Assembly (NCBI RefSeq): GCF_027214025.1
Contig: NZ_JAPWHB010000001.1
Location: 620,001-684,000, forward strand
Reading direction: 5' to 3'
Length of the DNA: 64,000 nucleotides
Source: Parahoeflea alexandrii
GTDB lineage: Bacteria > Pseudomonadota > Alphaproteobacteria > Rhizobiales > Rhizobiaceae
This document shows, one piece after another, positions 1 to 64,000 of the stretch; the stretch's first letter is position 1, and the number at the start of each line of letters is the position of its first letter. Under the pieces are notes generated by a model. That model did not search any database. It saw only the letters and a list, made by a program, of their open reading frames with translations, and was not told the DNA's origin. The position numbers and the translations under genes were made by a program.

Positions 1-1011
1 AGCACCCATCTGATGGTCGCAAACGCACGAACGGGCAAAGACAGCATTGGTTTTCTCGAGCGGCAGGATCCGGCCACGCTGGAGGAATACATGAATAACT
101 ATTTCCAGCAGGACATTCGCGCTACGCGACTGGCTGCAACGCCGACAGGCAAGATCATACGTGATCGTGAACTCTGGACGGAGGAAGAACGACTGACGAG
201 TCCGCTGTACCAAGATTACCAGCGCGTTCATAAGTTGTACGAAATCACCGGAGCGCCGCTCGGTATCGAAGGTCATCTTGCCTGGCTCGGTTTTTCTCGC
301 AACACGCCGTCACCTTTCGAGGACGACGACATTCGTATTATCAACCTGGTGGCCCCCCACTTTCGACAGTCGGTCAGGATCGCCCTGGAGATTGGCGCGG
401 CGAACGCCCGCACGAACGTGCTGGGACATCTATGGTCCCTGAAAGGGCGTGGAGTCCTCGTTGTCACACCGGACGGCAAGGTGTCGTTTGCGAATGCCGA
501 AGCAGAGGCTCTGGGTGCCGAAGGCGTTCTTCGCTTGTCGACTGGCGGAGTGTTTTTTAGCGGTACCACCCTTAACAAGTATTTGGCGGCAAATCTCTCG
601 GCACTGCGCGAAGGGCTCCCCACACCGGCTGCATTTGCGACAGGACTGACAATCTCTGAGAGCGGAGAGCAGATCGGCGTGAGATTCATGCCGACCGCAA
701 GCGGAGGGAACCTTTCATCCGGAATGACAGCTTGTCTTCTGGTGGTGCTAACTCCTTTGTCGAAACAGGCGGCTCCAAACGACGCAGAAATTTCGCAGTT
801 TACCAACCTGTATGCGTTAAGTCTAAGCGAGCAAAAGGTGCTCCAGGCGGCATTGTCGGGCACAGATTTGGCGACCGTGGCGCGCCAACGTGGCGTAAAG
901 CTCGATACAGTGCGCCGACAAATGAAAGCTGTCCTGTCGAAGACCCACTGCCGCAGCCAGAAGGACCTGTTCCGTATGGTCGAACGGTTCTGCTTCATTC
1001 AGCTACGTTAG
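1..1011 (+). CDS. LuxR-type transcriptional regulator (5' end outside the window)
   Basis: The reading frame is open from the first base, and the first ATG at position 13 has no ribosome binding site, so the true start is probably upstream. The visible protein is about 335 residues. Its last 70 residues (from about residue 262 counted from the ATG) match the helix-turn-helix of LuxR/GerE proteins: a leucine-rich first helix, then the ATVARQRGVKLDTVRRQMKA recognition region. The middle has a PAS-like stretch (VLVVTPDGKVSFANAEAEAL). Such proteins sense a small molecule or partner and bind DNA dyads. The nearby 22-bp palindromes at 1569, 2454 and 7140 are possible targets, but that link is inference. 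Confidence 0.75.
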   Translation, partial: STHLMVANARTGKDSIGFLERQDPATLEEYMNNYFQQDIRATRLAATPTGKIIRDRELWTEEERLTSPLYQDYQRVHKLYEITGAPLGIEGHLAWLGFSRNTPSPFEDDDIRIINLVAPHFRQSVRIALEIGAANARTNVLGHLWSLKGRGVLVVTPDGKVSFANAEAEALGAEGVLRLSTGGVFFSGTTLNKYLAANLSALREGLPTPAAFATGLTISESGEQIGVRFMPTASGGNLSSGMTACLLVVLTPLSKQAAPNDAEISQFTNLYALSLSEQKVLQAALSGTDLATVARQRGVKLDTVRRQMKAVLSKTHCRSQKDLFRMVERFCFIQLR

Positions 1012-1088
1012 AGCGCGTCAATCCCATGGAATCCTGGTAGGCATTTTTGCTCGTTCTCCATGGTAGCAAGGATCAGGACATTGCTGGC

Positions 1089-1475
1089 TCATCGCTCGCT
1101 ATCCAAGCCGCGCTTTGCCTCGTCATACCGCTGGACAAAATCTCTCCAACCCCACGAACAGACCATCTCTTGAAGACCATGGTCTTCTTGAAATTTTCTG
1201 ATATCTTTTTTTATTTCCTGGTCTGTGAATTTAAAAAATAATTTCCAGTCCAGACGTAGATTATATTGCCCTAGGTCACGCCGCACAGATTCTATTTTTG
1301 GCTTGAATTTTGCTTGGTCTTCTCCGAAATCTACGCAAGCACCAGCAATCTTGAATACAACATGAACCGCATTGATATAATCAAGTTCATTCCTACTTCG
1401 TTCTTGAGCTTCTGCGATTGTTGCCGGAGACAAGAACGAAGTAAGAATGGCACTCGCAACCAAATGCTCTTTCAT
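1089..1475 (-). CDS. Small exported protein of unknown function
   Basis: This 128-residue protein begins with a typical signal peptide of about 23 residues (charged start MKEH, hydrophobic core, cleavage after AEA). The start at 1475 is chosen because the ribosome binding site GAGGACC lies just upstream; longer in-frame starts lack both features. The mature part is charged and helical, with one cysteine in the ACVDFG stretch and one in MVCSWGW, which could form a disulfide in the periplasm. I do not recognise the family. A palindrome (1569-1590) lies about 95 bases upstream, between this gene and the divergent gene at 1735. Confidence 0.6.
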   Translation of the reverse strand: MKEHLVASAILTSFLSPATIAEAQERSRNELDYINAVHVVFKIAGACVDFGEDQAKFKPKIESVRRDLGQYNLRLDWKLFFKFTDQEIKKDIRKFQEDHGLQEMVCSWGWRDFVQRYDEAKRGLDSER

Positions 1476-1568
1476 AATGGTCCTCATTTCGAAACAGCTC
1501 CAAGGCGGTTCATGCAGCGCCGCATAATTCTTGAGCTTTGATAAGTTTACATAGGCGGAGCGCCGGTG

Positions 1569-1590
1569 GCATTCCCCATATGGGCAATGC
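1569..1590. promoter_or_regulatory. Palindrome, copy 1 of 3 (half-site GCATTCCCCAT)
   Basis: The 22 bases form an inverted repeat with one mismatch. It sits between two divergent genes (starts at 1475 and 1735). The same palindrome occurs at 2454-2475 and 7140-7161, always outside genes in this accessory region. The dyad form suits a dimeric regulator, but which protein binds it is not known. Confidence 0.6.
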
Positions 1591-1734
1591 CTTTCAAAGC
1601 AGGATGCTATCGTTCCACGATCGCAAGGAAGCGTTGGACGTGGCGACCGCACTTTACGTTTTGTTTGCGCCTCGCGCGTGCTCACATTAAATTGGAACAG
1701 CACCAGCAAAACGGGATCGGCTACCGGAAATGCG

Positions 1735-2046
1735 ATGAACGTCAAACCAGAGAACCCAAAAGCGCTGAAACCAATGCCAGTCGCAGAATTGAAACAACTG
1801 CATACCGGCAGTCTTCTTGAACGCTTGAAGCAGCTGAGAAACCTGCAAGTTTCCTATTATGCCAGCGACTGGCTGCGGGAAGAACTGGATGCAGTTGAAG
1901 CCGCAGGTCTGATCGCATTCAAGGAAACAGATCTTTGGAGAGAGGCGTTTGATGACGTGAAGGGTATACTTGCTGAAAGAGAACATTTGCCCCGAGGCAG
2001 TAAACAAAAGCGGCAACAGGCGGCTCGGCAAAAGCAAAACAGATAG
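1735..2046 (+). CDS. Conserved hypothetical protein, soluble
   Basis: This is a 103-residue protein without signal peptide or membrane segment. The core reads LHTGSLLERLKQLRNL, then a helical stretch with LREELDAVEAAGLIAFKETDLW, and a basic tail rich in K, R and Q. It resembles small hypothetical proteins found in other rhizobia, with the LHTG(S/T)LL and REHLPR signatures, but no function is known to me. The start at 1735 is preceded by a weak GGA motif; an earlier ATG at 1678 would add 19 unlikely residues. It may be expressed from the divergent region that holds palindrome copy 1. Confidence 0.5.
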   Translation: MNVKPENPKALKPMPVAELKQLHTGSLLERLKQLRNLQVSYYASDWLREELDAVEAAGLIAFKETDLWREAFDDVKGILAEREHLPRGSKQKRQQAARQKQNR

Positions 2047-2453
2047 GTTGCCCGGGCTCGAATTATGTGCAATCGGGCAGTGATGTTGAGGTGATGTGTC
2101 CGGCCATGTTCCAAGTCCAAGTTGCGCGATTGGATCTGAATTCATTTCAGCATCGAAGGCAATGTCCCGCCACATATTCGCAAGAAACATAAATTGCCCC
2201 ATCGCAAAATTTTTCGCAGCCATCAATGATGCTGATGGACATCATGCTCTTCAAGTCGAATGTGAGCGACCAGAAACTACCACGCGCTTTTTCTTTTCTT
2301 ATTGTCCAGGCCGCTCAAAGAACACGGCACGTTGATTACATCCACAGCACATGCACCCAACCCGGCTTTGGCGAACCCCCGCTTTATTGAGAGGTGCCCA
2401 CGAAAAACGCATTGGAAGTTTCGGTTGGGTTACATGACACGGCCAACCACACC
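2047..2453. other. Intergenic region with no supported gene
   Basis: About 400 bases with only short open frames that lack ribosome binding sites and recognisable protein features. It ends at palindrome copy 2. It may hold decayed coding sequence, but I see nothing I can name. Confidence 0.5.
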
Positions 2454-2475
2454 GCATTCCCCATATGGGGAATGA
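2454..2475. promoter_or_regulatory. Palindrome, copy 2 of 3
   Basis: Twenty bases (2455-2474) are a perfect inverted repeat of the half-site CATTCCCCAT. The centre lies about 63 bases before the start codon at 2528, a typical place for an activator or operator site acting on the two-gene unit 2528-3690. Confidence 0.65.
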
Positions 2476-2527
2476 CGCTCGGGACCGACCTGCTCTAGCG
2501 TCGCCCTGTTGTGAAAGGGAGATGGTC

Positions 2528-2824
2528 ATGGACTTATTCCAACAGATGGCAATCGGAGTTCTGGTAGTATGGATCGCGGTATCGACGGTTATTGCCGGCT
2601 TTGTGGCGCGCAACCAGCTTTCGCGTAACCTGAACGTGGCCTTGATTACGCTGATAGGATATGCGGTCCTGGTGCCCGGGCTGTATTTTGCGTGTCCATC
2701 GAGTATCCGCTTTCCCGCACTCTTCGGATTTATCGGCCTGTACGCGGCGGTGGCGGCGGTGATGGTGGCTGGCATGAGCTATGTGCGGATCGGACAAGTC
2801 CGACGTAAGACCATTTCACAATGA
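2528..2824 (+). CDS. Small inner-membrane protein, three predicted membrane helices
   Basis: The 98-residue product has three hydrophobic segments at about residues 7-27, 35-56 and 64-86, and a short basic C-terminus (RRK), which should lie in the cytoplasm. The start at 2528 is favoured because AGGGAG lies 7 bases upstream; the ATG at 2522 is too close to it. The stop codon overlaps the next start (ATGA), so the two genes are probably translationally coupled. No family is recognised. The palindrome at 2454 lies directly upstream. Confidence 0.6.
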   Translation: MDLFQQMAIGVLVVWIAVSTVIAGFVARNQLSRNLNVALITLIGYAVLVPGLYFACPSSIRFPALFGFIGLYAAVAAVMVAGMSYVRIGQVRRKTISQ

Positions 2825-3690
2825 GCCCGGCGAGAGCGCTGATCGCCGCTTCAGCCCTGTTGATTGGAATGGGAGAAATAGCGCACGCCGACACGCCTGC
2901 GCTGAAGAGCGAAATCGATGTTTGCAAGGCTGATCCCGTCAACAAGATTGGCGGCGCGGCGATCGGCGAGTGCCTTGAAAACCGCAGCGTTGAACTCGAT
3001 GCGGAGATCGCAGATCTGCTTGGTCAGTCGATCGGAAAGCTCTGCAGCGACCCGGATCGCAGGATCATTCAGAATGGCCAGAAGGCCTGGGCAGAACAAC
3101 GCTCACAACAATGCGGGCTGATCACCCGGTCTCCAGGCAACACGGCTTCCTATGTCAACGGTGCTTCCTGCATGGTGCTTCAGGGCCATCAGCGGATAGA
3201 GCAGCTCAGCTTCTTCAACCGTTACGCCTCCCCATTCTGTTATGGGTTTGCCCTCGAGGACCGTTCCTCTGTCGCTGGTGAAGTGCCCTACAATCAGTCT
3301 TTCGCCATCAGGGATACACAGCTCCAATGGTCGCTCTCCGGCGGGCCGGACGAGGCGACGCTCGATGTGACCTCGCTTCGAACCGGCAAACTGATCGCCA
3401 CAATGCATCTGAACTGCTTCTTTTGTTCCGGTGACGAGGACAATTGCTCCGCTGACGGGGTTTATGTGCTGCGGCAGAGAGACGTGCCCGAGGCCCCGGC
3501 CATTTTTGCGGTGTGCCACAAGGGGGCCCATTCGCAGACATTGCAGCTGGTTGATCCAACGCAATTTGGCTCCGAGATCAGGCTGGAGGTGACGGGAAAC
3601 TATTACCTTGATTGGAGCATCAAGGACGGACGATTGCAGGTCCTGCCAGACGGGGAAATGCCGCGCGCGCAGCTTTGGCCCGGGGATTGA
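2821..3690 (+). CDS. Exported protein with LprI/DUF1311-like N-terminal domain
   Basis: The 289-residue protein starts with a signal peptide (cleavage near AHA-D, about residue 23). The next 80 residues fit the LprI/DUF1311 pattern: a conserved IGECLENRSVELDAEIADLL helix and the QKAWAEQRSQQC motif with paired cysteines. In other bacteria members of this family act in the periplasm, some as lysozyme inhibitors. The remaining 180 residues have several cysteines (for example CFFCSG) and look like a beta-rich second domain that I do not recognise. It overlaps the upstream membrane-protein gene by four bases, so they form one unit. Confidence 0.65.
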   Translation: MSPARALIAASALLIGMGEIAHADTPALKSEIDVCKADPVNKIGGAAIGECLENRSVELDAEIADLLGQSIGKLCSDPDRRIIQNGQKAWAEQRSQQCGLITRSPGNTASYVNGASCMVLQGHQRIEQLSFFNRYASPFCYGFALEDRSSVAGEVPYNQSFAIRDTQLQWSLSGGPDEATLDVTSLRTGKLIATMHLNCFFCSGDEDNCSADGVYVLRQRDVPEAPAIFAVCHKGAHSQTLQLVDPTQFGSEIRLEVTGNYYLDWSIKDGRLQVLPDGEMPRAQLWPGD

Positions 3691-3852
3691 TACCGTGTTG
3701 TTTCTCAAAATTCCCGGGCACCGCAAGAATCAGCCAAAAAATTATCGGCCATAGAACGCTACGCCGGACATGCAAAACGACAGTCTCAAACAAGTCTGCT
3801 TCACTGGATTGTGGGAACCGCCCGGAGCGGTTTCTTGCGGGGAACCAAGCCA

Positions 3853-4992
3853 ATGCAACGTATAATCGCCGCCACCCTGATACTCATTGCAATGGCATCG
3901 CCCAGCGCAGCGCGCGATGGAGTTTGGCAATACCTCGCTCCAGGCCATGGCAACGGCCGGCTTGATCCGATGCATGGCGCAAAGGTCTCATATAACGGGT
4001 CTGCGGCAGGCGTTTTTTACAATGACGAAACAAACCGCTGGGAGTTTTCAGCTACTTTCAAAGGCAATGTCACAAGCGGGGATTTCTATTTGATTACGGA
4101 ATACGACGCCAAGCAGGAAAGGGCGCGCTCATCTTCCAGTGTCAAATTGCATTATCAGCAAGGGACGTATTCCGTGAAATATCTGCCGTCTCAAAGAGCA
4201 ACGACTTGGGGCGTTTATGTGTCCAACAGGTTTATTGAAGACCTCCAGAAAGCTGACCGGCTTATATTGAAGTCATCCGGCAGCGAGGTGGTATTTCCAT
4301 TGCAAGGCTCGGCCAAGGCGGTAACCGATGTTTATGTGGGTCTTGGCGAAATCGAGCCCGATAATGGAGTTATCAGCAACCGTGAGGCGCGGGTCCAGGG
4401 CGAAGGTGCAGAGCAAGACTACACTGACTCGCACAGCCCAACCGACGAACCGGTCGGCGAGGCTGATGTGGCAGGGATGATCGCCGCCTTGAAGGAAAGC
4501 ACCGCAGCGATGGATTTCGAACAGACATGCAATCGCGCCCGTCGCGGCGACACGGATGCTGCGGCGGAGCTTCGCGATTCTCGACTTTACTTCCAGTTCA
4601 TGCTGCCAATGCCGAAGGATCCCACAGCCGTGTGCTCGGCCATCGCATCTGGCGCGCTCAAGACGACGTCAGATGAGATCAAGACCAAAGAGCCGGCATT
4701 TTCGGAATCCGGAGGAAAAATCTCCGCGAGGCTGGCTGCAAAGGCCCTTCGTAACGCGGGGATGGATAAGGATTACATGGCTCACTGCGGCGACTTCTAT
4801 TCGTCATTGACAAGCGATGAGGTCACACGGATGAGCACGGAAGATCTCGCCGATGCTGCGGGACTTGATGTCGCGCACAGTGTGTTTGCGGACGAGGTGT
4901 TGCGGAAGGCCGGCATATTGAAAGAGAGAGAGCTCACCGAGAGCGGATCGCGCAAAAGAATTTGCGCCGAACTGGGCATTTTCAGGAAATAG
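3853..4992 (+). CDS. Exported protein of unknown function
   Basis: The 379-residue protein has a clear signal peptide (cleavage near SAA-R, residue 20). The start at 3853 is preceded by GGGGAA. The first half looks beta-rich, with alternating polar and hydrophobic residues and a WEFSATFKGNV-type strand pattern. The second half, from about residue 200, is helical and contains four cysteines. I do not recognise a family. It stands with several other secreted proteins of unknown role, which suggests an envelope or host-interaction function, but that is inference. Confidence 0.6.
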   Translation: MQRIIAATLILIAMASPSAARDGVWQYLAPGHGNGRLDPMHGAKVSYNGSAAGVFYNDETNRWEFSATFKGNVTSGDFYLITEYDAKQERARSSSSVKLHYQQGTYSVKYLPSQRATTWGVYVSNRFIEDLQKADRLILKSSGSEVVFPLQGSAKAVTDVYVGLGEIEPDNGVISNREARVQGEGAEQDYTDSHSPTDEPVGEADVAGMIAALKESTAAMDFEQTCNRARRGDTDAAAELRDSRLYFQFMLPMPKDPTAVCSAIASGALKTTSDEIKTKEPAFSESGGKISARLAAKALRNAGMDKDYMAHCGDFYSSLTSDEVTRMSTEDLADAAGLDVAHSVFADEVLRKAGILKERELTESGSRKRICAELGIFRK

Positions 4993-5023
4993 CCAGCGTT
5001 ATTTGTCGCGCTTCCCAAGACTT

Positions 5024-5719
5024 CTATTCGTTGATGTCGTGAAGCCCCGTGGCGTCGTAACGCCAGGTTTCGGTAGGGTTATCACAGCCATCGGAAATCT
5101 TGATATCAAGTTCGTCGGCTCGGTGCTGCGTGACTGTAACGGCCGCGCGACAGATCGGTATCGTCCAGGAAGCGAAGGATGAAGAAGGAATAATGAAAAG
5201 CGATGCACCTTTATCGGCCGACACCCAGATTTCCATGACCAGGACGCTTTGTGCGTCGCCCTCAATCACAACGTCATAGAGCCCATGGAACATCCTTTGT
5301 CCATGTGGCAGCAGCAGGTTACCGGTTTGCTCAGCGTGTTGCAGGCAGGCATTCGCAGATGTGTCCGGAAACGAAACCAAAAGAAACAAAGCGAACGGAG
5401 CTGCCCATTTCCACCAGTGGCGGGATGGTTCTCTTGGGCGCAACCGTCGAACTTCGCTCAGGATGGAGCCAATGGTTGCCGCGCCCGTGGAATACTCGCC
5501 CGCGGAGTTTTTCTGGCGCTCGCGCAGCCCTTCCAGCCCGATAATGATTGCATCAATTTTAACTGTTCCCGATTGACCGTTTCCGAGCAGAGGCTGGATG
5601 CTTTTGCGCGCAGCGAAAACCGCTTGGCGTCCAGTATTTGCGTCATAGCTTGCAGCTTCAATGGCGTCCTGCTGATCGAGAATGGCTTCTATTTGGTGAT
5701 CTAACCTGCTTTGCTTCAT
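5024..5719 (-). CDS. Membrane-anchored protein of unknown function
   Basis: The 231-residue product begins with a charged helical region of about 100 residues (many Q, E and R). A single membrane segment follows (WKWAAPFALFLLVSF, about residues 103-117), and the C-terminal part with four cysteines should be periplasmic. The start at 5719 has a good GAGGCGGGGCA leader directly upstream. The gene converges with the one ending at 4992, about 30 bases away. No homologous family is recognised. Confidence 0.55.
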   Translation of the reverse strand: MKQSRLDHQIEAILDQQDAIEAASYDANTGRQAVFAARKSIQPLLGNGQSGTVKIDAIIIGLEGLRERQKNSAGEYSTGAATIGSILSEVRRLRPREPSRHWWKWAAPFALFLLVSFPDTSANACLQHAEQTGNLLLPHGQRMFHGLYDVVIEGDAQSVLVMEIWVSADKGASLFIIPSSSFASWTIPICRAAVTVTQHRADELDIKISDGCDNPTETWRYDATGLHDINE

Positions 5720-5801
5720 TGCCCCGCCTCTTTGATTTCTCAGCACCGCTGACTAGTTCCGCAATAACGGACAGCAGCCTCTTGTATATCCACAAAAGCC
5801 T

Positions 5802-6629
5802 TCAGTTGGCGTCAATGCTGAACCGAAAAAATTGCTTTCTGATCGATTCGTAGGTTCCATTGGCCCGTATCAGGGTGAGAGCTGAATTCAGCATGTTCAG
5901 AAGGTCGGTGTCCTCGTGCCGTACAGCGATGCCGTAGCCTTGGGTCATTGCTTTTTCAGCATTGAAGTAGCCATTGGTCTGGCAGCAATTGCCCGCTTCT
6001 GTCTTGACCCATTCGTAGGCCACCACTGCGTCGACGAGACCCATTTCGATCTGTCGACTTTCCAAGGCGGACTCCAGGCTCTCCGGGTCGTAGAACGTCT
6101 TGAGATTGGCTTCACTGAAGTAATATTTGGCATAGGCCTCTTCGGCAGATCCTTCGATGATCCCGACAGTTCGGCTAGCGGTATCCCTCGATCTTTTTAT
6201 CGTGAAACCTGAATCCTTTCGGATCAATATTGCATGCGGAACGAAATAATAGGGCTCTGTAAAGGCGAAGAACCGCTTGCGCTGGTCAGTAATGCCCATG
6301 GAGTTGACAAGGACGTCAACGGTCGGTTCGCTTACTTCTTTCTCTGTGATGTCGGACCCAATTTCCCACGCGCCATTGAGGGCGACATTGATCCGATCAA
6401 AAGAGACGGCATAGAACTCACAATCGACATTCATCTTGGCACAAAGCGCCAAGGCTATTTTGTAGTCGAAGCCGTCGAGGTTTCCGTTAGCATTTCTGTA
6501 GAAGAGTGGAGGGAAATTTTCGTCCACACCGATCCGGAGTTTTGTCCAGGTTTTTGCGGCAAGCGGGCCACTCGCGGCAAAAACGGCAACAAGCAAAACC
6601 GCAAGGCCACTGAGAATACGTTGCAACAT
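5802..6629 (-). CDS. Periplasmic solute-binding protein, family 3 (amino-acid type)
   Basis: The 275-residue protein has a signal peptide (cleavage near LAA-K, about residue 25) and the standard family-3 fold signatures: KLRIGVDENFPPLFYRN at the start, GFDYKIALALC, the FTEPYYF segment, and a C-terminal half that returns to the first lobe. These proteins bind polar amino acids or related ligands for an ABC transporter. No permease or ATPase gene is adjacent, so it is an orphan that may serve a remote transporter or act as a sensor input. It carries an unusual cysteine pair (GNCCQTNG). Confidence 0.8.
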   Translation of the reverse strand: MLQRILSGLAVLLVAVFAASGPLAAKTWTKLRIGVDENFPPLFYRNANGNLDGFDYKIALALCAKMNVDCEFYAVSFDRINVALNGAWEIGSDITEKEVSEPTVDVLVNSMGITDQRKRFFAFTEPYYFVPHAILIRKDSGFTIKRSRDTASRTVGIIEGSAEEAYAKYYFSEANLKTFYDPESLESALESRQIEMGLVDAVVAYEWVKTEAGNCCQTNGYFNAEKAMTQGYGIAVRHEDTDLLNMLNSALTLIRANGTYESIRKQFFRFSIDAN

Positions 6630-6696
6630 CTAAATCCCCTTCATGAAGGCACAACATAACGATTCTGAGAAATGGAACAGTCGGTGGAACCAGCGC

Positions 6697-7023
6697 CTAT
6701 CGCCCTCCGGTGAGAGCTGCGAACGTCAAAACCGCGACCACGATGGCTCCGAGAAGGAACATCCAGCCATTGCGAGTCATAAAGGGGACAGGGTCCTTTC
6801 CGAGCGCTTTCTCGGTTTCGGGAACATTCAATTCGGCGCCGCGCTGGCAGATTTCACATGCCAGGAAATACTGCCTCTTGGTCACCCATCGCAAATAATA
6901 GAGATGAGCGTAGCGGTAGCGAAGCAACAGGTTGAATGGACGATCTTTCTCACACACCGGGCATTCTTGAACTGATTGTTGCCCAAGGTCGGCTCCACCA
7001 GCTCCCGTGCCCCAGATGATCAT
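6697..7023 (-). CDS. Zinc-ribbon protein with C-terminal membrane anchor
   Basis: The 108-residue protein starts MIIWGTG, typical of a small family of zinc-ribbon proteins. It has two CxxC pairs (CPVC at residues 21-24 and CEIC at 56-59) that should bind one zinc ion, and a C-terminal hydrophobic helix at about residues 85-105. The start at 7023 has AAGGAGAC at the right distance. The molecular role of this family is not established. Palindrome copy 3 lies 120 bases upstream. Confidence 0.65.
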   Translation of the reverse strand: MIIWGTGAGGADLGQQSVQECPVCEKDRPFNLLLRYRYAHLYYLRWVTKRQYFLACEICQRGAELNVPETEKALGKDPVPFMTRNGWMFLLGAIVVAVLTFAALTGGR

Positions 7024-7139
7024 TGCTTGTCTCCTTGTATTCTCGATGAGGCAGCTCAAAAGGCGTAGACGGATCGATTCCGCTACGCACAGCGCCGAGT
7101 GAATAATCCCTCACTTAGAAGCACTTACGGCACGTTCGC

Positions 7140-7161
7140 GCATTCCCCATATGGGGAATGC
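7140..7161. promoter_or_regulatory. Palindrome, copy 3 of 3 (perfect 22 bp)
   Basis: All 22 bases form a perfect inverted repeat of GCATTCCCCAT. It lies in a 380-base region without genes, 117 bases from the start of the zinc-ribbon gene (minus strand) and about 245 bases from the ankyrin gene (plus strand). The rest of 7024-7403 shows no supported gene. Confidence 0.65.
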
Positions 7162-7406
7162 CAACGGTGCTCCGCTCATGTAGCCTGATCTTGACAGCGT
7201 GGGATGCGGTCTGTCGAGTTGGGTGGCCGAGGCGGGAATGTTGCAAACACGCGACTGTAAATTGGTCGCAGCACTCACAATGTTTGAAGGCCGGATTTTG
7301 AACGCCGGGAACCTTCAAGTCGAGAGTTTGACAACTCACTCACCAATGCAATGAGCGCTGATGTGACCTCTAATCACCTACCATCTGTTCGAACAAAGGA
7401 GACATG

Positions 7407-8585
7407 ATGATAGCGCACGCAATTCTGCGCCCCTTCCGCTTCCTCTGCGTCATGGGGCTTATCTGCCTGACTGTCCCAGTCAACGCCACTGCCGAGGATG
7501 AATTGGCGGAGCTTGAAAGTTCACTCCGTCGCGGCCTCATTATGTTTACATTAGCCACCAAGGCCTTTGAGGACGACCAAAAGGAAGATGGCTATTATGA
7601 GAGGCTTGAGGCCATGCGTCGGGCTGCCGGCGAGGTCAAGCGTGATGCCAACTTCATCCTCAAGCGGAAACCCGGACACAGTATTGAACTCTCTGGCGAA
7701 ATGGTCTCCGTCGAGGAGGCCAAGGCCTTTGCGATGCAGGGGCTGGAGAAGGGCAATTCCATTCTGCGATACGATATCTCAGAGGAAGTGGACATGCTGC
7801 AATATCGGCAGCCAACTGATGCTGACTATCCGCGGCTTGTGCAGCTGATGGTCGATGGCTCCATTGAAGACATAACGGCCGAGCTCGAGCGCACCCATTC
7901 TCCCGACGTCAACTTCAAAGGCTACACGGCGCTTATGGAAGCATCCAAACGTGGCCGCACTGATGTGGTGTCGCTGCTGGTCAAGGAATATGGCGCCGAT
8001 CCGAGGTTCCGCTCCGCAACGGCAACTCCGATGTCCATGGCAGCGCAGAACGGCCATGTGAAGACCATCCGGCTGCTTGCCAAACTCGGCGCCGATGTCA
8101 ACGGGCGCGACACCCGGACTCTGGCAACACCACTGATTGAGGCTACCATGAAGGGCAACGCCCATGTCGTTCTGGCGCTGCTTGAGGAAGGCGCAAAGCC
8201 CGAGGCGGCGAACTGGGAAGGCGCCACATCGCGTGCATGGGCCCGGCACGAGGGATACACCAGGATCGATCGGATACTGGAGCCTTACATTGCCGGACCG
8301 CTAGCTCGGGTCAAGCTTGCCGATGCGCTTGAGGGTTTCGACCGGTTCGATTCGAGAAACATTGCCTATCTCGAAGACGCCCTTCTTTCATTCTCCACGG
8401 ATCTCTACACGTTGAAGTCTGCCGGCGGCGACATTTCTTGCGACACCGCCACCGATGTCGCCAAGCGCGGCGAGAAGCTTCGCGGCAAATTGGAAATTTA
8501 CGGCAGCAAGAAGTTCATTGCCGACTTTGCCGGATATTTCGACGATCTCAAGGAGATGTGGCCGAAAGGCTGTCCCAAGCCGTGA
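7407..8585 (+). CDS. Exported ankyrin-repeat protein
   Basis: The protein of 392 residues begins with an N-terminal export signal (hydrophobic stretch to about residue 28, cleavage near ATA-E). Residues from about 170 to 290 form three to four ankyrin repeats: the GYTALMEASKRGRTDVVSLL, TPMSMAAQNGHVKTIRLLAK and TPLIEATMKGNAHVVLALL units are clear. Ankyrin repeats bind other proteins. The flanking regions are helical and not recognised. AAAGGAG precedes two adjacent ATG codons (7404 and 7407); the second has better spacing. It is likely periplasmic. Confidence 0.75.
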   Translation: MIAHAILRPFRFLCVMGLICLTVPVNATAEDELAELESSLRRGLIMFTLATKAFEDDQKEDGYYERLEAMRRAAGEVKRDANFILKRKPGHSIELSGEMVSVEEAKAFAMQGLEKGNSILRYDISEEVDMLQYRQPTDADYPRLVQLMVDGSIEDITAELERTHSPDVNFKGYTALMEASKRGRTDVVSLLVKEYGADPRFRSATATPMSMAAQNGHVKTIRLLAKLGADVNGRDTRTLATPLIEATMKGNAHVVLALLEEGAKPEAANWEGATSRAWARHEGYTRIDRILEPYIAGPLARVKLADALEGFDRFDSRNIAYLEDALLSFSTDLYTLKSAGGDISCDTATDVAKRGEKLRGKLEIYGSKKFIADFAGYFDDLKEMWPKGCPKP

Positions 8586-8604
8586 CCCGAATTATTTGTG
8601 CCTA

Positions 8605-8703
8605 GCCTATTGCAATGCAGAACGCCCGCATTTGCCACACGGCATATTGACGCCGGACAAGGCCTATGAGGCCAAAATAGAACCCATGCGAATGGCAGCC
8701 TAA
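8605..8703 (+). pseudogene. C-terminal remnant of an IS3-family transposase
   Basis: The frame ending at 8703 encodes YCNAERPHLPHG followed by TPDKAYE and a short tail. This matches the end of IS3-family transposases, where the YNxxRPHxxxGxxTPxxAY motif follows the catalytic glutamate. Only about 33 residues remain, with no upstream part of the transposase and no start, so it is a relic. Confidence 0.65.
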
Positions 8704-8768
8704 ACAACACCTTGATTCACCTTTATCAGGCTGCAATCTGGTCGGAAATGCAGGACCACCTCTGATGG

Positions 8769-9262
8769 ATGAGCCGTTACGATCTTAACGAATTCGAATG
8801 GCGCGGTATCGTGCCACTACTTCCGAACAAGCATCGGCGTACAGCGTATTGATGACTGCCGAGTTCTGAACGGCATCGTCTGTGTGTCGCGTTGAGGGTT
8901 ACCATCACGCCTGGCCAGACCCATGAAATCCACGCGGCGGGGGAATTGCTCGACGGGATTTAAAAGAGGTAGTTGGTACTCGCCGACAACGGCGTATGAC
9001 AACGACTGGCTGCGCGATTTTGTGTCGCTGCAAGGCGGATGGGCAAACATCCCAACGAAATCCAACCGGACAAGCCTGACCTGCTACTTGCGTTGGCTTT
9101 TAAAAGCAGCGCAATCTGATCGAATGCTTCATCAACAAACTCAGATATTACAGACTCATAGCCATGCAATGCGACAAACTAGGTTCAAACCGCCTCGAAA
9201 TGGCCCGGCTCGCGTGCGTCAGGCTACGCCTAAACCATCACGAGTCCATGGACTTATCTATG
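8769..9262 (+). pseudogene. Degraded IS5-family (IS427-like) transposase
   Basis: The remnant starts with an ATG and the typical IS5-family opening (MSRYDLNEFEWRGIVPLLPN). A frameshift near 8845 breaks the frame before DCRVLNGIV. The centre of the gene is deleted, and the text resumes with VTITPGQTHEIHAAGELLDG, in-frame stops, then LADNG and, from about 9110, RNLIECFINKLRYYRLIA, which is the usual C-terminal end. Several frames and stops are involved, so it cannot make an active transposase. It follows the IS3 remnant by 65 bases. Confidence 0.7.
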
Positions 9263-9367
9263 GCTATTCATTTTCCAGTTCCCGTGGAGCCGAAATGAAC
9301 TTTTTTGTAAAGTCGCAAACTTCTGATACCAACAAATCGGTCTTACAAAATGCGTACAAAATATAAT

Positions 9368-9483
9368 CATCAGCATAACTAACTGATTTAATGCATTTTT
9401 AATAGGTCAAATTCTCCAAGCGCTAATTCGCCCGGACGACATTGGAAACCAATTGGACGGGGCTTCGGCCCCGTTTTTTGTAC
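9368..9483 (+). ncRNA. Candidate small RNA ending in an orphan terminator
   Basis: A strong intrinsic terminator (9457-9479) points along the plus strand, yet the nearest intact plus-strand gene ends 870 bases upstream. A TATAAT box lies at 9362-9367, and a small hairpin (TTGG-AAA-CCAA, near 9442-9454) precedes the terminator. This layout fits a small RNA of about 110 bases. The -35 box is poor and no known family was recognised, so the call is tentative. Confidence 0.3.
9457..9479 (+). terminator. Rho-independent terminator
   Basis: The stem ACGGGGC / GCCCCGT closes a TTCG loop and is followed by six T residues on the plus strand. Confidence 0.8.
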
Positions 9484-9540
9484 CTGGAAGCAAGAGAGGA
9501 TCCCGGCGCGCCCTGGCCGCCTGCCCGCCCGGCGTCTTGG

Positions 9541-10695
9541 CTATCGGCTGGGATCGGATGCCGCGATGGCCGGCTCGGTTGCCACAGCGACAGCCACGGG
9601 CCGCCGGCGCAGCAGGCGCAGGCTCCAGCGCGACAGTGGCGCCTCGATGATCATGTGATAGGCCGCAGCGCCCGCGACCGTGAAGACGGTCATGATCAGG
9701 TAATGCACCTGCCAGGGCAGTTCGACCGTGGTCACCGCCGAGATGACATGCTTGATGTAGAGCGTGATGACGAAGACATGGGTGAGATAGAGCGCATAGG
9801 ACCATTCGCCCAGGCGCGCCAGCAGCGTGCTCCGGAAGGTGAGAAAACCCAACCCGCCATAGAGCACTGCCGCCGACGGTATGCCCCAGAACAGCACCCG
9901 CAGATCCCCTACCGGTCGTTCCCATTGCAGGAACAGCAGCACGGCGCCAGCGCCAAAGACCGCCAGCGGCGCCAGGCCGGGGCCTGGCTCACGGGTCCTG
10001 CTCCAGGTGGAGTAGACCAGAATGCCGAAGATGAATTCGAGCAGGATCGGATCGGTGTAGAAGGCAAGTGTCGGACCGGACGGGCGCAGCCACGCGCCCA
10101 TTGCGACCAGGGAAATCATGATGAGCGACGTCCCGTACAGTCTGCGGTCGGCGAACAGACCAGCCGTCAGCGCCACGATCGCATAGAAGAAGATCTCGTA
10201 ATTGAGCGTCCAACCCACCACCAGCAGCGGACCGGTGTTGCCATCGCCATGATCCAGCGCCAGGAAGGAAAGCGAAGCCAGCAAGGTGTGGAGATCGGCC
10301 GTGGTGGAATTGAACAGGGAAGGCCTGAACCAGGCCAGCGCGAAGACTGCCAGCGTGATCACCCAGTAGGCCGGAACCACCCTGGCAATGCGCCGGATCC
10401 AGAATTCGCGGCCATCGAAGGGCCCGGGCCGGGCCACGATCATCGCCATGACAAAGCCGGAGATGACGAAAAACAGATCCACCCCGGCGGCGCCGACATG
10501 GTCGACTCGCTCGGGATCCAGCCCCCAGGTCTGCTGCGACAAAGCTGAAATATGATAGAAAACCACCGCCAAGGCTGCGGCCGCACGCAAATACTGGACG
10601 GAATACAACGTCTCCGAAGAGGTAGATGAAGACTTTGCTTCGGCCATCGCCAATTCCGTCTCTTGTGGTTTTGAGACACTGTCCCGTTCGGCCAT
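9541..10695 (-). CDS. Membrane acyltransferase of the OafA/ExoZ type (acyltransferase 3 family)
   Basis: The 384-residue protein has about ten hydrophobic segments and the acyltransferase-3 hallmarks: YSVQYLRAAAALAVVFYHI near residue 32, and the GVDLFFVISGFVM and RRIARVVPAYW segments soon after. ExoZ of Sinorhizobium, which adds acetyl groups to succinoglycan, starts the same way, so this enzyme probably transfers an acyl group to an exopolysaccharide or lipid-linked sugar in the inner membrane. The exopolysaccharide cluster 5 kb away supports this. The start is uncertain: 10695 has AGAGG directly adjacent, while 10647 (MAEAKSS) is also possible. Confidence 0.8.
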   Translation of the reverse strand: MAERDSVSKPQETELAMAEAKSSSTSSETLYSVQYLRAAAALAVVFYHISALSQQTWGLDPERVDHVGAAGVDLFFVISGFVMAMIVARPGPFDGREFWIRRIARVVPAYWVITLAVFALAWFRPSLFNSTTADLHTLLASLSFLALDHGDGNTGPLLVVGWTLNYEIFFYAIVALTAGLFADRRLYGTSLIMISLVAMGAWLRPSGPTLAFYTDPILLEFIFGILVYSTWSRTREPGPGLAPLAVFGAGAVLLFLQWERPVGDLRVLFWGIPSAAVLYGGLGFLTFRSTLLARLGEWSYALYLTHVFVITLYIKHVISAVTTVELPWQVHYLIMTVFTVAGAAAYHMIIEAPLSRWSLRLLRRRPVAVAVATEPAIAASDPSR

Positions 10696-10841
10696 CCTCT
10701 ATCAGACAAAGCTTTACAAAGCCTAGAACAGTCATTTTTCATGGTAAATTGCAGCGCCTGGCATCGTACGGGCAGCTTTATCCTGCCGCTCGATTGGGGT
10801 AGACAGGTCCGGCATCGATCTTTCGCGTCCGGGACCTGACC

Positions 10842-11792
10842 ATGGCCAACAAATCCATCGACCACGCCTTCACAGCCCGTTCGCTGACCTCGGCTGCGAC
10901 CGACCCGACCTATGCGGGCGCGTTGTCGTTCATGCGGCGCAAATACACCAAGTCGCTCAAGGGGGCCGATGCGGTGGTCTGGGGCATTCCGTTCGATGCG
11001 GCGGTATCCAACCGCCCCGGCGCGCGCTTTGGCCCGCAGGCGATAAGGCGGGCTTCCGTCATCATGGACAACGATCCGCAATATCCGTTCGACCGTGACC
11101 TGTTCGAGGCAATGGCGGTGATCGATTACGGCGACTGCCTGCTCGACTACGGCAATCACCAGAAGACGCCCGCCACGATCGAGCGCGAGGCGGCGAAGAT
11201 CCTGTCTTCCGGCGCATTTCTGATGAGCATGGGCGGCGATCATTTCGTAACCTGGCCGCTTTTGAAAGCGCATGCGGCCAGGCATGGATCGCTGGCGATG
11301 GTACAGTTCGACGCCCACCAGGACACCTGGTTCGACGACGGCAAACGGATCGATCACGGCTCCTTTGTCGGCCGCGCCGTGCGCGATGGCGTGATCGACC
11401 CGACACGCTCGATCCAGGTCGGGATCCGGACCCACGCGCCCGAGGATTGCGGTATCCGCATCCTCTATGGTCACGAGGTCGAGGACATGACGGCTGCCCA
11501 GATCGCCAGGACCATTCTCGACCACGTCGGCGACGCGCCGTGCTACGTCACCTTCGACATCGACTGTCTCGACCCGGCCTTCGCGCCCGGCACAGGAACC
11601 CCGGTCGCCGGCGGGCCGTCCAGCGCGCGGATGCTGTCGGTGCTGCAGAAGCTCGGGGGGCTTGATATCAGGGGCGCCGATATTGTAGAAGTCGCTCCAG
11701 CCTATGACCACGCGGACATTACCGCGATAGCCGGAGCTTCCGTCGCCATGCACTATCTGGGACTGCTTGCAGAACGCCGATCACGACGATAA
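10842..11792 (+). CDS. speB: Agmatinase / ureohydrolase family enzyme
   Basis: The 316-residue protein has the manganese-binding motifs of the arginase superfamily: MGGDHFVT, FDAHQDTW and the FDIDCLDPAFAPGTGTP signature. Agmatinases cleave agmatine to putrescine and urea in the cytoplasm. The family also contains guanidinobutyrase and related enzymes, so the exact substrate is not certain. Its neighbours argC (downstream, same strand) and ctaA do not decide the substrate. Confidence 0.85.
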   Translation: MANKSIDHAFTARSLTSAATDPTYAGALSFMRRKYTKSLKGADAVVWGIPFDAAVSNRPGARFGPQAIRRASVIMDNDPQYPFDRDLFEAMAVIDYGDCLLDYGNHQKTPATIEREAAKILSSGAFLMSMGGDHFVTWPLLKAHAARHGSLAMVQFDAHQDTWFDDGKRIDHGSFVGRAVRDGVIDPTRSIQVGIRTHAPEDCGIRILYGHEVEDMTAAQIARTILDHVGDAPCYVTFDIDCLDPAFAPGTGTPVAGGPSSARMLSVLQKLGGLDIRGADIVEVAPAYDHADITAIAGASVAMHYLGLLAERRSRR

Positions 11793-11879
11793 CCCTCGCG
11801 ACGCGATTCAAGCGCTTCGGATAGTGAGTCCGAAACGCTGCACAAGTCCCTGATTTTCATGCATGAACGGAGAAGCCCG

Positions 11880-12809
11880 ATGGCTCCCAAGATTTTCATT
11901 GACGGCGAACATGGAACAACCGGCCTGCAGATCGTCTCGCGGCTGCAGACCCGGACCGATATCGAGCTGATGTCGATGCCGGCCGAGCAGCGGCGCGATC
12001 CCGAGGTTCGGAAGGCATTCCTGCGCGCAGCCGATATCGCCATCCTCTGCCTGCCCGACGACGCGGCGCGGGAAGCCGTGGCACTGGCAGCCGATGCCGG
12101 AACACGGTTCATCGACGCCTCGACCGCGCACCGGAGCAATCCCGACTGGGCGTTCGGCTTTGCCGAACTGTCGCATGCCCAGGAAAAACGCATCGCCGGA
12201 GCGCAGTTCGTTTCCAATCCGGGCTGCTATTCGACCGGCGCCATCGCCCTGATCTCACCGCTGGTGGGCGCAGGACTGCTGCCTGCGGATTATCCCGTGA
12301 CCATCAATGCCGTGTCGGGCTACACCGGCGGCGGCAAGCAGCTGATCGCGCAGATGGAAGATGCAGGCCGCGACGATGCGATTACCGCCACCTATTTCGC
12401 CTATGCGCTGACCCTGGCGCACAAGCACGTGCCGGAAATCATGACCCATACCGGGATCTCGCGGCGGCCGATCTTCACGCCGGCCGTCGGCCGGTTTGCC
12501 CAGGGCATGCTGGTCAATGTGCCGCTGCATCTCGACCTGATGAATGGCAATCCGTCGATGACGGATGTTCACGCAGCACTCGCGGATCACTACTCGAGGG
12601 GTGGTGCGGTGAGCGTTGTCCCGCTTTCCGAGAGCGCCGGGCTCCCCCGGCTCGACCCGGAAGAGATGACCGGAACCGACCGCATGAAGCTCTATGTCTG
12701 CGGCACCGAGGGCACGGGCCAGGTCAACCTGGTCGCCTCGCTCGACAATCTCGGCAAGGGCGCTTCGGGCGCCGCGGTGCAGAACCTCGATCTGATGATC
12801 GGCGCCTGA
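11880..12809 (+). CDS. argC: N-acetyl-gamma-glutamyl-phosphate reductase (short type)
   Basis: This enzyme performs the NADPH-dependent third step of arginine synthesis. The 309-residue length and the opening [15 protein letters not shown] are typical of the shorter type-2 ArgC. The catalytic cysteine is Cys116 in the SNPGCYSTG motif. The start at 11880 has CGGAG eight bases upstream; an ATG at 11859 lacks this. The gene follows the agmatinase gene by 87 bases on the same strand. Confidence 0.93.
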
Positions 12810-12815
12810 GCGGCT

Positions 12816-13964
12816 TCAGGTCCTGACTTCCACGGCGGTCTCGAAAGGGTACGCGCCGTGGAACCCGCGCCAGTGGGCAACGGCAAATCCGAGAACGACA
12901 ACAGCCCAGCCCTGATGCAGCAGCGCCCAGCCAACCGGCACCTGGGTGAGGATGACGACGATCCCGATCATCGCCTGAACCGTGACCATGGCGAACAATA
13001 CCACCGCGCGGCGGCAATGGGTGCTGCCCCGGCCCCGCCGGATCGACGCAACCATGTGCCAGAGCGTCAGGGCAAAGAGCAGGTAGCCGCCCAGACGGTG
13101 GACAAACTGCACGGTCAGTTCGTTTTCAAAGAAATTGCGCCAGGCCGGCGAGATCTCCAGAAGTCCCGCAGGTACAATCGCGCCGTTCATCAGCGGCCAG
13201 GTATTTGACGCCAGGCCCGCGTCGAGACCAGCGACGAGGCCGCCGAGATAGATCTGCACCAGAACGAGGCCGGCAAGGGCCCCTGCCCCGCGTTGCAGGC
13301 CGATGCTGGGAACCGGATCGTCCGAATGCCGGGCAAGACCCCGCATCACCCAGACAATCGCCGCGAAAATCAGACAGGCGAGCGTGAGGTGGGTGGCCAG
13401 CCGGTACTGGCTGACATCGACCCGGTCGACCAGGCCCGAAGCCACCATCCACCAGCCGACGGCGCCTTGCAGCCCGCCCAGAACCAGAAGCCCGAACAAG
13501 GGCCAGCGCAGGCGCTTTTCAACACGTCCGGTAAACAGGAAAAACAGGAACGGCACGCCAAACAGCACGCCGACGCCGCGGGCCAGGAACCGGTGCGCCC
13601 ATTCCCACCAATAGATGGTCTTGAACTCATCGAGGCTCATGCCCTTGTTGATCAGCTGGTATTCGGGGATCTGCCGGTAGAGCTCCAGCTCCTCCTGCCA
13701 TTCGGCCTCACTCAAAGGCGGGATGACGCCATGGATCGGTTTCCACTCGGTGATCGACAGACCGGAATCGGTCAGACGAGTCGCCCCTCCTACCAGCACC
13801 AGCGCAAGAATGGCGACCAGCACGATGGAGAGCCAGACCCGCTGCGCCGCCCGGTTACGCCGGATGCGCTGCTGCTCGGCGATCACTGGACTGGGCACCG
13901 GAGTGGCGCCCGGCGACAATGTCTGCTGGTTTTCAGTGTGCGGAGCGGTGGTACTGGCAGTCAT
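12816..13964 (-). CDS. ctaA: Heme A synthase (COX15/CtaA)
   Basis: The 382-residue inner-membrane protein has eight hydrophobic segments and the conserved heme-ligand histidines in EWAHRFLAR, THLTLA, VHRLGGYLL and LHQGWA. It oxidises the methyl group of heme O to give heme A for aa3-type cytochrome oxidases. An N-terminal proline- and threonine-rich extension of about 50 residues precedes the first helix. The gene converges with argC with only six bases between the stops. An ATG three codons upstream (13973) is an alternative start. Confidence 0.93.
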   Translation of the reverse strand: MTASTTAPHTENQQTLSPGATPVPSPVIAEQQRIRRNRAAQRVWLSIVLVAILALVLVGGATRLTDSGLSITEWKPIHGVIPPLSEAEWQEELELYRQIPEYQLINKGMSLDEFKTIYWWEWAHRFLARGVGVLFGVPFLFFLFTGRVEKRLRWPLFGLLVLGGLQGAVGWWMVASGLVDRVDVSQYRLATHLTLACLIFAAIVWVMRGLARHSDDPVPSIGLQRGAGALAGLVLVQIYLGGLVAGLDAGLASNTWPLMNGAIVPAGLLEISPAWRNFFENELTVQFVHRLGGYLLFALTLWHMVASIRRGRGSTHCRRAVVLFAMVTVQAMIGIVVILTQVPVGWALLHQGWAVVVLGFAVAHWRGFHGAYPFETAVEVRT

Positions 13965-14152
13965 GGACGGCATCTTCCTTCAAACAACACGGCGGACATG
14001 TGCACCACAGCTTGGTGCAAGGCAAGGGCTTGGGCTTTGCGGCATGCCGTCGCGGCGCGACTGCCGATCCCGCTTTCCCTTGCGTTCGGTCGCAAAGCCG
14101 CTATGTCGATGGCTGCACCCGTTGGAACGCACACAGTCACAAGGCCTGCCCC

Positions 14153-14371
14153 ATGCCCGTTCGTCTCAAGAAGCTCATCGGAATGGTGATCATCGTCGCG
14201 CTGGTGGTGATTTACGCGCTTGTCGCCACAACGATCGCCACCTACCGCCTGGCGGAATCGGCCTGGTATGTGCACCTGCTCTATTTCCTGTTCACGGGCG
14301 TTCTCTGGGTGGTGCCGGCCATGTTCGTGATCCGCTGGATGGAAGGCCCGGCGAAGAACAAGCAGGCCTGA
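14153..14371 (+). CDS. DUF2842 family membrane protein
   Basis: This 72-residue protein has two hydrophobic helices (about residues 7-28 and 41-60) with the sequence pattern of the DUF2842 family, including the WVVPAMFVIRWM ending. The family is found in Alphaproteobacteria, often next to ctaA as here, but its role is unknown. It is transcribed away from ctaA. Confidence 0.8.
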   Translation: MPVRLKKLIGMVIIVALVVIYALVATTIATYRLAESAWYVHLLYFLFTGVLWVVPAMFVIRWMEGPAKNKQA

Positions 14372-14542
14372 CGTCCTGCCGCATTCGCCTGCGCGCCCGG
14401 CCAGTGGACCGGTCGGGGCGTTAACCCCGCGTTAGCCTTCCGTCAGGCTTTTCTGCACCGGGCCACCCCTGTTTACCCGATTTTTGACACTCCGGCGTCA
14501 TGCTCCGCGCGAGAACCAAGAACTCCCGAGAGCGTTGATACC

Positions 14543-15769
14543 ATGGCAAATGCACAGGACATTCCCGCGCCGCTGGCCTCGGCCACAAAGCGCGCCCATC
14601 CGACTGCAGAGCGGCTATCCGCGCGGGTGACATCGAGCCTGGAACCCGTCGCCGACCTGTGGCAGGCACTGGAAGCCGATCCGGCGATGACGTTTCACCA
14701 GAGCCGTGCCTGGGTCGAGGCATGGGCTCAGGGGACCGGCGCCGAGCTCGCTGTCGTGACATTGGAGCAGGATGGCACTCCGTTTGCCATCCTGCCGCTC
14801 GAAATCGACAAGATGGGCGGCCTGAAAATCGCCCGTTTCGCGGGAACCGCCTATTCGAACGAAAACACCGGCCTGATCGACAACGCAAAACAAAACCGCA
14901 TCGGAGCGGTTTCCGCTGCCCAGCTGGCCGCCGCGTTGAGCCGGGCCGGCCTGGCAGCCGACATCGTGCTATTTGACAAGATGACGCAGGAGGCCGCCGC
15001 CCGCGTTCCGTTTTCGGCGTTACCGCGGGTTTTCCACCAGAATCCGAGCTTCCAGCTTCCGCTGTTCGAGGACTTCACCGCGGTGTTGGCGCAGATCAAT
15101 GGCAAGCGCCGCCGCAAGAAGTTCCGCGTCTCGGAGCGGCGGCTTGAAGCCATGGGCGGATACCGGCACATCACCGGCAATACCGATGCCGAGGCAATGC
15201 GGCTGCTCGACACATTCCTTGAGCAAAAACCGGTCCGGCTGACGGCCCAAGGGCTTCCAGACGTGTTTGCGGATCCCGGCATCCGCGCCTTCCTGCGCCG
15301 GCTTGCGACCACCCGGGACGCGGGAGGCAGGCCAGCGCTCGAACTTCACGGCATCGAGCTTGCCGGCGGCGAGCATGCGGGCCGGATCATCTCGGTTGCC
15401 GGGCTGACCATCAAGCACCGCCACGTCACCTGCCAGTTCGGCTCGATCGACGAAGAGGTCGCCACCGACGTGAGCGCCGGGGAACTGCTGTTCTACCGGA
15501 TGATCGAGGGCGCTTCGGCGGCCGGTCACAAGGTTTTCGATTTCGGTGTCGGCGACCAGCTCTACAAGCGCTCCTGGTGTCCGCAGCGCACGGAACTGGT
15601 GGATTGCTACGTGCCACTCAACCTCAAGGGACGGCTGGCCGCCCCGTTGATCGCCGGCCTGATCCGGCTGAAGCGGACCGTCAAGACCTCACCGACGCTG
15701 CACAGGCTTGCCGCGCGGGTGCGCGGCCTGACGGTACACAAGCCGACAGCCGCGACTGAAGCCGACTGA
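14543..15769 (+). CDS. CelD/BcsL-like GNAT acetyltransferase
   Basis: The 408-residue protein fits the Acetyltransf_6 (CelD/BcsL) family: an N-terminal lobe with FHQSRAWVEAWAQ, and a C-terminal GNAT lobe from about residue 180 with the basic KRRRKKFRVSERRL helix and the FDFGVGDQLYKRSW signature near residue 335. These proteins are associated with cellulose and exopolysaccharide formation and are thought to transfer acyl groups in the cytoplasm. It opens the exopolysaccharide cluster and converges with the Wzc-like gene. Confidence 0.8.
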   Translation: MANAQDIPAPLASATKRAHPTAERLSARVTSSLEPVADLWQALEADPAMTFHQSRAWVEAWAQGTGAELAVVTLEQDGTPFAILPLEIDKMGGLKIARFAGTAYSNENTGLIDNAKQNRIGAVSAAQLAAALSRAGLAADIVLFDKMTQEAAARVPFSALPRVFHQNPSFQLPLFEDFTAVLAQINGKRRRKKFRVSERRLEAMGGYRHITGNTDAEAMRLLDTFLEQKPVRLTAQGLPDVFADPGIRAFLRRLATTRDAGGRPALELHGIELAGGEHAGRIISVAGLTIKHRHVTCQFGSIDEEVATDVSAGELLFYRMIEGASAAGHKVFDFGVGDQLYKRSWCPQRTELVDCYVPLNLKGRLAAPLIAGLIRLKRTVKTSPTLHRLAARVRGLTVHKPTAATEAD

Positions 15770-15805
15770 GCGCAAGGATCCGCGCGTGATCAGCGCCGTC
15801 TGGGT

Positions 15806-17929
15806 TCAGGCCGCCGTGCTGCGGTTGCCAAGCGGGCTGACCGGCTGGCCAGGCGTCATCAGCAACACATCCGCAAAGCCCTGGGCGTTGAACTCCGCCA
15901 GCAATTCGGCGACTTCGGCTTCGTCGGAGCGCAGGATGGAAAGCACGATCTCGCCGCGTTCGGCGCGGGCGATGCGCGCCACCGAGGCCGCATCCGCAGC
16001 ACCGCATTCGACAATGACCAGATCATAGGCCTCTGTCAGCGCATCGATGATCATCGGCAGACGGTCGATGGCGCGCATGGCGCGCCGGGCGTTGGAATTG
16101 CCGCGCGGAATGATGTGGGCTGCCGACAACCGATCGGGATGGATGGAGTCGGCAATACTGATTTCGCCGCACATCAGATCCGTCAGGCCCGGAAGCCGCA
16201 GGGATTCCGCCATCAGTTCGGTCGGGCACGCCGATCCGGTCAGATCGATCAGCAATGTCTTCAGGCCGTCGCCGGCGACCGTCCGGGCAAGCATGACGGC
16301 GGCCGCGGATCCTTCATCGCCTTCGGGCGAGACGCAGACAGCCACCGGGATCACGTCGGTGACCAGCTGCTCGGCAACCGCCTCGACACTGAAATCATCG
16401 GCGTCATTGGAGATATGCGGCAATGGTCGCGTGGCTTGCGCCGACGGCTGCACTGATGCGGCGCTTGAAGCCGCCGAGGCCGCCGTCTCGGCGGACGCCT
16501 GGTCGGCGGAAGCATCCCGCACCAGCCCGGATGAGGGCCGCAGGGCCCGGCCGGAAAAGAGTTCGCCCAGCATCACGCCGATCGATGACAGCAGAAATGC
16601 CGCGAGCGCCGAAACCACGATGATCGGTCCGGTTTTCGGGAAATAGGCTTCCGATGCCGGCACGGCGCGGGAAATCACCCGTGCATCGGCCGGCAAGGCC
16701 TTGGGTTCGGTACGCGAGGCTGCCTCGCGATAGCGGCCGAGATAGGTTTCCAGCAATTCGCGCTGGGCCGCCGCTTCGCGTTCGAGCGAGCGCAATTCGA
16801 CCGCCTCCTCGCCTTCGCGGGCCGAGCCGGCTTTCAGCTGGTTGAGCTGGGCCGTCAGTTCCTGCTCGCGAATGCGCGCCACCCTGGCATTGCTTTCGAG
16901 GCTCGAGAGCACCTTGCGGATTTCCTTGAGGATCTGCTGTTCTACATCGGCCAGTTGCGCGCGCAGCCCCTTCATGCGCGGATGCGCTTCCAGCAGCGTG
17001 GTCGATAGATCCGCAAGCTGCGCCCGGACGTTGCCTTCGCTTTCGCGCAACCGCTGGATGACCGGTGAATCGAGCACATCGGACACTGCGTCGACGGCCT
17101 GACCGTTCTCAAGCGCATTGCGCACGGATTGCGCACGGGCTTCGGAGTCTGCCCGTTCCGCCCTGACACGGCTCAGTTCGGTCGAGATGTCAGACAGTTG
17201 CTTGGCGGCGATGGTGTCCTGCTGGTTGACCAGCAACAGGCCTGTGCGGGCGCGGTATTCGGCGACCTTGCTTTCGGATTCGCGAACCTTTTCACGCAAC
17301 TTGGCAATTTCAGGCTCGAGCCAGGCGCTGGCGTCGGTGTTGCTTTCAAGCTTGGCGCCGGACTGGGATGCCAGGTAGGCGTCGACCAGGGCATTGGGCA
17401 CCTGGGCGGCAAGCGCCTCGTCTTCCGAGGAGAACTCGATGCCGATCACGCGCGATTCGGGCACCGCATAAACATCGAGCTTCTTGTAGAATTCCTTGAG
17501 GATGCGCTCTTCGGCGGGCACATCGAGCGGGTTCTTCTTGAGGCCGAGCATGACCAGGAGATCGCTGATCGCCGAGGGATTGGCGGCGGGATCGAATTCC
17601 TCACGTGAGGAAAGATCGAGCGTGCGCGCCACCTGCTTGATCAGATCCGTCGACCGGAGAATTTCGACCTGGCTTGCGACCGCGCGGTCATCGAACGTGG
17701 TGTCTGCCGCCGGCTGGTTCTGATCGCTTGAATAGACCGGTTCCCGGGTTTCGATCAGAAGCCGGGTTTCCGACTTGTAGAGCGGGTTGAGCATGCCGGT
17801 GACGATGAAGGCCAGACCAGCCGCTGCGGCGGTGAGACCCGCCACAAGCGCTCTCTTCTCCCAGACCGCCTTTACCAGGCGCCCAAGGTCAATATCCACA
17901 TCGGGTTGTGTCATTGGCGAGACAGACAT
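15806..17929 (-). CDS. Wzc/ExoP-type polysaccharide co-polymerase with degenerate ATPase domain
   Basis: The 707-residue protein has the Wzz domain at the start (VDIDLGRLVKAVWEKRALV, first membrane helix about residues 32-51), a long periplasmic coiled-coil region to about residue 430, a second membrane helix (SALAAFLLSSIGVML), an alanine-rich linker, and a C-terminal domain with the fold pattern of a BY-kinase. The P-loop reads SPEGDEGSAAAVML, so the catalytic GK(S/T) lysine is missing, and the following TLLIDLTG lacks the usual second aspartate. There is no terminal tyrosine cluster. It should control chain length and export but probably cannot phosphorylate. It is transcribed opposite to the export gene at 18164. 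Confidence 0.85.
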   Translation of the reverse strand: MSVSPMTQPDVDIDLGRLVKAVWEKRALVAGLTAAAAGLAFIVTGMLNPLYKSETRLLIETREPVYSSDQNQPAADTTFDDRAVASQVEILRSTDLIKQVARTLDLSSREEFDPAANPSAISDLLVMLGLKKNPLDVPAEERILKEFYKKLDVYAVPESRVIGIEFSSEDEALAAQVPNALVDAYLASQSGAKLESNTDASAWLEPEIAKLREKVRESESKVAEYRARTGLLLVNQQDTIAAKQLSDISTELSRVRAERADSEARAQSVRNALENGQAVDAVSDVLDSPVIQRLRESEGNVRAQLADLSTTLLEAHPRMKGLRAQLADVEQQILKEIRKVLSSLESNARVARIREQELTAQLNQLKAGSAREGEEAVELRSLEREAAAQRELLETYLGRYREAASRTEPKALPADARVISRAVPASEAYFPKTGPIIVVSALAAFLLSSIGVMLGELFSGRALRPSSGLVRDASADQASAETAASAASSAASVQPSAQATRPLPHISNDADDFSVEAVAEQLVTDVIPVAVCVSPEGDEGSAAAVMLARTVAGDGLKTLLIDLTGSACPTELMAESLRLPGLTDLMCGEISIADSIHPDRLSAAHIIPRGNSNARRAMRAIDRLPMIIDALTEAYDLVIVECGAADAASVARIARAERGEIVLSILRSDEAEVAELLAEFNAQGFADVLLMTPGQPVSPLGNRSTAA

Positions 17930-18163
17930 GCGCAGCTACTCCGTACTTGTACTGACCGGCAAGCGTAAAGGAACATGGTAACGCAAGGGTTAAAGGCAAA
18001 GTCAGGGTTCCTTTACCTTTGACGCCCCTTCCCGCCAGACGTGTATTCGGGGGCGTTCCGAGCGGCTTGACGTAAAAAACACCGGAGTTTTACCAGCCGT
18101 TAACCCTAATGGATCGATAACGGGTTTCGAATTTTGCACGTTTCGCGTGGAGCACGGAAAAGA

Positions 18164-18739
18164 ATGAAACCCGCCAAGTCCAAAGCGACACATCTTCTGG
18201 CGGCCGTCATGACCGCGGTCATGCTGGCAGGATGTTCCGGCTATCAGCCGGCGCCGCGGGCATTCCATGAAGCCGTGATGCAGCCCTACCGGCTTGACGC
18301 CGGCGACCGCCTGCGCGTCACCGTGTTCGAGCAGACCGGACTGACCGGCACCTACACCATCGACCAGTCCGGATACATCGCCTTCCCGCTGATCGGGGCG
18401 GTGCCGGCGCGCGGCCGCACCTTGCAGGAACTCGAAGGCAGCATTGCCGCAAACCTCAGGCAGGGCTATCTTCGCGATCCGGACGTGTCGATCGAGATCG
18501 ACCGCTACCGCTCCTTCTTCATCATGGGAGAGGTTGGCCAGTCAGGCCAGTATTCCTACGTCGCCGGTATGACCGTGCAGAACGCAATCGCCATTGCCGG
18601 CGGCTACTCGTCGCGGGCAAACCAGCGCAATGTCGACATTACCCGCAACATCAACGGCAAGATCATGACCGGACGGGTCCGGATTACCGATCCGATCCTT
18701 GCGGGCGACACCATCTACGTGCGTGAGCGGCTGTTCTAA
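18164..18739 (+). CDS. Wza/ExoF-type polysaccharide export lipoprotein
   Basis: The 191-residue protein has a lipoprotein signal ending in LAGC (Cys24), a poly-export domain (YRLDAGDRLRVTVFEQTGLTG, then the YIAFPLIGAVPARG segment) and one SLBB-like domain (FFIMGEVGQSGQYSYVAGMTV). It should form the outer-membrane or periplasmic export channel for the polysaccharide. It is shorter than E. coli Wza, as is common in rhizobia. The start at 18164 is preceded by ACGGAAAAGA. The next gene starts five bases after the stop, so they form an operon. Confidence 0.88.
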   Translation: MKPAKSKATHLLAAVMTAVMLAGCSGYQPAPRAFHEAVMQPYRLDAGDRLRVTVFEQTGLTGTYTIDQSGYIAFPLIGAVPARGRTLQELEGSIAANLRQGYLRDPDVSIEIDRYRSFFIMGEVGQSGQYSYVAGMTVQNAIAIAGGYSSRANQRNVDITRNINGKIMTGRVRITDPILAGDTIYVRERLF

Positions 18740-18743
18740 CCTC

Positions 18744-19925
18744 ATGGCAGCACACGAACCCTTGCGGATCCTTCATTGCTTCCGGTCGCCGGTGGGTGGA
18801 ATTTTCCGCCACGTCCGGGATCTCGCGGAAGAGCATGCGAAGGCCGGACACCAGGTCGGAATCCTGTGCGATTCCACCACCGGCGGCGCCTATGAGGACA
18901 AGCTTTTCGAAACGATCATGCCACACCTGGCGCTTGGGCTGACACGGTTGCCCATTCGCCGGTCGCTGGGGCTATCCGACATCACCTCGGCGTTGAAAAC
19001 CTTCGGTGAAGTCAAGAATTTGCAGCCTGATGTGTTGCACGGACACGGCGCCAAGGGCGGCGCCTTCGTGCGGCTGATCGGCTCACGGTTACGGGTATCA
19101 AGGTCTCGCGTTGCCCGTTTTTATTCCCCGCATGGCGGGAGCCTGCACTATGACGAGAAGACCCTGCGCGGTCAGGCCTATTTCGCCATAGAGCGCCTGC
19201 TCGAGCGCTGGACCGACAGCCTTGTGTTTGTCTCCGACTACGAGCGGCGTACCTACGAGAAGAAGATAGGGGTGCCGCGCACTGCCTGGCGGCTGATCCA
19301 CAACGGGTTGCGCGATAACGAGTTCGAACCGGTGGCGAACGCCCCGGATGCGGTGGATTTTCTCTATATCGGCATGATGCGCGACCTCAAGGGCCCCGAT
19401 GTCTTCATCGAGGCGCTTCGGCGTGCCGAACAGCTGACCGGGCAGCCCCTGCGCGGCGTCATGGTGGGCGATGGCGAGGACAAGCCGCGCTACCAGGCGC
19501 GGCTCGATCTGCTTGGCATGGGCGACCGGGTGAAGATGCACGACGCCATGCCGGCGCGTGAAGCCTTCGCGCTGGGCCGGACGGTCGTCATCCCCTCGCG
19601 GGCTGAATCCATGCCCTATATCGTTCTCGAAGCGGTTGCCGCGGGCAAGCCGGTGGTCTCCACCGAAGTCGGCGGCATCCCCGAAATTCTGGGCAAGGGG
19701 TTCGCCGGATTTGTCCCGCCGGGGGACATCGAGGCGCTGGCCGGCGCCATGGCCCACGCCATCGCCGATCCGCAATGGCTGCCGGACGCCATGCCGGAGA
19801 TGACGGGCTTTCGCGCGAATTTCTCGGCCCAGACCATGGCCGATCGCATGGCAACGCTGTACCAGGATTGCCTGGACGGACGACTGCGGGACAGTCGGCA
19901 GCACGGAGCGTCAAGCCTTTCTTAG
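18744..19925 (+). CDS. Glycosyltransferase, GT4 family
   Basis: The 393-residue protein starts with a Rossmann strand (RILHCFRSPVGGIFRHVRDLA) and ends with the GT4 donor-site pattern: FLYIGMMRDLKGPDVFIEAL, then the PSRAESMPYIVLEAVAAGKPVV stretch with the EX7E glutamates and GGIPEIL. It should add a sugar to the lipid-linked repeat unit on the cytoplasmic side of the membrane. The sugar cannot be deduced. It is cotranscribed with the export lipoprotein upstream (4-base gap) and the initiating transferase downstream. Confidence 0.88.
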   Translation: MAAHEPLRILHCFRSPVGGIFRHVRDLAEEHAKAGHQVGILCDSTTGGAYEDKLFETIMPHLALGLTRLPIRRSLGLSDITSALKTFGEVKNLQPDVLHGHGAKGGAFVRLIGSRLRVSRSRVARFYSPHGGSLHYDEKTLRGQAYFAIERLLERWTDSLVFVSDYERRTYEKKIGVPRTAWRLIHNGLRDNEFEPVANAPDAVDFLYIGMMRDLKGPDVFIEALRRAEQLTGQPLRGVMVGDGEDKPRYQARLDLLGMGDRVKMHDAMPAREAFALGRTVVIPSRAESMPYIVLEAVAAGKPVVSTEVGGIPEILGKGFAGFVPPGDIEALAGAMAHAIADPQWLPDAMPEMTGFRANFSAQTMADRMATLYQDCLDGRLRDSRQHGASSLS

Positions 19926-19973
19926 GGAGCGCGTGCTATCCCGGTGGAGTAAAACTCCGGGGAGAGTTCGACC

Positions 19974-21539
19974 GTGAACAAGTTCGACCGCGATGACGCG
20001 TTCAATTCCGAAGGCATCCGCAAGGCCATGGCCGAGATCAAGGTCAAGCCGAGCCTGAAAGGCGCGGACGGCCAACCGGTCGTGGAAATGAGCCGCCTGG
20101 CGCGCCAGACCGCCAACCGGCTGTCGCAGGAAAACTACTCCCCGACGATGATCATCGGCTCGCTGCGGCTGGCGGAATTCGCGCTGCTGGCGCTGACCGG
20201 CTTCATTGTCCATGCGCTTTATGTCGGCCTTTCCCTGGAAACGACCCTGTATCTGTACGCTCCGGCGATCCTGATCGGTTCGACACTGACCGTGCTGCTG
20301 ATCCAGATTGCCGACGGCTACCAGGTCCCTGCCCTCAGAAGCGCGCTCAGGACATTGCCCAGGGTGCTCAGCGCCTGGTCCATCGCCTTTGCAATCATCG
20401 CGCTTTTGGCATTCTTCATGCAATACGGGCTGGTGTTCTCGCGGTTCTGGTTCGCCGCCTGGTACATCTCCGGAGCCATTGCCCTGGTCGTGCTGCGCAA
20501 CGTCGTTTCCTTCGGCATCCGGCGCTGGGCCAGGAACGGGATCATGGAGCGGCGTGCAGTGATCGTCGGCGGCGGCGACATCGCCAAGGCGCTGATCCGC
20601 TCGATCGAGCAGGACGCCGACAACGATATCCGCATCTGCGGCTTCTTCGATGACCGCGACGAGAAGCGTTCGCCGCCGATCATCGCCGGCTATCCGAAAC
20701 TCGGGAACATCGACGCGCTGGTGGAATTCGCCCGCATGGCGCGGATCGACATGCTGATCATCGCGATGCCGCTGCACGCGGAATCGCGGGTGCTGGAGCT
20801 TTTGAAGAAACTCTGGATCCTGCCGCTCGACATCCGGCTTGCGGCGCACGCCAACAAGCTCAGGTTCCGGCCGCGCGCCTATTCCTATGTCGGCGCGGTT
20901 CCGATGCTCGACATCTTCGACCGGCCGATCACCGACTGGGACTCGGTCGCCAAGCGGGCCTTCGACATCTTCTTTTCGCTGCTGGCGATCGCGCTTCTCT
21001 GGCCGGTCATGGTCGGAACGGCAATCGCCATCAAGCTCGATTCCAAGGGCCCGGTGCTGTTCAAGCAGAAGCGCCACGGCTTCAACAACGAAGTCATCGA
21101 GGTGCTCAAGTTCCGTTCGATGTACACCGAACAATGCGACCCGACGGCCCGCGCCGCAGTCACCAAGGGCGACCCGCGCGTCACCAAGGTCGGGCGCTTC
21201 ATTCGCAAGTCCTCGATCGACGAATTGCCGCAATTCTTCAACGTGCTGCGTGGCGAACTCTCACTCGTGGGACCACGGCCGCACGCCGTTGTCGCAGCAG
21301 CGCATGACCGGCTGTTTGCCGAAGTCGTCGACGGTTACTTCGCCCGCCACCGGGTCAAGCCGGGCGTCACCGGCTGGGCGCAGATCAACGGCTGGCGCGG
21401 CGAGATCGACAATGACGAGAAGATCAAGCAGCGCACGGCCTGCGATCTCTACTACATCGAGAACTGGTCGCTGCTGTTCGACCTCAAGATCCTGTTCCTG
21501 ACGCCGCTCAAGCTGCTCAACACGGAAAACGCCTATTGA
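19974..21539 (+). CDS. Undecaprenyl-phosphate sugar phosphotransferase (WcaJ type)
   Basis: The 521-residue protein has four N-terminal membrane helices (about residues 60-165), a nucleotide-binding-like middle domain (RRAVIVGGGDIAKALIRSI) and the C-terminal bacterial sugar-transferase domain starting at KRAFDIFFSLLAIALLWPV, with LKFRSMYTE, RKSSIDELPQFFNVLRGE and SLVGPRPH. It starts repeat-unit assembly by loading glucose-1-P or a similar sugar onto undecaprenyl phosphate. The start is GTG with GGGGAGAG upstream. Its stop overlaps the next gene. Confidence 0.92.
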   Translation: MNKFDRDDAFNSEGIRKAMAEIKVKPSLKGADGQPVVEMSRLARQTANRLSQENYSPTMIIGSLRLAEFALLALTGFIVHALYVGLSLETTLYLYAPAILIGSTLTVLLIQIADGYQVPALRSALRTLPRVLSAWSIAFAIIALLAFFMQYGLVFSRFWFAAWYISGAIALVVLRNVVSFGIRRWARNGIMERRAVIVGGGDIAKALIRSIEQDADNDIRICGFFDDRDEKRSPPIIAGYPKLGNIDALVEFARMARIDMLIIAMPLHAESRVLELLKKLWILPLDIRLAAHANKLRFRPRAYSYVGAVPMLDIFDRPITDWDSVAKRAFDIFFSLLAIALLWPVMVGTAIAIKLDSKGPVLFKQKRHGFNNEVIEVLKFRSMYTEQCDPTARAAVTKGDPRVTKVGRFIRKSSIDELPQFFNVLRGELSLVGPRPHAVVAAAHDRLFAEVVDGYFARHRVKPGVTGWAQINGWRGEIDNDEKIKQRTACDLYYIENWSLLFDLKILFLTPLKLLNTENAY

Positions 21540-22801
21540 CCAGCGCCGCCCTGCCAGCCCCTGTCCTGTTTCAGCCGCAGCGCGCGGCGATCTCGATGCT
21601 GGCGTCGTTGCTGGTGGCTTTCGGCGTGTTCCTGTCCGGCTTCGTCATCAACGAGCCCGCGCCGTATGAACTCTTCCTGGTCGTGCTGATCGGCATCTGG
21701 GCGGTCTTCGGGTTGCGGCTGTCCAGGCACATCGCGCCGCTGATCGTGCTCTATGTGATCTTCAACATCGGCGGCATGTTCTCGATCCTGACGATGGACA
21801 ACGTCAAGGACACGCCGATGTATATCGCCGTGTCGCTGTTTCTCGCCTTCACCTCGATGTTCTTCGCCGCCATCATCGAAGCCGACCAGCGGCGGCTGGC
21901 GCTGATCTTCCGGGCCTATGTGGCGGCTGCGATCATCACCGCGCTCCTGGGGATCCTTGGCTATCTCGGCGCAATTCCGGGCGGCGAGGTGTTCACCCGC
22001 TATGGCCGGGCGATGGGCGCGTTTCAGGATCCCAACGTGTTCGGACCCTACCTGGTGCTGCCGGCGCTTTACCTGATGTACGGGCTGCTGACCGGCACGC
22101 TGAAGGCGGCACCCTTGCGCGTCATCGGACTGATGATCCTGGCGCTCGGGGTGTTTTTCTCGTTCTCGCGCGCGGCCTGGGGCCTGCTGCCGATCACCAT
22201 GGTGCTGCTGGTGACAACCATGCTGATCAAGGAACGCACCGGCGCCTTCCGGCTGAAGATCCTGGTGATGACGCTGATCGGAACTTTGCTGCTCGTCGCG
22301 GCGATCATCGTGGCGCTGCAGTTCGACCAGATCGCCGACCTTTTCTCAGACCGCGCCAAGCTGGTGCAGTCCTATGACGGCGCGCGGCTTGGCCGCTTCG
22401 AGCGGCACGCCATCGGCTTCCTGATGGCGATGGAGCATCCGCTCGGCATCGGGCCGCTGGAATTCGGCCTGATGTGGGGCGAGGACACGCACAATATCTG
22501 GCTCAAGGCGCTGATGGATTACGGCTGGCTGGGCTTTGTCAGCTACGTGACGCTGATCGTCTGGACCCTGGTGCTTGGCTTTCGCTTCCTGCTGCGCGAC
22601 CGGCCCTGGCAGCCCTACCTGATGCTCGCCTACATCGTGCTGGTCGGGCACACGATCATCGGCAACGTCATCGACACCGACCACTGGCGGCATTTCTACC
22701 TGCTGATGGGAATCGTCTGGGGATGCATCGCGCTGGAAATGCGCTGGCAATCACGGCTGCGGGCCGAGACCCGCATACAGGCAAGCCCCCTGCCCGCCTG
22801 A
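21536..22801 (+). CDS. Wzy/ExoQ-like polysaccharide polymerase (O-antigen ligase family)
   Basis: The 421-residue protein has about ten to eleven hydrophobic segments and a large loop containing the Wzy_C signature (RLGRFERHAIGFLMAMEHPLGIGPLEF, then the HNIWLKALMDYGWLGF segment). It should polymerise lipid-linked repeat units on the periplasmic side. The likely start is TTG at 21536, overlapping the upstream stop by four bases (TTGA), which implies translational coupling. It ends the exopolysaccharide operon 70 bases before the integrated element. Confidence 0.85.
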   Translation: MTSAALPAPVLFQPQRAAISMLASLLVAFGVFLSGFVINEPAPYELFLVVLIGIWAVFGLRLSRHIAPLIVLYVIFNIGGMFSILTMDNVKDTPMYIAVSLFLAFTSMFFAAIIEADQRRLALIFRAYVAAAIITALLGILGYLGAIPGGEVFTRYGRAMGAFQDPNVFGPYLVLPALYLMYGLLTGTLKAAPLRVIGLMILALGVFFSFSRAAWGLLPITMVLLVTTMLIKERTGAFRLKILVMTLIGTLLLVAAIIVALQFDQIADLFSDRAKLVQSYDGARLGRFERHAIGFLMAMEHPLGIGPLEFGLMWGEDTHNIWLKALMDYGWLGFVSYVTLIVWTLVLGFRFLLRDRPWQPYLMLAYIVLVGHTIIGNVIDTDHWRHFYLLMGIVWGCIALEMRWQSRLRAETRIQASPLPA

Positions 22802-22870
22802 GGTTGCGGCACGGCAACTGCCGGCACCGCCAACAGGCGGCGCTGGACAAGGTCATCAGACATTTTTGAA

Positions 22871-22922
22871 AATGGTCGGAGCGGCGGGATTCGAACCCAC
22901 GACCCCTTGTCCCCCAGACAAG
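22871..22922 (-). repeat. attL: displaced 3' end of tRNA-Pro
   Basis: These 52 bases are identical to the 3' part of the intact tRNA-Pro gene at 33864-33940, from just beyond CCA through the anticodon stem. After position 22922 the similarity ends, so this is not a complete tRNA but the original chromosomal tRNA tail left after integration. Confidence 0.92.
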
Positions 22923-23034
22923 AATAGTGCGTTAGCTGGCTATTTATGGGATTGCACAGATCACAAATTACTATGTTTTTACAATGCTATCTAACCCTTG
23001 CCCACTTGATAAGTTCGCGCCGTCACCCTAAGTA

Positions 23035-23056
23035 CTGGCTACAATGTGGCTACAAG
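23035..23056 (+). repeat. Candidate integrase arm-type site, left end
   Basis: Two tandem copies of (T)GGCTACA lie directly before and over the start region of the integrase gene. A matching 22-base block with two differences lies at 33798-33819 near the right end, in the same orientation. A further TGGCTAT copy lies at 22937. Confidence 0.4.
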
Positions 23057-23066
23057 GGATGATCTC

Positions 23067-24308
23067 ATGGCGCGAATGCGGATTACTCAATCGGCCGTAA
23101 CTGACATCATGGCCGGTGCGATTCCTAACAAGACATCCTATTTTTATGACGAGGATGTAACTGGCTTTGGCTTCTATAGAACGCCAGGGAACACCGGAAC
23201 TTTTTTCGCGGAATACCGGCCGGTTGCAGGAGGATCTAAGAAACGGATCAAGCTTGGACGGGTGGGCACGCTAAAGGCGAGCGAGGCGCGCGAAGCAGCG
23301 CGGAAGGCGATCGCCAACGCAGCGCTTGGTAAAGACCTTGCTACGGATCGCGCCACCGAACGCGCAAGCCTTACGGTGAAGGAACTCGTTGAGCGATACA
23401 TTCTGGAATACGTCGCGACGAAAAAGAAAAAGGCGTCCGCCGATTTTTATCGGGTGATGCTGTCAAAACATATTGCCCCGCACATCGGATCAAGCAAAGC
23501 CACAACGCTAAGCCGTACAGACGTACAGCGCGCACATACAGCCATGTCTAAGACAGCCAAGGTATCAGCCAACCGAGCAATAAGTTTGCTTGCTGCGGCC
23601 TACGTGTGGGGCGCTAAGAACGAGCTTATCCCCACCGGAACTAATCCTGCTCACGGTGTGGACCTGAACAAAGAGTCTGCCCGCGAGCGGTTCCTCACCG
23701 AAGCGGAAATGGTGCGGCTTGGCGAAGCGATGCGGGAAGCGGAGACGGTAGGGTTTGAGGCCAACACTACCGGAGCAAAACATTCGCCAAAGGGTCAGCG
23801 AACCGTCATGCACCCTTCCGTCACCGGTGCAATCAGGTTGATCATGTTGACCGGTTGCCGATTACGGGAGATCCTCCATTTGCGTTGGTCAGAAGTTGAT
23901 CTGGATCGCGGGGTTGCGTTCCTGCCCGATAGCAAAACCGGCAGGAAGGCCGTCATTTTGTCCGCCGCTGCAATCGCGGTGATGCGAGACATGCCCCGTG
24001 TGGGCGAATATGTGGTTGCAAGCGATAGCTCAGGAACGCCGGAGGAAAAGCCCCGCGCCGATCTCAAGCGGCCATGGGCAGCGATCTGCAAACGGGCCGG
24101 ACTTGAGGGCCTACGCATTCACGACCTGCGCCACTCGTTTGCCAGCGTCGGCGCATGGTCTGGTCTTGGATTGCCAGTCATCGGCAAGCTACTTGGACAC
24201 GCAGACTCGAAAACGACCCAGCGCTACGCACATATTGCCGACGAACCGGCGCGGCGTGCCGCTGACCTGATCGCTGACCAAATCGCTACAGCCATTGGGG
24301 GGAAATGA
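23067..24308 (+). CDS. int: Tyrosine recombinase (integrase) of the element
   Basis: The 413-residue protein has the layout of P4-like integrases: an N-terminal DUF4102-like domain (GFGFYRTPGNTGTFFAEYR and KRIKLGRVGTLKASEAR), a core-binding domain (about residues 95-190) and a C-terminal catalytic domain with arginine in TGCRLREILHLRW, HDLRHSFAS, and the LLGHADSKTTQRYAHI segment with the nucleophilic tyrosine. It catalyses site-specific recombination at tRNA-Pro. The start at 23067 is chosen because AAGGGA lies seven bases upstream; a GTG at 23046 is less likely. It overlaps the next gene by four bases. Confidence 0.95.
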   Translation: MARMRITQSAVTDIMAGAIPNKTSYFYDEDVTGFGFYRTPGNTGTFFAEYRPVAGGSKKRIKLGRVGTLKASEAREAARKAIANAALGKDLATDRATERASLTVKELVERYILEYVATKKKKASADFYRVMLSKHIAPHIGSSKATTLSRTDVQRAHTAMSKTAKVSANRAISLLAAAYVWGAKNELIPTGTNPAHGVDLNKESARERFLTEAEMVRLGEAMREAETVGFEANTTGAKHSPKGQRTVMHPSVTGAIRLIMLTGCRLREILHLRWSEVDLDRGVAFLPDSKTGRKAVILSAAAIAVMRDMPRVGEYVVASDSSGTPEEKPRADLKRPWAAICKRAGLEGLRIHDLRHSFASVGAWSGLGLPVIGKLLGHADSKTTQRYAHIADEPARRAADLIADQIATAIGGK

Positions 24309-24682
24309 TGGCTAAGTTGCCAGACGCATTCAGTCTGCAGGCGATCCCCATTCAAACTGCGATTTCTGAAGGTCGGACCGAGGATGCCAAGACATTGATC
24401 GTCGCCATCCTTTCCGAAGGTCGCGCCGATAAAGCCGTGCAACGAATTGCGGCTTCCATGATCAAGGGGCCGAAAGCCAAGCGTGGGCGGAAGACCTCGT
24501 TACCCCGTCATTGGCTTGATATTGGACCGGACTTCCATTCTATGCGCGAAAACGGCAAGCGATATGAAGATGCATTGCGAGAACTTGCGAAGCGTTATGG
24601 ATACTCGGAAACCCACATTCGAAAAGCAGTAGCCGTGTACGATCAAGCGATCGAGGATGCTGCCGAGGCTTCCCGCAGTTAA
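24305..24682 (+). CDS. Small protein of unknown function, probably DNA-binding
   Basis: The 125-residue product is helical and basic in the middle (KGPKAKRGRKTS). Near the C-terminus YGYSETHIRKAVAVYDQA looks like a helix-turn-helix. Its ATG overlaps the integrase stop (ATGA), so it is coexpressed with int and may take part in excision or its control. No family is recognised. Confidence 0.6.
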   Translation: MMAKLPDAFSLQAIPIQTAISEGRTEDAKTLIVAILSEGRADKAVQRIAASMIKGPKAKRGRKTSLPRHWLDIGPDFHSMRENGKRYEDALRELAKRYGYSETHIRKAVAVYDQAIEDAAEASRS

Positions 24683-24760
24683 ACAGCATTTGTTTGCCTA
24701 AGATGATTTGTAAGTCCGGTTTATCTATCTGGTTGCAACGTGATGAAACGAGGTAATCGA

Positions 24761-24955
24761 ATGGCAAACTTTAGGACACGACAGGCAGCGGAATACCTTC
24801 AGGTATCGAAATCCCTGCTAGACAAGCTGCGATGCTATGGCGGTGGTCCGGTTTATGCAAAGCTGGGCTCTACCGTTATTTACTGTAGCGAAGATCTTGA
24901 CGCTTGGCTGGCAACCAAAAAGCGTCAACCCGCAAACGATAATCAGGCGCGCTAG
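24761..24955 (+). CDS. AlpA-like helix-turn-helix regulator / excisionase
   Basis: The 64-residue protein is a single winged helix-turn-helix of the HTH_17 (AlpA/MerR-like) type: FRTRQAAEYLQVSKSLLDKLRCYGGGPVYAKLGSTVIYCSEDLDAWLA. Such proteins in satellites and prophages activate or repress the element's promoters and often serve as excisionases. The start at 24761 has GAGG upstream. The C-terminus ends in PANDNQAR, a motif shared with other proteins of the element. Confidence 0.85.
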   Translation: MANFRTRQAAEYLQVSKSLLDKLRCYGGGPVYAKLGSTVIYCSEDLDAWLATKKRQPANDNQAR

Positions 24956-25001
24956 CGCCCTCCCCGCCTAACCACCACCTAACTCAACCACCCGCCGGCA
25001 A

Positions 25002-25033
25002 GTTGTCGGCGGCGCGCATTTTTGCGCGACAAC
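25002..25033 (+). other. Hairpin before the replication genes
   Basis: The arms GTTGTCG and CGACAAC enclose a GC-rich bulge and a loop with five T residues. It lies between the regulator gene and the ribosome binding site of the gene at 25046. It has no T-tract after the stem, so it is not a classic terminator. Confidence 0.35.
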
Positions 25034-25045
25034 CCAGGAGACAAA

Positions 25046-25285
25046 ATGAGAGTTCTTTATTGCCACCCGGTCGAGGGCCGCGGTGATCGCAAGGCCGTGG
25101 CCTTTCTAGATGTCGAGCTTACTCCGGATGTGCGCCTGTATGGCCTGCGTTTAGTGCGACAGCCCGATGGCCGCCATATGGTCTATGCTCCCCAAGCTGG
25201 CCAGCGGCGCGTGGCGACCTTTTCAAAACCCTTGGCGCAATCCATCACAGACGCAGCCGTGGCGGCTCTTGAGGCGGCGCGATGA
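25046..25285 (+). CDS. Small phage-type hypothetical protein
   Basis: The 79-residue protein contains the stretch LTPDVRLYGLRLVRQPDGRHMVYAP, a beta-rich pattern seen in small proteins next to phage and plasmid replication genes in rhizobia. CAGGAGAC lies at the proper distance from the ATG. It overlaps the RepA-like gene by four bases (ATGA), so it is probably part of the replication module. Confidence 0.65.
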   Translation: MRVLYCHPVEGRGDRKAVAFLDVELTPDVRLYGLRLVRQPDGRHMVYAPQAGQRRVATFSKPLAQSITDAAVAALEAAR

Positions 25286-26529
25286 ACGCGGCCGCAATCA
25301 CGGCAACGCCCTATGAATGGAAAGATCCCAAGACACTGCCGTTGCGCGGCGAGCCATGGAGAATCGAAGATGAATTCGAGGATTACCCCGACAAAGCCCT
25401 GGCGATCGTTAAGCGCGCCGTCGAGAAATGGGCTAGGGAGAATCCCGAACCGCTTGCGCCGGCAAACGATAACAACTGTCTCTCACTCCTTAACCCCGCT
25501 GATCTTGAAGGCCAACCCGTCCCGCCGCGTGAGTGGTTCGTTCAAGAGCTGATCCCCGCGCGCCAGGTGACAATTTTGAACGGCGACGGTGGAGTCGGCA
25601 AATCGCTCTTGGCGCTACAGATTGCGGCAGCGAGCGCGTCGGCGTCCGACGTATGCGGATTGTCCCCAGCACCCGGCCGCGCGCTCTACGTGGGCGCGGA
25701 AGATGATGCCGACGAGTTTCATCGACGCCTTGCTGACATCGCGACGGCGCAAGGCCGCGCGCTTTCCGACCTTGAAAATTTGCGGGTCGTGTCGCTGGCG
25801 GATTCAGATGCGCTGCTAGCAATTCCAAACAAGGCGGGCAATCTTGAGCCGACATCGCTGTTTCAATCGCTGGTGGCCAGCGTTGGTGCTTTCGAACCGC
25901 GCTTTGTGGTCCTTGACACCGCGGCCGATATGTTCGGCGGCGACGAGATCAAGCGCGGCCAAGTTCGGCAATTTATTGGCATGCTTCGCGCTTTAGCGTT
26001 ACAGGCCGATTGTGCGATTCTGTTATTGGCGCATCCATCAGTCAAAGGCATGGAGTCCGGCAGCGGCACCAGCGGTTCGACGGCCTGGTCGAATTCGGTT
26101 CGTTCGCGGCTCTATCTCACCAGCGACAAGGACGATGCCAGTCGCCGCATCTTGAAAACGGTGAAGGCTAACTACGGCACTACCGGCGACGAAATCAAAA
26201 TCCAATGGCAGAGCGGAGCGTTCGTCCTTGATGACGGCAAGCCGTCCATTGGGAGCGCACTGGTGCAAGCGCGGCACGAGCGAATCTTTGTCGAGGTGCT
26301 GCAAAAACTGACCGAACAGGGCCGCAATCTTTCGCCGTCTCCTTCCGCCGCATATGCACCAAAACTGATTGCGGCGGACCCCGATGCCAAGGGGATATCG
26401 AAGAAGGATCTGGAGTCGGCGATGGCGCGGTTGCTGCATGCGGGCCGCATCCAAATCGAGACGATAGGGCCGAAATCAAGGGCAACAAAACGGCTGATTG
26501 TCACGCCTTCAGACGGAGATTCAGACTGA
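25282..26529 (+). CDS. RepA-like hexameric ATPase (AAA_25 family)
   Basis: The 415-residue protein carries a Walker A motif GDGGVGKS at residues 101-108, a Walker B strand (RFVVLDTAADMF, about 207-218), the RecA-fold SxLLLAHPS segment and the GSGTSGSTAWSNSVRSRLYL region typical of RSF1010 RepA-like helicases. The C-terminal 90 residues look like a winged helix (KKDLESAMARLLHAGRIQIE). It should load on or unwind DNA for replication of the excised element. The last codons overlap the first iterons of the array at 26508. Confidence 0.88.
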   Translation: MNAAAITATPYEWKDPKTLPLRGEPWRIEDEFEDYPDKALAIVKRAVEKWARENPEPLAPANDNNCLSLLNPADLEGQPVPPREWFVQELIPARQVTILNGDGGVGKSLLALQIAAASASASDVCGLSPAPGRALYVGAEDDADEFHRRLADIATAQGRALSDLENLRVVSLADSDALLAIPNKAGNLEPTSLFQSLVASVGAFEPRFVVLDTAADMFGGDEIKRGQVRQFIGMLRALALQADCAILLLAHPSVKGMESGSGTSGSTAWSNSVRSRLYLTSDKDDASRRILKTVKANYGTTGDEIKIQWQSGAFVLDDGKPSIGSALVQARHERIFVEVLQKLTEQGRNLSPSPSAAYAPKLIAADPDAKGISKKDLESAMARLLHAGRIQIETIGPKSRATKRLIVTPSDGDSD

Positions 26530-26627
26530 CTTCAGACGCCTTCATACCCATTAAGACTGGGGGTTCAGACACACCCCCTAATACCCCCGTGTGCGTCTGA
26601 AGCACGCACACCGGTCTGAAACCGGTG
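26508..26627. repeat. TTCAGAC iteron array with hairpins; candidate replication origin
   Basis: Perfect TTCAGAC copies begin at 26508, 26520, 26531 and 26564, and one-mismatch copies at 26541 and 26551, spaced about 10-13 bases. Inverted copies GTCTGAA lie at 26595 and 26614. Three hairpins (26559-26578, 26589-26611, 26609-26627) carry the motif in or beside their loops. The array starts inside the end of the RepA-like gene. This is the arrangement of iteron origins, though an RNA-level role is possible. Confidence 0.5.
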
Positions 26628-26678
26628 AGCACTTCAAACCCACAATGAAGAAACCAGAGGAGAATGAAAGAATGAAAA

Positions 26679-26876
26679 ATGTTTGCAATTGCCTCCCCGT
26701 TCACCGCTCGCCGGGAACGATACGAATCCGATGGCCCGAAGTTGAACCGCGTGCTTGAGCAGGTTCGCGTGGTCGGCGTCTCCACCGATGATGACGGCTC
26801 GCCGGCTTACGTTGTCGAAGTTCTGCAGGGCGACAGGATTAGCTTAGCGATCGAGCCCTATTTGATCCGAGCATAA
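26679..26876 (+). CDS. Small hypothetical protein
   Basis: The 65-residue product has a basic N-terminal half and an acidic, beta-like C-terminal half (YVVEVLQGDRISLAIEPYLIR). The ribosome binding site GAGGAG is 15 bases upstream, which is rather far, so a start is not certain. The next gene begins 13 bases after its stop. Confidence 0.45.
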   Translation: MFAIASPFTARRERYESDGPKLNRVLEQVRVVGVSTDDDGSPAYVVEVLQGDRISLAIEPYLIRA

Positions 26877-26889
26877 CAAGGAGATGCCA

Positions 26890-27054
26890 ATGACTGACAC
26901 CGATCGACCGTTCCGCGGCCGGCGCGTTTCGTGGGCCGAATTTGAACGAGTGACGGGCCGCAAGAAGCCCGATTACGCCAGGCTCAAAGCCGAGGCGGCG
27001 AATGATAACGATGCGCCTTTGCATGAAGATGTAACCGCCGAAAAAGCCACATAG
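26890..27054 (+). CDS. 54-residue protein of unknown function
   Basis: A short frame begins at ATG 26890 behind an excellent AAGGAG site and encodes 54 residues, starting MTDTDRPFRGRRVSWAEFE. The first half is basic, the second acidic, and it contains AANDNDAP, the short motif found in other proteins of the element. No function can be assigned. Confidence 0.5.
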   Translation: MTDTDRPFRGRRVSWAEFERVTGRKKPDYARLKAEAANDNDAPLHEDVTAEKAT

Positions 27055-27137
27055 CCGCTCACTGGTAACAAATACCAGTCAGACAAAGCTTCAGCCGCCG
27101 GCGCTGTCCGGTACGACGACATCAGGAACCTGCAATA

Positions 27138-28160
27138 ATGAAACCTGCCAACGACAAGAAGCCACGCCTTGCGGCCGAATTTACCGACCTGGCCGCCCGG
27201 CGCGCGTGGCTGGACGGCTTGCCAGACACCCGATACCGCGGCCAAAGAACCAACCGCATTGAGCAAGCCCTTGTCGCGGAGGCAAGCCCGCTTGTTGCCA
27301 CGTTGCGGCAGGTGCGCGAACTTATGCGGCCCGCGGAGATTTGCGCGGTTGATCTAGGCGATGGTGACGATGAGGATAGCGGCGATCGCAATACCGGCTT
27401 CGGCGCGGAGATGAAACATAACCAATCGAGCTTCACGCCATCGATTCCGAAGTTGCTAAGGGCTTACGCGGATGGCATCAGAATCGGCACCTCCTTCTAC
27501 CGCGACAAGGGCGGAGAGACGGTGACGATCGGCGGCACGTTGCCGGGCGCATCTGGGCGAATGAAGTTTCGCGGCCTGCAATTCTACCGCGGCGCGCTTG
27601 TTGCCTATGGCGACGACAAGGGCCGAAAGCGCAAGCCAAAGTACGTCGGCACGAAGTCTGGCGTGATGTATGGAAAAGATAGCGAAACCGCCCGGCACAT
27701 AGATGAGACACAGGCGAACAACGCAAGCTACTTAAAACTGACCGGCGCGCCAGCCAACGATAACGCCCCGCGTGCAAGGGAAGCACCTACGCCCACCAAA
27801 AGCGCCGCAGCGGCCCGTGTGGCGCTTGCTGGCGTGGCGAATGACAATGTGCAGGTTACTCACTGCCCAGATGGTATGGCATATGGCTACGGGCGTCTTG
27901 CCGGCATTAGCGACTCCGCCGGACATGGGGCCACAACCGCGCCGCGTCACGCCGCACTTGACGAACTAGATCGCGCGGAGACGTTCGCAAGCATGGAACT
28001 TGATAGCGCCGATGTTGAGTTGATTGAAGCGGTCCTGTCGGGCGAAAGCTTCCGCACGATCGGGTTGCGGTTTGGGTACGCAGAATCGTCGGCTCATCGG
28101 TCAGGTCGGCAGGTGGTTGAGCGCGCGTTGGAAAAAATCTCGAAAAAGATTGCAGCGTAG
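27138..28160 (+). CDS. Phage-type protein with C-terminal helix-turn-helix
   Basis: The 340-residue protein has three parts: an N-terminal region (to about 90) with a helical LAARRAWLDGLPDTRYRGQR, a central region (about 100-190) beginning FTPSIPKLLRAYADGIRIGTSFYRDKGG, and after an alanine-rich linker with two ANDN motifs, a C-terminal sigma-like helix-turn-helix (ADVELIEAVLSGESFRTIGL followed by a recognition helix). It could control the capsid genes that start 250 bases downstream. The family is not recognised. Confidence 0.6.
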   Translation: MKPANDKKPRLAAEFTDLAARRAWLDGLPDTRYRGQRTNRIEQALVAEASPLVATLRQVRELMRPAEICAVDLGDGDDEDSGDRNTGFGAEMKHNQSSFTPSIPKLLRAYADGIRIGTSFYRDKGGETVTIGGTLPGASGRMKFRGLQFYRGALVAYGDDKGRKRKPKYVGTKSGVMYGKDSETARHIDETQANNASYLKLTGAPANDNAPRAREAPTPTKSAAAARVALAGVANDNVQVTHCPDGMAYGYGRLAGISDSAGHGATTAPRHAALDELDRAETFASMELDSADVELIEAVLSGESFRTIGLRFGYAESSAHRSGRQVVERALEKISKKIAA

Positions 28161-28196
28161 TACCAATTCGAACCATTTCCAGACCCCTGAAATAGA

Positions 28197-28216
28197 GGGG
28201 CAATTTCGATTGCCCC
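28197..28216 (+). other. Perfect UUCG hairpin in the leader of the capsid module
   Basis: GGGGCAAT and ATTGCCCC form an eight-pair stem closing a TTCG tetraloop, an unusually stable RNA hairpin. It has no T-tract after it. Confidence 0.5.
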
Positions 28217-28282
28217 AGGCGGCCGGGAATTTGCAGGTTCCCCGTGCCGCCAAGTATCCCCGGGGTCGCTACCGGGTTGATC

Positions 28283-28326
28283 AACGGTCGGCCGTCGATC
28301 TCCAAGTGAACGGCCGGCCGTTTTGT
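28283..28326 (+). terminator. Intrinsic terminator 1 upstream of the capsid genes
   Basis: AACGGTCGGCCG (28283-28294) pairs with CGGCCGGCCGTT (28311-28322) with one mismatch, and the right arm runs into TTTTGTTT. Confidence 0.6.
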
Positions 28327-28341
28327 TTCTCCAGCGCATTT

Positions 28342-28365
28342 AGCAGCCTTTGGGCTGCTTTTTTT
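28342..28365 (+). terminator. Intrinsic terminator 2 upstream of the capsid genes
   Basis: AGCAGCC (28342-28348) and GGCTGCT (28353-28359) form a perfect stem with a four-base loop, followed by a run of seven T residues. It lies only 45 bases before the first start codon of the capsid operon. Confidence 0.75.
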
Positions 28366-28409
28366 GTGCCTCAACTCAACTTTTGCAATTGAAAAAGGAA
28401 TCCCAATGG

Positions 28410-28853
28410 ATGACTCCAAAATTCTATAATGATCCGGTCTTTTATGTGCCGGAAGCCGCGCAAGTCGCCGGCGCAACGGAACCGGCATTCCGATCGATGC
28501 TGGCCCGCGGCGGCGCAAAATTCATCGGCCTTCAACGCGGCGGGCGAACGTTGTTTTCATGCCATGAGCTTTTCATTGCCCGCCTGGCCGTCGCTCTTTC
28601 GCGATACGGCCTGACCGGCCAGGCGATATGGCAAACGGCTTACGACTTCGCGGGCGGAGATAGCGGCGATGCGCCCGAACCGGATGCGCATGCACGCATT
28701 CACCACAACGACGAAGGCGAGCTGGTTTTCGAGTGGTCTTACACCGGCGAACCGTTGGGGCCGATTGCAAAGCCAAGCCTGACAATACCGACCGCAGCAA
28801 TCTGGCGGGACGTGGTCGAGCAGGCGGCCGAAATCTACGCGATGGGCGGCTGA
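28410..28853 (+). CDS. Phage-type hypothetical protein with MerR-like N-terminus
   Basis: The 147-residue protein opens with FYNDPVFYVPEAAQVAGATEPAFRSML, which resembles the helix-turn-helix of MerR-type proteins, followed by a region with FAGGDSGDAPEPDAHARIH. The start at 28410 lies nine bases after AAAGGAA; an ATG four bases earlier opens a frame that stops at once. It overlaps the protease gene by one base and is therefore the first gene of the capsid operon. Its role may be regulatory or in assembly. Confidence 0.6.
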   Translation: MTPKFYNDPVFYVPEAAQVAGATEPAFRSMLARGGAKFIGLQRGGRTLFSCHELFIARLAVALSRYGLTGQAIWQTAYDFAGGDSGDAPEPDAHARIHHNDEGELVFEWSYTGEPLGPIAKPSLTIPTAAIWRDVVEQAAEIYAMGG

Positions 28854-29377
28854 TGTCGAAGAAAATGGAACTGAAATTCAGCGCCGCGACTGGCGAGCTT
28901 TCCGGCTACGCCAGCACCTTCGGTGGCGAGCCTGACTCCTATGGCGACGTTATCGCGCCAGGCGCATTTGCAGCGTCCATCAAGGCGCACAAGGCCGCCG
29001 GAACCATGCCGCTAATGCTCTGGGGGCACGATGCGTCGAAAGTGCCGATCGGCGTCTGGAACGAGATCAGGGAAGACGCAACCGGCCTGTATGTCGCCGG
29101 CCGTTTGAACCTTGAAATCGCCGCGGCCCGCGAGGTCCATAGTTCCCTAATCGCGGCCAAGGGCGGCTCATTGTCGATCGGCTTTCGAACACCACCCGGC
29201 GGGCGCGTACCGCTTGGCAAGGGCGTCTATTCGCTGAAAGCAATTGACCTTTTCGAGGTTTCGATTGTGAACATGCCGGCGAACCGACGCGCGCGCATCA
29301 CCAACGTCAAATCATCAAACAATAGCCTGGCCGACAAGATCGATCGGGCAATCACTCACATTAGGAATATGAAATGA
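28853..29377 (+). CDS. HK97-type prohead protease
   Basis: The 174-residue protein has the family pattern: GYASTFGGEPDSYGDVIAPGAF, the catalytic histidine in LWGHDASKVPIG, and the catalytic serine in GGSLSIGFRT, followed by LFEVSIVNMPAN. It cleaves the N-terminal scaffold domain of the capsid protein during shell maturation. It begins within the stop codon of the upstream gene and its stop overlaps the capsid gene (ATGA), so all three are coupled. Length and motifs look intact. Confidence 0.92.
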   Translation: MSKKMELKFSAATGELSGYASTFGGEPDSYGDVIAPGAFAASIKAHKAAGTMPLMLWGHDASKVPIGVWNEIREDATGLYVAGRLNLEIAAAREVHSSLIAAKGGSLSIGFRTPPGGRVPLGKGVYSLKAIDLFEVSIVNMPANRRARITNVKSSNNSLADKIDRAITHIRNMK

Positions 29378-30567
29378 ACGCAATCAACACTGCCATTGAA
29401 TTCAAAAACGACGCCGATCCTATCGAAACCAAAGAGGCGGTCGACGCCGACCTTGAGCAAAAATTCGGTGAGTATCATGAGGCAACCGCGGCCGCGCTGA
29501 AGGCAGCCGAGGATCGCGCCGATGAACTGGAAGCCCGCATGAATCGGCTTTCATTCGGCGGCGGCATGGACTCCAAAGCGGCCGGCGAATTGAAGGCAAA
29601 GAAGGAACACGAGGCATTCGGCCGCTTCATCAAGACCGGGGACGAAACCGAACTGAAATCGATGTCGGCGGGCAATGATACCGAAGGCGGTTATCTTGTT
29701 GGAACCAACCTGGCTACGACCATTAACAGCCGCATATTCGATCAGTCTCCGATCCGCCGACTCGCCCGCGTGATCCCGCTTACCTCCGGCTCCGAGTGGT
29801 CGGAGCCGACCGATTTCGATGATCTTGGCGCTGAATGGGTTGCCGAAAAGGCGGCACGCACCGAGACGGACAACGCCGAACTTGGCATGGTTACAATCCC
29901 GCTGAACGAAATCTTTTCGCATCAGACGGTCACGCAGAAGCTGCTCGACCTGTCTTTTGCCGATGTCGGCGGATGGATCGAAAACAAAATTGCCGACAAG
30001 TTCGCTCGCACAGAAGGCGTGTCGTACGTCACCGGCAACGGCGTGGGTAAGCCGCGTGGCTTTCTGGACTACGCCACCAGCGCCGACCCGGACGCAACGC
30101 GGGCCGCATGGACGCTGCAGTTCGTGAACAGCGGTTCGGCCACCACAGTCTCGGATGCGGACGGCCAAGCCAATGGCATCGTCGATCTGTTTTGGTCGCT
30201 GAATGCAGCGTATCGCCGCAACGCAACCTGGGTGATGTCGTCTGCGACAGCTAACGCGGTCGACAAGCTCAAGGACTCGAACAAGCAATACATTTGGCGA
30301 AACGGAATGACTGCCGGCGCGCAACCCGAGCTTCTGGGCCGACCTGTTGAAATCGATGAAAACATGCCAGCCCCGGGCGCGGGTACTTTGCCGATCGCAT
30401 TCGGTGATTTTGCGAAGGCGTACACCGTCGTCGATTGGAGCGGGATTAAGAGCATTCGCGATATGTATAGCGACAAGCCGAATGTCATTTTCTACGCTTA
30501 CAGGCGCACCGGCGGCGGGCTTTCGAACCCTTACGCGATCAAGTTGCTGAAGTGCGCATCGTCCTAA
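29374..30567 (+). CDS. HK97-fold major capsid protein
   Basis: The 397-residue protein has an N-terminal coiled-coil delta domain (about residues 15-55) that should be removed by the protease near the KSMSAGNDTEGGYLVG region, followed by the HK97 shell domain: PIRRLARVIPLTSGSEWSEPT, the E-loop region, FARTEGVSYVTGNGVGKPRGFL, and the C-terminal FGDFAKAYTVVDWSGI and YAYRRTGGGLSNPYAIKLLK. It looks complete and able to build an icosahedral shell. No portal, terminase or tail gene accompanies it. Confidence 0.95.
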   Translation: MNAINTAIEFKNDADPIETKEAVDADLEQKFGEYHEATAAALKAAEDRADELEARMNRLSFGGGMDSKAAGELKAKKEHEAFGRFIKTGDETELKSMSAGNDTEGGYLVGTNLATTINSRIFDQSPIRRLARVIPLTSGSEWSEPTDFDDLGAEWVAEKAARTETDNAELGMVTIPLNEIFSHQTVTQKLLDLSFADVGGWIENKIADKFARTEGVSYVTGNGVGKPRGFLDYATSADPDATRAAWTLQFVNSGSATTVSDADGQANGIVDLFWSLNAAYRRNATWVMSSATANAVDKLKDSNKQYIWRNGMTAGAQPELLGRPVEIDENMPAPGAGTLPIAFGDFAKAYTVVDWSGIKSIRDMYSDKPNVIFYAYRRTGGGLSNPYAIKLLKCASS

Positions 30568-30576
30568 CGACTACAG

Positions 30577-30616
30577 ACGGGCCGCCTAGCCGCGGCCCGT
30601 TCCCTACCCGGGTAGG
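30577..30616. other. Hairpins after the capsid gene
   Basis: ACGGGCCGC (30577-30585) pairs with GCGGCCCGT (30592-30600), and a second palindrome CCTACCCGGGTAGG follows at 30603. No T-tract follows, so a factor-dependent stop or mRNA stabiliser is more likely than an intrinsic terminator. Confidence 0.4.
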
Positions 30617-31030
30617 CAATGTCTGGGCCGCTCTGGCCGCTAGCCGGCGGTGTAACTTTCTTATATCGCTAATACAGTTTTTCCCCTCGCATGCGCGCGT
30701 GCGCGAGCGCGCGAGGGGTCATGATCCCAATTGCGGGAATGCGTGAAAAGGCCACCCGCCGGTTAGCTGAATGGGATGCCCCGAACATTGTCGGGGGGGC
30801 AAAGATGTCCAGGCGGCCCGCTTTCGCGCACCGGCGCGGACCCACAACGGGCGCGTTGCCGATTGAAAATATGGAGGGGGCAGCGTCCGAAGCATTGATC
30901 ATCTTGCTTGTTTCAGTGACTTCGTTCACTTGCCAAGGCGTGTGGAGATTGGGGAATTCTCGCTTTTTTGTAATCGGACAGATCCAAATGCTGTACTGGT
31001 ATTCCTGATGGGTTCATCCGGAGATTGAAA
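30617..31030. other. Gene-poor stretch with a long GC-alternating palindrome
   Basis: About 410 bases with no convincing gene. An imperfect 36-base palindrome lies at 30683-30718, with outer arms CCCCTCGC and GCGAGGGG. A 105-codon open frame (30691-31008) begins inside the palindrome, lacks a ribosome binding site and has no recognisable features. The base composition changes from GC-rich to AT-rich near 30900, towards the KAP gene. Confidence 0.45.
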
Positions 31031-32398
31031 ATGCGCTTTCTACCCCCAGACGAAGATATTGAGCTCTACACCACGGCGTTTGATGACGATATGTTAGGGA
31101 GAGCCAAGATCAGCAGGGCATTGTCCGATGTTCTTGAGCGCTTTGAGGATCCGCTTGTTGTCGCTCTCGATGGCCGCTGGGGCACTGGTAAGTCGTATTT
31201 TCTCAAGAGGTGGGTGGGCGCACATCGCCTGCAAAACGACGGGAATGCGCTGACAATTTATTTTGATGCATTTGCTCATGATTACTTATCCGATCCTTTA
31301 ATTGCACTTGTTGGTGCATTGTCGCAAAGGATTCCTCGGACCGAGAAACATAAACTTGATCGCGTAAAAGAGGTTGCATTCAAGTTTGTTAAACCAGCAG
31401 CCCGAATAGCACTCGCTATTGCCAGTTACGGTGCAACGGAAGCACTTAACGGAATTGGAGATGCGGCCGCCGAAGCAATTAAAGGCGAAGCGGGTAAAGC
31501 GATGGATGATTTCTGGGCGAGAGAGGAAGGGCGGCAAGCGGCGATGGAAGAGTTTCGCAGTGCAATCCAGACACTCAGTTCTCCGAGCCATGACGGGCTC
31601 GCTGCGCCCTTAATCATAGTGGTAGATGAACTTGATAGATGCCGTCCAGATTATGCATTAGAGGTTCTGGAGGTAATAAAGCACTTTTTCTCAGTCGCCA
31701 ACGTTCATTTCGTGCTCGGCGTAAACCTCAAGGCGCTCGAGAATAGCGTAAAATCTAGGTACGGTTCCGAGATTGACGCCACATCGTATCTGCAAAAATT
31801 CTTGAGCTTCACAGTTAATCTACCAGCGCATATCGGCGATCATAATCGAACGCCTTCCATATTGAAGTACTTGGACCAAGTCGGCGAGAGCATGTCTATT
31901 CCGGCCGTACTGCGCACTGAGTTGAAAAACCAAATTTCTGTAATATCTAGATCAAATAATATTTCAATAAGAGATATAGGAAAAATACTTTCTTCAACCG
32001 CGCTACTTCCAAAGGAGGTATCGAGTGATGGAGTATTCATCGGATATAGAATGGTAGCTGTTACACTTTTGATTACGAAGGTAGTTGACGTTAATATATT
32101 TGAAAAGCTTCTCAGAGCATCGATCAGCAATGATGAACTTTCTTCGTATTTAAGTGCCACAGACCAGTACATAAACAGAAGAAAGGAAAACGGCGATATC
32201 AATCCTGATTTTCATCATCCTTCGTTACTCTTATTCGGGATTTGGTCATATCTCTGCAATGACGGATTGCTGGATCCCGACAGGGAGTGGCCAAAAATTG
32301 AGTCGGCTTTCGATAATTTCGGACGGCCCGAACACCCAAAGAGGATACCCCTAAGCGTTTATGAAGACTGGATTCAGGTGTTCCGCTTATCCAATTAG
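31031..32398 (+). CDS. KAP-family P-loop NTPase, candidate anti-phage cargo
   Basis: The 455-residue protein has a KAP domain: Walker A in GRWGTGKS at residues 48-55, a helical insertion with a hydrophobic stretch (ARIALAIASYGATEALNGI) and Walker B in LIIVVDELDRCRPDYALEVLE near residue 195, the usual KAP signature. The family includes PifA of plasmid F, which blocks phage T7. The gene is richer in A and T than its neighbours and has a CGGAG site upstream. It stands alone between the capsid gene and small accessory genes, a typical cargo position; the defence role is inference. Confidence 0.85.
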   Translation: MRFLPPDEDIELYTTAFDDDMLGRAKISRALSDVLERFEDPLVVALDGRWGTGKSYFLKRWVGAHRLQNDGNALTIYFDAFAHDYLSDPLIALVGALSQRIPRTEKHKLDRVKEVAFKFVKPAARIALAIASYGATEALNGIGDAAAEAIKGEAGKAMDDFWAREEGRQAAMEEFRSAIQTLSSPSHDGLAAPLIIVVDELDRCRPDYALEVLEVIKHFFSVANVHFVLGVNLKALENSVKSRYGSEIDATSYLQKFLSFTVNLPAHIGDHNRTPSILKYLDQVGESMSIPAVLRTELKNQISVISRSNNISIRDIGKILSSTALLPKEVSSDGVFIGYRMVAVTLLITKVVDVNIFEKLLRASISNDELSSYLSATDQYINRRKENGDINPDFHHPSLLLFGIWSYLCNDGLLDPDREWPKIESAFDNFGRPEHPKRIPLSVYEDWIQVFRLSN

Positions 32399-32549
32399 AG
32401 TGACGGCTCATTGAAAAGCGGCAAGCCTTGACATCTGGGCGCTCATGCAACCCGACGAACATATCGTGCCTTAATCGCCGGCGCACCACCTTGCCTGTGC
32501 CGCCTGAATCATTGAATAAGGTCTGCGGGGCGTAATAGGAATTTTTTCC

Positions 32550-32813
32550 ATGCCCGCGGACCAGCCCATTGACCTATCGACTTTTGGCGGCGCGCTACAG
32601 CACGGCTTCCGCATCACTGCCCATTGCGGCCCGTGCGGAACTCACCGTGAACTTGACCTTACCCGCTACCCGCCTAGCCAAGTCTTCGTAGGAAAGCGAT
32701 TCCGTTGCGCAAGGTGCGGCGCGGTCGGTTCGATTTCTGTAAGCCAAATTTCGACCGGTGGCGGCGGTAATTCGCCGGCGCTGGATAGCTGGCGGGCGAA
32801 AGCGAAAAAATAG
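32550..32813 (+). CDS. Small zinc-ribbon-like protein
   Basis: The 87-residue protein has two cysteine pairs, HCGPCG near residue 26 and CARCG near residue 53, spaced as in a zinc ribbon. The C-terminus is basic. It may bind nucleic acid or protein. The 150 bases before it hold no other gene. Function unknown. Confidence 0.55.
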   Translation: MPADQPIDLSTFGGALQHGFRITAHCGPCGTHRELDLTRYPPSQVFVGKRFRCARCGAVGSISVSQISTGGGGNSPALDSWRAKAKK

Positions 32814-33227
32814 TTTTGCAGGTTGCTTTCAGGAATATTGTTTAAAATCAATCATTGCTTATCTTTGACAAATTTGTAAATGTTTTTAAGCACTTAAATT
32901 GATTTTTTGCTGTTGACTCGTTGCGTTTTTGCTTGAATGATACCTGCACAAACAGCATTCGGCGCGTTAGCTCGCGCCGACAAGTCGCGCCATTTCACCA
33001 CCAGGCGCGCACCACCACCGGAGACTGCCACCCGCCTCGTCGTCCAATTGCGGCGGGGCGGGATTCATTCCGGGTGCAAGCGGATCGCCATGCGTAAACC
33101 CGTGGAACACCTGCCGCGGCTGGGGTGAATTGCATGCATGTTCTTCCGCAATCAATCATCGGCAATTTTGCCGAGACCGACGACCGCAACGCCAGTTAGC
33201 TGATGTAAGGCTGTCTTATCTGTTAAT
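32814..33227. other. Intergenic stretch in the right part of the element
   Basis: The first 120 bases are very AT-rich and could hold promoters; the rest is GC-rich, with a small palindrome (GGCGCG-TTAGCT-CGCGCC near 32961). Short open frames exist on both strands, but none has a ribosome binding site or a recognisable protein pattern. Confidence 0.45.
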
Positions 33228-33653
33228 CTAACCCCACTTGGCTGGATCGAAAATCACGTTTCTGCCTTGCGGGTCTCTTTTGACGCGCCAATCTGCGCCC
33301 AGCTTCTCAAGTTCCGCGTTGACCCACTCCGAAGGCGGGGATTCTAAGCCCACTTGCATGCGTCGCGTAGATTCGGGATGCATGCTGAGATACTGACCTT
33401 CTAGGTGACCTAGTATGATGTACCGGCCATCTCCATTCACTTCCCCTGCGGATGAGGTCAATTGTTCCGTCAAGCTAGAAATCTTATCATCGCGCGCCGC
33501 TAAACGGCTCTCTAGGTTGGCGACTTTCTCGGCTACAATGTACTTGGCAAGACTGAAGCCGCTAGCGAAGAAAATTACCGCGAGGCCGACGAACACCCAC
33601 GGCGCTCGCTCAATCACCGTCCAATTTTCTTTTGCGAAATCTACCAGTTCCAT
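33228..33653 (-). CDS. Membrane-anchored coiled-coil protein
   Basis: The 141-residue protein has one N-terminal membrane helix (about residues 19-37), a short coiled coil (VANLESRLAARDDKISSLTEQL) and a C-terminal domain of 70 residues with GRYIILGHLEGQYLSM and a WVNAELEKLGADW segment. It is the only leftward gene of the element and lies next to the right attachment site. I do not recognise a family; a cargo or surface-related function is possible. Confidence 0.6.
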   Translation of the reverse strand: MELVDFAKENWTVIERAPWVFVGLAVIFFASGFSLAKYIVAEKVANLESRLAARDDKISSLTEQLTSSAGEVNGDGRYIILGHLEGQYLSMHPESTRRMQVGLESPPSEWVNAELEKLGADWRVKRDPQGRNVIFDPAKWG

Positions 33654-33797
33654 GCTCGATACATATCAGATTGTTCATGGCGCGCTAGCACGTATGACGC
33701 ATGCTGCATGGGCCACAGTATCCTAGTTACCTCGCGGAGGGCGATGCCGAAAAGATGAATGGATATTCTGATTCCGCGCAGGAGTGACGTAGGATGC

Positions 33798-33819
33798 CTG
33801 GCTACAGTGTGGCTATAAG
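33798..33819 (+). repeat. Candidate integrase arm-type site, right end
   Basis: This block repeats 23035-23056 with two differences and the same orientation, again two tandem TGGCTA(C/T)A units. Further copies follow in the terminator stem at 33824 (inverted) and 33842. Confidence 0.4.
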
Positions 33820-33849
33820 AAAAATAGCCACTTCGCTGGAAGTGGCTAT
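33819..33849 (-). terminator. Intrinsic terminator for tRNA-Pro, provided by the element
   Basis: ATAGCCACTTC (33824-33834) and GAAGTGGCTAT (33839-33849) form a perfect 11-pair stem. On the minus strand it is followed by five T residues. It lies 15 bases beyond the 3' end of tRNA-Pro and inside the element, so the element replaced the tRNA's original terminator. Confidence 0.75.
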
Positions 33850-33861
33850 CCTATTGAATTT

Positions 33862-33913
33862 AATGGTCGGAGCGGCGGGATTCGAACCCACGACCCCTTG
33901 TCCCCCAGACAAG
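33862..33913 (-). repeat. attR, overlapping the intact tRNA-Pro
   Basis: These 52 bases match attL exactly and restore the 3' half of the tRNA gene, including CCA. The identity runs to the anticodon stem. Confidence 0.92.
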
Positions 33914-33940
33914 TGCGCTACCGGGCTGCGCTACGCTCCG
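33864..33940 (-). tRNA. tRNA-Pro (anticodon GGG)
   Basis: The 77-base minus-strand gene folds as a full cloverleaf: acceptor CGGAGCG / CGCTCCG with discriminator A and encoded CCA, an anticodon stem CTTGT / ACAAG with loop CTGGGGG (anticodon GGG), and the GGTTCGAATCC T-arm. Its 3' part is shared with attL. Confidence 0.97.
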
Positions 33941-34028
33941 ACTGGGGACAGGGCTTAGATCATCAGTGTTTGGCGGGCAAGAGCAAAATGTGCTGCCCGA
34001 GGGAAAAACCGGGAAAAGCTCCCCCGCC

Positions 34029-34706
34029 TCAATCGTCGAAGCCGAGGAACCGGGTGACGTTCTCCACCGGGCGCCGGCGCGAGATAACGGAATTGGCGAC
34101 GAATTCCTCGTCGGGCCAGCCGAGCGCCACGCAGGTCAAGATCACCTGGTCTTCTGGAATGCCCGCCACTTCGCGCACCACCGGGCTCTGCATGATGCCC
34201 TGGCCGTTGATCACCGCGCCGAGCCCCCTGCTCCAGGCGGCGAGCACCAGACCGTAGGTCATCGCGCCGGTGTCGAAATGGGCGATGGTGTTGCCCAGGA
34301 GACTGCGGTCGAAGCAGACGACGACCGAGACCGGCGCATCGAACTGGCGGAAGCCGCGCATGACCCAATCCTGCCGGCGCTCTGCGTCATGGCGCTCGAT
34401 GCCCATGGCTTCAAACAGCTGCACGGCGATCTCGATCTGGCGTTTGCGGTGCTCGCCCTCATAGGCGGCATAGTCCTCGATCTCGCGGCTCGGCGTCACA
34501 CCGCCCAGCATGCGCTCTGTATTGCCCCTGCGCACCCGTTCGAGCGGTTCGCCGGTCAGGACGTGCAGATGCCAGGGCTGGGTGTTCATCGACGAAGGCG
34601 CGCGGTTGGCGAGCGCAATCACCTCTTCCAGCAAAGCCCGCGAAACCGGTCTGTCGAGAAAACCACGGATGGAACGCCGTTCCTGCATCGCCTGATCAAG
34701 GTTCAT
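34029..34706 (-). CDS. Nitroreductase family flavoprotein
   Basis: The 225-residue protein has the nitroreductase pattern: ERRSIRGFLDRPV at the start, ANRAPSSMNTQPWHLHV for FMN binding, and the C-terminal LGWPDEEF and NSVISRRRPVENV segments. Such enzymes reduce nitro-aromatics or quinones with NAD(P)H and FMN; the natural substrate is unknown. The start at 34706 has GAAGG upstream. The next 300 bases to the histidine kinase gene contain no gene I can support. Confidence 0.88.
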   Translation of the reverse strand: MNLDQAMQERRSIRGFLDRPVSRALLEEVIALANRAPSSMNTQPWHLHVLTGEPLERVRRGNTERMLGGVTPSREIEDYAAYEGEHRKRQIEIAVQLFEAMGIERHDAERRQDWVMRGFRQFDAPVSVVVCFDRSLLGNTIAHFDTGAMTYGLVLAAWSRGLGAVINGQGIMQSPVVREVAGIPEDQVILTCVALGWPDEEFVANSVISRRRPVENVTRFLGFDD

Positions 34707-35009
34707 GAAATTGCCTTCTTGCTGGAAAGGGATCGGACCGGACGGTCGCGCGAGGGTGCATCGGTAGCCGATACCGGGCTTGCATTCAAATGGCCGGGGG
34801 CCGGCACATGATCGAAGGCGCCCCTGTCGATGGTTCGCCCAGGCCACCGCGCCTCTTCCAGGCCCTCCCGCCGATGTCGTATTGTGTCGCGGGATCATCA
34901 AATATGACCGGCTTGCACGATCAATCAGCGGGACCTTAACCCATGTTAATTGACTCGCTTACGGTTGTGTTCGAGTCTCGAACGCTCTTGATCACAGGCG
35001 GAATCTGCG

Positions 35010-36665
35010 TTGCGAAGGTACACAATATCGACATGGCTGACAGTGGCGCTGTTCGGGATAATCGCTCCGTTCAGCCTGTTCCTGTGGTTTCTCGCAGCGC
35101 AGTTGCAGTCGAGCGAAGCCCTATCCGTCGAAAGGCAGACACTCAGGTCCGCGCAGAGCATTGCGCGTGCGGTCGAACCAGTCATCGACGGCATGACGAC
35201 CACGGTGAACCTGCTGGCATCGACGGAGGAACTGGCAAATGGCGATCTGAAAACCTTTCACCGCAGGAGCCAGTTTGCGCTGCGCGAAACGGGCCAGTTC
35301 GTCATTCTTGTCGACGAGGCCGGAAACCAGCTCCTGAATACACGCGTGGAGTATGGCGCGCCGCTCGGAACGATTTCCAACAGCGACGGTTTCAACAGCG
35401 CCCTGGAATCCCGTCGTCCGGTCGTCTCCAGCTTCTTCATGGGAAAGACCAGCGGGAAGTGGGTGTTCAACGTTCTCAAGCCGCTTGATGTTTCCGCGAC
35501 CTCCGATGCACGCGTACTGGTGACGACCATGAACGCCGACGATCTTGCCAGTGCGGTTGCGGAACTGCCGCTTCCCGAGGGGTGGACAGCTGCCATCATC
35601 GATGGCAACGGCAACACGCTCGTGCCCGAAAGCCCCTCATCCATAAAGATGACCGCGCCCGACTTCCTGCCCAACAGGATCGATGCCGAAGATTTATCCA
35701 GCTTGCCTTTCATCACGCATTTCGATGACCCCGAAGAGCAGATTCTGGCCTATGCGCCAATCAGAGGAACACCGTGGAACGCGGTGATCTCGGGCCCCTT
35801 CGCCTCCGCGCAGGCCTCGATCCTGAAGACATGGAAGATCCTGATCACGGGAACACTTGTGCTGCTCGGCGTGTGCATCATTGTCATCTACGCGGGGTCA
35901 AGACTTATCCAGAATGAGGTACGGGGAATTGCCCGCATGGCGGAGGGCGTCGGCGAGGGCCGCATTGTCGCTCCAATCCAGACCCGCATCCGCGAACTCG
36001 ACCAGATTGCACGGGCGCTGTCGAACGCATCCTACGACCGGAGCCAGAAGGAAGAGCAACTGACAATGGTGATGCGGGAGCTCGCTCACCGGACCAAGAA
36101 CCTGATTTCCATCGTGTTGGCGATGGTGCGCCAGAGCTCCAAGAAAGCAAAAACGCCTCAGGAGCTGGTTGCTACGACAGCCGACAGGATCACGGGGCTC
36201 GGCCGGTCAATCGACTTGCTGACAGCGAGTGAATGGAAGGCCATTACGCTGCGGGATCTGATCGAGAACCATTTGCATACCTTCGGTGCGATCGGCACGA
36301 CCATCGTGCTGGACGGGCCCGAATTCTATCTGGGATCGGATGCGGTTCAGAATCTCGGAATGGCGGTTCATGAGCTTGCCACCAACGCGTCCAAATACGG
36401 TGCTCTGAGTGTCGACACCGGCAAGGTTGAAATCAGCTGGAGGACGGAGCAATCCGAGACCGGGGAACGGCTGGAGTTGCGCTGGCAGGAAACCGGAGGA
36501 CCGCCGGTGACGCCGCCCGAGCAGACCAGTTTCGGCACACAGATCCTCGATCGTCATCTCAGTGCGGCGCTGAACGGCAAGACCGACATCAACTATCATG
36601 CGTCAGGGCTGGTCTGGACCCTCAACGCGCCAGTGACGACCTTGAACCGGGCAGTTCTCGCCTAA
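35010..36665 (+). CDS. Membrane sensor histidine kinase, HWE/HisKA_2 family
   Basis: The 551-residue protein has two membrane helices (about residues 9-30 and 277-297) flanking a periplasmic sensor domain of dCache type, a HAMP-like segment (RLIQNEVRGIARMAEGVGEGRI), the phosphoacceptor box RELAHRTKNLISIVLAMVRQS (His near 360) and an ATPase domain with MAVHELATNASKYGAL. Such kinases are common in Rhizobiales and often act in the general stress response. The start is TTG with GGCGGA upstream. No response regulator is adjacent. Confidence 0.9.
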   Translation: MRRYTISTWLTVALFGIIAPFSLFLWFLAAQLQSSEALSVERQTLRSAQSIARAVEPVIDGMTTTVNLLASTEELANGDLKTFHRRSQFALRETGQFVILVDEAGNQLLNTRVEYGAPLGTISNSDGFNSALESRRPVVSSFFMGKTSGKWVFNVLKPLDVSATSDARVLVTTMNADDLASAVAELPLPEGWTAAIIDGNGNTLVPESPSSIKMTAPDFLPNRIDAEDLSSLPFITHFDDPEEQILAYAPIRGTPWNAVISGPFASAQASILKTWKILITGTLVLLGVCIIVIYAGSRLIQNEVRGIARMAEGVGEGRIVAPIQTRIRELDQIARALSNASYDRSQKEEQLTMVMRELAHRTKNLISIVLAMVRQSSKKAKTPQELVATTADRITGLGRSIDLLTASEWKAITLRDLIENHLHTFGAIGTTIVLDGPEFYLGSDAVQNLGMAVHELATNASKYGALSVDTGKVEISWRTEQSETGERLELRWQETGGPPVTPPEQTSFGTQILDRHLSAALNGKTDINYHASGLVWTLNAPVTTLNRAVLA

Positions 36666-36935
36666 TCGTAAAATACCCGCCGGCGGCATGTTTTCGTTTC
36701 CCTGCCCACGGCACCGCTGAAACGCACTGGAGGAATGGCGTTCCCCTTTCGGTCATGAGCCGTGGGCATGTTCCTCGGCAAACATAGAGCCCCCTAAATA
36801 TGTATCTATATTAGAAACCGGTTTTTTAACCCTTGCTGCTAGAGTCCTGATCAGAAACGAACTCGTCAGAGATGGTCGAGGGCAATTGAAATTGTTCCGT
36901 TTCCGAGCCGATGCCAGAGAGTCCGGAGTCAAAGC

Positions 36936-38561
36936 ATGCATAAAAAAACCTCCTTCCATCGCGACACTTCCGGAAATTTCGGCCTGACATTTGGAATTCT
37001 CGCGGTGCCGGTGATGCTCGCAGGCGGGCTTGCGGTTGATTACGTCGGATTGAGCCTCGAGAAGAGCGGGTTGCAGAATGCGGCGGACGCCGCCGCCCTG
37101 GCCGTTGCCCGCGAGGGCAACATCACCCAGCAGCAGGCAGATGCAATTGCCAGGAGCATTGTCAGCGCCAATTACGGCCTTTCCGCTGCTCAGGTTTCCG
37201 TCGAGCTGAAGGATGGGGTTGCCGGCGTTCAGGCCAGCGTCGACCGGCCGCTGGTCTTTGGCGGCATATTGGGCAAGTCAAGCATGCCCGTGACCGTTTC
37301 TTCGGAGGCAACCTATGCCTTCACCAAATACGAGATCGCTCTTGTGCTCGACACAACCGGATCGATGGCCGGCGGCAAGCTGACCTCCATGCAGAATGCG
37401 GTGATCGGCCTGGTTGACGGGATGATGGACCTCGGCATGCAAAAGGACCAGATCAAGTTCGCGCTCGTGCCCTATGCCGGGTTCGTCAATGTCGGGCCCG
37501 AATATGGACCGGAGATAAACGGCGCCGGCAAGGTCATGAAGCCGGCGGCCGCATGGCTAGACCAGGACGCCAAGGCACCGATTCCGCAATCAGACCTGCC
37601 GTCGGAATTCAGCCGTTTCGCCATGTTCAGGCATCTCAAGGTCGATTGGCCGGGGTGCGTCGAAACCCGTGTCGCCAATGGCAAGGCGTTGCATGATGTT
37701 GACGATACCGTTCCGGATCCGGCGGACAAGAACTCATTGTTCACGCCCTTCTTCGCCGTGGATGAACCTGACACACCCTACAAATATCCCAACTCCTATC
37801 TCGCGGATGCGGGCAAGAGCATGGGCAAGAAGAACCCCTCGGAAGCCGACAAGGAAGATCAACTCGTCCGCTACGGCCGTACCGGCAAATATGTCAAACC
37901 CAAGGATACCGATGACGCCATCGCGCAAGTGATGAAATGGAAGAACCCGAAGACCGACTTTTCGCCCTCGAGCTTCTATTCCAACAAGAACGATCCGAAG
38001 GGGCCCGGCTTCGGGTGCGAAGTGGAACCGCTGGTGCCGCTGACCGACAACGCATCCGAAATCACCACGACCGTGAAAAAGCTGAAAGCCAACGGTTCGA
38101 CCAACATGCTTGAAGGCGTGATGTGGGGATGGCGGGTGCTGTCGAGCCGCGAACCGTTCAGCGGAGGCGCCAGCGAAAGCGACAACTCGGTCGAAAAGAT
38201 CATGATCTTCCTGACCGACGGGCAGAACTCGTTCGGCAATCTGAACAATGATCTCGGGTCCGGCTACACCAGCATGGGTTATCTCGTCGACGGGCGGCTG
38301 GACAATCTGACCGCCGCCTCGACCGGCCAGACCAACGACGCGCTGGACAAGAAGACGCTGGCGGCCTGCACGAACGCGAAGGACGACGGCATCGAGATCT
38401 TCACGATCAGGCTGGAGGAGCCCGACATCGGCACCGGGACATTGCTCTCGGAGTGCGCGTCGAGCAAGAGCCACTATTTCGACGCTCCCTCGCGCAGCCA
38501 GCTGGCGCCGATCTTTGACGCCATCAAGAAGGGCGTGGTCAAGCTCAGGCTCACCTCCTGA
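36936..38561 (+). CDS. TadG-like protein with vWA domain
   Basis: The 541-residue protein starts with the Tad_N segment (GNFGLTFGILAVPVMLAGGLAVDYV), a single membrane anchor found in TadE/F/G pseudopilins, and continues with a von Willebrand A domain: the MIDAS motif DTTGSMAGG near residue 139 and FLTDGQNS near 427. It should be exposed at the periplasm or surface and act with Tad/Flp pili or adhesion, but no other tad genes are in this window. CCGGAG precedes the ATG. The 270 bases upstream hold only its promoter region. Confidence 0.85.
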   Translation: MHKKTSFHRDTSGNFGLTFGILAVPVMLAGGLAVDYVGLSLEKSGLQNAADAAALAVAREGNITQQQADAIARSIVSANYGLSAAQVSVELKDGVAGVQASVDRPLVFGGILGKSSMPVTVSSEATYAFTKYEIALVLDTTGSMAGGKLTSMQNAVIGLVDGMMDLGMQKDQIKFALVPYAGFVNVGPEYGPEINGAGKVMKPAAAWLDQDAKAPIPQSDLPSEFSRFAMFRHLKVDWPGCVETRVANGKALHDVDDTVPDPADKNSLFTPFFAVDEPDTPYKYPNSYLADAGKSMGKKNPSEADKEDQLVRYGRTGKYVKPKDTDDAIAQVMKWKNPKTDFSPSSFYSNKNDPKGPGFGCEVEPLVPLTDNASEITTTVKKLKANGSTNMLEGVMWGWRVLSSREPFSGGASESDNSVEKIMIFLTDGQNSFGNLNNDLGSGYTSMGYLVDGRLDNLTAASTGQTNDALDKKTLAACTNAKDDGIEIFTIRLEEPDIGTGTLLSECASSKSHYFDAPSRSQLAPIFDAIKKGVVKLRLTS

Positions 38562-38595
38562 GACCAACTGTCGAGTTGACTCCTTTCGAGCTGCA

Positions 38596-38631
38596 AAAGG
38601 GCCGGGATCGGGTGGCTGGTCCCGGCCCTTT
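38596..38631 (+). terminator. Rho-independent terminator of the TadG-like gene
   Basis: AAAGGGCCGGGA (38596-38607) and TCCCGGCCCTTT (38620-38631) form a perfect 12-pair stem with a 12-base loop, 35 bases after the stop codon. Confidence 0.75.
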
Positions 38632-38744
38632 CGTGACGAAAGCATGCCCCGGCACATGACGGGAGCGAGAGAACAGGAAAACCGGGCGGGCGCGCCGCGT
38701 GCGGTGGCGTCAACCCTGCGCCCACCCGGATAAACCGCAGGTCG

Positions 38745-39011
38745 TTAGGCTTCCCCGGCGGTTTTAGAGTTCAGAACGAAGACGTTGTCGCTTCGCTCCG
38801 AGAACGCGAGTTTCATTTTCAGCCGCAACAGCGCCTCAAGGCTCGAATCCGACACACGGGAGGGTTCCTCTCCCTCCCAGTCGAGTGCGGTCTGCAATAC
38901 GGCCATGTTGATCAGGCGGCTCAGATCGCCGAGCTTCAGTCGATCCGCCTCGTCCCGGCAGGTCACGAGCGTGCGGATGATCCAGGCATAGGAACCGGTG
39001 TCGGATGTCAT
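38745..39011 (-). CDS. Small conserved protein following the GNAT gene
   Basis: The 88-residue soluble protein is mainly helical (SYAWIIRTLVTCRDEADRLKLGDLSRLINMAVLQTALDW). The start at 39011 is preceded by AGGGGGAA, and the GNAT gene ends 13 bases before it, so both form an operon. It has no recognised domain. A role linked to the acetyltransferase is possible. Confidence 0.6.
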   Translation of the reverse strand: MTSDTGSYAWIIRTLVTCRDEADRLKLGDLSRLINMAVLQTALDWEGEEPSRVSDSSLEALLRLKMKLAFSERSDNVFVLNSKTAGEA

Positions 39012-39024
39012 GACCGTTCCCCCT

Positions 39025-40245
39025 TCAAGCCTGCCAGCCAAGGGCGTCAGGCTGCCGCAGCGCCGATGCCTCGAGCGGTCCCGGTGCATGCCAGGCGCCT
39101 TCGGGCCGGATCAGCCGATAGGGGGCATCCTTGAGCGACAGTGCGGTCGGCGACGGCTCGATGTCGTCCACCATCTCGACGAAGACATGATCGGAGAAGG
39201 CGAACGGGGCGCCGTTCTCCTTGAGCTTGAAACCGAAGTGCTGCCAGAAACCGAGGTAATCCTGCCGTGCATGGCCGTAGATGCGCCGGAAGCCCTTTTC
39301 CCGGCAGAGCGCAACGCTGGCCCGCACCAGTTGAAATGCGGTCCGGGAGGTGCGGAACTCCCTGCGCACGGCAAGGCGCTCCAGCTTGGCAAAGTCGCCG
39401 AAGAACCGCAGCCGCATGCAACCGGCCGGCTCGTTGTCGACCAAGGCCAGAAGATGGGTGGCGGCAAGATCGTTGCCGTCGAACTCTTCATCATAGGGAC
39501 AGGCCTGCTCGCCGATATAGACCGCGGAGCGGACGGCGGCGACGCGCATCATGTCTTCGAAACCGTTGACCACCCGGATCCCGGTCGGACGCAGGACGGG
39601 GTCGTAGGTGGCATAACTCGGCTGGCGCGACGCCAGCGTCTCGGGCCTGCGCGGGATCATGTAGAAATCCTCGCGGAGCTGGCCTTCGTGCCAAACCCCC
39701 TGCTCAAATCCGCGCCTAACCATGGCGCGGTGACCACGCAGGGTGAACGAGGTGGAGATGATGTCGGCCTGGGCGTAGTGGGGAGAATCAAACCGGTCCA
39801 TCACCCGGTTGATGCCGGCGGCGAGAATACCCGGCGTGAAGCTTGCCCAGACATAGATCGCGGCGGGGCGTTCATGCTGGCTGACCAGGTACTCGTTCTG
39901 CGGATCGAGCAGGTTGAGGGATCCGTCCAGCAGCGCCGAGCGGCCTGCTTCGTTGAGCAGCAGGGCGGACATGAAGCCTTCCGGACGGGCCCTGCCTCGG
40001 CGGGTGAACAACCAGACCGCGTCGGCGTTCTTCTCAGCGACGCGAATGACCGTCTCCGGTTCGGCCAGGCGGCCGATGATCTTGCCGGCGGCTTCAAGCA
40101 GGCGCGGCACCTCGGCCTGTTCCAGCCGGTTGGTGACGCTGACCATAGCAGCGGCGCGATGCATGCGCTCGGCTTCCAGAGCCGTCTCGTCGGCCAATGC
40201 ACTTGCATTTACTGATGAAAGACTATTTTGTGGTGTGGCTGACAT
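39025..40245 (-). CDS. GNAT-family acetyltransferase with large N-terminal domain
   Basis: The 406-residue protein has a C-terminal GNAT domain (about residues 240-350): LLALVDNEPAGCMRLRFFGDFAKLERLAVRREFR followed by FQLVRASVALCREKGF and YLGFWQHFGFKL. The N-terminal 170 residues are a separate domain not recognised here. Substrate unknown. The start at 40245 has AAGGGA upstream. It is divergent from the LysR gene at 40331 with 85 bases between, so LysR is a likely regulator. Confidence 0.8.
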   Translation of the reverse strand: MSATPQNSLSSVNASALADETALEAERMHRAAAMVSVTNRLEQAEVPRLLEAAGKIIGRLAEPETVIRVAEKNADAVWLFTRRGRARPEGFMSALLLNEAGRSALLDGSLNLLDPQNEYLVSQHERPAAIYVWASFTPGILAAGINRVMDRFDSPHYAQADIISTSFTLRGHRAMVRRGFEQGVWHEGQLREDFYMIPRRPETLASRQPSYATYDPVLRPTGIRVVNGFEDMMRVAAVRSAVYIGEQACPYDEEFDGNDLAATHLLALVDNEPAGCMRLRFFGDFAKLERLAVRREFRTSRTAFQLVRASVALCREKGFRRIYGHARQDYLGFWQHFGFKLKENGAPFAFSDHVFVEMVDDIEPSPTALSLKDAPYRLIRPEGAWHAPGPLEASALRQPDALGWQA

Positions 40246-40330
40246 GGCGGGCAATCCCTTTTTATCCGGATAACCTAGCCGCGGCGGTCCGATTTGACTT
40301 TGGCAAAGAATGTAACAGAGAGTTCCCCCC

Positions 40331-41329
40331 ATGGAACACCAATGGCGCAACGCCGATTGGAACAGCATCAGGGTCTTCCTGGCCGTGGCGAGACTGTGCA
40401 GTTTCCGCAAGGCATCGGACGAACTCGGCATGTCCGTCAACACGTCACGGCGCACCATTTCCCGTCTCGAGGACCAGCTTGGCTATCTGCTCTTGTTTCG
40501 CGAAGCCGAGGGTGTGCGGCTGACCGATGAAGGGCGCAGGGTGGTGCTTGCGGCGCGCGATGTCGAAAGCTCGGTGTCCGACATGTGGCGCGTGGCGGCG
40601 ATGGCCGAACGCGAAGCAAGTGGACCAATCCGGCTCGCCATCACCGAGGGCCTGGGCAGTTTCTGGCTCACGCCACGCATTGTCGATTACATGAACGACA
40701 CCGGCGCGCAGAACCGGATCGAACTGCAATGCGCCATGCGTTCGGTCGATGTCCTGCGCATGGAAGCCGACATATCCGTACAACTGGAGATGCCCAACCG
40801 GCCTGAACTGAAGGTCAAGCGGCTTGGCTACCTGCATCTGACCCCGTTTGCCAGCACCGCTTATCTCGAGAAGTTCGGGCGGCCGAAAAGTGTCGCCGAC
40901 ATGGTCAACCACCGGGTGGTCGAACAGCAGACGGACCAGCTGCGCGGCTATGAACTGGACAAGGTCTTCGGACCCAAGATCGCCGAGCGCATGGTGCGGA
41001 TGAAGACCAATTTCTCGTCGGCGCATTACTGGGCCGTCGCCAAGGGCGCTGGCATCGGGCTGATGCCGAATTACGCCAGAGCCATCGGCGGCGATGTGGA
41101 ACATGTCGATCTCGGCTTCGATTTCCGCGTCGAGATCTGGCTTGCGATGCATCCCGAAGTGGCCAAGAGTGCGCGGCACAGGGGATTCATCGATTTTCTG
41201 AGCGAGAGTTTCGACGACCGGAAATTCCCATGGTTCGGGGCCGAGACGATGAACCCCGCGGATATCGAGAAGCAGTTCTCGCGCGAGGATCTCAAGTCCT
41301 ATTTCGAGGGGTTCACAGCCCGCTCATGA
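40331..41329 (+). CDS. LysR-family transcriptional regulator
   Basis: The 332-residue protein has the LysR N-terminal winged helix (WNSIRVFLAVARLCSFRKASDELGMSVNTSRRTISRLE) and an effector-binding domain. Its divergent position suggests it controls the GNAT gene and itself from the shared 85-base region. Its stop overlaps the next small gene (ATGA). Confidence 0.92.
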   Translation: MEHQWRNADWNSIRVFLAVARLCSFRKASDELGMSVNTSRRTISRLEDQLGYLLLFREAEGVRLTDEGRRVVLAARDVESSVSDMWRVAAMAEREASGPIRLAITEGLGSFWLTPRIVDYMNDTGAQNRIELQCAMRSVDVLRMEADISVQLEMPNRPELKVKRLGYLHLTPFASTAYLEKFGRPKSVADMVNHRVVEQQTDQLRGYELDKVFGPKIAERMVRMKTNFSSAHYWAVAKGAGIGLMPNYARAIGGDVEHVDLGFDFRVEIWLAMHPEVAKSARHRGFIDFLSESFDDRKFPWFGAETMNPADIEKQFSREDLKSYFEGFTARS

Positions 41330-41529
41330 CACTGCGCCGCCTCTCCCGACCTGCCCCGGAAATCGTGACCTTGGCGACGCAGGACGAACACGACCGTATC
41401 GCCATGGTCATCATGCAACTGGAAATGGCTCTGGCCCTGGCCAGGACAAAAGAGCTTGGGCAACTCGAAGCGCATCTTGAGGCAGCGATCGCCGAAGCGC
41501 GCAGCCTGCATGACAGATTGCTGAACTAG
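41326..41529 (+). CDS. 67-residue helical protein
   Basis: The product is a short helical protein (RIAMVIMQLEMALALARTKELGQLEAHLEAAIAEARSL). Its ATG overlaps the LysR stop codon, so it is translated with the regulator. Function unknown. Confidence 0.55.
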   Translation: MTLRRLSRPAPEIVTLATQDEHDRIAMVIMQLEMALALARTKELGQLEAHLEAAIAEARSLHDRLLN

Positions 41530-41602
41530 GGTCCGGCTTGCCCTCATGAAAACTGCCTCAGCCTGAATGGACATGCTCCGGCGAACCCCGCCGTTGCCGA
41601 CC

Positions 41603-42142
41603 TCAGCGCACCTGGTCGAGCAGACGCTTGCATTCCAGCAGATCGTAGAGGGCTTCCTGCAGCAGCGCGCGGTCATCACGTTTGAGCCCGCCTGCCCCGT
41701 TCTCCGGCGCCTCGGCCTCCGGCTTTCCGGCGTCGCCGCCCAGCCCGAAAAACCGGCGGGTGGAAGGCAGTCTCGGCTTGCCGACCAGCTGATCCTCTTC
41801 GGCCGCAGGCGCCCGGGCTGCGGGCTGCTCTTCCATCATGGCGGCCGAGAGCGCTTCCACCGCAGCCATGTCGCCGCTGCCTATGGCAATGACGAACTTG
41901 TTGCCGTTCTGCTTGAGCAGCTTCTGGACGCCCTTGATCGTGTAGCCCTGATCATAGAGAAGGATGCGGATCCCCTTGAGCAGCTCGATGTCGTCGGGAC
42001 GGTAGTAGCGCCGGCCACCGCCGCGCTTCATCGGCTTGATCTGGGTGAACCTGGTTTCCCAGAACCGCAACACGTGCTGCGGAAGATCCAGATCTTCCGC
42101 CACTTCGGATATCGTCCGGAACGCGTCAGGGCTCTTGTCCAT
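41603..42142 (-). CDS. MerR-family regulator downstream of ihfA
   Basis: The 179-residue protein has a MerR helix-turn-helix ([25 protein letters not shown], then the [20 protein letters not shown] wing). The remainder is alanine- and proline-rich, ending in a helix. In Rhizobiales this gene regularly follows ihfA, as here. Its ligand and targets are not known. The 280 bases between it and ihfA hold no gene. Confidence 0.88.
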
Positions 42143-42423
42143 TGGGCCACTCCGATCTCAAATAACGCCGGGCGCCCACGCAAACGGACAACCGACGCCG
42201 GAAATGCTGCAGTCTGATGCGCCCCACCCGCTTTGCCGACGGAACCGTCCGGGCGCTGTGTGGGAGCGTTGCATCCATGCCATCACGAATCGCGGTCAGG
42301 CAACGTCAAGCGAACATCATTTCAAAGCTTTGCGGCAAGAATATCAAGTGCTGCTGTAGCCTCAGCCGGCTTCCGCACAGGTTTGCGCTTGGTTCGGCGC
42401 TCACCGCCGAGGCTGAAAACCGC

Positions 42424-42753
42424 TCAGGGTCTGGCCTTGGCCTTGCCCTTGCGTGCGAGATGGCCCTTGAGAACACGGTTCTTGAGCACGTTGGATGCCT
42501 TGAAGGTCATCACGCGGCGCGGGCTGATCGGAACTTCCTCGCCTGTCTTGGGATTGCGGCCGATCCGTTCCTTCTTGTCGCGTACCTGGAATGTAGCGAA
42601 CGAAGACAGCTTGACGCTGTCGCCCCGGACAATCGCGCCGCACACTTCATCTATGACCATCTCAACGAGTTCCGCTGATTCAGTTCGAGAAAGCCCGACT
42701 TTACGGAAAACCGCTTCCGCGAGATCAGCTCTGGTAATCGTTTTACCACTCAT
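42424..42753 (-). CDS. ihfA: Integration host factor alpha subunit
   Basis: The 109-residue protein is typical Ihf[61 protein letters not shown]. It forms a heterodimer with IhfB and bends DNA in recombination, replication and transcription. An ATG three codons earlier (42762) is an alternative start. It follows fabH on the same strand. Confidence 0.95.
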
Positions 42754-42924
42754 TTTTTCCAACCAAACTGGTCAGCTTCCCCGCCGCCCATAGATGCAGT
42801 TCGGTAACATTATGGATCATGTTCCTCAAGGTCAAGCAACTCCCGCAAATGGCTTCGATTTCCCTCGCGGGCAGCAAGACAGCGGTGCAGAGATGGTTAA
42901 TTGTTTGTTGCGCGGGCGATGCGA

Positions 42925-43896
42925 CTACCAGCGCAAAAGCACCGAACCCCAGGTGAATCCGCCACCCATGGCCTCGAGCAGAACCAGATCACCTTTCTTG
43001 ATTCTGCCATCGGACGCGGCTTCGGCAAGAGCCAGCGGAATCGAGGCCGCGGAGGTATTGCCATGGTGATCAACCGTGACAACGACCTTGGAATCATCGA
43101 TCCCGAGCTTGCGGGCAGATGCGTCGATGATGCGGCGGTTAGCCTGGTGGGGCACGAACCAGTCAATATCCTCGGAGCCAATGCCGGTGGCGGCATAGGC
43201 CGCCTCGATCACATCGGTGATCATGCCGACCGCATGCTTGAACACTTCCCGGCCCTGCATGCGCAGATGCCCGACCGTGCCGGTGGTCGACGGGCCGCCA
43301 TCGACATAGAGCTTGTCGCGATGCGCGCCGTCAGAGCGTAAATGCGCGGTCAGAACGCCGCGATCAGCTGTCGTCCCCTCGCCTTCGGCGGCTTCCAGGA
43401 CGATGGCGCCGGCGCCGTCGCCAAACAGAACGCAGGTGGTCCGGTCGTTCCAGTCGAGAATCCGGGAAAAAGTCTCCGCGCCGATGACCAGGACGCGCTT
43501 GGCAACACCGGACTTGATGTAGCTGTCGGCCGTCGTCACGGCGAAGATGAAGCCCGAACAGACCGCCTGGACATCAAACGCCGCACCATGGTGCATTCCC
43601 AGCCGGTTCTGGATGTTGACCGCAGTGGCGGGAAAGGTGTTGTCCGGCGTGGACGTCGCGCAAATGATGAGATCGATGTCGGCCGGCGTCATATTGGCGC
43701 GTTCAAGCGCCTGACGGGCCGCCATCTCGCCAAGGGATGCCGTTGTTTCGCCCTCGCCGGCAATATGGCGCTGGCGAATGCCGGTCCGCTGGACGATCCA
43801 TTCATCGCTGGTTTCAACAACGCCCTCAAGATCGCTGTTTTTCATGATGCGATCTGGGAGGTGGGCCCCGAAACCACGGACAACGGAACGGATCAT
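42925..43896 (-). CDS. fabH: 3-oxoacyl-ACP synthase III
   Basis: The 323-residue enzyme starts fatty-acid synthesis by condensing acetyl-CoA with malonyl-ACP. The catalytic cysteine ([12 protein letters not shown]), histidine (VPHQANRRI) and asparagine (HHGNTSAAS) are all present. It follows plsX with nine bases between. Confidence 0.96.
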
Positions 43897-43905
43897 GCTG
43901 GCATC

Positions 43906-44964
43906 CTAGCTGGAAGAACTGTCCACGACCGGCACAGCAAGCGCTGAGCGGCGGGTATGATAAAGGTTGAGATCATGTTCGATTTTGGCTTTGAGACCAT
44001 TGCGGGCCATGTCATAGCCAACGTCAACGGCCGCAGCGAAGCCTTCCACGTCGGCACCGCCGTGGCTCTTGATGACAATGCCGTTGAGGCCGAGAAAGAC
44101 CCCGCCATTGACCTTGCCGGGATCCATTTTCTCGCGCAACAGGTCAAATGCGCCCTTGGCAAACAGGTAGCCGATGCGGGCCATCAGGGTTCGCGACATC
44201 GCCGCGCGCAGATAGCCCGCAATCTGGCGGGCGGTGCCTTCCGCGGTCTTGAGTGCGATGTTTCCGGCGAACCCCTCGGTCACCACCACATCGACGGTTC
44301 CCTTGCCGATATCGTCGCCCTCGACGAAACCGTAATAGTCAAAGCTCGGCATCGCCGCCTCGCGGATCAAGCGTCCGGCTTCCTTGACCTCTTCCTGGCC
44401 CTTGATTTCTTCGACACCGATGTTGAGCAGCCCGACGGTCGGCTTTTCGATCTCGAACAGCGCGCGGGCCATGGCGGCCCCCATCATGGTGAAATCGATC
44501 AGCTGCTGGGCATCCGCACCAACGGTCGCGCCGACATCGAGAACGATGCTTTCGCCGCGGATGGTCGGCCAGATCGCGGCGATGGCCGGCCGGTCGATGT
44601 TGGCCATGGTGCGCAGGCAAAACCGCGACATCGCCATCAGGGCGCCGGTGTTGCCTGCCGAAACGCAGACATCGGCATCGCCGGTCTTGACCGCTTCGAT
44701 GGCGCGCCACATCGATGAGCGGTAGCGGCCGTGCCGAAGCGCCTGGCTCGGCTTGTCGTCCATGCTCACGGCCACTTCGCAGGCCACGAAGGTGGAGGCC
44801 TCGCGCAGTGCCGGGAACTTGTCGAGGACCGGCGTACATTCGCCTTCGAGGCCAAACAGGGTAAAGCGGATGTCCGGATGGCGCTCCAGCGCCTTGGCGA
44901 CGCCGGGCACGACAACCTTGGGGCCATGGTCGCCCCCCATCAAATCAACCGCAATCCTGATCAC
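43906..44964 (-). CDS. plsX: Phosphate acyltransferase
   Basis: The 352-residue protein has the PlsX signatures: [18 protein letters not shown] at the start, [13 protein letters not shown], and [18 protein letters not shown]. It makes acyl-phosphate from acyl-ACP for phospholipid synthesis, as a peripheral membrane enzyme. It is cotranscribed with fabH. Confidence 0.96.
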
Positions 44965-45060
44965 GCCCCGTCCTTTGTCCCCGGCTCTATAGGCCGGATT
45001 TGTGGGCCGAAAATACCCGTTTTCGCACGGTGTACAACCGCTTTGTCATCACATGTGAAG

Positions 45061-45624
45061 CTAGCCGGCGGATTCGTCGCGCTTGAGACCCTGCAAAACC
45101 GCAAAAGGTGACGGTTTTTTGTCCGAAGCCGGATCGCTTTCCACATGATCGGTATATTCAAGGCCTTCCTTGCGCGGGTAGGCATCGATCGAAAGGGCTG
45201 CGAACTCGGCCGCTACCGCCCCGACATCAATCGAATCGCCGGTAAACAGTTCAGGCAGATCCGGGCCGTCGGGATCGAGAAACATCTCGCCATTGCGATC
45301 GACGGGCCGCTGCGCCAGCCGCGAATTCTCGGGAAGGAACACCGCTTCCAAATCCTCTTCAATCTGCTGCTCAACCGGATCCAGGGTGACGACGCATTCC
45401 TGCACGATCGCGGAGCTGACATGGCCTTTCACCCGGATCCCGTCGCGTTTCCAGCGACCGAGGACCAGTTCGGCTTCAAAACTCCGGACTTCAGTCACGC
45501 TCCACTGGCGGCCAAGCCGCTTGAGATCGGTCGCATCGGCGGAAATCCGGACCGTGATCGGGTTGGTCGAAACGTGGCTGACCTTGACCTCGTAGGAAAA
45601 CAGATCCTTGTCCGGAGCGGTCAT
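45061..45624 (-). CDS. DUF177 (YceD-like) protein
   Basis: The 187-residue acidic protein fits the DUF177/YceD family: VECVVTLDPVEQQIEEDLEAVFLPE near the middle, and an acidic C-terminal half. Family members lie near plsX and rpmF and have been linked to 23S rRNA metabolism. It overlaps the upstream gene by four bases. Confidence 0.85.
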   Translation of the reverse strand: MTAPDKDLFSYEVKVSHVSTNPITVRISADATDLKRLGRQWSVTEVRSFEAELVLGRWKRDGIRVKGHVSSAIVQECVVTLDPVEQQIEEDLEAVFLPENSRLAQRPVDRNGEMFLDPDGPDLPELFTGDSIDVGAVAAEFAALSIDAYPRKEGLEYTDHVESDPASDKKPSPFAVLQGLKRDESAG

Positions 45625-46172
45625 CGGATCACCTCCCGATCCATGGACTTGAACGTGAGTTGCCCGGCCGCCAGCTTTTCTTCAGGCACATCGCCAAGCG
45701 ACCGTGCCGTGGCGATCATCCAGTCCGACAGCGCCTGCATGGGCGGCGCTTCGTCTCCGCTTTCCGGATGAAGATTGCGCCTGAGCGCATCGACCAGGCC
45801 CTGGCGATCACCAGTGTCCAGCGCCTGTCCGTAGGACTTCACGCGGCCATAGAACATCTTTGCCAGCTTTTTCATCCGCTTGGGCACACCCATGTCGCCG
45901 ATACCGAGCTCACGGATCGAATGGTCGACATCCTCGAAGAAGGCGTCGACAAGATCCTGCGCCAGCCCCCGGGCCGCCTCGCCGGCGGAGCCGGTGCGGC
46001 GCAGATATAGAATGAGATGGATCGAGATCATTTCGAACCGCCCCATGACGGTATCGGGCACACCCATGGCCTCGTAGAAAACCGGCGACCGAGCTGCTCC
46101 GGTGATCTCGGCATATTGCCTTTCAACCAGAGCCTGATTGGATTTTTTTCGCTTGAACAGGTTCCAGATCAT
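45621..46172 (-). CDS. Ubiquinol-cytochrome c chaperone family protein (CBP3-like)
   Basis: The 183-residue protein matches the Ubiq_cyt_C_chap family: RFEMISIHLILYLRRT, AQDLVDAFFEDVDHSIRELG and MGVPKRMKKLAKMFYGR. Mitochondrial members (Cbp3) assist assembly of the bc1 complex. It shares an operon with the DUF177 gene and is divergent from bamE. Confidence 0.85.
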   Translation of the reverse strand: MIWNLFKRKKSNQALVERQYAEITGAARSPVFYEAMGVPDTVMGRFEMISIHLILYLRRTGSAGEAARGLAQDLVDAFFEDVDHSIRELGIGDMGVPKRMKKLAKMFYGRVKSYGQALDTGDRQGLVDALRRNLHPESGDEAPPMQALSDWMIATARSLGDVPEEKLAAGQLTFKSMDREVIR

Positions 46173-46308
46173 GAAAATGCCTTCAATGGCCGATGGATAT
46201 CATCGCAACTGCGAGAGACTGGTGTGTTGCATCCGTGCGGAAGCTGGTTTACCGAATGGGACGCAAAACGCAATGGCTGCGGCTTTCGAGCCTGCGTGCC
46301 AAAGGGAG

Positions 46309-46818
46309 ATGTCGTTGACGATAAGAGTTTTCAAGGCAACCGGACGGAAATTGCGTCTCGGCGCTGCAATTGCGGTCATCTCAACGGTCGCGCTCGGCGG
46401 CTGCACCACCGGCGAAGTCTTCCATCAAGGGTACGTCGTCGACCAGACCGCGCTCGAACTGACGCCTGTCGGGTCAAGCCGCGAACAGGTGCTCTTGTCG
46501 CTCGGCACGCCGTCGACCACGGCAACCTTCGACAACGAGGTCTTCTACTACATATCCCAGAAGCGTACCCGTCCCGCCATGTTCATGAAGCAGAAGCTGG
46601 TCGATCAGACGGTGCTGGCGGTTTATTTCGATGAAGAGGGCACGGTCAAGCAGATCGCCAATTACACGCTGCAGGATGGAAGGGTGTTCGACATGATCTC
46701 CCGGACAACGCCGACCGGCGGTGTCGACAAGTCCTTCCTGGCGCAGGTGATGGCGGGCGCCACCAGTTCGGAATCGGCAGCAAACACGGCCCGCAACATT
46801 CTTGGTGGCAACAACTGA
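46309..46818 (+). CDS. bamE: Outer-membrane assembly lipoprotein BamE (SmpA/OmlA)
   Basis: The 169-residue protein has a lipoprotein signal ending LGGC (Cys32) and the SmpA/OmlA domain (GYVVDQTALELTPVGSSREQVLLSLGTPSTTA, then VFYYISQKR). It belongs to the BAM complex that inserts beta-barrel proteins. The ribosome binding site AGGGAG abuts the ATG at 46309; a TTG at 46315 has better spacing and may be the true start. Confidence 0.9.
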   Translation: MSLTIRVFKATGRKLRLGAAIAVISTVALGGCTTGEVFHQGYVVDQTALELTPVGSSREQVLLSLGTPSTTATFDNEVFYYISQKRTRPAMFMKQKLVDQTVLAVYFDEEGTVKQIANYTLQDGRVFDMISRTTPTGGVDKSFLAQVMAGATSSESAANTARNILGGNN

Positions 46819-46869
46819 TCCTTCCTGTTCGGGATCGCTGAGGCCAATCCATACAGGACCTGACATTTA

Positions 46870-46905
46870 AAACCCCGCGGAGATCGCTCTCCGCGGGGTT
46901 TTTCA
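46870..46905. terminator. Bidirectional terminator between bamE and hppA
   Basis: AAACCCCGCGGAG (46870-46882) and CTCCGCGGGGTTT (46889-46901) form a perfect 13-pair stem with T-runs on both strands, serving both convergent genes. Confidence 0.88.
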
Positions 46906-46931
46906 GTCTGAGGCAATTGCCTTGCGCTGGA

Positions 46932-49085
46932 TCAGTGCGCCAGCACTGCCAGCAACAGAAGTGCTACGATGTTGGTGATCTTGATCGCCGGGTTGACGGC
47001 CGGGCCGGCGGTGTCCTTGTACGGATCGCCGACGGTGTCACCGGTCACGGAAGCCTTGTGGGCGTCCGATCCCTTTTCGTGCTTGACGCCGTCCTTGTCG
47101 ACGAAGCCGTCTTCAAAGGACTTCTTGGCGTTGTCCCATGCGCCACCGCCCGAAGTCATCGAGATGGCGACGAACAGGCCGTTGACGATCACGCCCAGAA
47201 GCGAGGCGCCGAGGGCGGCAAAGGCGGAAGCCTTGGAGCCGGAGATCAGCAGCACGCCAAAATAGACGAACAGCGGAGCCAGGACCGGCAGCAGCGACGG
47301 CACGATCATCTCGCGGATCGCGGCCTTGGTCAGGATGTCCACCGCACGGCCGTAATCGGGCTTCTCGGTGCCTGCCATGATGCCCGGCTTGTTGCGGAAC
47401 TGCATGCGCACTTCCTCGACGATCGAGCCGGCAGCACGCCCCACGGCCGTCATGGCGATGCCGCCAAACAGGTAGGGGATGAGACCGCCGAAGATCAGGC
47501 CGGCAACCACGTAGGGGTTGGAGAGGTCGAACGAGATCTCGCCCATGTCCTTGAAGTAAGGATAGAGCGTCGAGCCTTCCGCGTTTGCCTTGGCGGCAAA
47601 GAACTGAAGGTCGTTCGAGTAGGCTGCGAACAGCACCAGTGCGCCAAGACCAGCCGAACCGATGGCGTAGCCCTTGGTCACGGCCTTGGTGGTGTTGCCG
47701 ACCGCGTCGAGCGCGTCGGTGGCCTGACGGACTTCAGGCGGAAGGCCCGACATCTCGGCGATGCCGCCGGCATTGTCGGTGACCGGACCGAAGGCGTCGA
47801 GTGCGACGATCATGCCGGCGATGCCGAGCATGGCGGTAACCGCGATGCCGGTGCCGAACAGGCCTGCCAGCTGGTAGGTCGAGATGATGCCGCCAACGAT
47901 GACGATCGCCGGCAGAGCCGTCGATTCCAGCGAGATGGCGAGACCCTGGATCACGTTGGTGCCGTGACCGGTGACCGATGCCTGGCTGATCGAGTTGACC
48001 GGGCGCTTGTTGGTGCCGGTGTAGTACTCGGTGATGACCACAATCAGCGCGGTGACGATCAGACCGACGACACCACAGATGAACAGGTTGGTCCCGGTGA
48101 TCGCCTTGCCGTCGATGACGGCGATCTCACCCCAGCCGATGGTCAGCGAGGTGGCGCCGCCCAGACCAATGATCGACAGCACGCCGGTAACGATCAGGCC
48201 CTTGTAGAGGGCGCCCATGATCGAACCGTTGGTGCCAAGCTTGACGAAGAAGGTGCCGACGATCGAGGTGATGATCGAAGCGCCGCAAATGGCCAGCGGA
48301 TAGAGCATGGCCGAGCCAAGCACATCCATGCCGCCAAAGAAGATGGCGCCGAGAACCATGGTGGCGACCACGGTCACCGCGTAGGTTTCGAACAAGTCGG
48401 CGGCCATGCCGGCGCAGTCACCGACATTGTCACCGACGTTGTCGGCAATGGTTGCCGGGTTGCGCGGATCGTCTTCCGGAATGCCGGCTTCGACCTTGCC
48501 GACCAAGTCACCGCCAACGTCGGCGCCCTTGGTGAAGATGCCGCCGCCGAGACGGGCGAAGATGGAGATCAGCGATGCGCCGAAGCCCAGCGCCACCAGC
48601 GCGTCGATCACCTGACGGCTGTCGGAGGCAAGCGCCATCGGACCGGTGAGGACATAGTAGTAGACCGCAACACCCAGAAGCGCGAGGCCGGCCACCAGCA
48701 TGCCGGTAATGGCGCCCGCCTTGAAGGCGATGTCCAGGCCGCCGGCAAGATTGACCGCCGAAGCCTGCGCCGTGCGCACATTGGCGCGAACCGACACGTG
48801 CATGCCGACATAGCCCGCCATACCCGAAAGAACCGCGCCGATCAGAAAGCCGATGGCGGCGGTGGCGCCGAGCAGCACCCAGGTGATAACGAAAACAACC
48901 GCGCCCACGATTGCGATGGTGGTGTACTGGCGGTTCAGGTAGGCCTGAGCGCCTTCACGAATATAGCCTGCGATTTCCTGCATGCGTGCGTTGCCCTGGT
49001 CGGCGGCCATCACCGACTTGGTCGCCCAGATGGCGTAGACAACGGAAAGCAATCCACAGGCGATCACAGCAAAAAGAATTGTCAT
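46932..49085 (-). CDS. hppA: Membrane-bound proton-translocating pyrophosphatase
   Basis: The 717-residue protein with about 16 membrane helices couples pyrophosphate hydrolysis to proton export. The catalytic [21 protein letters not shown] and [19 protein letters not shown] motifs are present. The lysine in [10 protein letters not shown] is the mark of the potassium-independent subclass. The start at 49085 has GGAGGGA upstream. Confidence 0.95.
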
Positions 49086-49354
49086 GCTGATATCCCTCCA
49101 ATGCGGCCGGAATCCTCCCTCCGGCCAGATACTGCGCAGCGAAAGGCGCACGAACCACACGTCCGGGCACCCTGCCGCATCGCGGCGGATGATTGCGACA
49201 CAGGCGGGGTGTCGTCAAGGGCGCATATAGTGTTATTGCCCCAACACGGCCAATAAGCTCTGGGAAACGCTGCCGGATTGGAAAGCTCGCTGCAGCCCGC
49301 AAGGAAAACCGGCAATTCGAGCGGGACCGACCGGCGGTCTGGACCCGGCCGTGA

Positions 49355-50593
49355 TCAGAACGACCGGCGGCGTTCCCAAAGGATCTGCGCGCCAAGCGCC
49401 AGCAGGCAGAACAGCGCCACCGGCCAGAACAGCGTATTGAGTGCATCCCAACCCCAGGCGTTGAGCACCTTGCCCGACATCAACGACGAAAAGGCGACGA
49501 TGCCGAACAGGGTGACGTCATGAAACCCCTGCACCTTGTTCTTCTCCGACGGGCGATAGGTCATGGTCACCATGGTGGTGGCGCCGATGAAGCCGAAATT
49601 CCAGCCGACGCCCAGAAGCACCAGTGCCAGCCAGAAGTTCCAAAGCTCGATGCCCATATGCGCGACGATGGCGCAACCGAGCAGGATAAGGAGGCCGGTG
49701 GCGGTGATGGTGTCGCGGCCGAAGCGGGCGATCAGCTTGCCGGTGAAGAAGCTCGGTGCGAACATCGCCATCACATGCCACTGGATGCCGAGCGTGGCGA
49801 GTTCGGGCGAGAAGCCGCAGCCGACCATGGCCAGCGGCGCACCGGTCATCATGAAGGTCATCAGGGCATAGGATCCGACGCCGCAGATCATGGCGGTGAC
49901 GAAGCGCGGCTGGCTGATGATCTCGAAAAGCGGACGCGCCGGCGTCTCGTCGTGGCCAGCGTCGCCGGGCTTGGTGTCGTTGGGGATGCGCAGGAACCAC
50001 AGGATCGACATGGTGATCATGGCCAGCGGCACGAGGGCCACGAAGGAGCCGGCGAACATCACCGGATCGAACAATTCGCGCGTGAAGATCACCGTCTGTG
50101 GCCCGATGATCGCAGCGAAGACGCCGCCAGCCAGCACCCAGGAGATGGCCTGCGCCTTGAAATTGGTCGGCGATCCATCGGCGGCGGCGAAGCGGTACTG
50201 CTGCACGAAAGAGCCGCCCAGACCGATGAAGGCCATGCCGAAGGCAAACAGCCAGAACTCATGACGGAACAGCGCAATCGCCGCGATGATGCCGCCAAGC
50301 GCGGTCATGACCATGCCCGACAGGAAGCCGTGACGGCGGCCGATCTGGCGCATCAGCCAGGCAGCAGGTAGAGCGCCGACCGCCACGCCGATGTTGAAAC
50401 CGGTCACCGGCGCTGTGGCGAGCGACTTGTCGGTGCCGAGCAGGTAGAAACCCGCCAGCCCGCCCATGGAAATGGCGATGGGCGCGGCAGCGCCGCCGAA
50501 GGCTTGCGCACCGGACAGCAGCAGCGCGTTGCGGCGGGCCAGATTTTCGGCGTCCGTCGCCCCGGCCAGTCCAACCTTGTCGAGAAACGCCAT
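49355..50593 (-). CDS. MFS transporter
   Basis: The 412-residue protein has twelve hydrophobic segments and the MFS loop motif (WLMRQIGRRHGFLSG) between helices 2 and 3. The substrate is unknown. The gene follows nusB by 14 bases on the same strand, so it is in the ribH-nusB unit. Confidence 0.88.
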   Translation of the reverse strand: MAFLDKVGLAGATDAENLARRNALLLSGAQAFGGAAAPIAISMGGLAGFYLLGTDKSLATAPVTGFNIGVAVGALPAAWLMRQIGRRHGFLSGMVMTALGGIIAAIALFRHEFWLFAFGMAFIGLGGSFVQQYRFAAADGSPTNFKAQAISWVLAGGVFAAIIGPQTVIFTRELFDPVMFAGSFVALVPLAMITMSILWFLRIPNDTKPGDAGHDETPARPLFEIISQPRFVTAMICGVGSYALMTFMMTGAPLAMVGCGFSPELATLGIQWHVMAMFAPSFFTGKLIARFGRDTITATGLLILLGCAIVAHMGIELWNFWLALVLLGVGWNFGFIGATTMVTMTYRPSEKNKVQGFHDVTLFGIVAFSSLMSGKVLNAWGWDALNTLFWPVALFCLLALGAQILWERRRSF

Positions 50594-50607
50594 AGGCTCA
50601 GTCCTTG

Positions 50608-51117
50608 TCAGTCCTTGCCGGGCTTGGGGTCGCCACGGTACTTGCGCGCCAGGCGGTCGAGCACCGCATTGACGATCTTGGGTTCCTCGCCATCAAAGAA
50701 GGCCCGCGCCACATCGACATATTCATTGACGATGACGGCGACCGGCACGTCCTTCTTGGCGGAAAGCTCCCAGGCCCCTGCCCTGAGGATGGCACGCAGG
50801 GTCGCGTCAAGCCGCGACAACGGCCAGTCCTCGGTCAGGCCGGAGCGAATCACCGGATCAAGCGCCCGCTGGTTTTCGACAACGCCCGAGACGACGGCGC
50901 GGAACCAGGCCGGATCGGCCGGACGGTACTGCTCGCCATCGATCTCGCTGCCGAGACGATGGGCTTCGTATTCGGCAACGATCTCGAGCACGCCGGCGCC
51001 GCCGATATCCATCTGGTAGAGCGCCTGGACCGCGGCCAGCCGGGCAGCGCCGCGTTGGTTGGCGGCCTTGACTTCCGGCTGGGACGCCGGTTGCGGGGAG
51101 GTATCTTCTGTCGCCAC
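50608..51117 (-). CDS. nusB: Transcription antitermination factor NusB
   Basis: The 169-residue protein matches Nus[51 protein letters not shown]. It binds boxA RNA with NusE in ribosomal RNA antitermination. It starts two bases after ribH. Confidence 0.95.
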
Positions 51118-51119
51118 GA

Positions 51120-51575
51120 TCAGCCTGCCAGCTTGTCTTTCAGCGCGATCATCGACAGCGCTGCGCGCGCCGCGAAGCCGCCCTTGTCGAGCCGGTCCTT
51201 GCTGACCCGCTCCCAGGCCTGCTCGGCGTTCTCGGTGGTCATGATGCCGTTGCCGAGCGCCAGCGATTCGGAAATCGACAAGGTCATCAGGCCACGCGCC
51301 GATTCATTGGCGACGATATCGAAATGGTGGGTTTCGCCGCGAATGACCACGCCGAGGGCGACAAAGCCGTCATACTCGGCGCCGCCTTCGTCCATCGCGT
51401 CGAGCGCCATGGCGATCGCCGGCGGGATTTCCAGGGCACCCGGGACGGTGACGACATCGTAGGTGGCGCCGCCCGCATCGAGCGCGGACTTCGCACCATC
51501 CAGCAGGGCATCGGACATATCATCGTAAAAGCGCGCTTCAACGATCAGAAGATGCGGGATCTTGGGCTTTGCCAT
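51120..51575 (-). CDS. ribH: 6,7-dimethyl-8-ribityllumazine synthase
   Basis: The 151-residue enzyme makes lumazine, the direct precursor of riboflavin. The VPGALEIP and [19 protein letters not shown] motifs are present. The start at 51575 has AAAGGAAAG upstream. It is separated from ribE and ribD by two genes on the other strand. Confidence 0.96.
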
Positions 51576-51845
51576 GACGGCTTTCCTTTTTGCGGACAGA
51601 ATTGCCACGCGTCTGGGTTCCTGACTGGAACCTGAGAATTGGGTCGGATCAGAGCGCGGTCAAATCACTTTGTCCGCGGCTTGGCAAGCGGAAATGGCTG
51701 TTTGAGCGGCCGCAGCGGCCATTTGTCCGCTCCCGCGACGGCTGTGCGTGGGGGCGCTCCCACTGAATGCTTTTCAATCCCGGCTCGGACGGTGGGCCGC
51801 GCCGGCATCTTTGCGCGGCGGGACGACTCCGATATGCAGGCAATC

Positions 51846-52556
51846 ATGAGCGCAGCCAAACCCCGAGAAACCGACCTTTATCCGCCGGTCAAGGCCCTGC
51901 TTGAAGCCCAGGGCTATGCGGTCAAGGGCGAGATCGGGGCGGCCGATATCGTCGCCGTGCGCGGCGACGAGGATCCGGTCGTGGTGGAGCTGAAGACCGG
52001 CTTCTCGCTGTCGCTGTTTCACCAGGGCATCGAACGGCAGGCGATCACCGACGTGGTCTATATCGCGGTGCCGCGCGGAACCGGGCGGGCGTTTCAAAAG
52101 GCGATCGCCGCCAACACCTCGCTCTGCCGCCGGCTCGGCCTCGGGCTGATGACGGTGCGGCTGAAAGACGGGCTGGTGGAAGTGCATGCCGACCCGGGGC
52201 CCTACAAGCCGAGGAAATCCAGCATCAAGAAGGCAAGGCTGCTGAAGGAATTCGCCAAACGCACGGGCGACCCCAATTCCGGCGGCGCCACACGGCAGGG
52301 ATTGATGACCGCCTACCGGCAGGACGCCCTGCGCTGCGCCCGGGTTCTCCTGGAACTCGGGCCGACGAAGGCCGCGCTGGTCGCCAAGGCCTCCGGCGTT
52401 GAAAGAGCGAGGGCGCTGATGGCCGACAATCACTACGGCTGGTTCGAGCGGGTGGCGACCGGCATCTACGGGCTCTGTCCGAAGGGATCGGAGGCGCTGG
52501 CGCAACTTGGCGATCCGGACGCCGGGACGCGGGCGGCGACCGGGACCGGCGGTTGA
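51846..52556 (+). CDS. DUF2161 family protein (PD-(D/E)XK-like)
   Basis: The 236-residue protein has the DUF2161 pattern: RETDLYPPVKALLEAQGYAVKGEIGAADIVAVRGDEDPVVVELKTGFS, in which D-(9)-ELK resembles a nuclease core. It may act on DNA or phosphodiesters, but the function is not proven. The start is uncertain; 51834 is also possible. It is divergent from ribH. Confidence 0.8.
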   Translation: MSAAKPRETDLYPPVKALLEAQGYAVKGEIGAADIVAVRGDEDPVVVELKTGFSLSLFHQGIERQAITDVVYIAVPRGTGRAFQKAIAANTSLCRRLGLGLMTVRLKDGLVEVHADPGPYKPRKSSIKKARLLKEFAKRTGDPNSGGATRQGLMTAYRQDALRCARVLLELGPTKAALVAKASGVERARALMADNHYGWFERVATGIYGLCPKGSEALAQLGDPDAGTRAATGTGG

Positions 52557-52700
52557 GACGCCGGCAGCGTTTCAAACCCCTGAGTTTCAGGCCCCTGCCC
52601 TTCAGCCTCTGCCATCATCGCCCGAGGCCTGCAACGTTTACGCTCGGTTAACCATAAATGCGGATGCTCGGAGCCTGACACCTCTCGCCCGGGCAATGGC

Positions 52701-54077
52701 ATGCGCCACGTATCAACCTACACTGCCGGACCGCTGCGCCGGCCGGTCTGGCCACCGCTGCAGGACCGCCTGGACTTCGCCCGGCCCGGAATCATGACCC
52801 CCGGCGTCTTGCGGCTGTCGGCGATCGTGCTCTCCGCGCTCGGAATGGCACTGATGCTGATCTCGCTTCGGCCGTTCGTCAGCGTCAGCCTGGTCAGCGA
52901 AACCGCCGGCGATGGCGGCAGCGTCATCAACCAGGTCGGATTTCTCGCCGCCGGGTTGGTGTTTGCCGTGGCGATGATGTGCCTTGCCAGCCGCAAGGTG
53001 CTCACCAGCCTGCTCACCCCCAGCTACCTGCTTCTGGCCGTCATCCTTGCCTACTCGGTGGCGCGGGCGCCGGATCCGGATTCCACCATTCGTGCCGTGG
53101 TGCTGACCGTGATCGGCATGTTCATCGCGTTCGCGACCATCGTCCTGCCGCGCAGTGAAAAGGATTTTCAGCTGGCCCTGCTCGCCGGGGCGGCGGCGGC
53201 GCTTGCGATGTCCTATGGCGGGCTTGTGCTGGTGCCCGATCTGGCGATGCACGGCTACGATGCCTACGAGCCACAGCATGCCGGGCTGTGGCGCGGCCAT
53301 TTCAGCCACAAGAACGTTGCCGGCCCGGTGATGTGCGTGATCGCGATCTTTGGTGTCTACTTGATGCGGTCAGGTCATCGTCTGGGCGGGCTGATCGTCT
53401 TTCTGGCGGGCACCCTGTTCGTGCTGAAAACCGGCTCGAAAACCACCAGCGGCTTTTTCCCGTTGTCGATCATGATCGTACTGATGGCAGGCCTGTTCGG
53501 GCGCAGCGGAGCGGCGGTCCTCGCCTTCGTCACCACGCTGGCGGGCGTGGCGGTAATGACACTGGGCTCGCTCTACAGCGGGCGCATTTCCTATCTGATC
53601 GAGGATCTGCTCGGTGACCGGACCTATACCGGGCGGACCACCCTTTGGGAGTTCAGCCTGTCAAAGATCCCCGAGCATAAGTGGATGGGTTTCGGCCTTT
53701 ACAATTTCTGGAACACCGACAACGTGTTCCTGCTCGACAAGCCGTTTGAATCGGCATGGGACTACCGGTTCATTGTCCATGGCCACAACAATTATCTCGA
53801 TATCCTGCTCAATCTCGGCTTCATCGGCGGCTCGGTGCTGCTCTGGATCCTGTTCATCGGCCCGATGATCAATTACAGCAAGGCACGGAAAATCCCGGAA
53901 AACCGCAAGATCGCCGACATGTTCTTCATGATCATCGTTTTTGCAGCACTGCTGTCGTTCCTGGAAACCTTCTTCCTGGCGCGCAATGATTCACTCTGGC
54001 TGATGCATGTGTTCGCCGTGTTCGGGTTGCACCTAGCCGCCCGGTTCCGCCTCGGCGATCCCCAATTTCGACGATGA
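52701..54077 (+). CDS. O-antigen ligase family membrane protein
   Basis: The 458-residue protein has about ten membrane helices and the Wzy_C/ligase signature (RTTLWEFSLSKIPEHKWMGFGL, then the HGHNNYLDILLNLGFIGGS segment with the conserved histidine). It should ligate or polymerise glycans on undecaprenyl carriers. It lies apart from the exopolysaccharide cluster, within the riboflavin gene group on the opposite strand. The start could also be 52794. Confidence 0.82.
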   Translation: MRHVSTYTAGPLRRPVWPPLQDRLDFARPGIMTPGVLRLSAIVLSALGMALMLISLRPFVSVSLVSETAGDGGSVINQVGFLAAGLVFAVAMMCLASRKVLTSLLTPSYLLLAVILAYSVARAPDPDSTIRAVVLTVIGMFIAFATIVLPRSEKDFQLALLAGAAAALAMSYGGLVLVPDLAMHGYDAYEPQHAGLWRGHFSHKNVAGPVMCVIAIFGVYLMRSGHRLGGLIVFLAGTLFVLKTGSKTTSGFFPLSIMIVLMAGLFGRSGAAVLAFVTTLAGVAVMTLGSLYSGRISYLIEDLLGDRTYTGRTTLWEFSLSKIPEHKWMGFGLYNFWNTDNVFLLDKPFESAWDYRFIVHGHNNYLDILLNLGFIGGSVLLWILFIGPMINYSKARKIPENRKIADMFFMIIVFAALLSFLETFFLARNDSLWLMHVFAVFGLHLAARFRLGDPQFRR

Positions 54078-54102
54078 AGCCTGATGCGGGCCGAGACGGC
54101 GA

Positions 54103-54717
54103 TCATCCGAGCCTGGCGGTCTCGGCGAGACGGGCGGCATAGCGCGCCATCTGGTCGACCTCGAGATTGACGAGGTCGCCAACTTCGCGTTCACCCCAGG
54201 TGGTGACCGACAGGGAGTGCCTGATCAAAAGGACGTCGAAATCCGTGTCGTTGACGGCATTGACCGTCAGCGACGTACCGTCGAGCGCCACCGAGCCCTT
54301 GGGCGCAATGAACCGGGACAACTCGCCTGGCGCGCGCAGGGTGAAGCGGCGGGCTTCGCCCTCGTCCTTAATGGCAATGATTTCGGCCTGACCGTCGACA
54401 TGGCCGGAGACCATGTGCCCGCCAAGCTCGTCGCCGATCTTCAGCGAGCGCTCGAGATTGATCCGCGTACCGGCCGTCCATGTGCCTATGGATGTCAGCC
54501 GCAGCGCTTCCTCCCAGGCCTCGACCTCGAACCAGCGGGAATTGTCGCCCTGGGCCGGAAGTGCCGTTACCGTCAGGCAGACCCCCGAACAGGCGATCGA
54601 GGCGCCGATGTCGATCGTGGCGGGATCCCAGGCGGTCTCGATGCGCAGGCTCACGCCCTGATCGCGCGCACTGACGGCGGCCACTTGGCCGATATCGGTG
54701 ATGATGCCGGTAAACAT
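54103..54717 (-). CDS. ribE: Riboflavin synthase
   Basis: The 204-residue protein begins MFTGIITDIG and has two lumazine-binding repeats. It converts two lumazine molecules to riboflavin. The start at 54717 lies four bases after the ribD stop, with AAAGGG in the end of ribD, so the two are coupled. Confidence 0.94.
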   Translation of the reverse strand: MFTGIITDIGQVAAVSARDQGVSLRIETAWDPATIDIGASIACSGVCLTVTALPAQGDNSRWFEVEAWEEALRLTSIGTWTAGTRINLERSLKIGDELGGHMVSGHVDGQAEIIAIKDEGEARRFTLRAPGELSRFIAPKGSVALDGTSLTVNAVNDTDFDVLLIRHSLSVTTWGEREVGDLVNLEVDQMARYAARLAETARLG

Positions 54718-54721
54718 GGTC

Positions 54722-55825
54722 TCAGGCCCTTTCGTATTCATCCATCTGGTCGGCCCCGTATCTCATGGATGCGACCGGCCGGAAAGCCTTTGGCACGGTC
54801 GTCCTGGTGACCGGAGCGTTCACCGCTTCCCCGTCGATGTCCGCATCCCCTGTCAGCAGGATGATACGGTCAACGAGATCTTCGGCGAGAAAGGCCTGGG
54901 CTACTTCCGCGCCGCCTTCGACAAAGACGGTCGAGAGGCCGCGGGCGGCAATATCCTCGAGCAGTTCGGGCAGCGCTATGCGGCCGTCATGGGCGTCACA
55001 GGCGATAAACTCCACGCCAAGCGCCGCAAGCTCGGACCGGCGCGGATCATCGGGTGCGGCAGCCGTGGCGATCCAGAGCGGAACGTCTCGCGCCGTTGCC
55101 GCCAGCTTCGACCGGGCCGGCAGCCTGAGATGGGTGTCGAGCACCAGGCGGACCGGAGACCGGTCTTCGAGCCCGGGAAGCCGGCAGGTCAGTTCAGGGT
55201 CATCATTGATCGCCGTGCCGGCGCCGACCAGGATGACATCGGAACGGGCGCGCAACGCATGAACCTGGTTGCGGGAGATCTCACCGGTGATGGCCACCTG
55301 GCTGCCGTCGCGCCGTCCGATCTTCCCGTTGTTAGATATCGCTAATTTAAGGGTGACATGGGCGCGGTTCTTGACCCGGCGCGTGAGGTAGCCGGCAAGA
55401 TCGCGCGCAGCCTCGCCTGCCAGCACACCCTCGTCCACCTCGATGCCGGCGGCGCGCAATATGGCGTAGCCGCGGCCGGAGACACGTTCGTCCGGATCGG
55501 TGGCGGCCGCCACGACGCGGGCCACACCGGAAGCGACCAGAGCCTCGGCGCAAGGCGGCGTGCGGCCGTGATGGGCGCAGGGTTCAAGGGTGACATAGGC
55601 GGTAGCGCCGCGGGCCAGTTCGCCTGCCTCAGCCAGCGCCTGCGGTTCGGCATGCGGGCGGCCGCCAAGGGCGGTCACACCTCGGCCGACGATCACCGGC
55701 GCGCCGTCGATCTCGCGCACGATCAGCGTTGCCACTGACGGATTGGAGCCGGTGCGGCCTTCATGCCAGCGGGCAAGACGGATGGCCGCCGCCATGTAAC
55801 GGCGGTCGAGCGCGCTCACCGCCAT
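54722..55825 (-). CDS. ribD: Bifunctional riboflavin deaminase/reductase
   Basis: The 367-residue protein joins an N-terminal deaminase (zinc motif GGRPHAEPQAL and PCAHHGRTPPCAEAL) and a C-terminal reductase (VTLKLAISNNGKIG and VFVEGGAEVAQAFL). It performs two steps of riboflavin synthesis. The ATG at 55825, five bases after the nrdR stop, is preferred to a GTG at 55858. Confidence 0.94.
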   Translation of the reverse strand: MAVSALDRRYMAAAIRLARWHEGRTGSNPSVATLIVREIDGAPVIVGRGVTALGGRPHAEPQALAEAGELARGATAYVTLEPCAHHGRTPPCAEALVASGVARVVAAATDPDERVSGRGYAILRAAGIEVDEGVLAGEAARDLAGYLTRRVKNRAHVTLKLAISNNGKIGRRDGSQVAITGEISRNQVHALRARSDVILVGAGTAINDDPELTCRLPGLEDRSPVRLVLDTHLRLPARSKLAATARDVPLWIATAAAPDDPRRSELAALGVEFIACDAHDGRIALPELLEDIAARGLSTVFVEGGAEVAQAFLAEDLVDRIILLTGDADIDGEAVNAPVTRTTVPKAFRPVASMRYGADQMDEYERA

Positions 55826-55829
55826 GGCG

Positions 55830-56315
55830 TCACAAGTCTCCGCCGACAGAGCTGTCACCGGCGATCCGCGCGGTCAATTCAGCGATGGTGCGCTCAAAAT
55901 CCTCGGGCCCGGAGAAATCCCGGTAGACCGAGGCGTAGCGGACGAAACCGACATCATCGAGGGCTTTCAGCGCTTCCAGCACCAGCAGGCCAATTTCGTC
56001 GGTGGCGATCTCGGTTTCTCCCGAACTTTCCAGCCGGCGGACAATGCCGGAGACCGCCCGGTCGATGCGCTCGGGATCAACCGGGCGCTTGCGCAGCGCG
56101 ATCTGGAATGATTTCGCCAGCTTGTCGCGATCGAACGGCACCCTCCGTCCAGTCTTCTTCAGCACCTGCAAGTCACGCAGTTGCACCCGTTCGAAGGTGG
56201 TGAAGCGGCCGCCGCAATCGGGACACACCCGCCGGCGCCGGATCGCGGCACCGTCCTCGGCAGGCCGCGAATCCTTCACCTGGCTGTCTTCGGAACCGCA
56301 ATAGGGACAGCGCAT
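55830..56315 (-). CDS. nrdR: Transcriptional repressor NrdR
   Basis: The 161-residue protein has the zinc ribbon ([17 protein letters not shown], then the [14 protein letters not shown] segment) and the ATP-cone domain. It senses dATP/ATP and represses ribonucleotide reductase genes. It follows glyA by five bases. Confidence 0.96.
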
Positions 56316-56320
56316 CAGCC

Positions 56321-57634
56321 CTATCCCAGATACGGATAGAGCGGGAACCGGTCGGTGAGCGAGATCACCTTTGCCTTGACCGCGGCCTCGACAGAGGCGT
56401 TGCCCTCTTCCGAATTGGCGACCTTGAGGCCGTCGAGCACTTCGGCGATGAGATTGCCGATCTCGGTGAACTCACTGGCGCCAAAGCCGCGCGTGGTACC
56501 GGCGGGCGTTCCGAGCCGAATGCCGGACGTGACGAACGGCTTTTCGGGATCAAACGGAATGCCGTTCTTGTTGCAGGTGATGTTGGCGCGGCCGAGGGCT
56601 GCTTCGGCCTTCTTGCCGGTGGCGTTCTTCGGGCGCAGGTCGACCAGCATAAGGTGGTTGTCGGTGCCGCCGGAGACGATGTCGAGACCGGTCGCCTTCA
56701 GGCTGGCGGCAAGGGTCTTGGCGTTGTCGGCCACGGCCTGCGCATAGGCGCGGAACTCCGGCGTCAGGGCCTCGCCGAGGGCCACCGCCTTGGCGGCGAT
56801 GACATGCATCAGCGGACCGCCCTGCAGGCCGGGGAAGACGGCGGAGTTGATCTTCTTGGCCATGGCCTCGTCGTTGGTCAGGATCATGCCGCCGCGCGGG
56901 CCGCGCAACGACTTGTGGGTCGTCGTGGTCACGACATGGGCATGCGGCAGCGGCGAAGGATGCACGCCGCCGGCAACCAGGCCGGCGATGTGGGCCATGT
57001 CGACCATCAGCCAGGCGCCGACGCTGTCGGCAATCTCGCGGAAGCGCTTCCAGTCCCAGACCCGCGAATAGGCGGTGCCGCCTGCGAGAATGAGCTTCGG
57101 CTTTGTCTCGTGCGCCTGCTTCTCAATGGCGTCCATGTCGAGCAGATTATCGTCTTCGCGCACGCCGTAGGAGACGACGTTGAACCATTTGCCGCTCATG
57201 TTGACCGGCGAGCCATGCGTGAGGTGGCCGCCCGAGTTCAGGTCAAGGCCCATGAAGGTGTCGCCCGGCTGCAGCAGCGCCAGGAATACAGCCTGATTCA
57301 TCTGGCTGCCGGAGTTCGGCTGGACGTTTGCGAAATTGCAGCCGAAGAGCTTCTTGGCGCGCTCGATGGCCAGTTCCTCGGCGATGTCGACGAACTGGCA
57401 ACCGCCATAGTAGCGCTTGCCGGGATAGCCTTCGGCATATTTGTTGGTCATGATCGAGCCCTGGGCTTCGAGCACCGCGCGGGAAACGATGTTTTCCGAT
57501 GCGATCAGCTCAATCTCGTGCCGCTGACGGCCCAGTTCGCTCTGGATCGAGCCAAAGACTTCCGGATCGGCGTCAGCCAGGGGACGATTGAAGAAGGCAT
57601 CCGCGAAGCGGGCGGCAGAAGTCGCGTTGGACAT
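56321..57634 (-). CDS. glyA: Serine hydroxymethyltransferase
   Basis: The 437-residue PLP enzyme interconverts serine and glycine with tetrahydrofolate. The lysine that binds PLP is in [14 protein letters not shown], and the [11 protein letters not shown] and [11 protein letters not shown] motifs are present. It heads the glyA-nrdR-ribD-ribE operon. Confidence 0.97.
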
Positions 57635-57812
57635 GTTCCAGGTTCCTTGTATGGCTCGGGTCTGACGGAGCGCCTGCGCTGTCGGCGGCGGCCCGGGAAA
57701 CGGCGCGAATCCGGAGAACAGCGTGCCCTGCCGGATGCGGCTATTTAACCGTGTCGCATGGCGAGGGCAATATCCGCAGTCCCGATTGCGTCATTGCAGC
57801 GCGCCGATGAAA

Positions 57813-57835
57813 AAGCCGCCCGTCGCGGGCGGCTT
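57813..57835 (-). terminator. Rho-independent terminator of the L,D-transpeptidase gene
   Basis: AAGCCGCCCG and CGGGCGGCTT form a ten-pair stem with a three-base loop; on the minus strand it is followed by five T residues, 32 bases after the stop at 57867. Confidence 0.8.
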
Positions 57836-57866
57836 CAAGGAGCATCGACCGGGATTGCCAGGCCGC

Positions 57867-59138
57867 TCAGCGCAGCGCCAGTTCGTCCACGCCGTCGCGC
57901 TGGTAGACGTCGTCGCGGAACTGGACAATCCCGTCCTCGGATGCCCACGCGGAGAAATAGACGAAATAGACCGGCACGGGTTCGGCCAATTCGATGACGG
58001 TGTTTTCACGCGAGGCGATTGTGGCCTCGATGGCCTGGCGGTTCCAGCCGGGCGTGTCCCTGAGCAGCCAGGTGTTGAGATCGCGCACGTTCTGGACGCG
58101 CACGCAGCCCGAGGATTCAAACCGCATGAGCTTGTTGAACACGCCCTGCTGCGGCGTATCGTGCATGTAGACTGCATGCGGGTTGTGGAAATTGATCTTG
58201 GTCGAGGACATGGCGTTGCCCTTGCCCGGATCCTGGCGGAACATCAGATCCGGGGCCTTCTCGGCGTTCCAGTCGACCATTTCCGGCGCCACTTCCTCGC
58301 CCTTGCCGTCGAAAAGGCGGATATTGTTGCGCGCCAGATAGGTCGGGTCCTTGCGCATCAGTGGCACGATATCCTTCTCGATGATCGAGCGCGGCGAGGT
58401 CCAGTAGGGATTGAGTATGATCTCGTGGATCTTGGAATTGAGGATCGGCGTCTGGCGATCGATCTTGCCGACGATCGCCGTATGGCGCAGCACAACAGAG
58501 CTATTTTCCACGGCTTCGATCTGCGCCGCCGGAATGTTGACCATGACATAGCGGTCGCCGAGGAAACCCGACATCGAGCGCAGGCGCACGAGATTGGTTT
58601 CGAGCTGGCCAAGACGCACCTCGGCCGACACGTTGAGTGCCTGGTAGGAATAGTTGCCCAGAACGCCATCCGGCGGCAGGCCATGGCGGGCCTGGAACTT
58701 CTTCACCGCGCCGTCGACATAGGAGTCAAAAGCGTTGGAAAGCCCTGCGTTGCGGTCGAGATCGCCCGAAGCCATCAACCGCTGCCGCAGGATCCGGACC
58801 TCGGGCTCTGACACGCCCATGCGCAGCTTCTTGGTCGCCGGGACAAATGGCCAGCCACCGCGGGCGATGAGATTCTGATAATCGAAAATGGCCCGCTCAA
58901 CGAAGGCGATGGTATCGGCGCTTGCGATCGGGTGGCGGGTGGCGGTCTCGGCCACGGACCTCGAACTCTTGGCATCGAACTGGTCATCCCAGCTGCCGCG
59001 CCGGGGAGAATTGATGATGTCTTCAATGGCGGTCTGAGCCAGGGCGGGACCTGCAGCGACAGTCGCGGCTGCCAGCGCGGCGGCACGGCCGATGAACCGG
59101 CGACGGGAAAGAGTGTCAGGTCGGGTTGGCTTGTTCAT
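57867..59138 (-). CDS. L,D-transpeptidase (YkuD family) with Tat-like signal
   Basis: The 423-residue protein has a Tat-type leader (RRRFIGRAAALAAATVAAG), a peptidoglycan-binding domain (VKKFQARHGLPPDGVLGNYSYQALN, about residue 147-172) and a YkuD domain with the catalytic HDTP and SSGCVRVQNV motif. It forms 3-3 crosslinks in peptidoglycan or anchors proteins. In Liberibacter the homologous gene ldtP is controlled by the neighbouring LdtR, whose counterpart lies 400 bases upstream here. Confidence 0.9.
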   Translation of the reverse strand: MNKPTRPDTLSRRRFIGRAAALAAATVAAGPALAQTAIEDIINSPRRGSWDDQFDAKSSRSVAETATRHPIASADTIAFVERAIFDYQNLIARGGWPFVPATKKLRMGVSEPEVRILRQRLMASGDLDRNAGLSNAFDSYVDGAVKKFQARHGLPPDGVLGNYSYQALNVSAEVRLGQLETNLVRLRSMSGFLGDRYVMVNIPAAQIEAVENSSVVLRHTAIVGKIDRQTPILNSKIHEIILNPYWTSPRSIIEKDIVPLMRKDPTYLARNNIRLFDGKGEEVAPEMVDWNAEKAPDLMFRQDPGKGNAMSSTKINFHNPHAVYMHDTPQQGVFNKLMRFESSGCVRVQNVRDLNTWLLRDTPGWNRQAIEATIASRENTVIELAEPVPVYFVYFSAWASEDGIVQFRDDVYQRDGVDELALR

Positions 59139-59482
59139 GCGTCATCCACCGTGCAATCGAATCTAGCGTCAGGTCTGGCTTCAATACCATTGTTAACGTT
59201 AAGAATTGGGGACCAAAACCGGCCCGTCAAGCTTGGCGCAACACTTTTGCGTGAGCATGCGGCGATACAATACACCGCAAGCCCGCTCGGTGTTTTCAAG
59301 CTTGTGCTTACCACATCCGATTTCACGGCAATATGGCTAATTCATGGTCCGTCGCCGGACCCGGGCCGGCCACGGCTTGCGGCGACGTGGTCAGCGTCCC
59401 GTCCGGACGCACCGATCGTCCCATAGTGTTGGAATTTCCGGCGATCGAAGCACCTTCCCCTGTGTACCGGATCCAGAAATGC
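59139..59482. other. Intergenic region before the L,D-transpeptidase gene
   Basis: About 340 bases between ldtR and the transpeptidase gene with no supported gene. It should carry the transpeptidase promoter and, if the regulator acts here, an LdtR site. No strong dyad was identified by eye. Confidence 0.4.
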
Positions 59483-59515
59483 AAAAAACGGCAGGTACAG
59501 ACCTGCCGTTTTTTT
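59483..59515. terminator. Terminator after ldtR (symmetrical)
   Basis: AAAAAACGGCAGGT and ACCTGCCGTTTTTT form a long perfect stem with the loop ACAG; T-runs exist on both strands. It ends the ldtR transcript. Confidence 0.88.
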
Positions 59516-59535
59516 GTCTTGAGAGATTGGTCCGC

Positions 59536-60060
59536 TTAAAGGCGGTAAGCGATACTGTCGTTCCAGAACCGGTCCAGGCGCTGCATCAGCTTGTTGAGTT
59601 CCTCGAACTCGCTGGCGCCAATGCCGCCAACCTTGGCGATCGAGTTGATGTGGCGGTCATAGAGCGCGCCGACGGTTTCGGCGATCTCGGCGCCGTGCTC
59701 GGTCAGGCTGATGCGCACCGCGCGGCGGTCGACCCGCGAGCGCTGGTGATTGATGTAGCCGAGATCGACCAGCTTCTTGAGATTGTAGGACACGTTGGAG
59801 CCGAGATAGTAGCCGCGGCTGCGCAGTTCGCCCGCCGTCAGCTCGGAATTGCCGATGTTGAACAGCAGCAATGCCTGGACGGCGTTGATGTCGGTGCGGT
59901 TGGCGCGGTCGAACTCGTCCTTGATGACATCGAGAAGACGGCGGTGGAGCCGCTCGACCAGTTGCAGCGATTCAAGATAGAGATCACGCAGGGCCTCGGA
60001 CTCGTCGTTTGCAACGGCGGTTTTGGAGCCGGTCGCTACGGCTGAATTGGTATATGACAT
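59536..60060 (-). CDS. ldtR: MarR-family regulator LdtR
   Basis: The 174-residue protein has a MarR winged helix (LTAGELRSRGYYLGSNVSYNLKKLVDLGYINHQRSRVDRRAVRISLTEHG). The sequence and the position beside an L,D-transpeptidase gene match LdtR of Liberibacter and Sinorhizobium, which controls cell-wall remodelling and osmotic tolerance. The role here is inferred from these relatives. Confidence 0.88.
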   Translation of the reverse strand: MSYTNSAVATGSKTAVANDESEALRDLYLESLQLVERLHRRLLDVIKDEFDRANRTDINAVQALLLFNIGNSELTAGELRSRGYYLGSNVSYNLKKLVDLGYINHQRSRVDRRAVRISLTEHGAEIAETVGALYDRHINSIAKVGGIGASEFEELNKLMQRLDRFWNDSIAYRL

Positions 60061-60185
60061 GATGACTGCCTCACTGTTTGTTATGGCGGATTTTGTTCCC
60101 GCCTTGAGACAGACCCTATCGAATACGCATAAAATTCTACTTAAACTGCAGGCTTAACAGGGGGTTACCGGAGACCAAGCGTCAA

Positions 60186-60632
60186 TCAAAGTGAATCAGG
60201 TGTTACCTGCCTGGCGTCGTAACGCTGCTTGACGAAGAGCGCGACACGGAACCCGACATAGACCGCGATCACCACGGCGTGCGCCATGACCAGCAACGGC
60301 CGCTCGCCGAACCAGAGCGGCAGGCCCTTGTGCATGATGATTTCCGAACCGGCCGCCACCACCCAGAGCACCGGGCCCCAGGAGACCTGCATCCACAACC
60401 CGACAGCCGCCACCGGCAGCAGCACGGCGAGCGACGCCGAGGCCAGCTGCCAATAGGACGGGATCAGGTCGAAGCGGTAGGCGCCGCCGTCGGAATAGCC
60501 GATCAGCCGTCCCCAGTACTGCAGGCCGGCGAGAAGGCAGCTCAGCGCCACCAGCCGCGTGAACAGCCGGAAACTGGCCTCAAGCGCGCCTGTGCCGACT
60601 TCCGGGGCGGTTCCGATCTGCAATATCGCCAT
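60186..60632 (-). CDS. DUF6163 family membrane protein
   Basis: The 148-residue protein has four hydrophobic segments and the pattern LFTRLVALSCLLAGLQYWGRLIG, then WGPVLWVVAAGSEIIMH. In rhizobia this gene lies between ldtR and hemB, as here. Function unknown. The start is one of two adjacent ATGs (60635 or 60632) with GAGG upstream. Confidence 0.8.
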   Translation of the reverse strand: MAILQIGTAPEVGTGALEASFRLFTRLVALSCLLAGLQYWGRLIGYSDGGAYRFDLIPSYWQLASASLAVLLPVAAVGLWMQVSWGPVLWVVAAGSEIIMHKGLPLWFGERPLLVMAHAVVIAVYVGFRVALFVKQRYDARQVTPDSL

Positions 60633-60863
60633 CATTGGGACCTCGTTGTCCGGGGCGCGGAGATCATGAGACCTCCCTCGCGGGCCCCTGTCATAGCCAA
60701 TGCGCAGCCTGCGGTGCAAGCCCGCGCGTGCCTCGGGGAGGACGTGAGATGATTTGTCTGGCTTGACCGCCCGACCTCTGGTGCGGTCTAAAGCGACTGA
60801 CACCAGCGCCGGCGAGCCTCTACGGGGAATCGGGCGCGAGAAAAGCCAGAGGATGGAAAGATC

Positions 60864-61919
60864 ATGGGCGAGGGCTCGAAGAACACGGCTGCGGGACTGA
60901 AGGCGGCGGCAGCCTCCGATGTCGACGAGATCACCGGCCACCGGCGCATGCGCCGCACCCGGATCGCCGACTGGTCGCGCCGGCTGACCCGCGAAACGCG
61001 GCTGACGGTGGACGACCTGATCTGGCCGATCTTCATCATTCCCGGCACCGGCATCACCGAACCGATCGACGCCATGCCCGGCGTCAACCGGATGAGCGTC
61101 GACAAGGCGGTGGAAGCGGCCAAGATGGCGGCCGATCTCGGCATTCCGGCGCTTGCCACCTTCCCCAATGTGGAGATGGAAAAGCGTGACGAGACCGGAT
61201 CGCACATTCTCGACCCGGACAATCTGATCAACCAGACCACCCGCGCCATCAAGCAGGCGGTGCCCAATATCGGCATCATCACCGACGTGGCACTCGATCC
61301 GTTCACCAGCCACGGCCATGACGGAATCCTGCGCGACGGAGAGATCGTCAATGACGAGACGGTCCGCCAGATCGCCGCGGCCGCCGTGCACCAGGCCGAT
61401 GCGGGGGCCGACATCATCTCGCCGTCCGACATGATGGACGGGCGCATCGGCGCGATTCGCCGGGCGCTTGACGCGGCCGGGCATCAATCGGTCAGCATCA
61501 TGTCCTATGCGACCAAGTTCGCGTCCGCCTGCTACGGCCCCTACCGCGAGGCGATCGGCACCTCGGGGCTCTTGAAGGGCGACAAGCGCACCTACTATCT
61601 CGATCCGTCCAACGCCATGGAGGCGATCCGCGATGCCGGGATGGACGTCGAGGAAGGCGCCGACATGCTGATGGTCAAGCCCGGCCTGCCCTATCTCGAC
61701 ATCTGCCGGGCGCTGAAGGACACCTACGGCCTGCCGACCTTCGCCTACCAGGTGTCGGGCGAATACTCGATGATCAAGGCCGGCGCTGCCGCCGGCTATA
61801 TCGACGGCGAACGGATCATGATGGAGAAGCTGCTCGCCTTCAAACGCGCCGGCTGCGACGGAGTGCTTACCTATTTCGCGCCCGAAGCGGCGCGGCTGCT
61901 CGCCAAGGGCGGCTGGTGA
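60864..61919 (+). CDS. hemB: Delta-aminolevulinic acid dehydratase
   Basis: The 351-residue enzyme joins two aminolevulinate molecules to porphobilinogen. The Schiff-base lysines lie in SYATKFASACYGPYR and MLMVKPGLPYLD. The metal site has aspartates instead of the zinc-binding cysteines (VALDPFTSHGHDG), which marks the magnesium-type enzyme of Alphaproteobacteria. Confidence 0.96.
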   Translation: MGEGSKNTAAGLKAAAASDVDEITGHRRMRRTRIADWSRRLTRETRLTVDDLIWPIFIIPGTGITEPIDAMPGVNRMSVDKAVEAAKMAADLGIPALATFPNVEMEKRDETGSHILDPDNLINQTTRAIKQAVPNIGIITDVALDPFTSHGHDGILRDGEIVNDETVRQIAAAAVHQADAGADIISPSDMMDGRIGAIRRALDAAGHQSVSIMSYATKFASACYGPYREAIGTSGLLKGDKRTYYLDPSNAMEAIRDAGMDVEEGADMLMVKPGLPYLDICRALKDTYGLPTFAYQVSGEYSMIKAGAAAGYIDGERIMMEKLLAFKRAGCDGVLTYFAPEAARLLAKGGW

Positions 61920-61974
61920 GCGGGGCGCGCGCGCCTGAAGCCCACGACCTCGTTCCCGGATGGCAACTCCCCCG

Positions 61975-62130
61975 CCTCCGTCATGCGGGGTTCGACCCGG
62001 CATCCAGCCACCGCGCGTCGGCGCGGTGGGAGACTCTCTAAGTCAAGCTGGCAGACTGGAGTGCGGACAAGTCCTCCGGCTCGCGGACGCTCGCCTGCTG
62101 GATCCCGGCTCAAGGCCGGGATGACGGAGG
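61975..62130. repeat. Palindromic intergenic repeat (MITE-like)
   Basis: A 156-base segment ends in imperfect inverted repeats of 33 bases (61975-62007 and 62098-62130), with CCTCCGTCAT at one tip and ATGACGGAGG at the other. Inner hairpins are present (for example CACCGCGCG-TC-GGCGCGGTG). It resembles the GTCAT...CCGGG...ATCCAG mosaic elements scattered in alphaproteobacterial chromosomes. The rest of the 360-base gap holds nothing else. Confidence 0.6.
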
Positions 62131-62281
62131 AGAGATGTCAGTCCACGGCACCAGACAATCTTGCGCCTTGGTATGTGGGCCTTGGAGTCAAACCACCGGC
62201 AAACCCTTTAAGTGCAGGGCCTGACTTCCTACATCTTTCCCGACGCGGCAAAAATGCCCGTGCCTGTGACAGGAGAAACCG

Positions 62282-62752
62282 ATGAACCAGCCGATCCGCG
62301 AGAGCGCCGACAATCACGCCATGGGCGCCTACGACGACATCGCGCTCTATGACGGCGTGCGCACCAAGCGCGTGCTGGCGTTCTTCATCGACTACGCCAT
62401 CGTGCTGGCGCTGTGCGTGCCGGTGGCGGTGCTGATCTTCTTCATCGGCATCTTCACGCTGGGCTTGGGCTTCTTCCTCTACCCGATCCTGTTCCTGCTG
62501 GTCGCCATTCCCTATATCGGCATGTCGATGGGCGGACCGAACCAGGCCACGCCCGGCATGCGGATGATGGGCATCCGCGTCGCCCGCCTCGACGGCCGCC
62601 CGGTCGATTTCATGCTGGCCGTCGTCCACGGCGTGCTGTTCTGGGCCTTGAACGCGGTGCTCACCCCGTTCATCCTGCTCGCCACGTTGGTGCTCGACCG
62701 CAAGCAGACCGTGCACGACTGGCTGCTGGGGACGGTGGTGGTGCGGAGCTAG
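62282..62752 (+). CDS. RDD family membrane protein
   Basis: The 156-residue protein matches the RDD family: RVLAFFIDYAIVLALCVPVAV at the start, GGPNQATPGMRMMGIRVARLDG, and DRKQTVHDWLLGTVVV near the end. It has three to four membrane helices. Function is unclear; some RDD proteins act as sodium/proton exchangers. Confidence 0.85.
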   Translation: MNQPIRESADNHAMGAYDDIALYDGVRTKRVLAFFIDYAIVLALCVPVAVLIFFIGIFTLGLGFFLYPILFLLVAIPYIGMSMGGPNQATPGMRMMGIRVARLDGRPVDFMLAVVHGVLFWALNAVLTPFILLATLVLDRKQTVHDWLLGTVVVRS

Positions 62753-62753
62753 T

Positions 62754-63224
62754 TCACACCTCCACCCGCGTCTCGTGCTTCAATTGCCGCAGGATCAGGT
62801 TGGTCTTCACCGTCGAGACGCCTTCGAGCGCGAACATGAAATCCTCCAGGAACGCGTTGTAGGCGCTTAGATCGCGGCAGCGGATGCGGAGGTGATAATC
62901 GGCGTCGCCGGTGGTGGCGAAGCAGTCGAGCACTTCGGGGCGGCCCATCACCGCCTGAATGAAGTTCTCGACGTGGCCGGCCTGATGGCGCGAGAGCACC
63001 ACGTGCACCATGGCGTGGAAGTCGAGCCCGACGGCCTCGGGATTGACCAGCGCCGTGTAGCGCTCGATGACGCCGCCCTCCTCCAGCGCCTTGACCCGCC
63101 GCCAGCAGGCGGACGCCGACATGCTCGCGCGCTCGGCCAGGTCCTGGTTGGAGATGCGGCCATCGTCCTGCAGCGCCTTGAGGATCTGCCGGTCTGCCGG
63201 CTGCATTTCGAATTCCCTCGCCAC
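62754..63224 (-). CDS. Lrp/AsnC-family transcriptional regulator
   Basis: The 156-residue protein has an N-terminal helix-turn-helix (DRQILKALQDDGRISNQDLAERASMSASACWRRVKALE) and a C-terminal RAM domain that binds amino acids. It is divergent from the indolepyruvate oxidoreductase gene, with 126 bases between, and probably controls it. Confidence 0.92.
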   Translation of the reverse strand: MAREFEMQPADRQILKALQDDGRISNQDLAERASMSASACWRRVKALEEGGVIERYTALVNPEAVGLDFHAMVHVVLSRHQAGHVENFIQAVMGRPEVLDCFATTGDADYHLRIRCRDLSAYNAFLEDFMFALEGVSTVKTNLILRQLKHETRVEV

Positions 63225-63350
63225 GAAGGGTAATCCTTTCTCTATCTAAGCAGTTCATGGATATTTCTTTCATATTCATGACTGAAGCCGGCCAATCTGG
63301 CAAGACCTGCCAGCGCCGGAGTGGTATATTGGCGGGCAGAGGAGCTGCCC

Positions 63351-64000
63351 ATGACATTCCATACCCCTGCCCCATCCGCCTACACGCTCAACGACCGCTA
63401 TGCGCTCGCATCCGGTCGGGTGTTCATGACTGGCACGCAGGCGCTGGTCCGCGCGCTGTTCGACCAGGCGCGGCGCGACCGCGAGGCGGGGCTGAAGACC
63501 GGAGGCTTCGTCTCGGGCTATCGCGGTTCGCCGCTCGGCGGCCTCGACATGGAATTGTGGCGGCAGAAGGCGCGGCTCGCACAAGGCGGCATCGAGTTCC
63601 TGCCGGCGGTCAACGAGGACCTTGCGGCGACCGCGGTGCTCGGCTCGCAGCAGGTGGAAACCAATCCGAACCGGCAGGTCGAGGGCGTGTTCGGGCTCTG
63701 GTACGGCAAGGGACCCGGCGTCGACCGGGCCGGCGATGCGCTCAAGCACGGCAACGCCTACGGCTCCTCGCCGCGTGGCGGGGTGCTGGTAGTGGCGGGC
63801 GACGACCATGGCTGCGTCTCCTCGTCGATGCCGCACCAGTCGGACGTGGCCTTCATGGCCTGGTTCATGCCAACGCTCAACCCGGCCAGTGTGGCCGAAT
63901 ATCTGGAATTTGCCGAGTACGGCTACGCGCTGTCGCGCTATTCGGGCATGTGGGTCGGCTTCAAGGCGATCTCGGAGACGGTCGAGGGCGCCAGTTCCTT
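63351..64000 (+). CDS. Indolepyruvate ferredoxin oxidoreductase, N-terminal part (runs off the window)
   Basis: The frame is open from ATG 63351 (AGAGGAG upstream) to the window end, giving the first 216 residues. The sequence GRVFMTGTQALVRALFDQARRD, GFVSGYRGSPLGGLD and VLVVAGDDHGCVSSSMPHQSD matches the large fused indolepyruvate:ferredoxin oxidoreductases, which oxidise aryl pyruvates with thiamine diphosphate and an iron-sulfur cluster. The divergent Lrp gene fits a role in aromatic amino-acid breakdown. Confidence 0.88.
   Translation, partial: MTFHTPAPSAYTLNDRYALASGRVFMTGTQALVRALFDQARRDREAGLKTGGFVSGYRGSPLGGLDMELWRQKARLAQGGIEFLPAVNEDLAATAVLGSQQVETNPNRQVEGVFGLWYGKGPGVDRAGDALKHGNAYGSSPRGGVLVVAGDDHGCVSSSMPHQSDVAFMAWFMPTLNPASVAEYLEFAEYGYALSRYSGMWVGFKAISETVEGASS

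Follow-up and report, generated by a model that had tools for sequence, protein, structure and literature searches.

A portal-less, capsid-encoding island in a tRNA-Pro gene of Parahoeflea alexandrii, probably a phage satellite

What is an island that encodes a major capsid protein (MCP) and a prohead protease of the HK97 type, and in which no portal, terminase, tail or lysis gene is detected? Such an island, 10,991 bp from repeat to repeat, lies in the window analyzed here, a stretch of 64,000 nt of Parahoeflea alexandrii (contig NZ_JAPWHB010000001.1, 620,001-684,000, forward strand). We consider it to be a capsid-encoding phage satellite, which would build its own small shell and rely on a helper for portal, motor and tail. 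We give this reading a probability of roughly two in three (0.68).

Borders of the island and its target gene

The exact 52-bp repeats at tRNA-Pro that an earlier note on this DNA had described were confirmed (Table 1), and the island is inserted precisely into tRNA-Pro(GGG), the sole tRNA gene called within the 64-kb window. Seventeen congeners were searched, and the gene neighboring the island was present in three of them. Two of these (L235, L236) carry an empty site, with a junction overlap of exactly the island's 52 bp; the third carries an unrelated element, with MCP and portal absent in the 9.5 kb seen. A full-length prophage at this site in relatives, the observation held to count against a satellite, was therefore found in 0 of 3 informative congeners. 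A degenerate 21-bp pattern, composed after both putative arm-type integrase sites had been seen, matches twice in the window, once at each island end, with 0 matches expected.

Table 1. Features of the island, with positions in the window
Feature	Position	Strand	Evidence or remark
Left attachment repeat, 52 bp, 3'-half tRNA-Pro remnant	22871..22922		exact repeat; empty-site junction in L235, L236
Left-end putative arm-type integrase site, 21 bp	23036..23056	+	19/21 bases equal to right-end copy
Tyrosine integrase, 420 aa	23046..24308	+	Phage_integrase PF00589 E 1.7e-22; phrog_1 E 2.3e-59
125-aa ORF overlapping integrase stop	24305..24682	+	no family (Pfam, PHROGs, PADLOC)
AlpA-like HTH regulator, 71 aa	24740..24955	+	HTH_17 E 5.1e-6; phrog_66 excisionase/regulator E 1.4e-5
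87-aa ORF	25022..25285	+	no family (Pfam, PHROGs)
RepA-like AAA_25 ATPase, 415 aa	25282..26529	+	AAA_25 E 1.5e-35; phrog_906 primase/polymerase family E 2.1e-27
340-aa ORF	27138..28160	+	no family (Pfam, PHROGs, PADLOC)
Terminator-like hairpin and T run, between island halves	28342..28359	+	hairpin search
148-aa ORF, 5' of protease	28407..28853	+	no family (Pfam, PHROGs, PADLOC)
HK97-type prohead protease, Peptidase_S78	28850..29377	+	Peptidase_S78 E 2.8e-24; phrog_80 E 7.9e-39
HK97-fold MCP, 397 aa	29374..30567	+	Phage_capsid PF05065 E 6.7e-73
KAP P-loop NTPase	31025..32398	+	PF07693 E 4.6e-34; PADLOC PDC-S20 E 3.4e-78; phrog_8614 E 4.2e-72
87-aa ORF	32550..32813	+	no family (PADLOC, PHROGs)
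141-aa ORF, hydrophobic N-terminal segment by eye	33228..33653	-	no family (PADLOC, PHROGs)
Right-end putative arm-type integrase site, 21 bp	33799..33819	+	counterpart of left-end site
Right attachment repeat, 52 bp, inside tRNA-Pro	33862..33913		exact repeat; tRNA call; empty-site comparison
tRNA-Pro(GGG), intact target gene	33864..33940	-	ARAGORN

Gene content

The integrase, AlpA-like regulator and RepA-like ATPase named previously are all encoded in open frames with family matches. The ATPase, which presumably acts in replication, has relatives of 49% identity in L077 and 44% in L142. A candidate origin had also been proposed and was not borne out: the segment in which it was sought, 26480-27140, shows short imperfect repeats only. 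For the 340-aa ORF, a weak relative was found in prophage locus L038 (24% identity, E 3e-4), and its single-sequence structure model was unusable (pLDDT 39). Terminator-like sites show no excess in the region, 13 being found versus 14.1 in shuffles.

The protease and MCP of the right half had been taken to be intact, and both indeed lie in open frames with Peptidase_S78 and PF05065 matches. For the protease, the more likely start codon is the ATG at 28850, not the GTG of the longer ORF. Compared with L149, dN/dS is about 0.16 for the MCP and 0.29 for the protease, and both genes look constrained. The MCP structure model (pLDDT 79) has a complete HK97 fold with long N-terminal helices; Foldseek ranked RcGTA (6tb9, 39% identity) first, followed by EcCI2 (9gyi), a cf-PICI. 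The 148-aa ORF, MerR-like in appearance when judged by eye, may encode a diverged small terminase. From its PDC-S20 match, the KAP NTPase is a candidate for anti-phage cargo.

The absence of terminase, portal, tail and lysis genes held up in every scan: none of these families was found among 16 island ORFs compared with PHROGs or among 10 scanned singly against Pfam, and local HMMs detected neither portal nor TerL. Head-tail connectors were not found by Pfam or PHROGs, and no ORF was named TerS, TerL or HNH (Pfam, PHROGs; TerL also by HMM), though a diverged TerS may be present among the ORFs without a family. The portal, terminase, tail and lysis genes of a complete prophage are undetected in the island. 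It is, as satellites in general are, an integrated element with an integrase and intact attachment ends that is missing the full virion gene set.

Related islands of about 10 kb

Pattern scans of genome contigs and viral contigs with single proteins gave no close relatives; a profile search succeeded. The earlier note had suggested looking for like islands at tRNA genes, and the island's MCP led to 28 more of similar plan and size, 29 in total including that of the window. In 21 distinct islands, the exact repeats overlap a tRNA gene and are 20 nt or longer; 8 further ones have repeats of 16-18 nt, shorter matches with E 4e-5 to 6e-4. The 29 islands occupy 12 kinds of tRNA gene, carry the integrase towards one end in every case, and have a repeat spacing of 9,139-11,168 bp (mean 10,162, SD 529, i.e. 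5% of the mean). Their hosts are mostly Alphaproteobacteria, a bias partly built in by the alphaproteobacterial protein that seeded the search, and also include Variovorax (L084) and Pseudomonas (L122). The loci extend about 10 kb on each side, so islands of up to about 20 kb can show repeats and prophages of 30-40 kb cannot. The strict count leaves out the duplicate loci L078, L082 and L089. Also uncounted are L077 (21-nt repeat at 10,845, no tRNA), L062 (repeats without tRNA), and two loci with matches of 15-16 nt, L075 (6.4 kb, E 0.07) and L088 (13.9 kb, E 0.57); L074 and L153 fall outside the 8-11.5 kb filter and are reported separately. Among 21 further portal-less loci, 13 have no accepted tRNA repeat, and L069, with protease, MCP and tape measure and no integrase found in 21 kb, is a portal-less non-island.

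A portal HMM matched in 121 of 195 loci and in none of the 29 islands. With two HMMs, a match to either being counted, TerL was detected in 111 of the 121 portal loci and in one island (L086). This two-HMM tally is the more reliable, since a one-family TerL HMM failed to detect the L074 TerL, which Pfam did find; the Pfam tally can likewise pass over weak matches, as it did with the TerL of L086. The Pfam scan as a whole covers the 21 islands with the longer repeats, and the island protein set comprises ORFs of 110 aa or more, with 7 of 157 removed as probable antisense. The view that a shell module of protease and capsid protein is unusually small stands in comparison with cf-PICIs, but not within the island set, where a protease was detected in no more than 4 of 29, leaving 25 in which even this gene is undetected. 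Tape measures were found in 7 islands when proteins were scanned one by one, and L076 encodes a tail-fiber/depolymerase-like protein. The tape measure of L034 matches those of tailed phages of Rhizobiales and kin; it has 569 aa versus 729, 729 and 756 aa in three checked phage relatives, with inner gaps in the alignment and about 114-134 columns missing at the C-terminus. Against PHROG profile lengths no general shortening of tape measures was seen, and the idea of a shortened ruler is kept for L034 alone, where it may apply.

Two portal-bearing relatives have a repeat spacing of 14,938 and 15,226 bp, that is about 15 kb versus about 10 kb for the portal-less islands. On the MCP tree, from which some 30 near-copies had been removed beforehand, the portal-less label changes 8 times (shuffled mean 36.3), at least 6 of the changes being forced by starred branches. 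The label thus recurs, and therefore similar size accompanies separate capsid lineages.

Loss of portal, terminase, tail and lysis genes from a full prophage could also leave a set of phage-like genes, and a related portal-bearing type does exist in L074, an element roughly 15 kb long that has a TerL besides its portal. However, the window island has open frames and retains its two attachment ends, its lengthwise uniform relatives (9.1-11.2 kb) recur with the same integrase placement at so many tRNA kinds, and the informative congeners hold no full-length version. A satellite, as first proposed, is well supported over a decayed prophage because 28 islands share plan and size, the insertion is precise, and MCP and protease look constrained; a remnant is improbable. 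Still less credit is due to a host compartment or phage decoy, a shell for defense or storage with no part in transfer. A defense-type NTPase does adjoin the capsid gene, but the MCP comes coupled with a prohead protease of phage type, the island is mobile with an integrase and a RepA-like gene, and a length SD of 5% of the mean over 29 islands speaks against it as well; we regard this reading as exceedingly improbable.

Shell assembly and the helper

Most likely, the islands of about 10 kb spread in small particles for which a full phage serves as helper. Growth of a tailed phage in the cell would lead to excision and replication of the island, and the island's late genes would yield the capsid protein, which the island's protease would trim. 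The shell assembled from this protein would have no room for the helper genome, and the helper would supply portal, terminase and tail to complete a particle with a cargo of roughly one island length (9-11 kb). That the 29 islands vary so little in length may be read as a signature of shell size; T = 3 and T = 4 are candidate geometries, between which sequence cannot tell.

Capsid-making satellites of other kinds offer comparisons. cf-PICIs have an integrase and an AlpA-type regulator and share with the window island a PF05065 capsid protein and a head protease, and the capsid of EcCI2 is among the solved shells nearest to the island MCP. A cf-PICI, however, also has its own portal, connectors, TerS, TerL and HNH (PMC10690885), all of which are undetected in the window island. 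PISP/TG93, a Vibrio satellite plasmid of 11.1 kb with a MerR-like regulator, resembles the island in size and in its minimal set of capsid and protease, but is episomal, has a PF03864 capsid and a TerS, and has no integrase detected (PMC13230959).

The main rival, which we consider unlikely, is that the island capsid protein builds no shell by itself but joins the growing shell of the helper, for instance as pentamers, and so forces a smaller head. SaPIbov5, a cos-type SaPI from an unrelated host group, too is a satellite encoding a capsid-protein homologue, and it is not known to carry a portal or TerL. This homologue, Ccm, is a direct precedent: it fills pentamers, is the sole island protein needed to redirect assembly, has no long N-arm and is incapable of forming a shell alone, and no protease is known in SaPIbov5 (PMC8569155). 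Incorporation of this kind would account for the undetected protease in 25 of 29 islands, for which an own shell is less obvious because of that very absence. However, the window island has its own S78 protease, its MCP model combines long N-terminal helices with a whole HK97 fold, and the nearest solved relatives, RcGTA (PMC7296036) and, judging by its entry title, EcCI2 (9gyi), form whole shells.

As to the helper, none was found in the host genome by the PF04860 portal, and PF03354 TerL_ATPase gave 0 matches. The sole PF04860 portal lies in a GTA-like cluster (L043) with TerL and a fused protease-capsid gene; the island, by contrast, is mobile, with neither portal nor TerL detected. A GTA might itself serve as helper, with the island capsid protein forming, around the portal of the GTA, a larger shell that carries the whole island, and this would fit the host's only PF04860 portal, the mostly alphaproteobacterial range of the islands and the closeness of the MCP to that of RcGTA. 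Yet the search seed partly creates the host bias, and islands also occur in Pseudomonas and Variovorax. To our knowledge, RcGTA-type agents are not expected in either genus. Together with the match of the L034 tape measure to tailed phages, this makes a GTA helper very improbable.

Among the titles and abstract openings searched, none describes portal-less capsid islands of this kind, and earlier satellite surveys may list some. Tentatively, and with slightly less than even confidence, we propose that the islands form a split-head class, in which the island would give the whole shell and the helper portal and motor. The class would have several origins from different phage capsids, each settling at about 10 kb, the amount of DNA that a single small shell geometry would hold, with some members adding protease, small terminase or tape measure. 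If this is true, one phage head would be built from two genomes. The capsid-making satellites known so far come with portal and motor, and the known head-shrinking ones with a small redirector; the islands of about 10 kb stand between them. With these islands it can be tested directly if a satellite shell can be nucleated by a foreign portal, and the size rule of about 10 kb opens genome searches for islands that finders using other gene sets may miss.

Insertion site and gene content of the window island

As the earlier note had claimed, the island lies between exact 52-nt direct repeats. They are spaced 10,991 bp apart, with the right one inside tRNA-Pro(GGG). Congeners (n = 17) were checked for the island's right-hand neighbouring gene, which was present in 3. 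In two of these the site is empty: window positions 13416/13448-22922 and 33862-34706/34707 are contiguous, with an overlap of exactly 52 bp. In the third congener stretch (L234) the match covers only the 5' part of the tRNA and an unrelated element follows, from 10444 on, with a different integrase (27% identity) and the same tRNA-Pro target. No tRNA-Pro was called in this stretch, and local HMMs detected no major capsid protein (MCP), portal, protease or large terminase (TerL) in the 9.5 kb of the element that are visible. Just inside each end of the window island lies a 21-bp site, the two being equal at 19 of 21 bases. A degenerate 21-bp pattern, composed after both sites were known, was found nowhere else in the window and had 0 matches in shuffles; these sites look like arm-type integrase sites.

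Pfam and PHROGs name an integrase, an AlpA-like protein (HTH_17), a RepA-like ATPase (AAA_25), a Peptidase_S78 protease, a PF05065 capsid protein and a KAP NTPase, the last matching the PADLOC defence candidate PDC-S20 (E 3.4e-78). The frames of a 148-aa ORF, the protease and the capsid protein overlap (28853/28850, 29377/29374), and a terminator-like hairpin precedes this group, such sites being no more frequent than in shuffles. Portal, terminase, tail and lysis families, which the earlier note had reported as missing, were likewise not found with PHROGs (16 ORFs) or Pfam (10 ORFs), and local HMMs detected no portal and no TerL in the island. Capsid proteins 66% and 52% identical to the window MCP are encoded on the IMG/VR contigs L149 and L150, respectively; L150 also carries a protease, an integrase and tRNA-Ser, with no portal detected. 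As a measure of constraint, comparison with L149, whose capsid gene is 65% identical, gave for the MCP gene dN 0.29 and dS 1.76 and for the protease gene dN 0.40 and dS 1.37, dS being near saturation and the ratios rough in both cases.

Coordinates of features in the window and in compared loci
Feature	Locus	Position	Strand	Remark
52-nt direct repeat, left	window	22871-22922
52-nt direct repeat, right	window	33862-33913
tRNA-Pro(GGG)	window	33864-33940	minus
Terminator-like hairpin	window	28342-28359		divides integrase-replication half from 148-aa ORF, protease and capsid protein
Empty-site junction (52-bp overlap)	L235 (congener)	10413-10464		alignment to window flanks
Empty-site junction (52-bp overlap)	L236 (congener)	9392-9443		alignment to window flanks
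Tail-fibre/depolymerase-like protein	L076	11454-13745		behind capsid gene of 10-kb island
Common 210-250 aa protein	L033	13730-14470
Common 210-250 aa protein	L034	6481-7167
Common 210-250 aa protein	L035	8204-8926
Common 210-250 aa protein	L036	11417-12115
Common 210-250 aa protein	L118	12093-12722

Islands of about 10 kb at tRNA genes

At E up to 1e-60, the window MCP had matches in 160 of 297 genomes of its own family. The six best other matches reached E 1.7e-78 or better, the next one 2.5e-71. Four of these six loci lie between tRNA repeats spaced 9.6-10.4 kb and a fifth (L032) has a tRNA repeat spacing of 9.6 kb; for the sixth (L033) no tRNA repeat was found. With a profile of six MCPs, the best 80 of 88 genome-contig loci and the best 80 of 195 viral-contig loci were taken. 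A strict scan of 197 redundant loci (L032-L228) for exact repeats of at least 20 nt, flanking the MCP and overlapping a tRNA, gave 21 distinct islands including the window, with a spacing of 9,139-10,991 bp (mean 9,969, SD 471). Among 36 other, mostly portal-less loci, 8 had exact tRNA repeats of 16-18 nt around the MCP (E 4e-5 to 6e-4), spaced 10,315-11,168 bp. An integrase was found in 29/29 islands with an HMM built on that of the window; it lies about 250 bp or less from an island end in 28 of them, and in L142 at about 600 bp. The islands target tRNA-Pro, Glu, Lys, Leu, Gln, Gly, Phe, Val, Asn, Ser, Met and Arg.

The portal HMM, seeded with the portal of a gene transfer agent (GTA), matched 121 of 195 loci and none of the 29 islands. 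The TerL HMM grown from L074, a portal-bearing tRNA island, had matches in 112 of 195 loci; by either of two HMMs, TerL was present in 111/121 portal loci versus a single island, L086 (PHROGs phrog_2, E 2.1e-26; weak in Pfam, 2.7e-4). No TerL or portal appeared among the 25 listed of 41 Pfam families in the strict islands (150 of 157 ORFs of at least 110 aa); the L086 TerL means that the listed families can hide weak matches. As a positive control, both L074 and the host GTA-like cluster were put through the same Pfam scan, which named portal, TerL and an S78-capsid fusion in each.

A small terminase (Terminase_4) was named by Pfam in 2 of the 150 strict-island proteins, and by PHROGs in L085 (141 aa). 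Seven islands contain a tape measure protein (L034, L044, L049, L071, L085, L086, L122); that of L034 has 569 aa versus 729-756 aa in three checked phage relatives, the 160-187 missing residues being mostly C-terminal. Cargo includes the KAP NTPase in the window, a ThsB-type TIR protein (L034), a Schlafen AlbA_2 protein (L037) and a DprA-like protein (L050). The common 210-250 aa protein is encoded after the gene for the capsid protein or for the tape measure. It is also encoded at a portal-less Enterovirga locus (L069), together with a protease, a capsid protein and a long tape measure; this locus had no integrase within 21 kb and did not match the island plan.

Capsid history and shell size

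A tree of 137 MCPs was built by a quick method; the window, among others, has a long end branch on it. The portal-less label requires 8 changes on this tree, at least 6 of them forced by starred branches, versus 36.3 in shuffles. The largest mixed group (support 84) consists of 27 rows, of which 14 are islands, 9 are other loci without a portal and 4 bear one; of these four, L074, L153 and L157 stand near one another. The set that holds the window (14 rows, support 95) comprises, besides it, 4 islands, 5 portal-less loci and 4 that bear a portal. The portal-less plan is thus clustered, yet it was gained or lost more than once.

The capsid model (24-sequence alignment, pLDDT 79, pTM 0.69) shows long N-terminal helices (20-59, 67-88), strands and a long helix (198-220), as expected of the HK97 fold. 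Among solved structures it is matched best by RcGTA 6tb9 (39% identity), then by EcCI2 9gyi (31%) of a capsid-forming PICI (cf-PICI). Volume scaling from HK97 (T = 7, about 40 kb) gives about 11 kb for T = 3 and about 17 kb for T = 4. According to PMC7296036, the RcGTA shell is T = 3-derived and oblate; its volume is 35% below that of T = 3 and its load 4.0-4.5 kb. By arithmetic on that scale, T = 3 would hold about 6-7 kb and T = 4 10-11 kb; the 10-kb islands would thus fit T = 4 (RcGTA scale) or T = 3 (HK97 scale). Island length may be set by a shell, the best argument being that separate lineages share 9-11 kb.

A probable satellite with its own shell gene

The window island is best read as a satellite that would supply its own shell gene and receive portal, motor and tail from a helper. 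The main rival is co-assembly in the manner of Ccm, the capsid homologue of SaPIbov5 (PMC8569155). It may apply to the set, in which no protease was detected in 25/29 islands, the four with one being the window, L049, L050 and L118. Because the window member has both a protease and a complete capsid protein, an own shell is favoured there. In the host genome the PF04860 portal occurs only in the GTA-like cluster L043 (G000:C10:817000-836900), which also has TerL and a fused protease-capsid gene; PF03354 had no match in this genome.

PMC10690885 gives cf-PICIs a portal, connectors, TerS, TerL and HNH besides capsid and protease; the window island is set apart from them by the portal and terminases, which were not detected in it. 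L074 and L153, tRNA islands from the strict repeat scan with a spacing of 14,938 and 15,226 bp, a portal and a fused protease-capsid gene (with TerL downstream in L074), are cf-PICI-like relatives of the 10-kb islands. The Vibrio PISP (11.1 kb; PMC13230959) has the nearest plan; it carries genes for a capsid protein, a protease and a small terminase. VEIMEs and tycheposons are further proposed families named in a review (PMC11389934), and islands of this plan may already figure in existing literature, for example on these families.

The island plan also occurs outside Alphaproteobacteria, in Pseudomonas psychrophila (L122) and Variovorax (L084), and its range is therefore probably wider than the capsid-seeded search shows.
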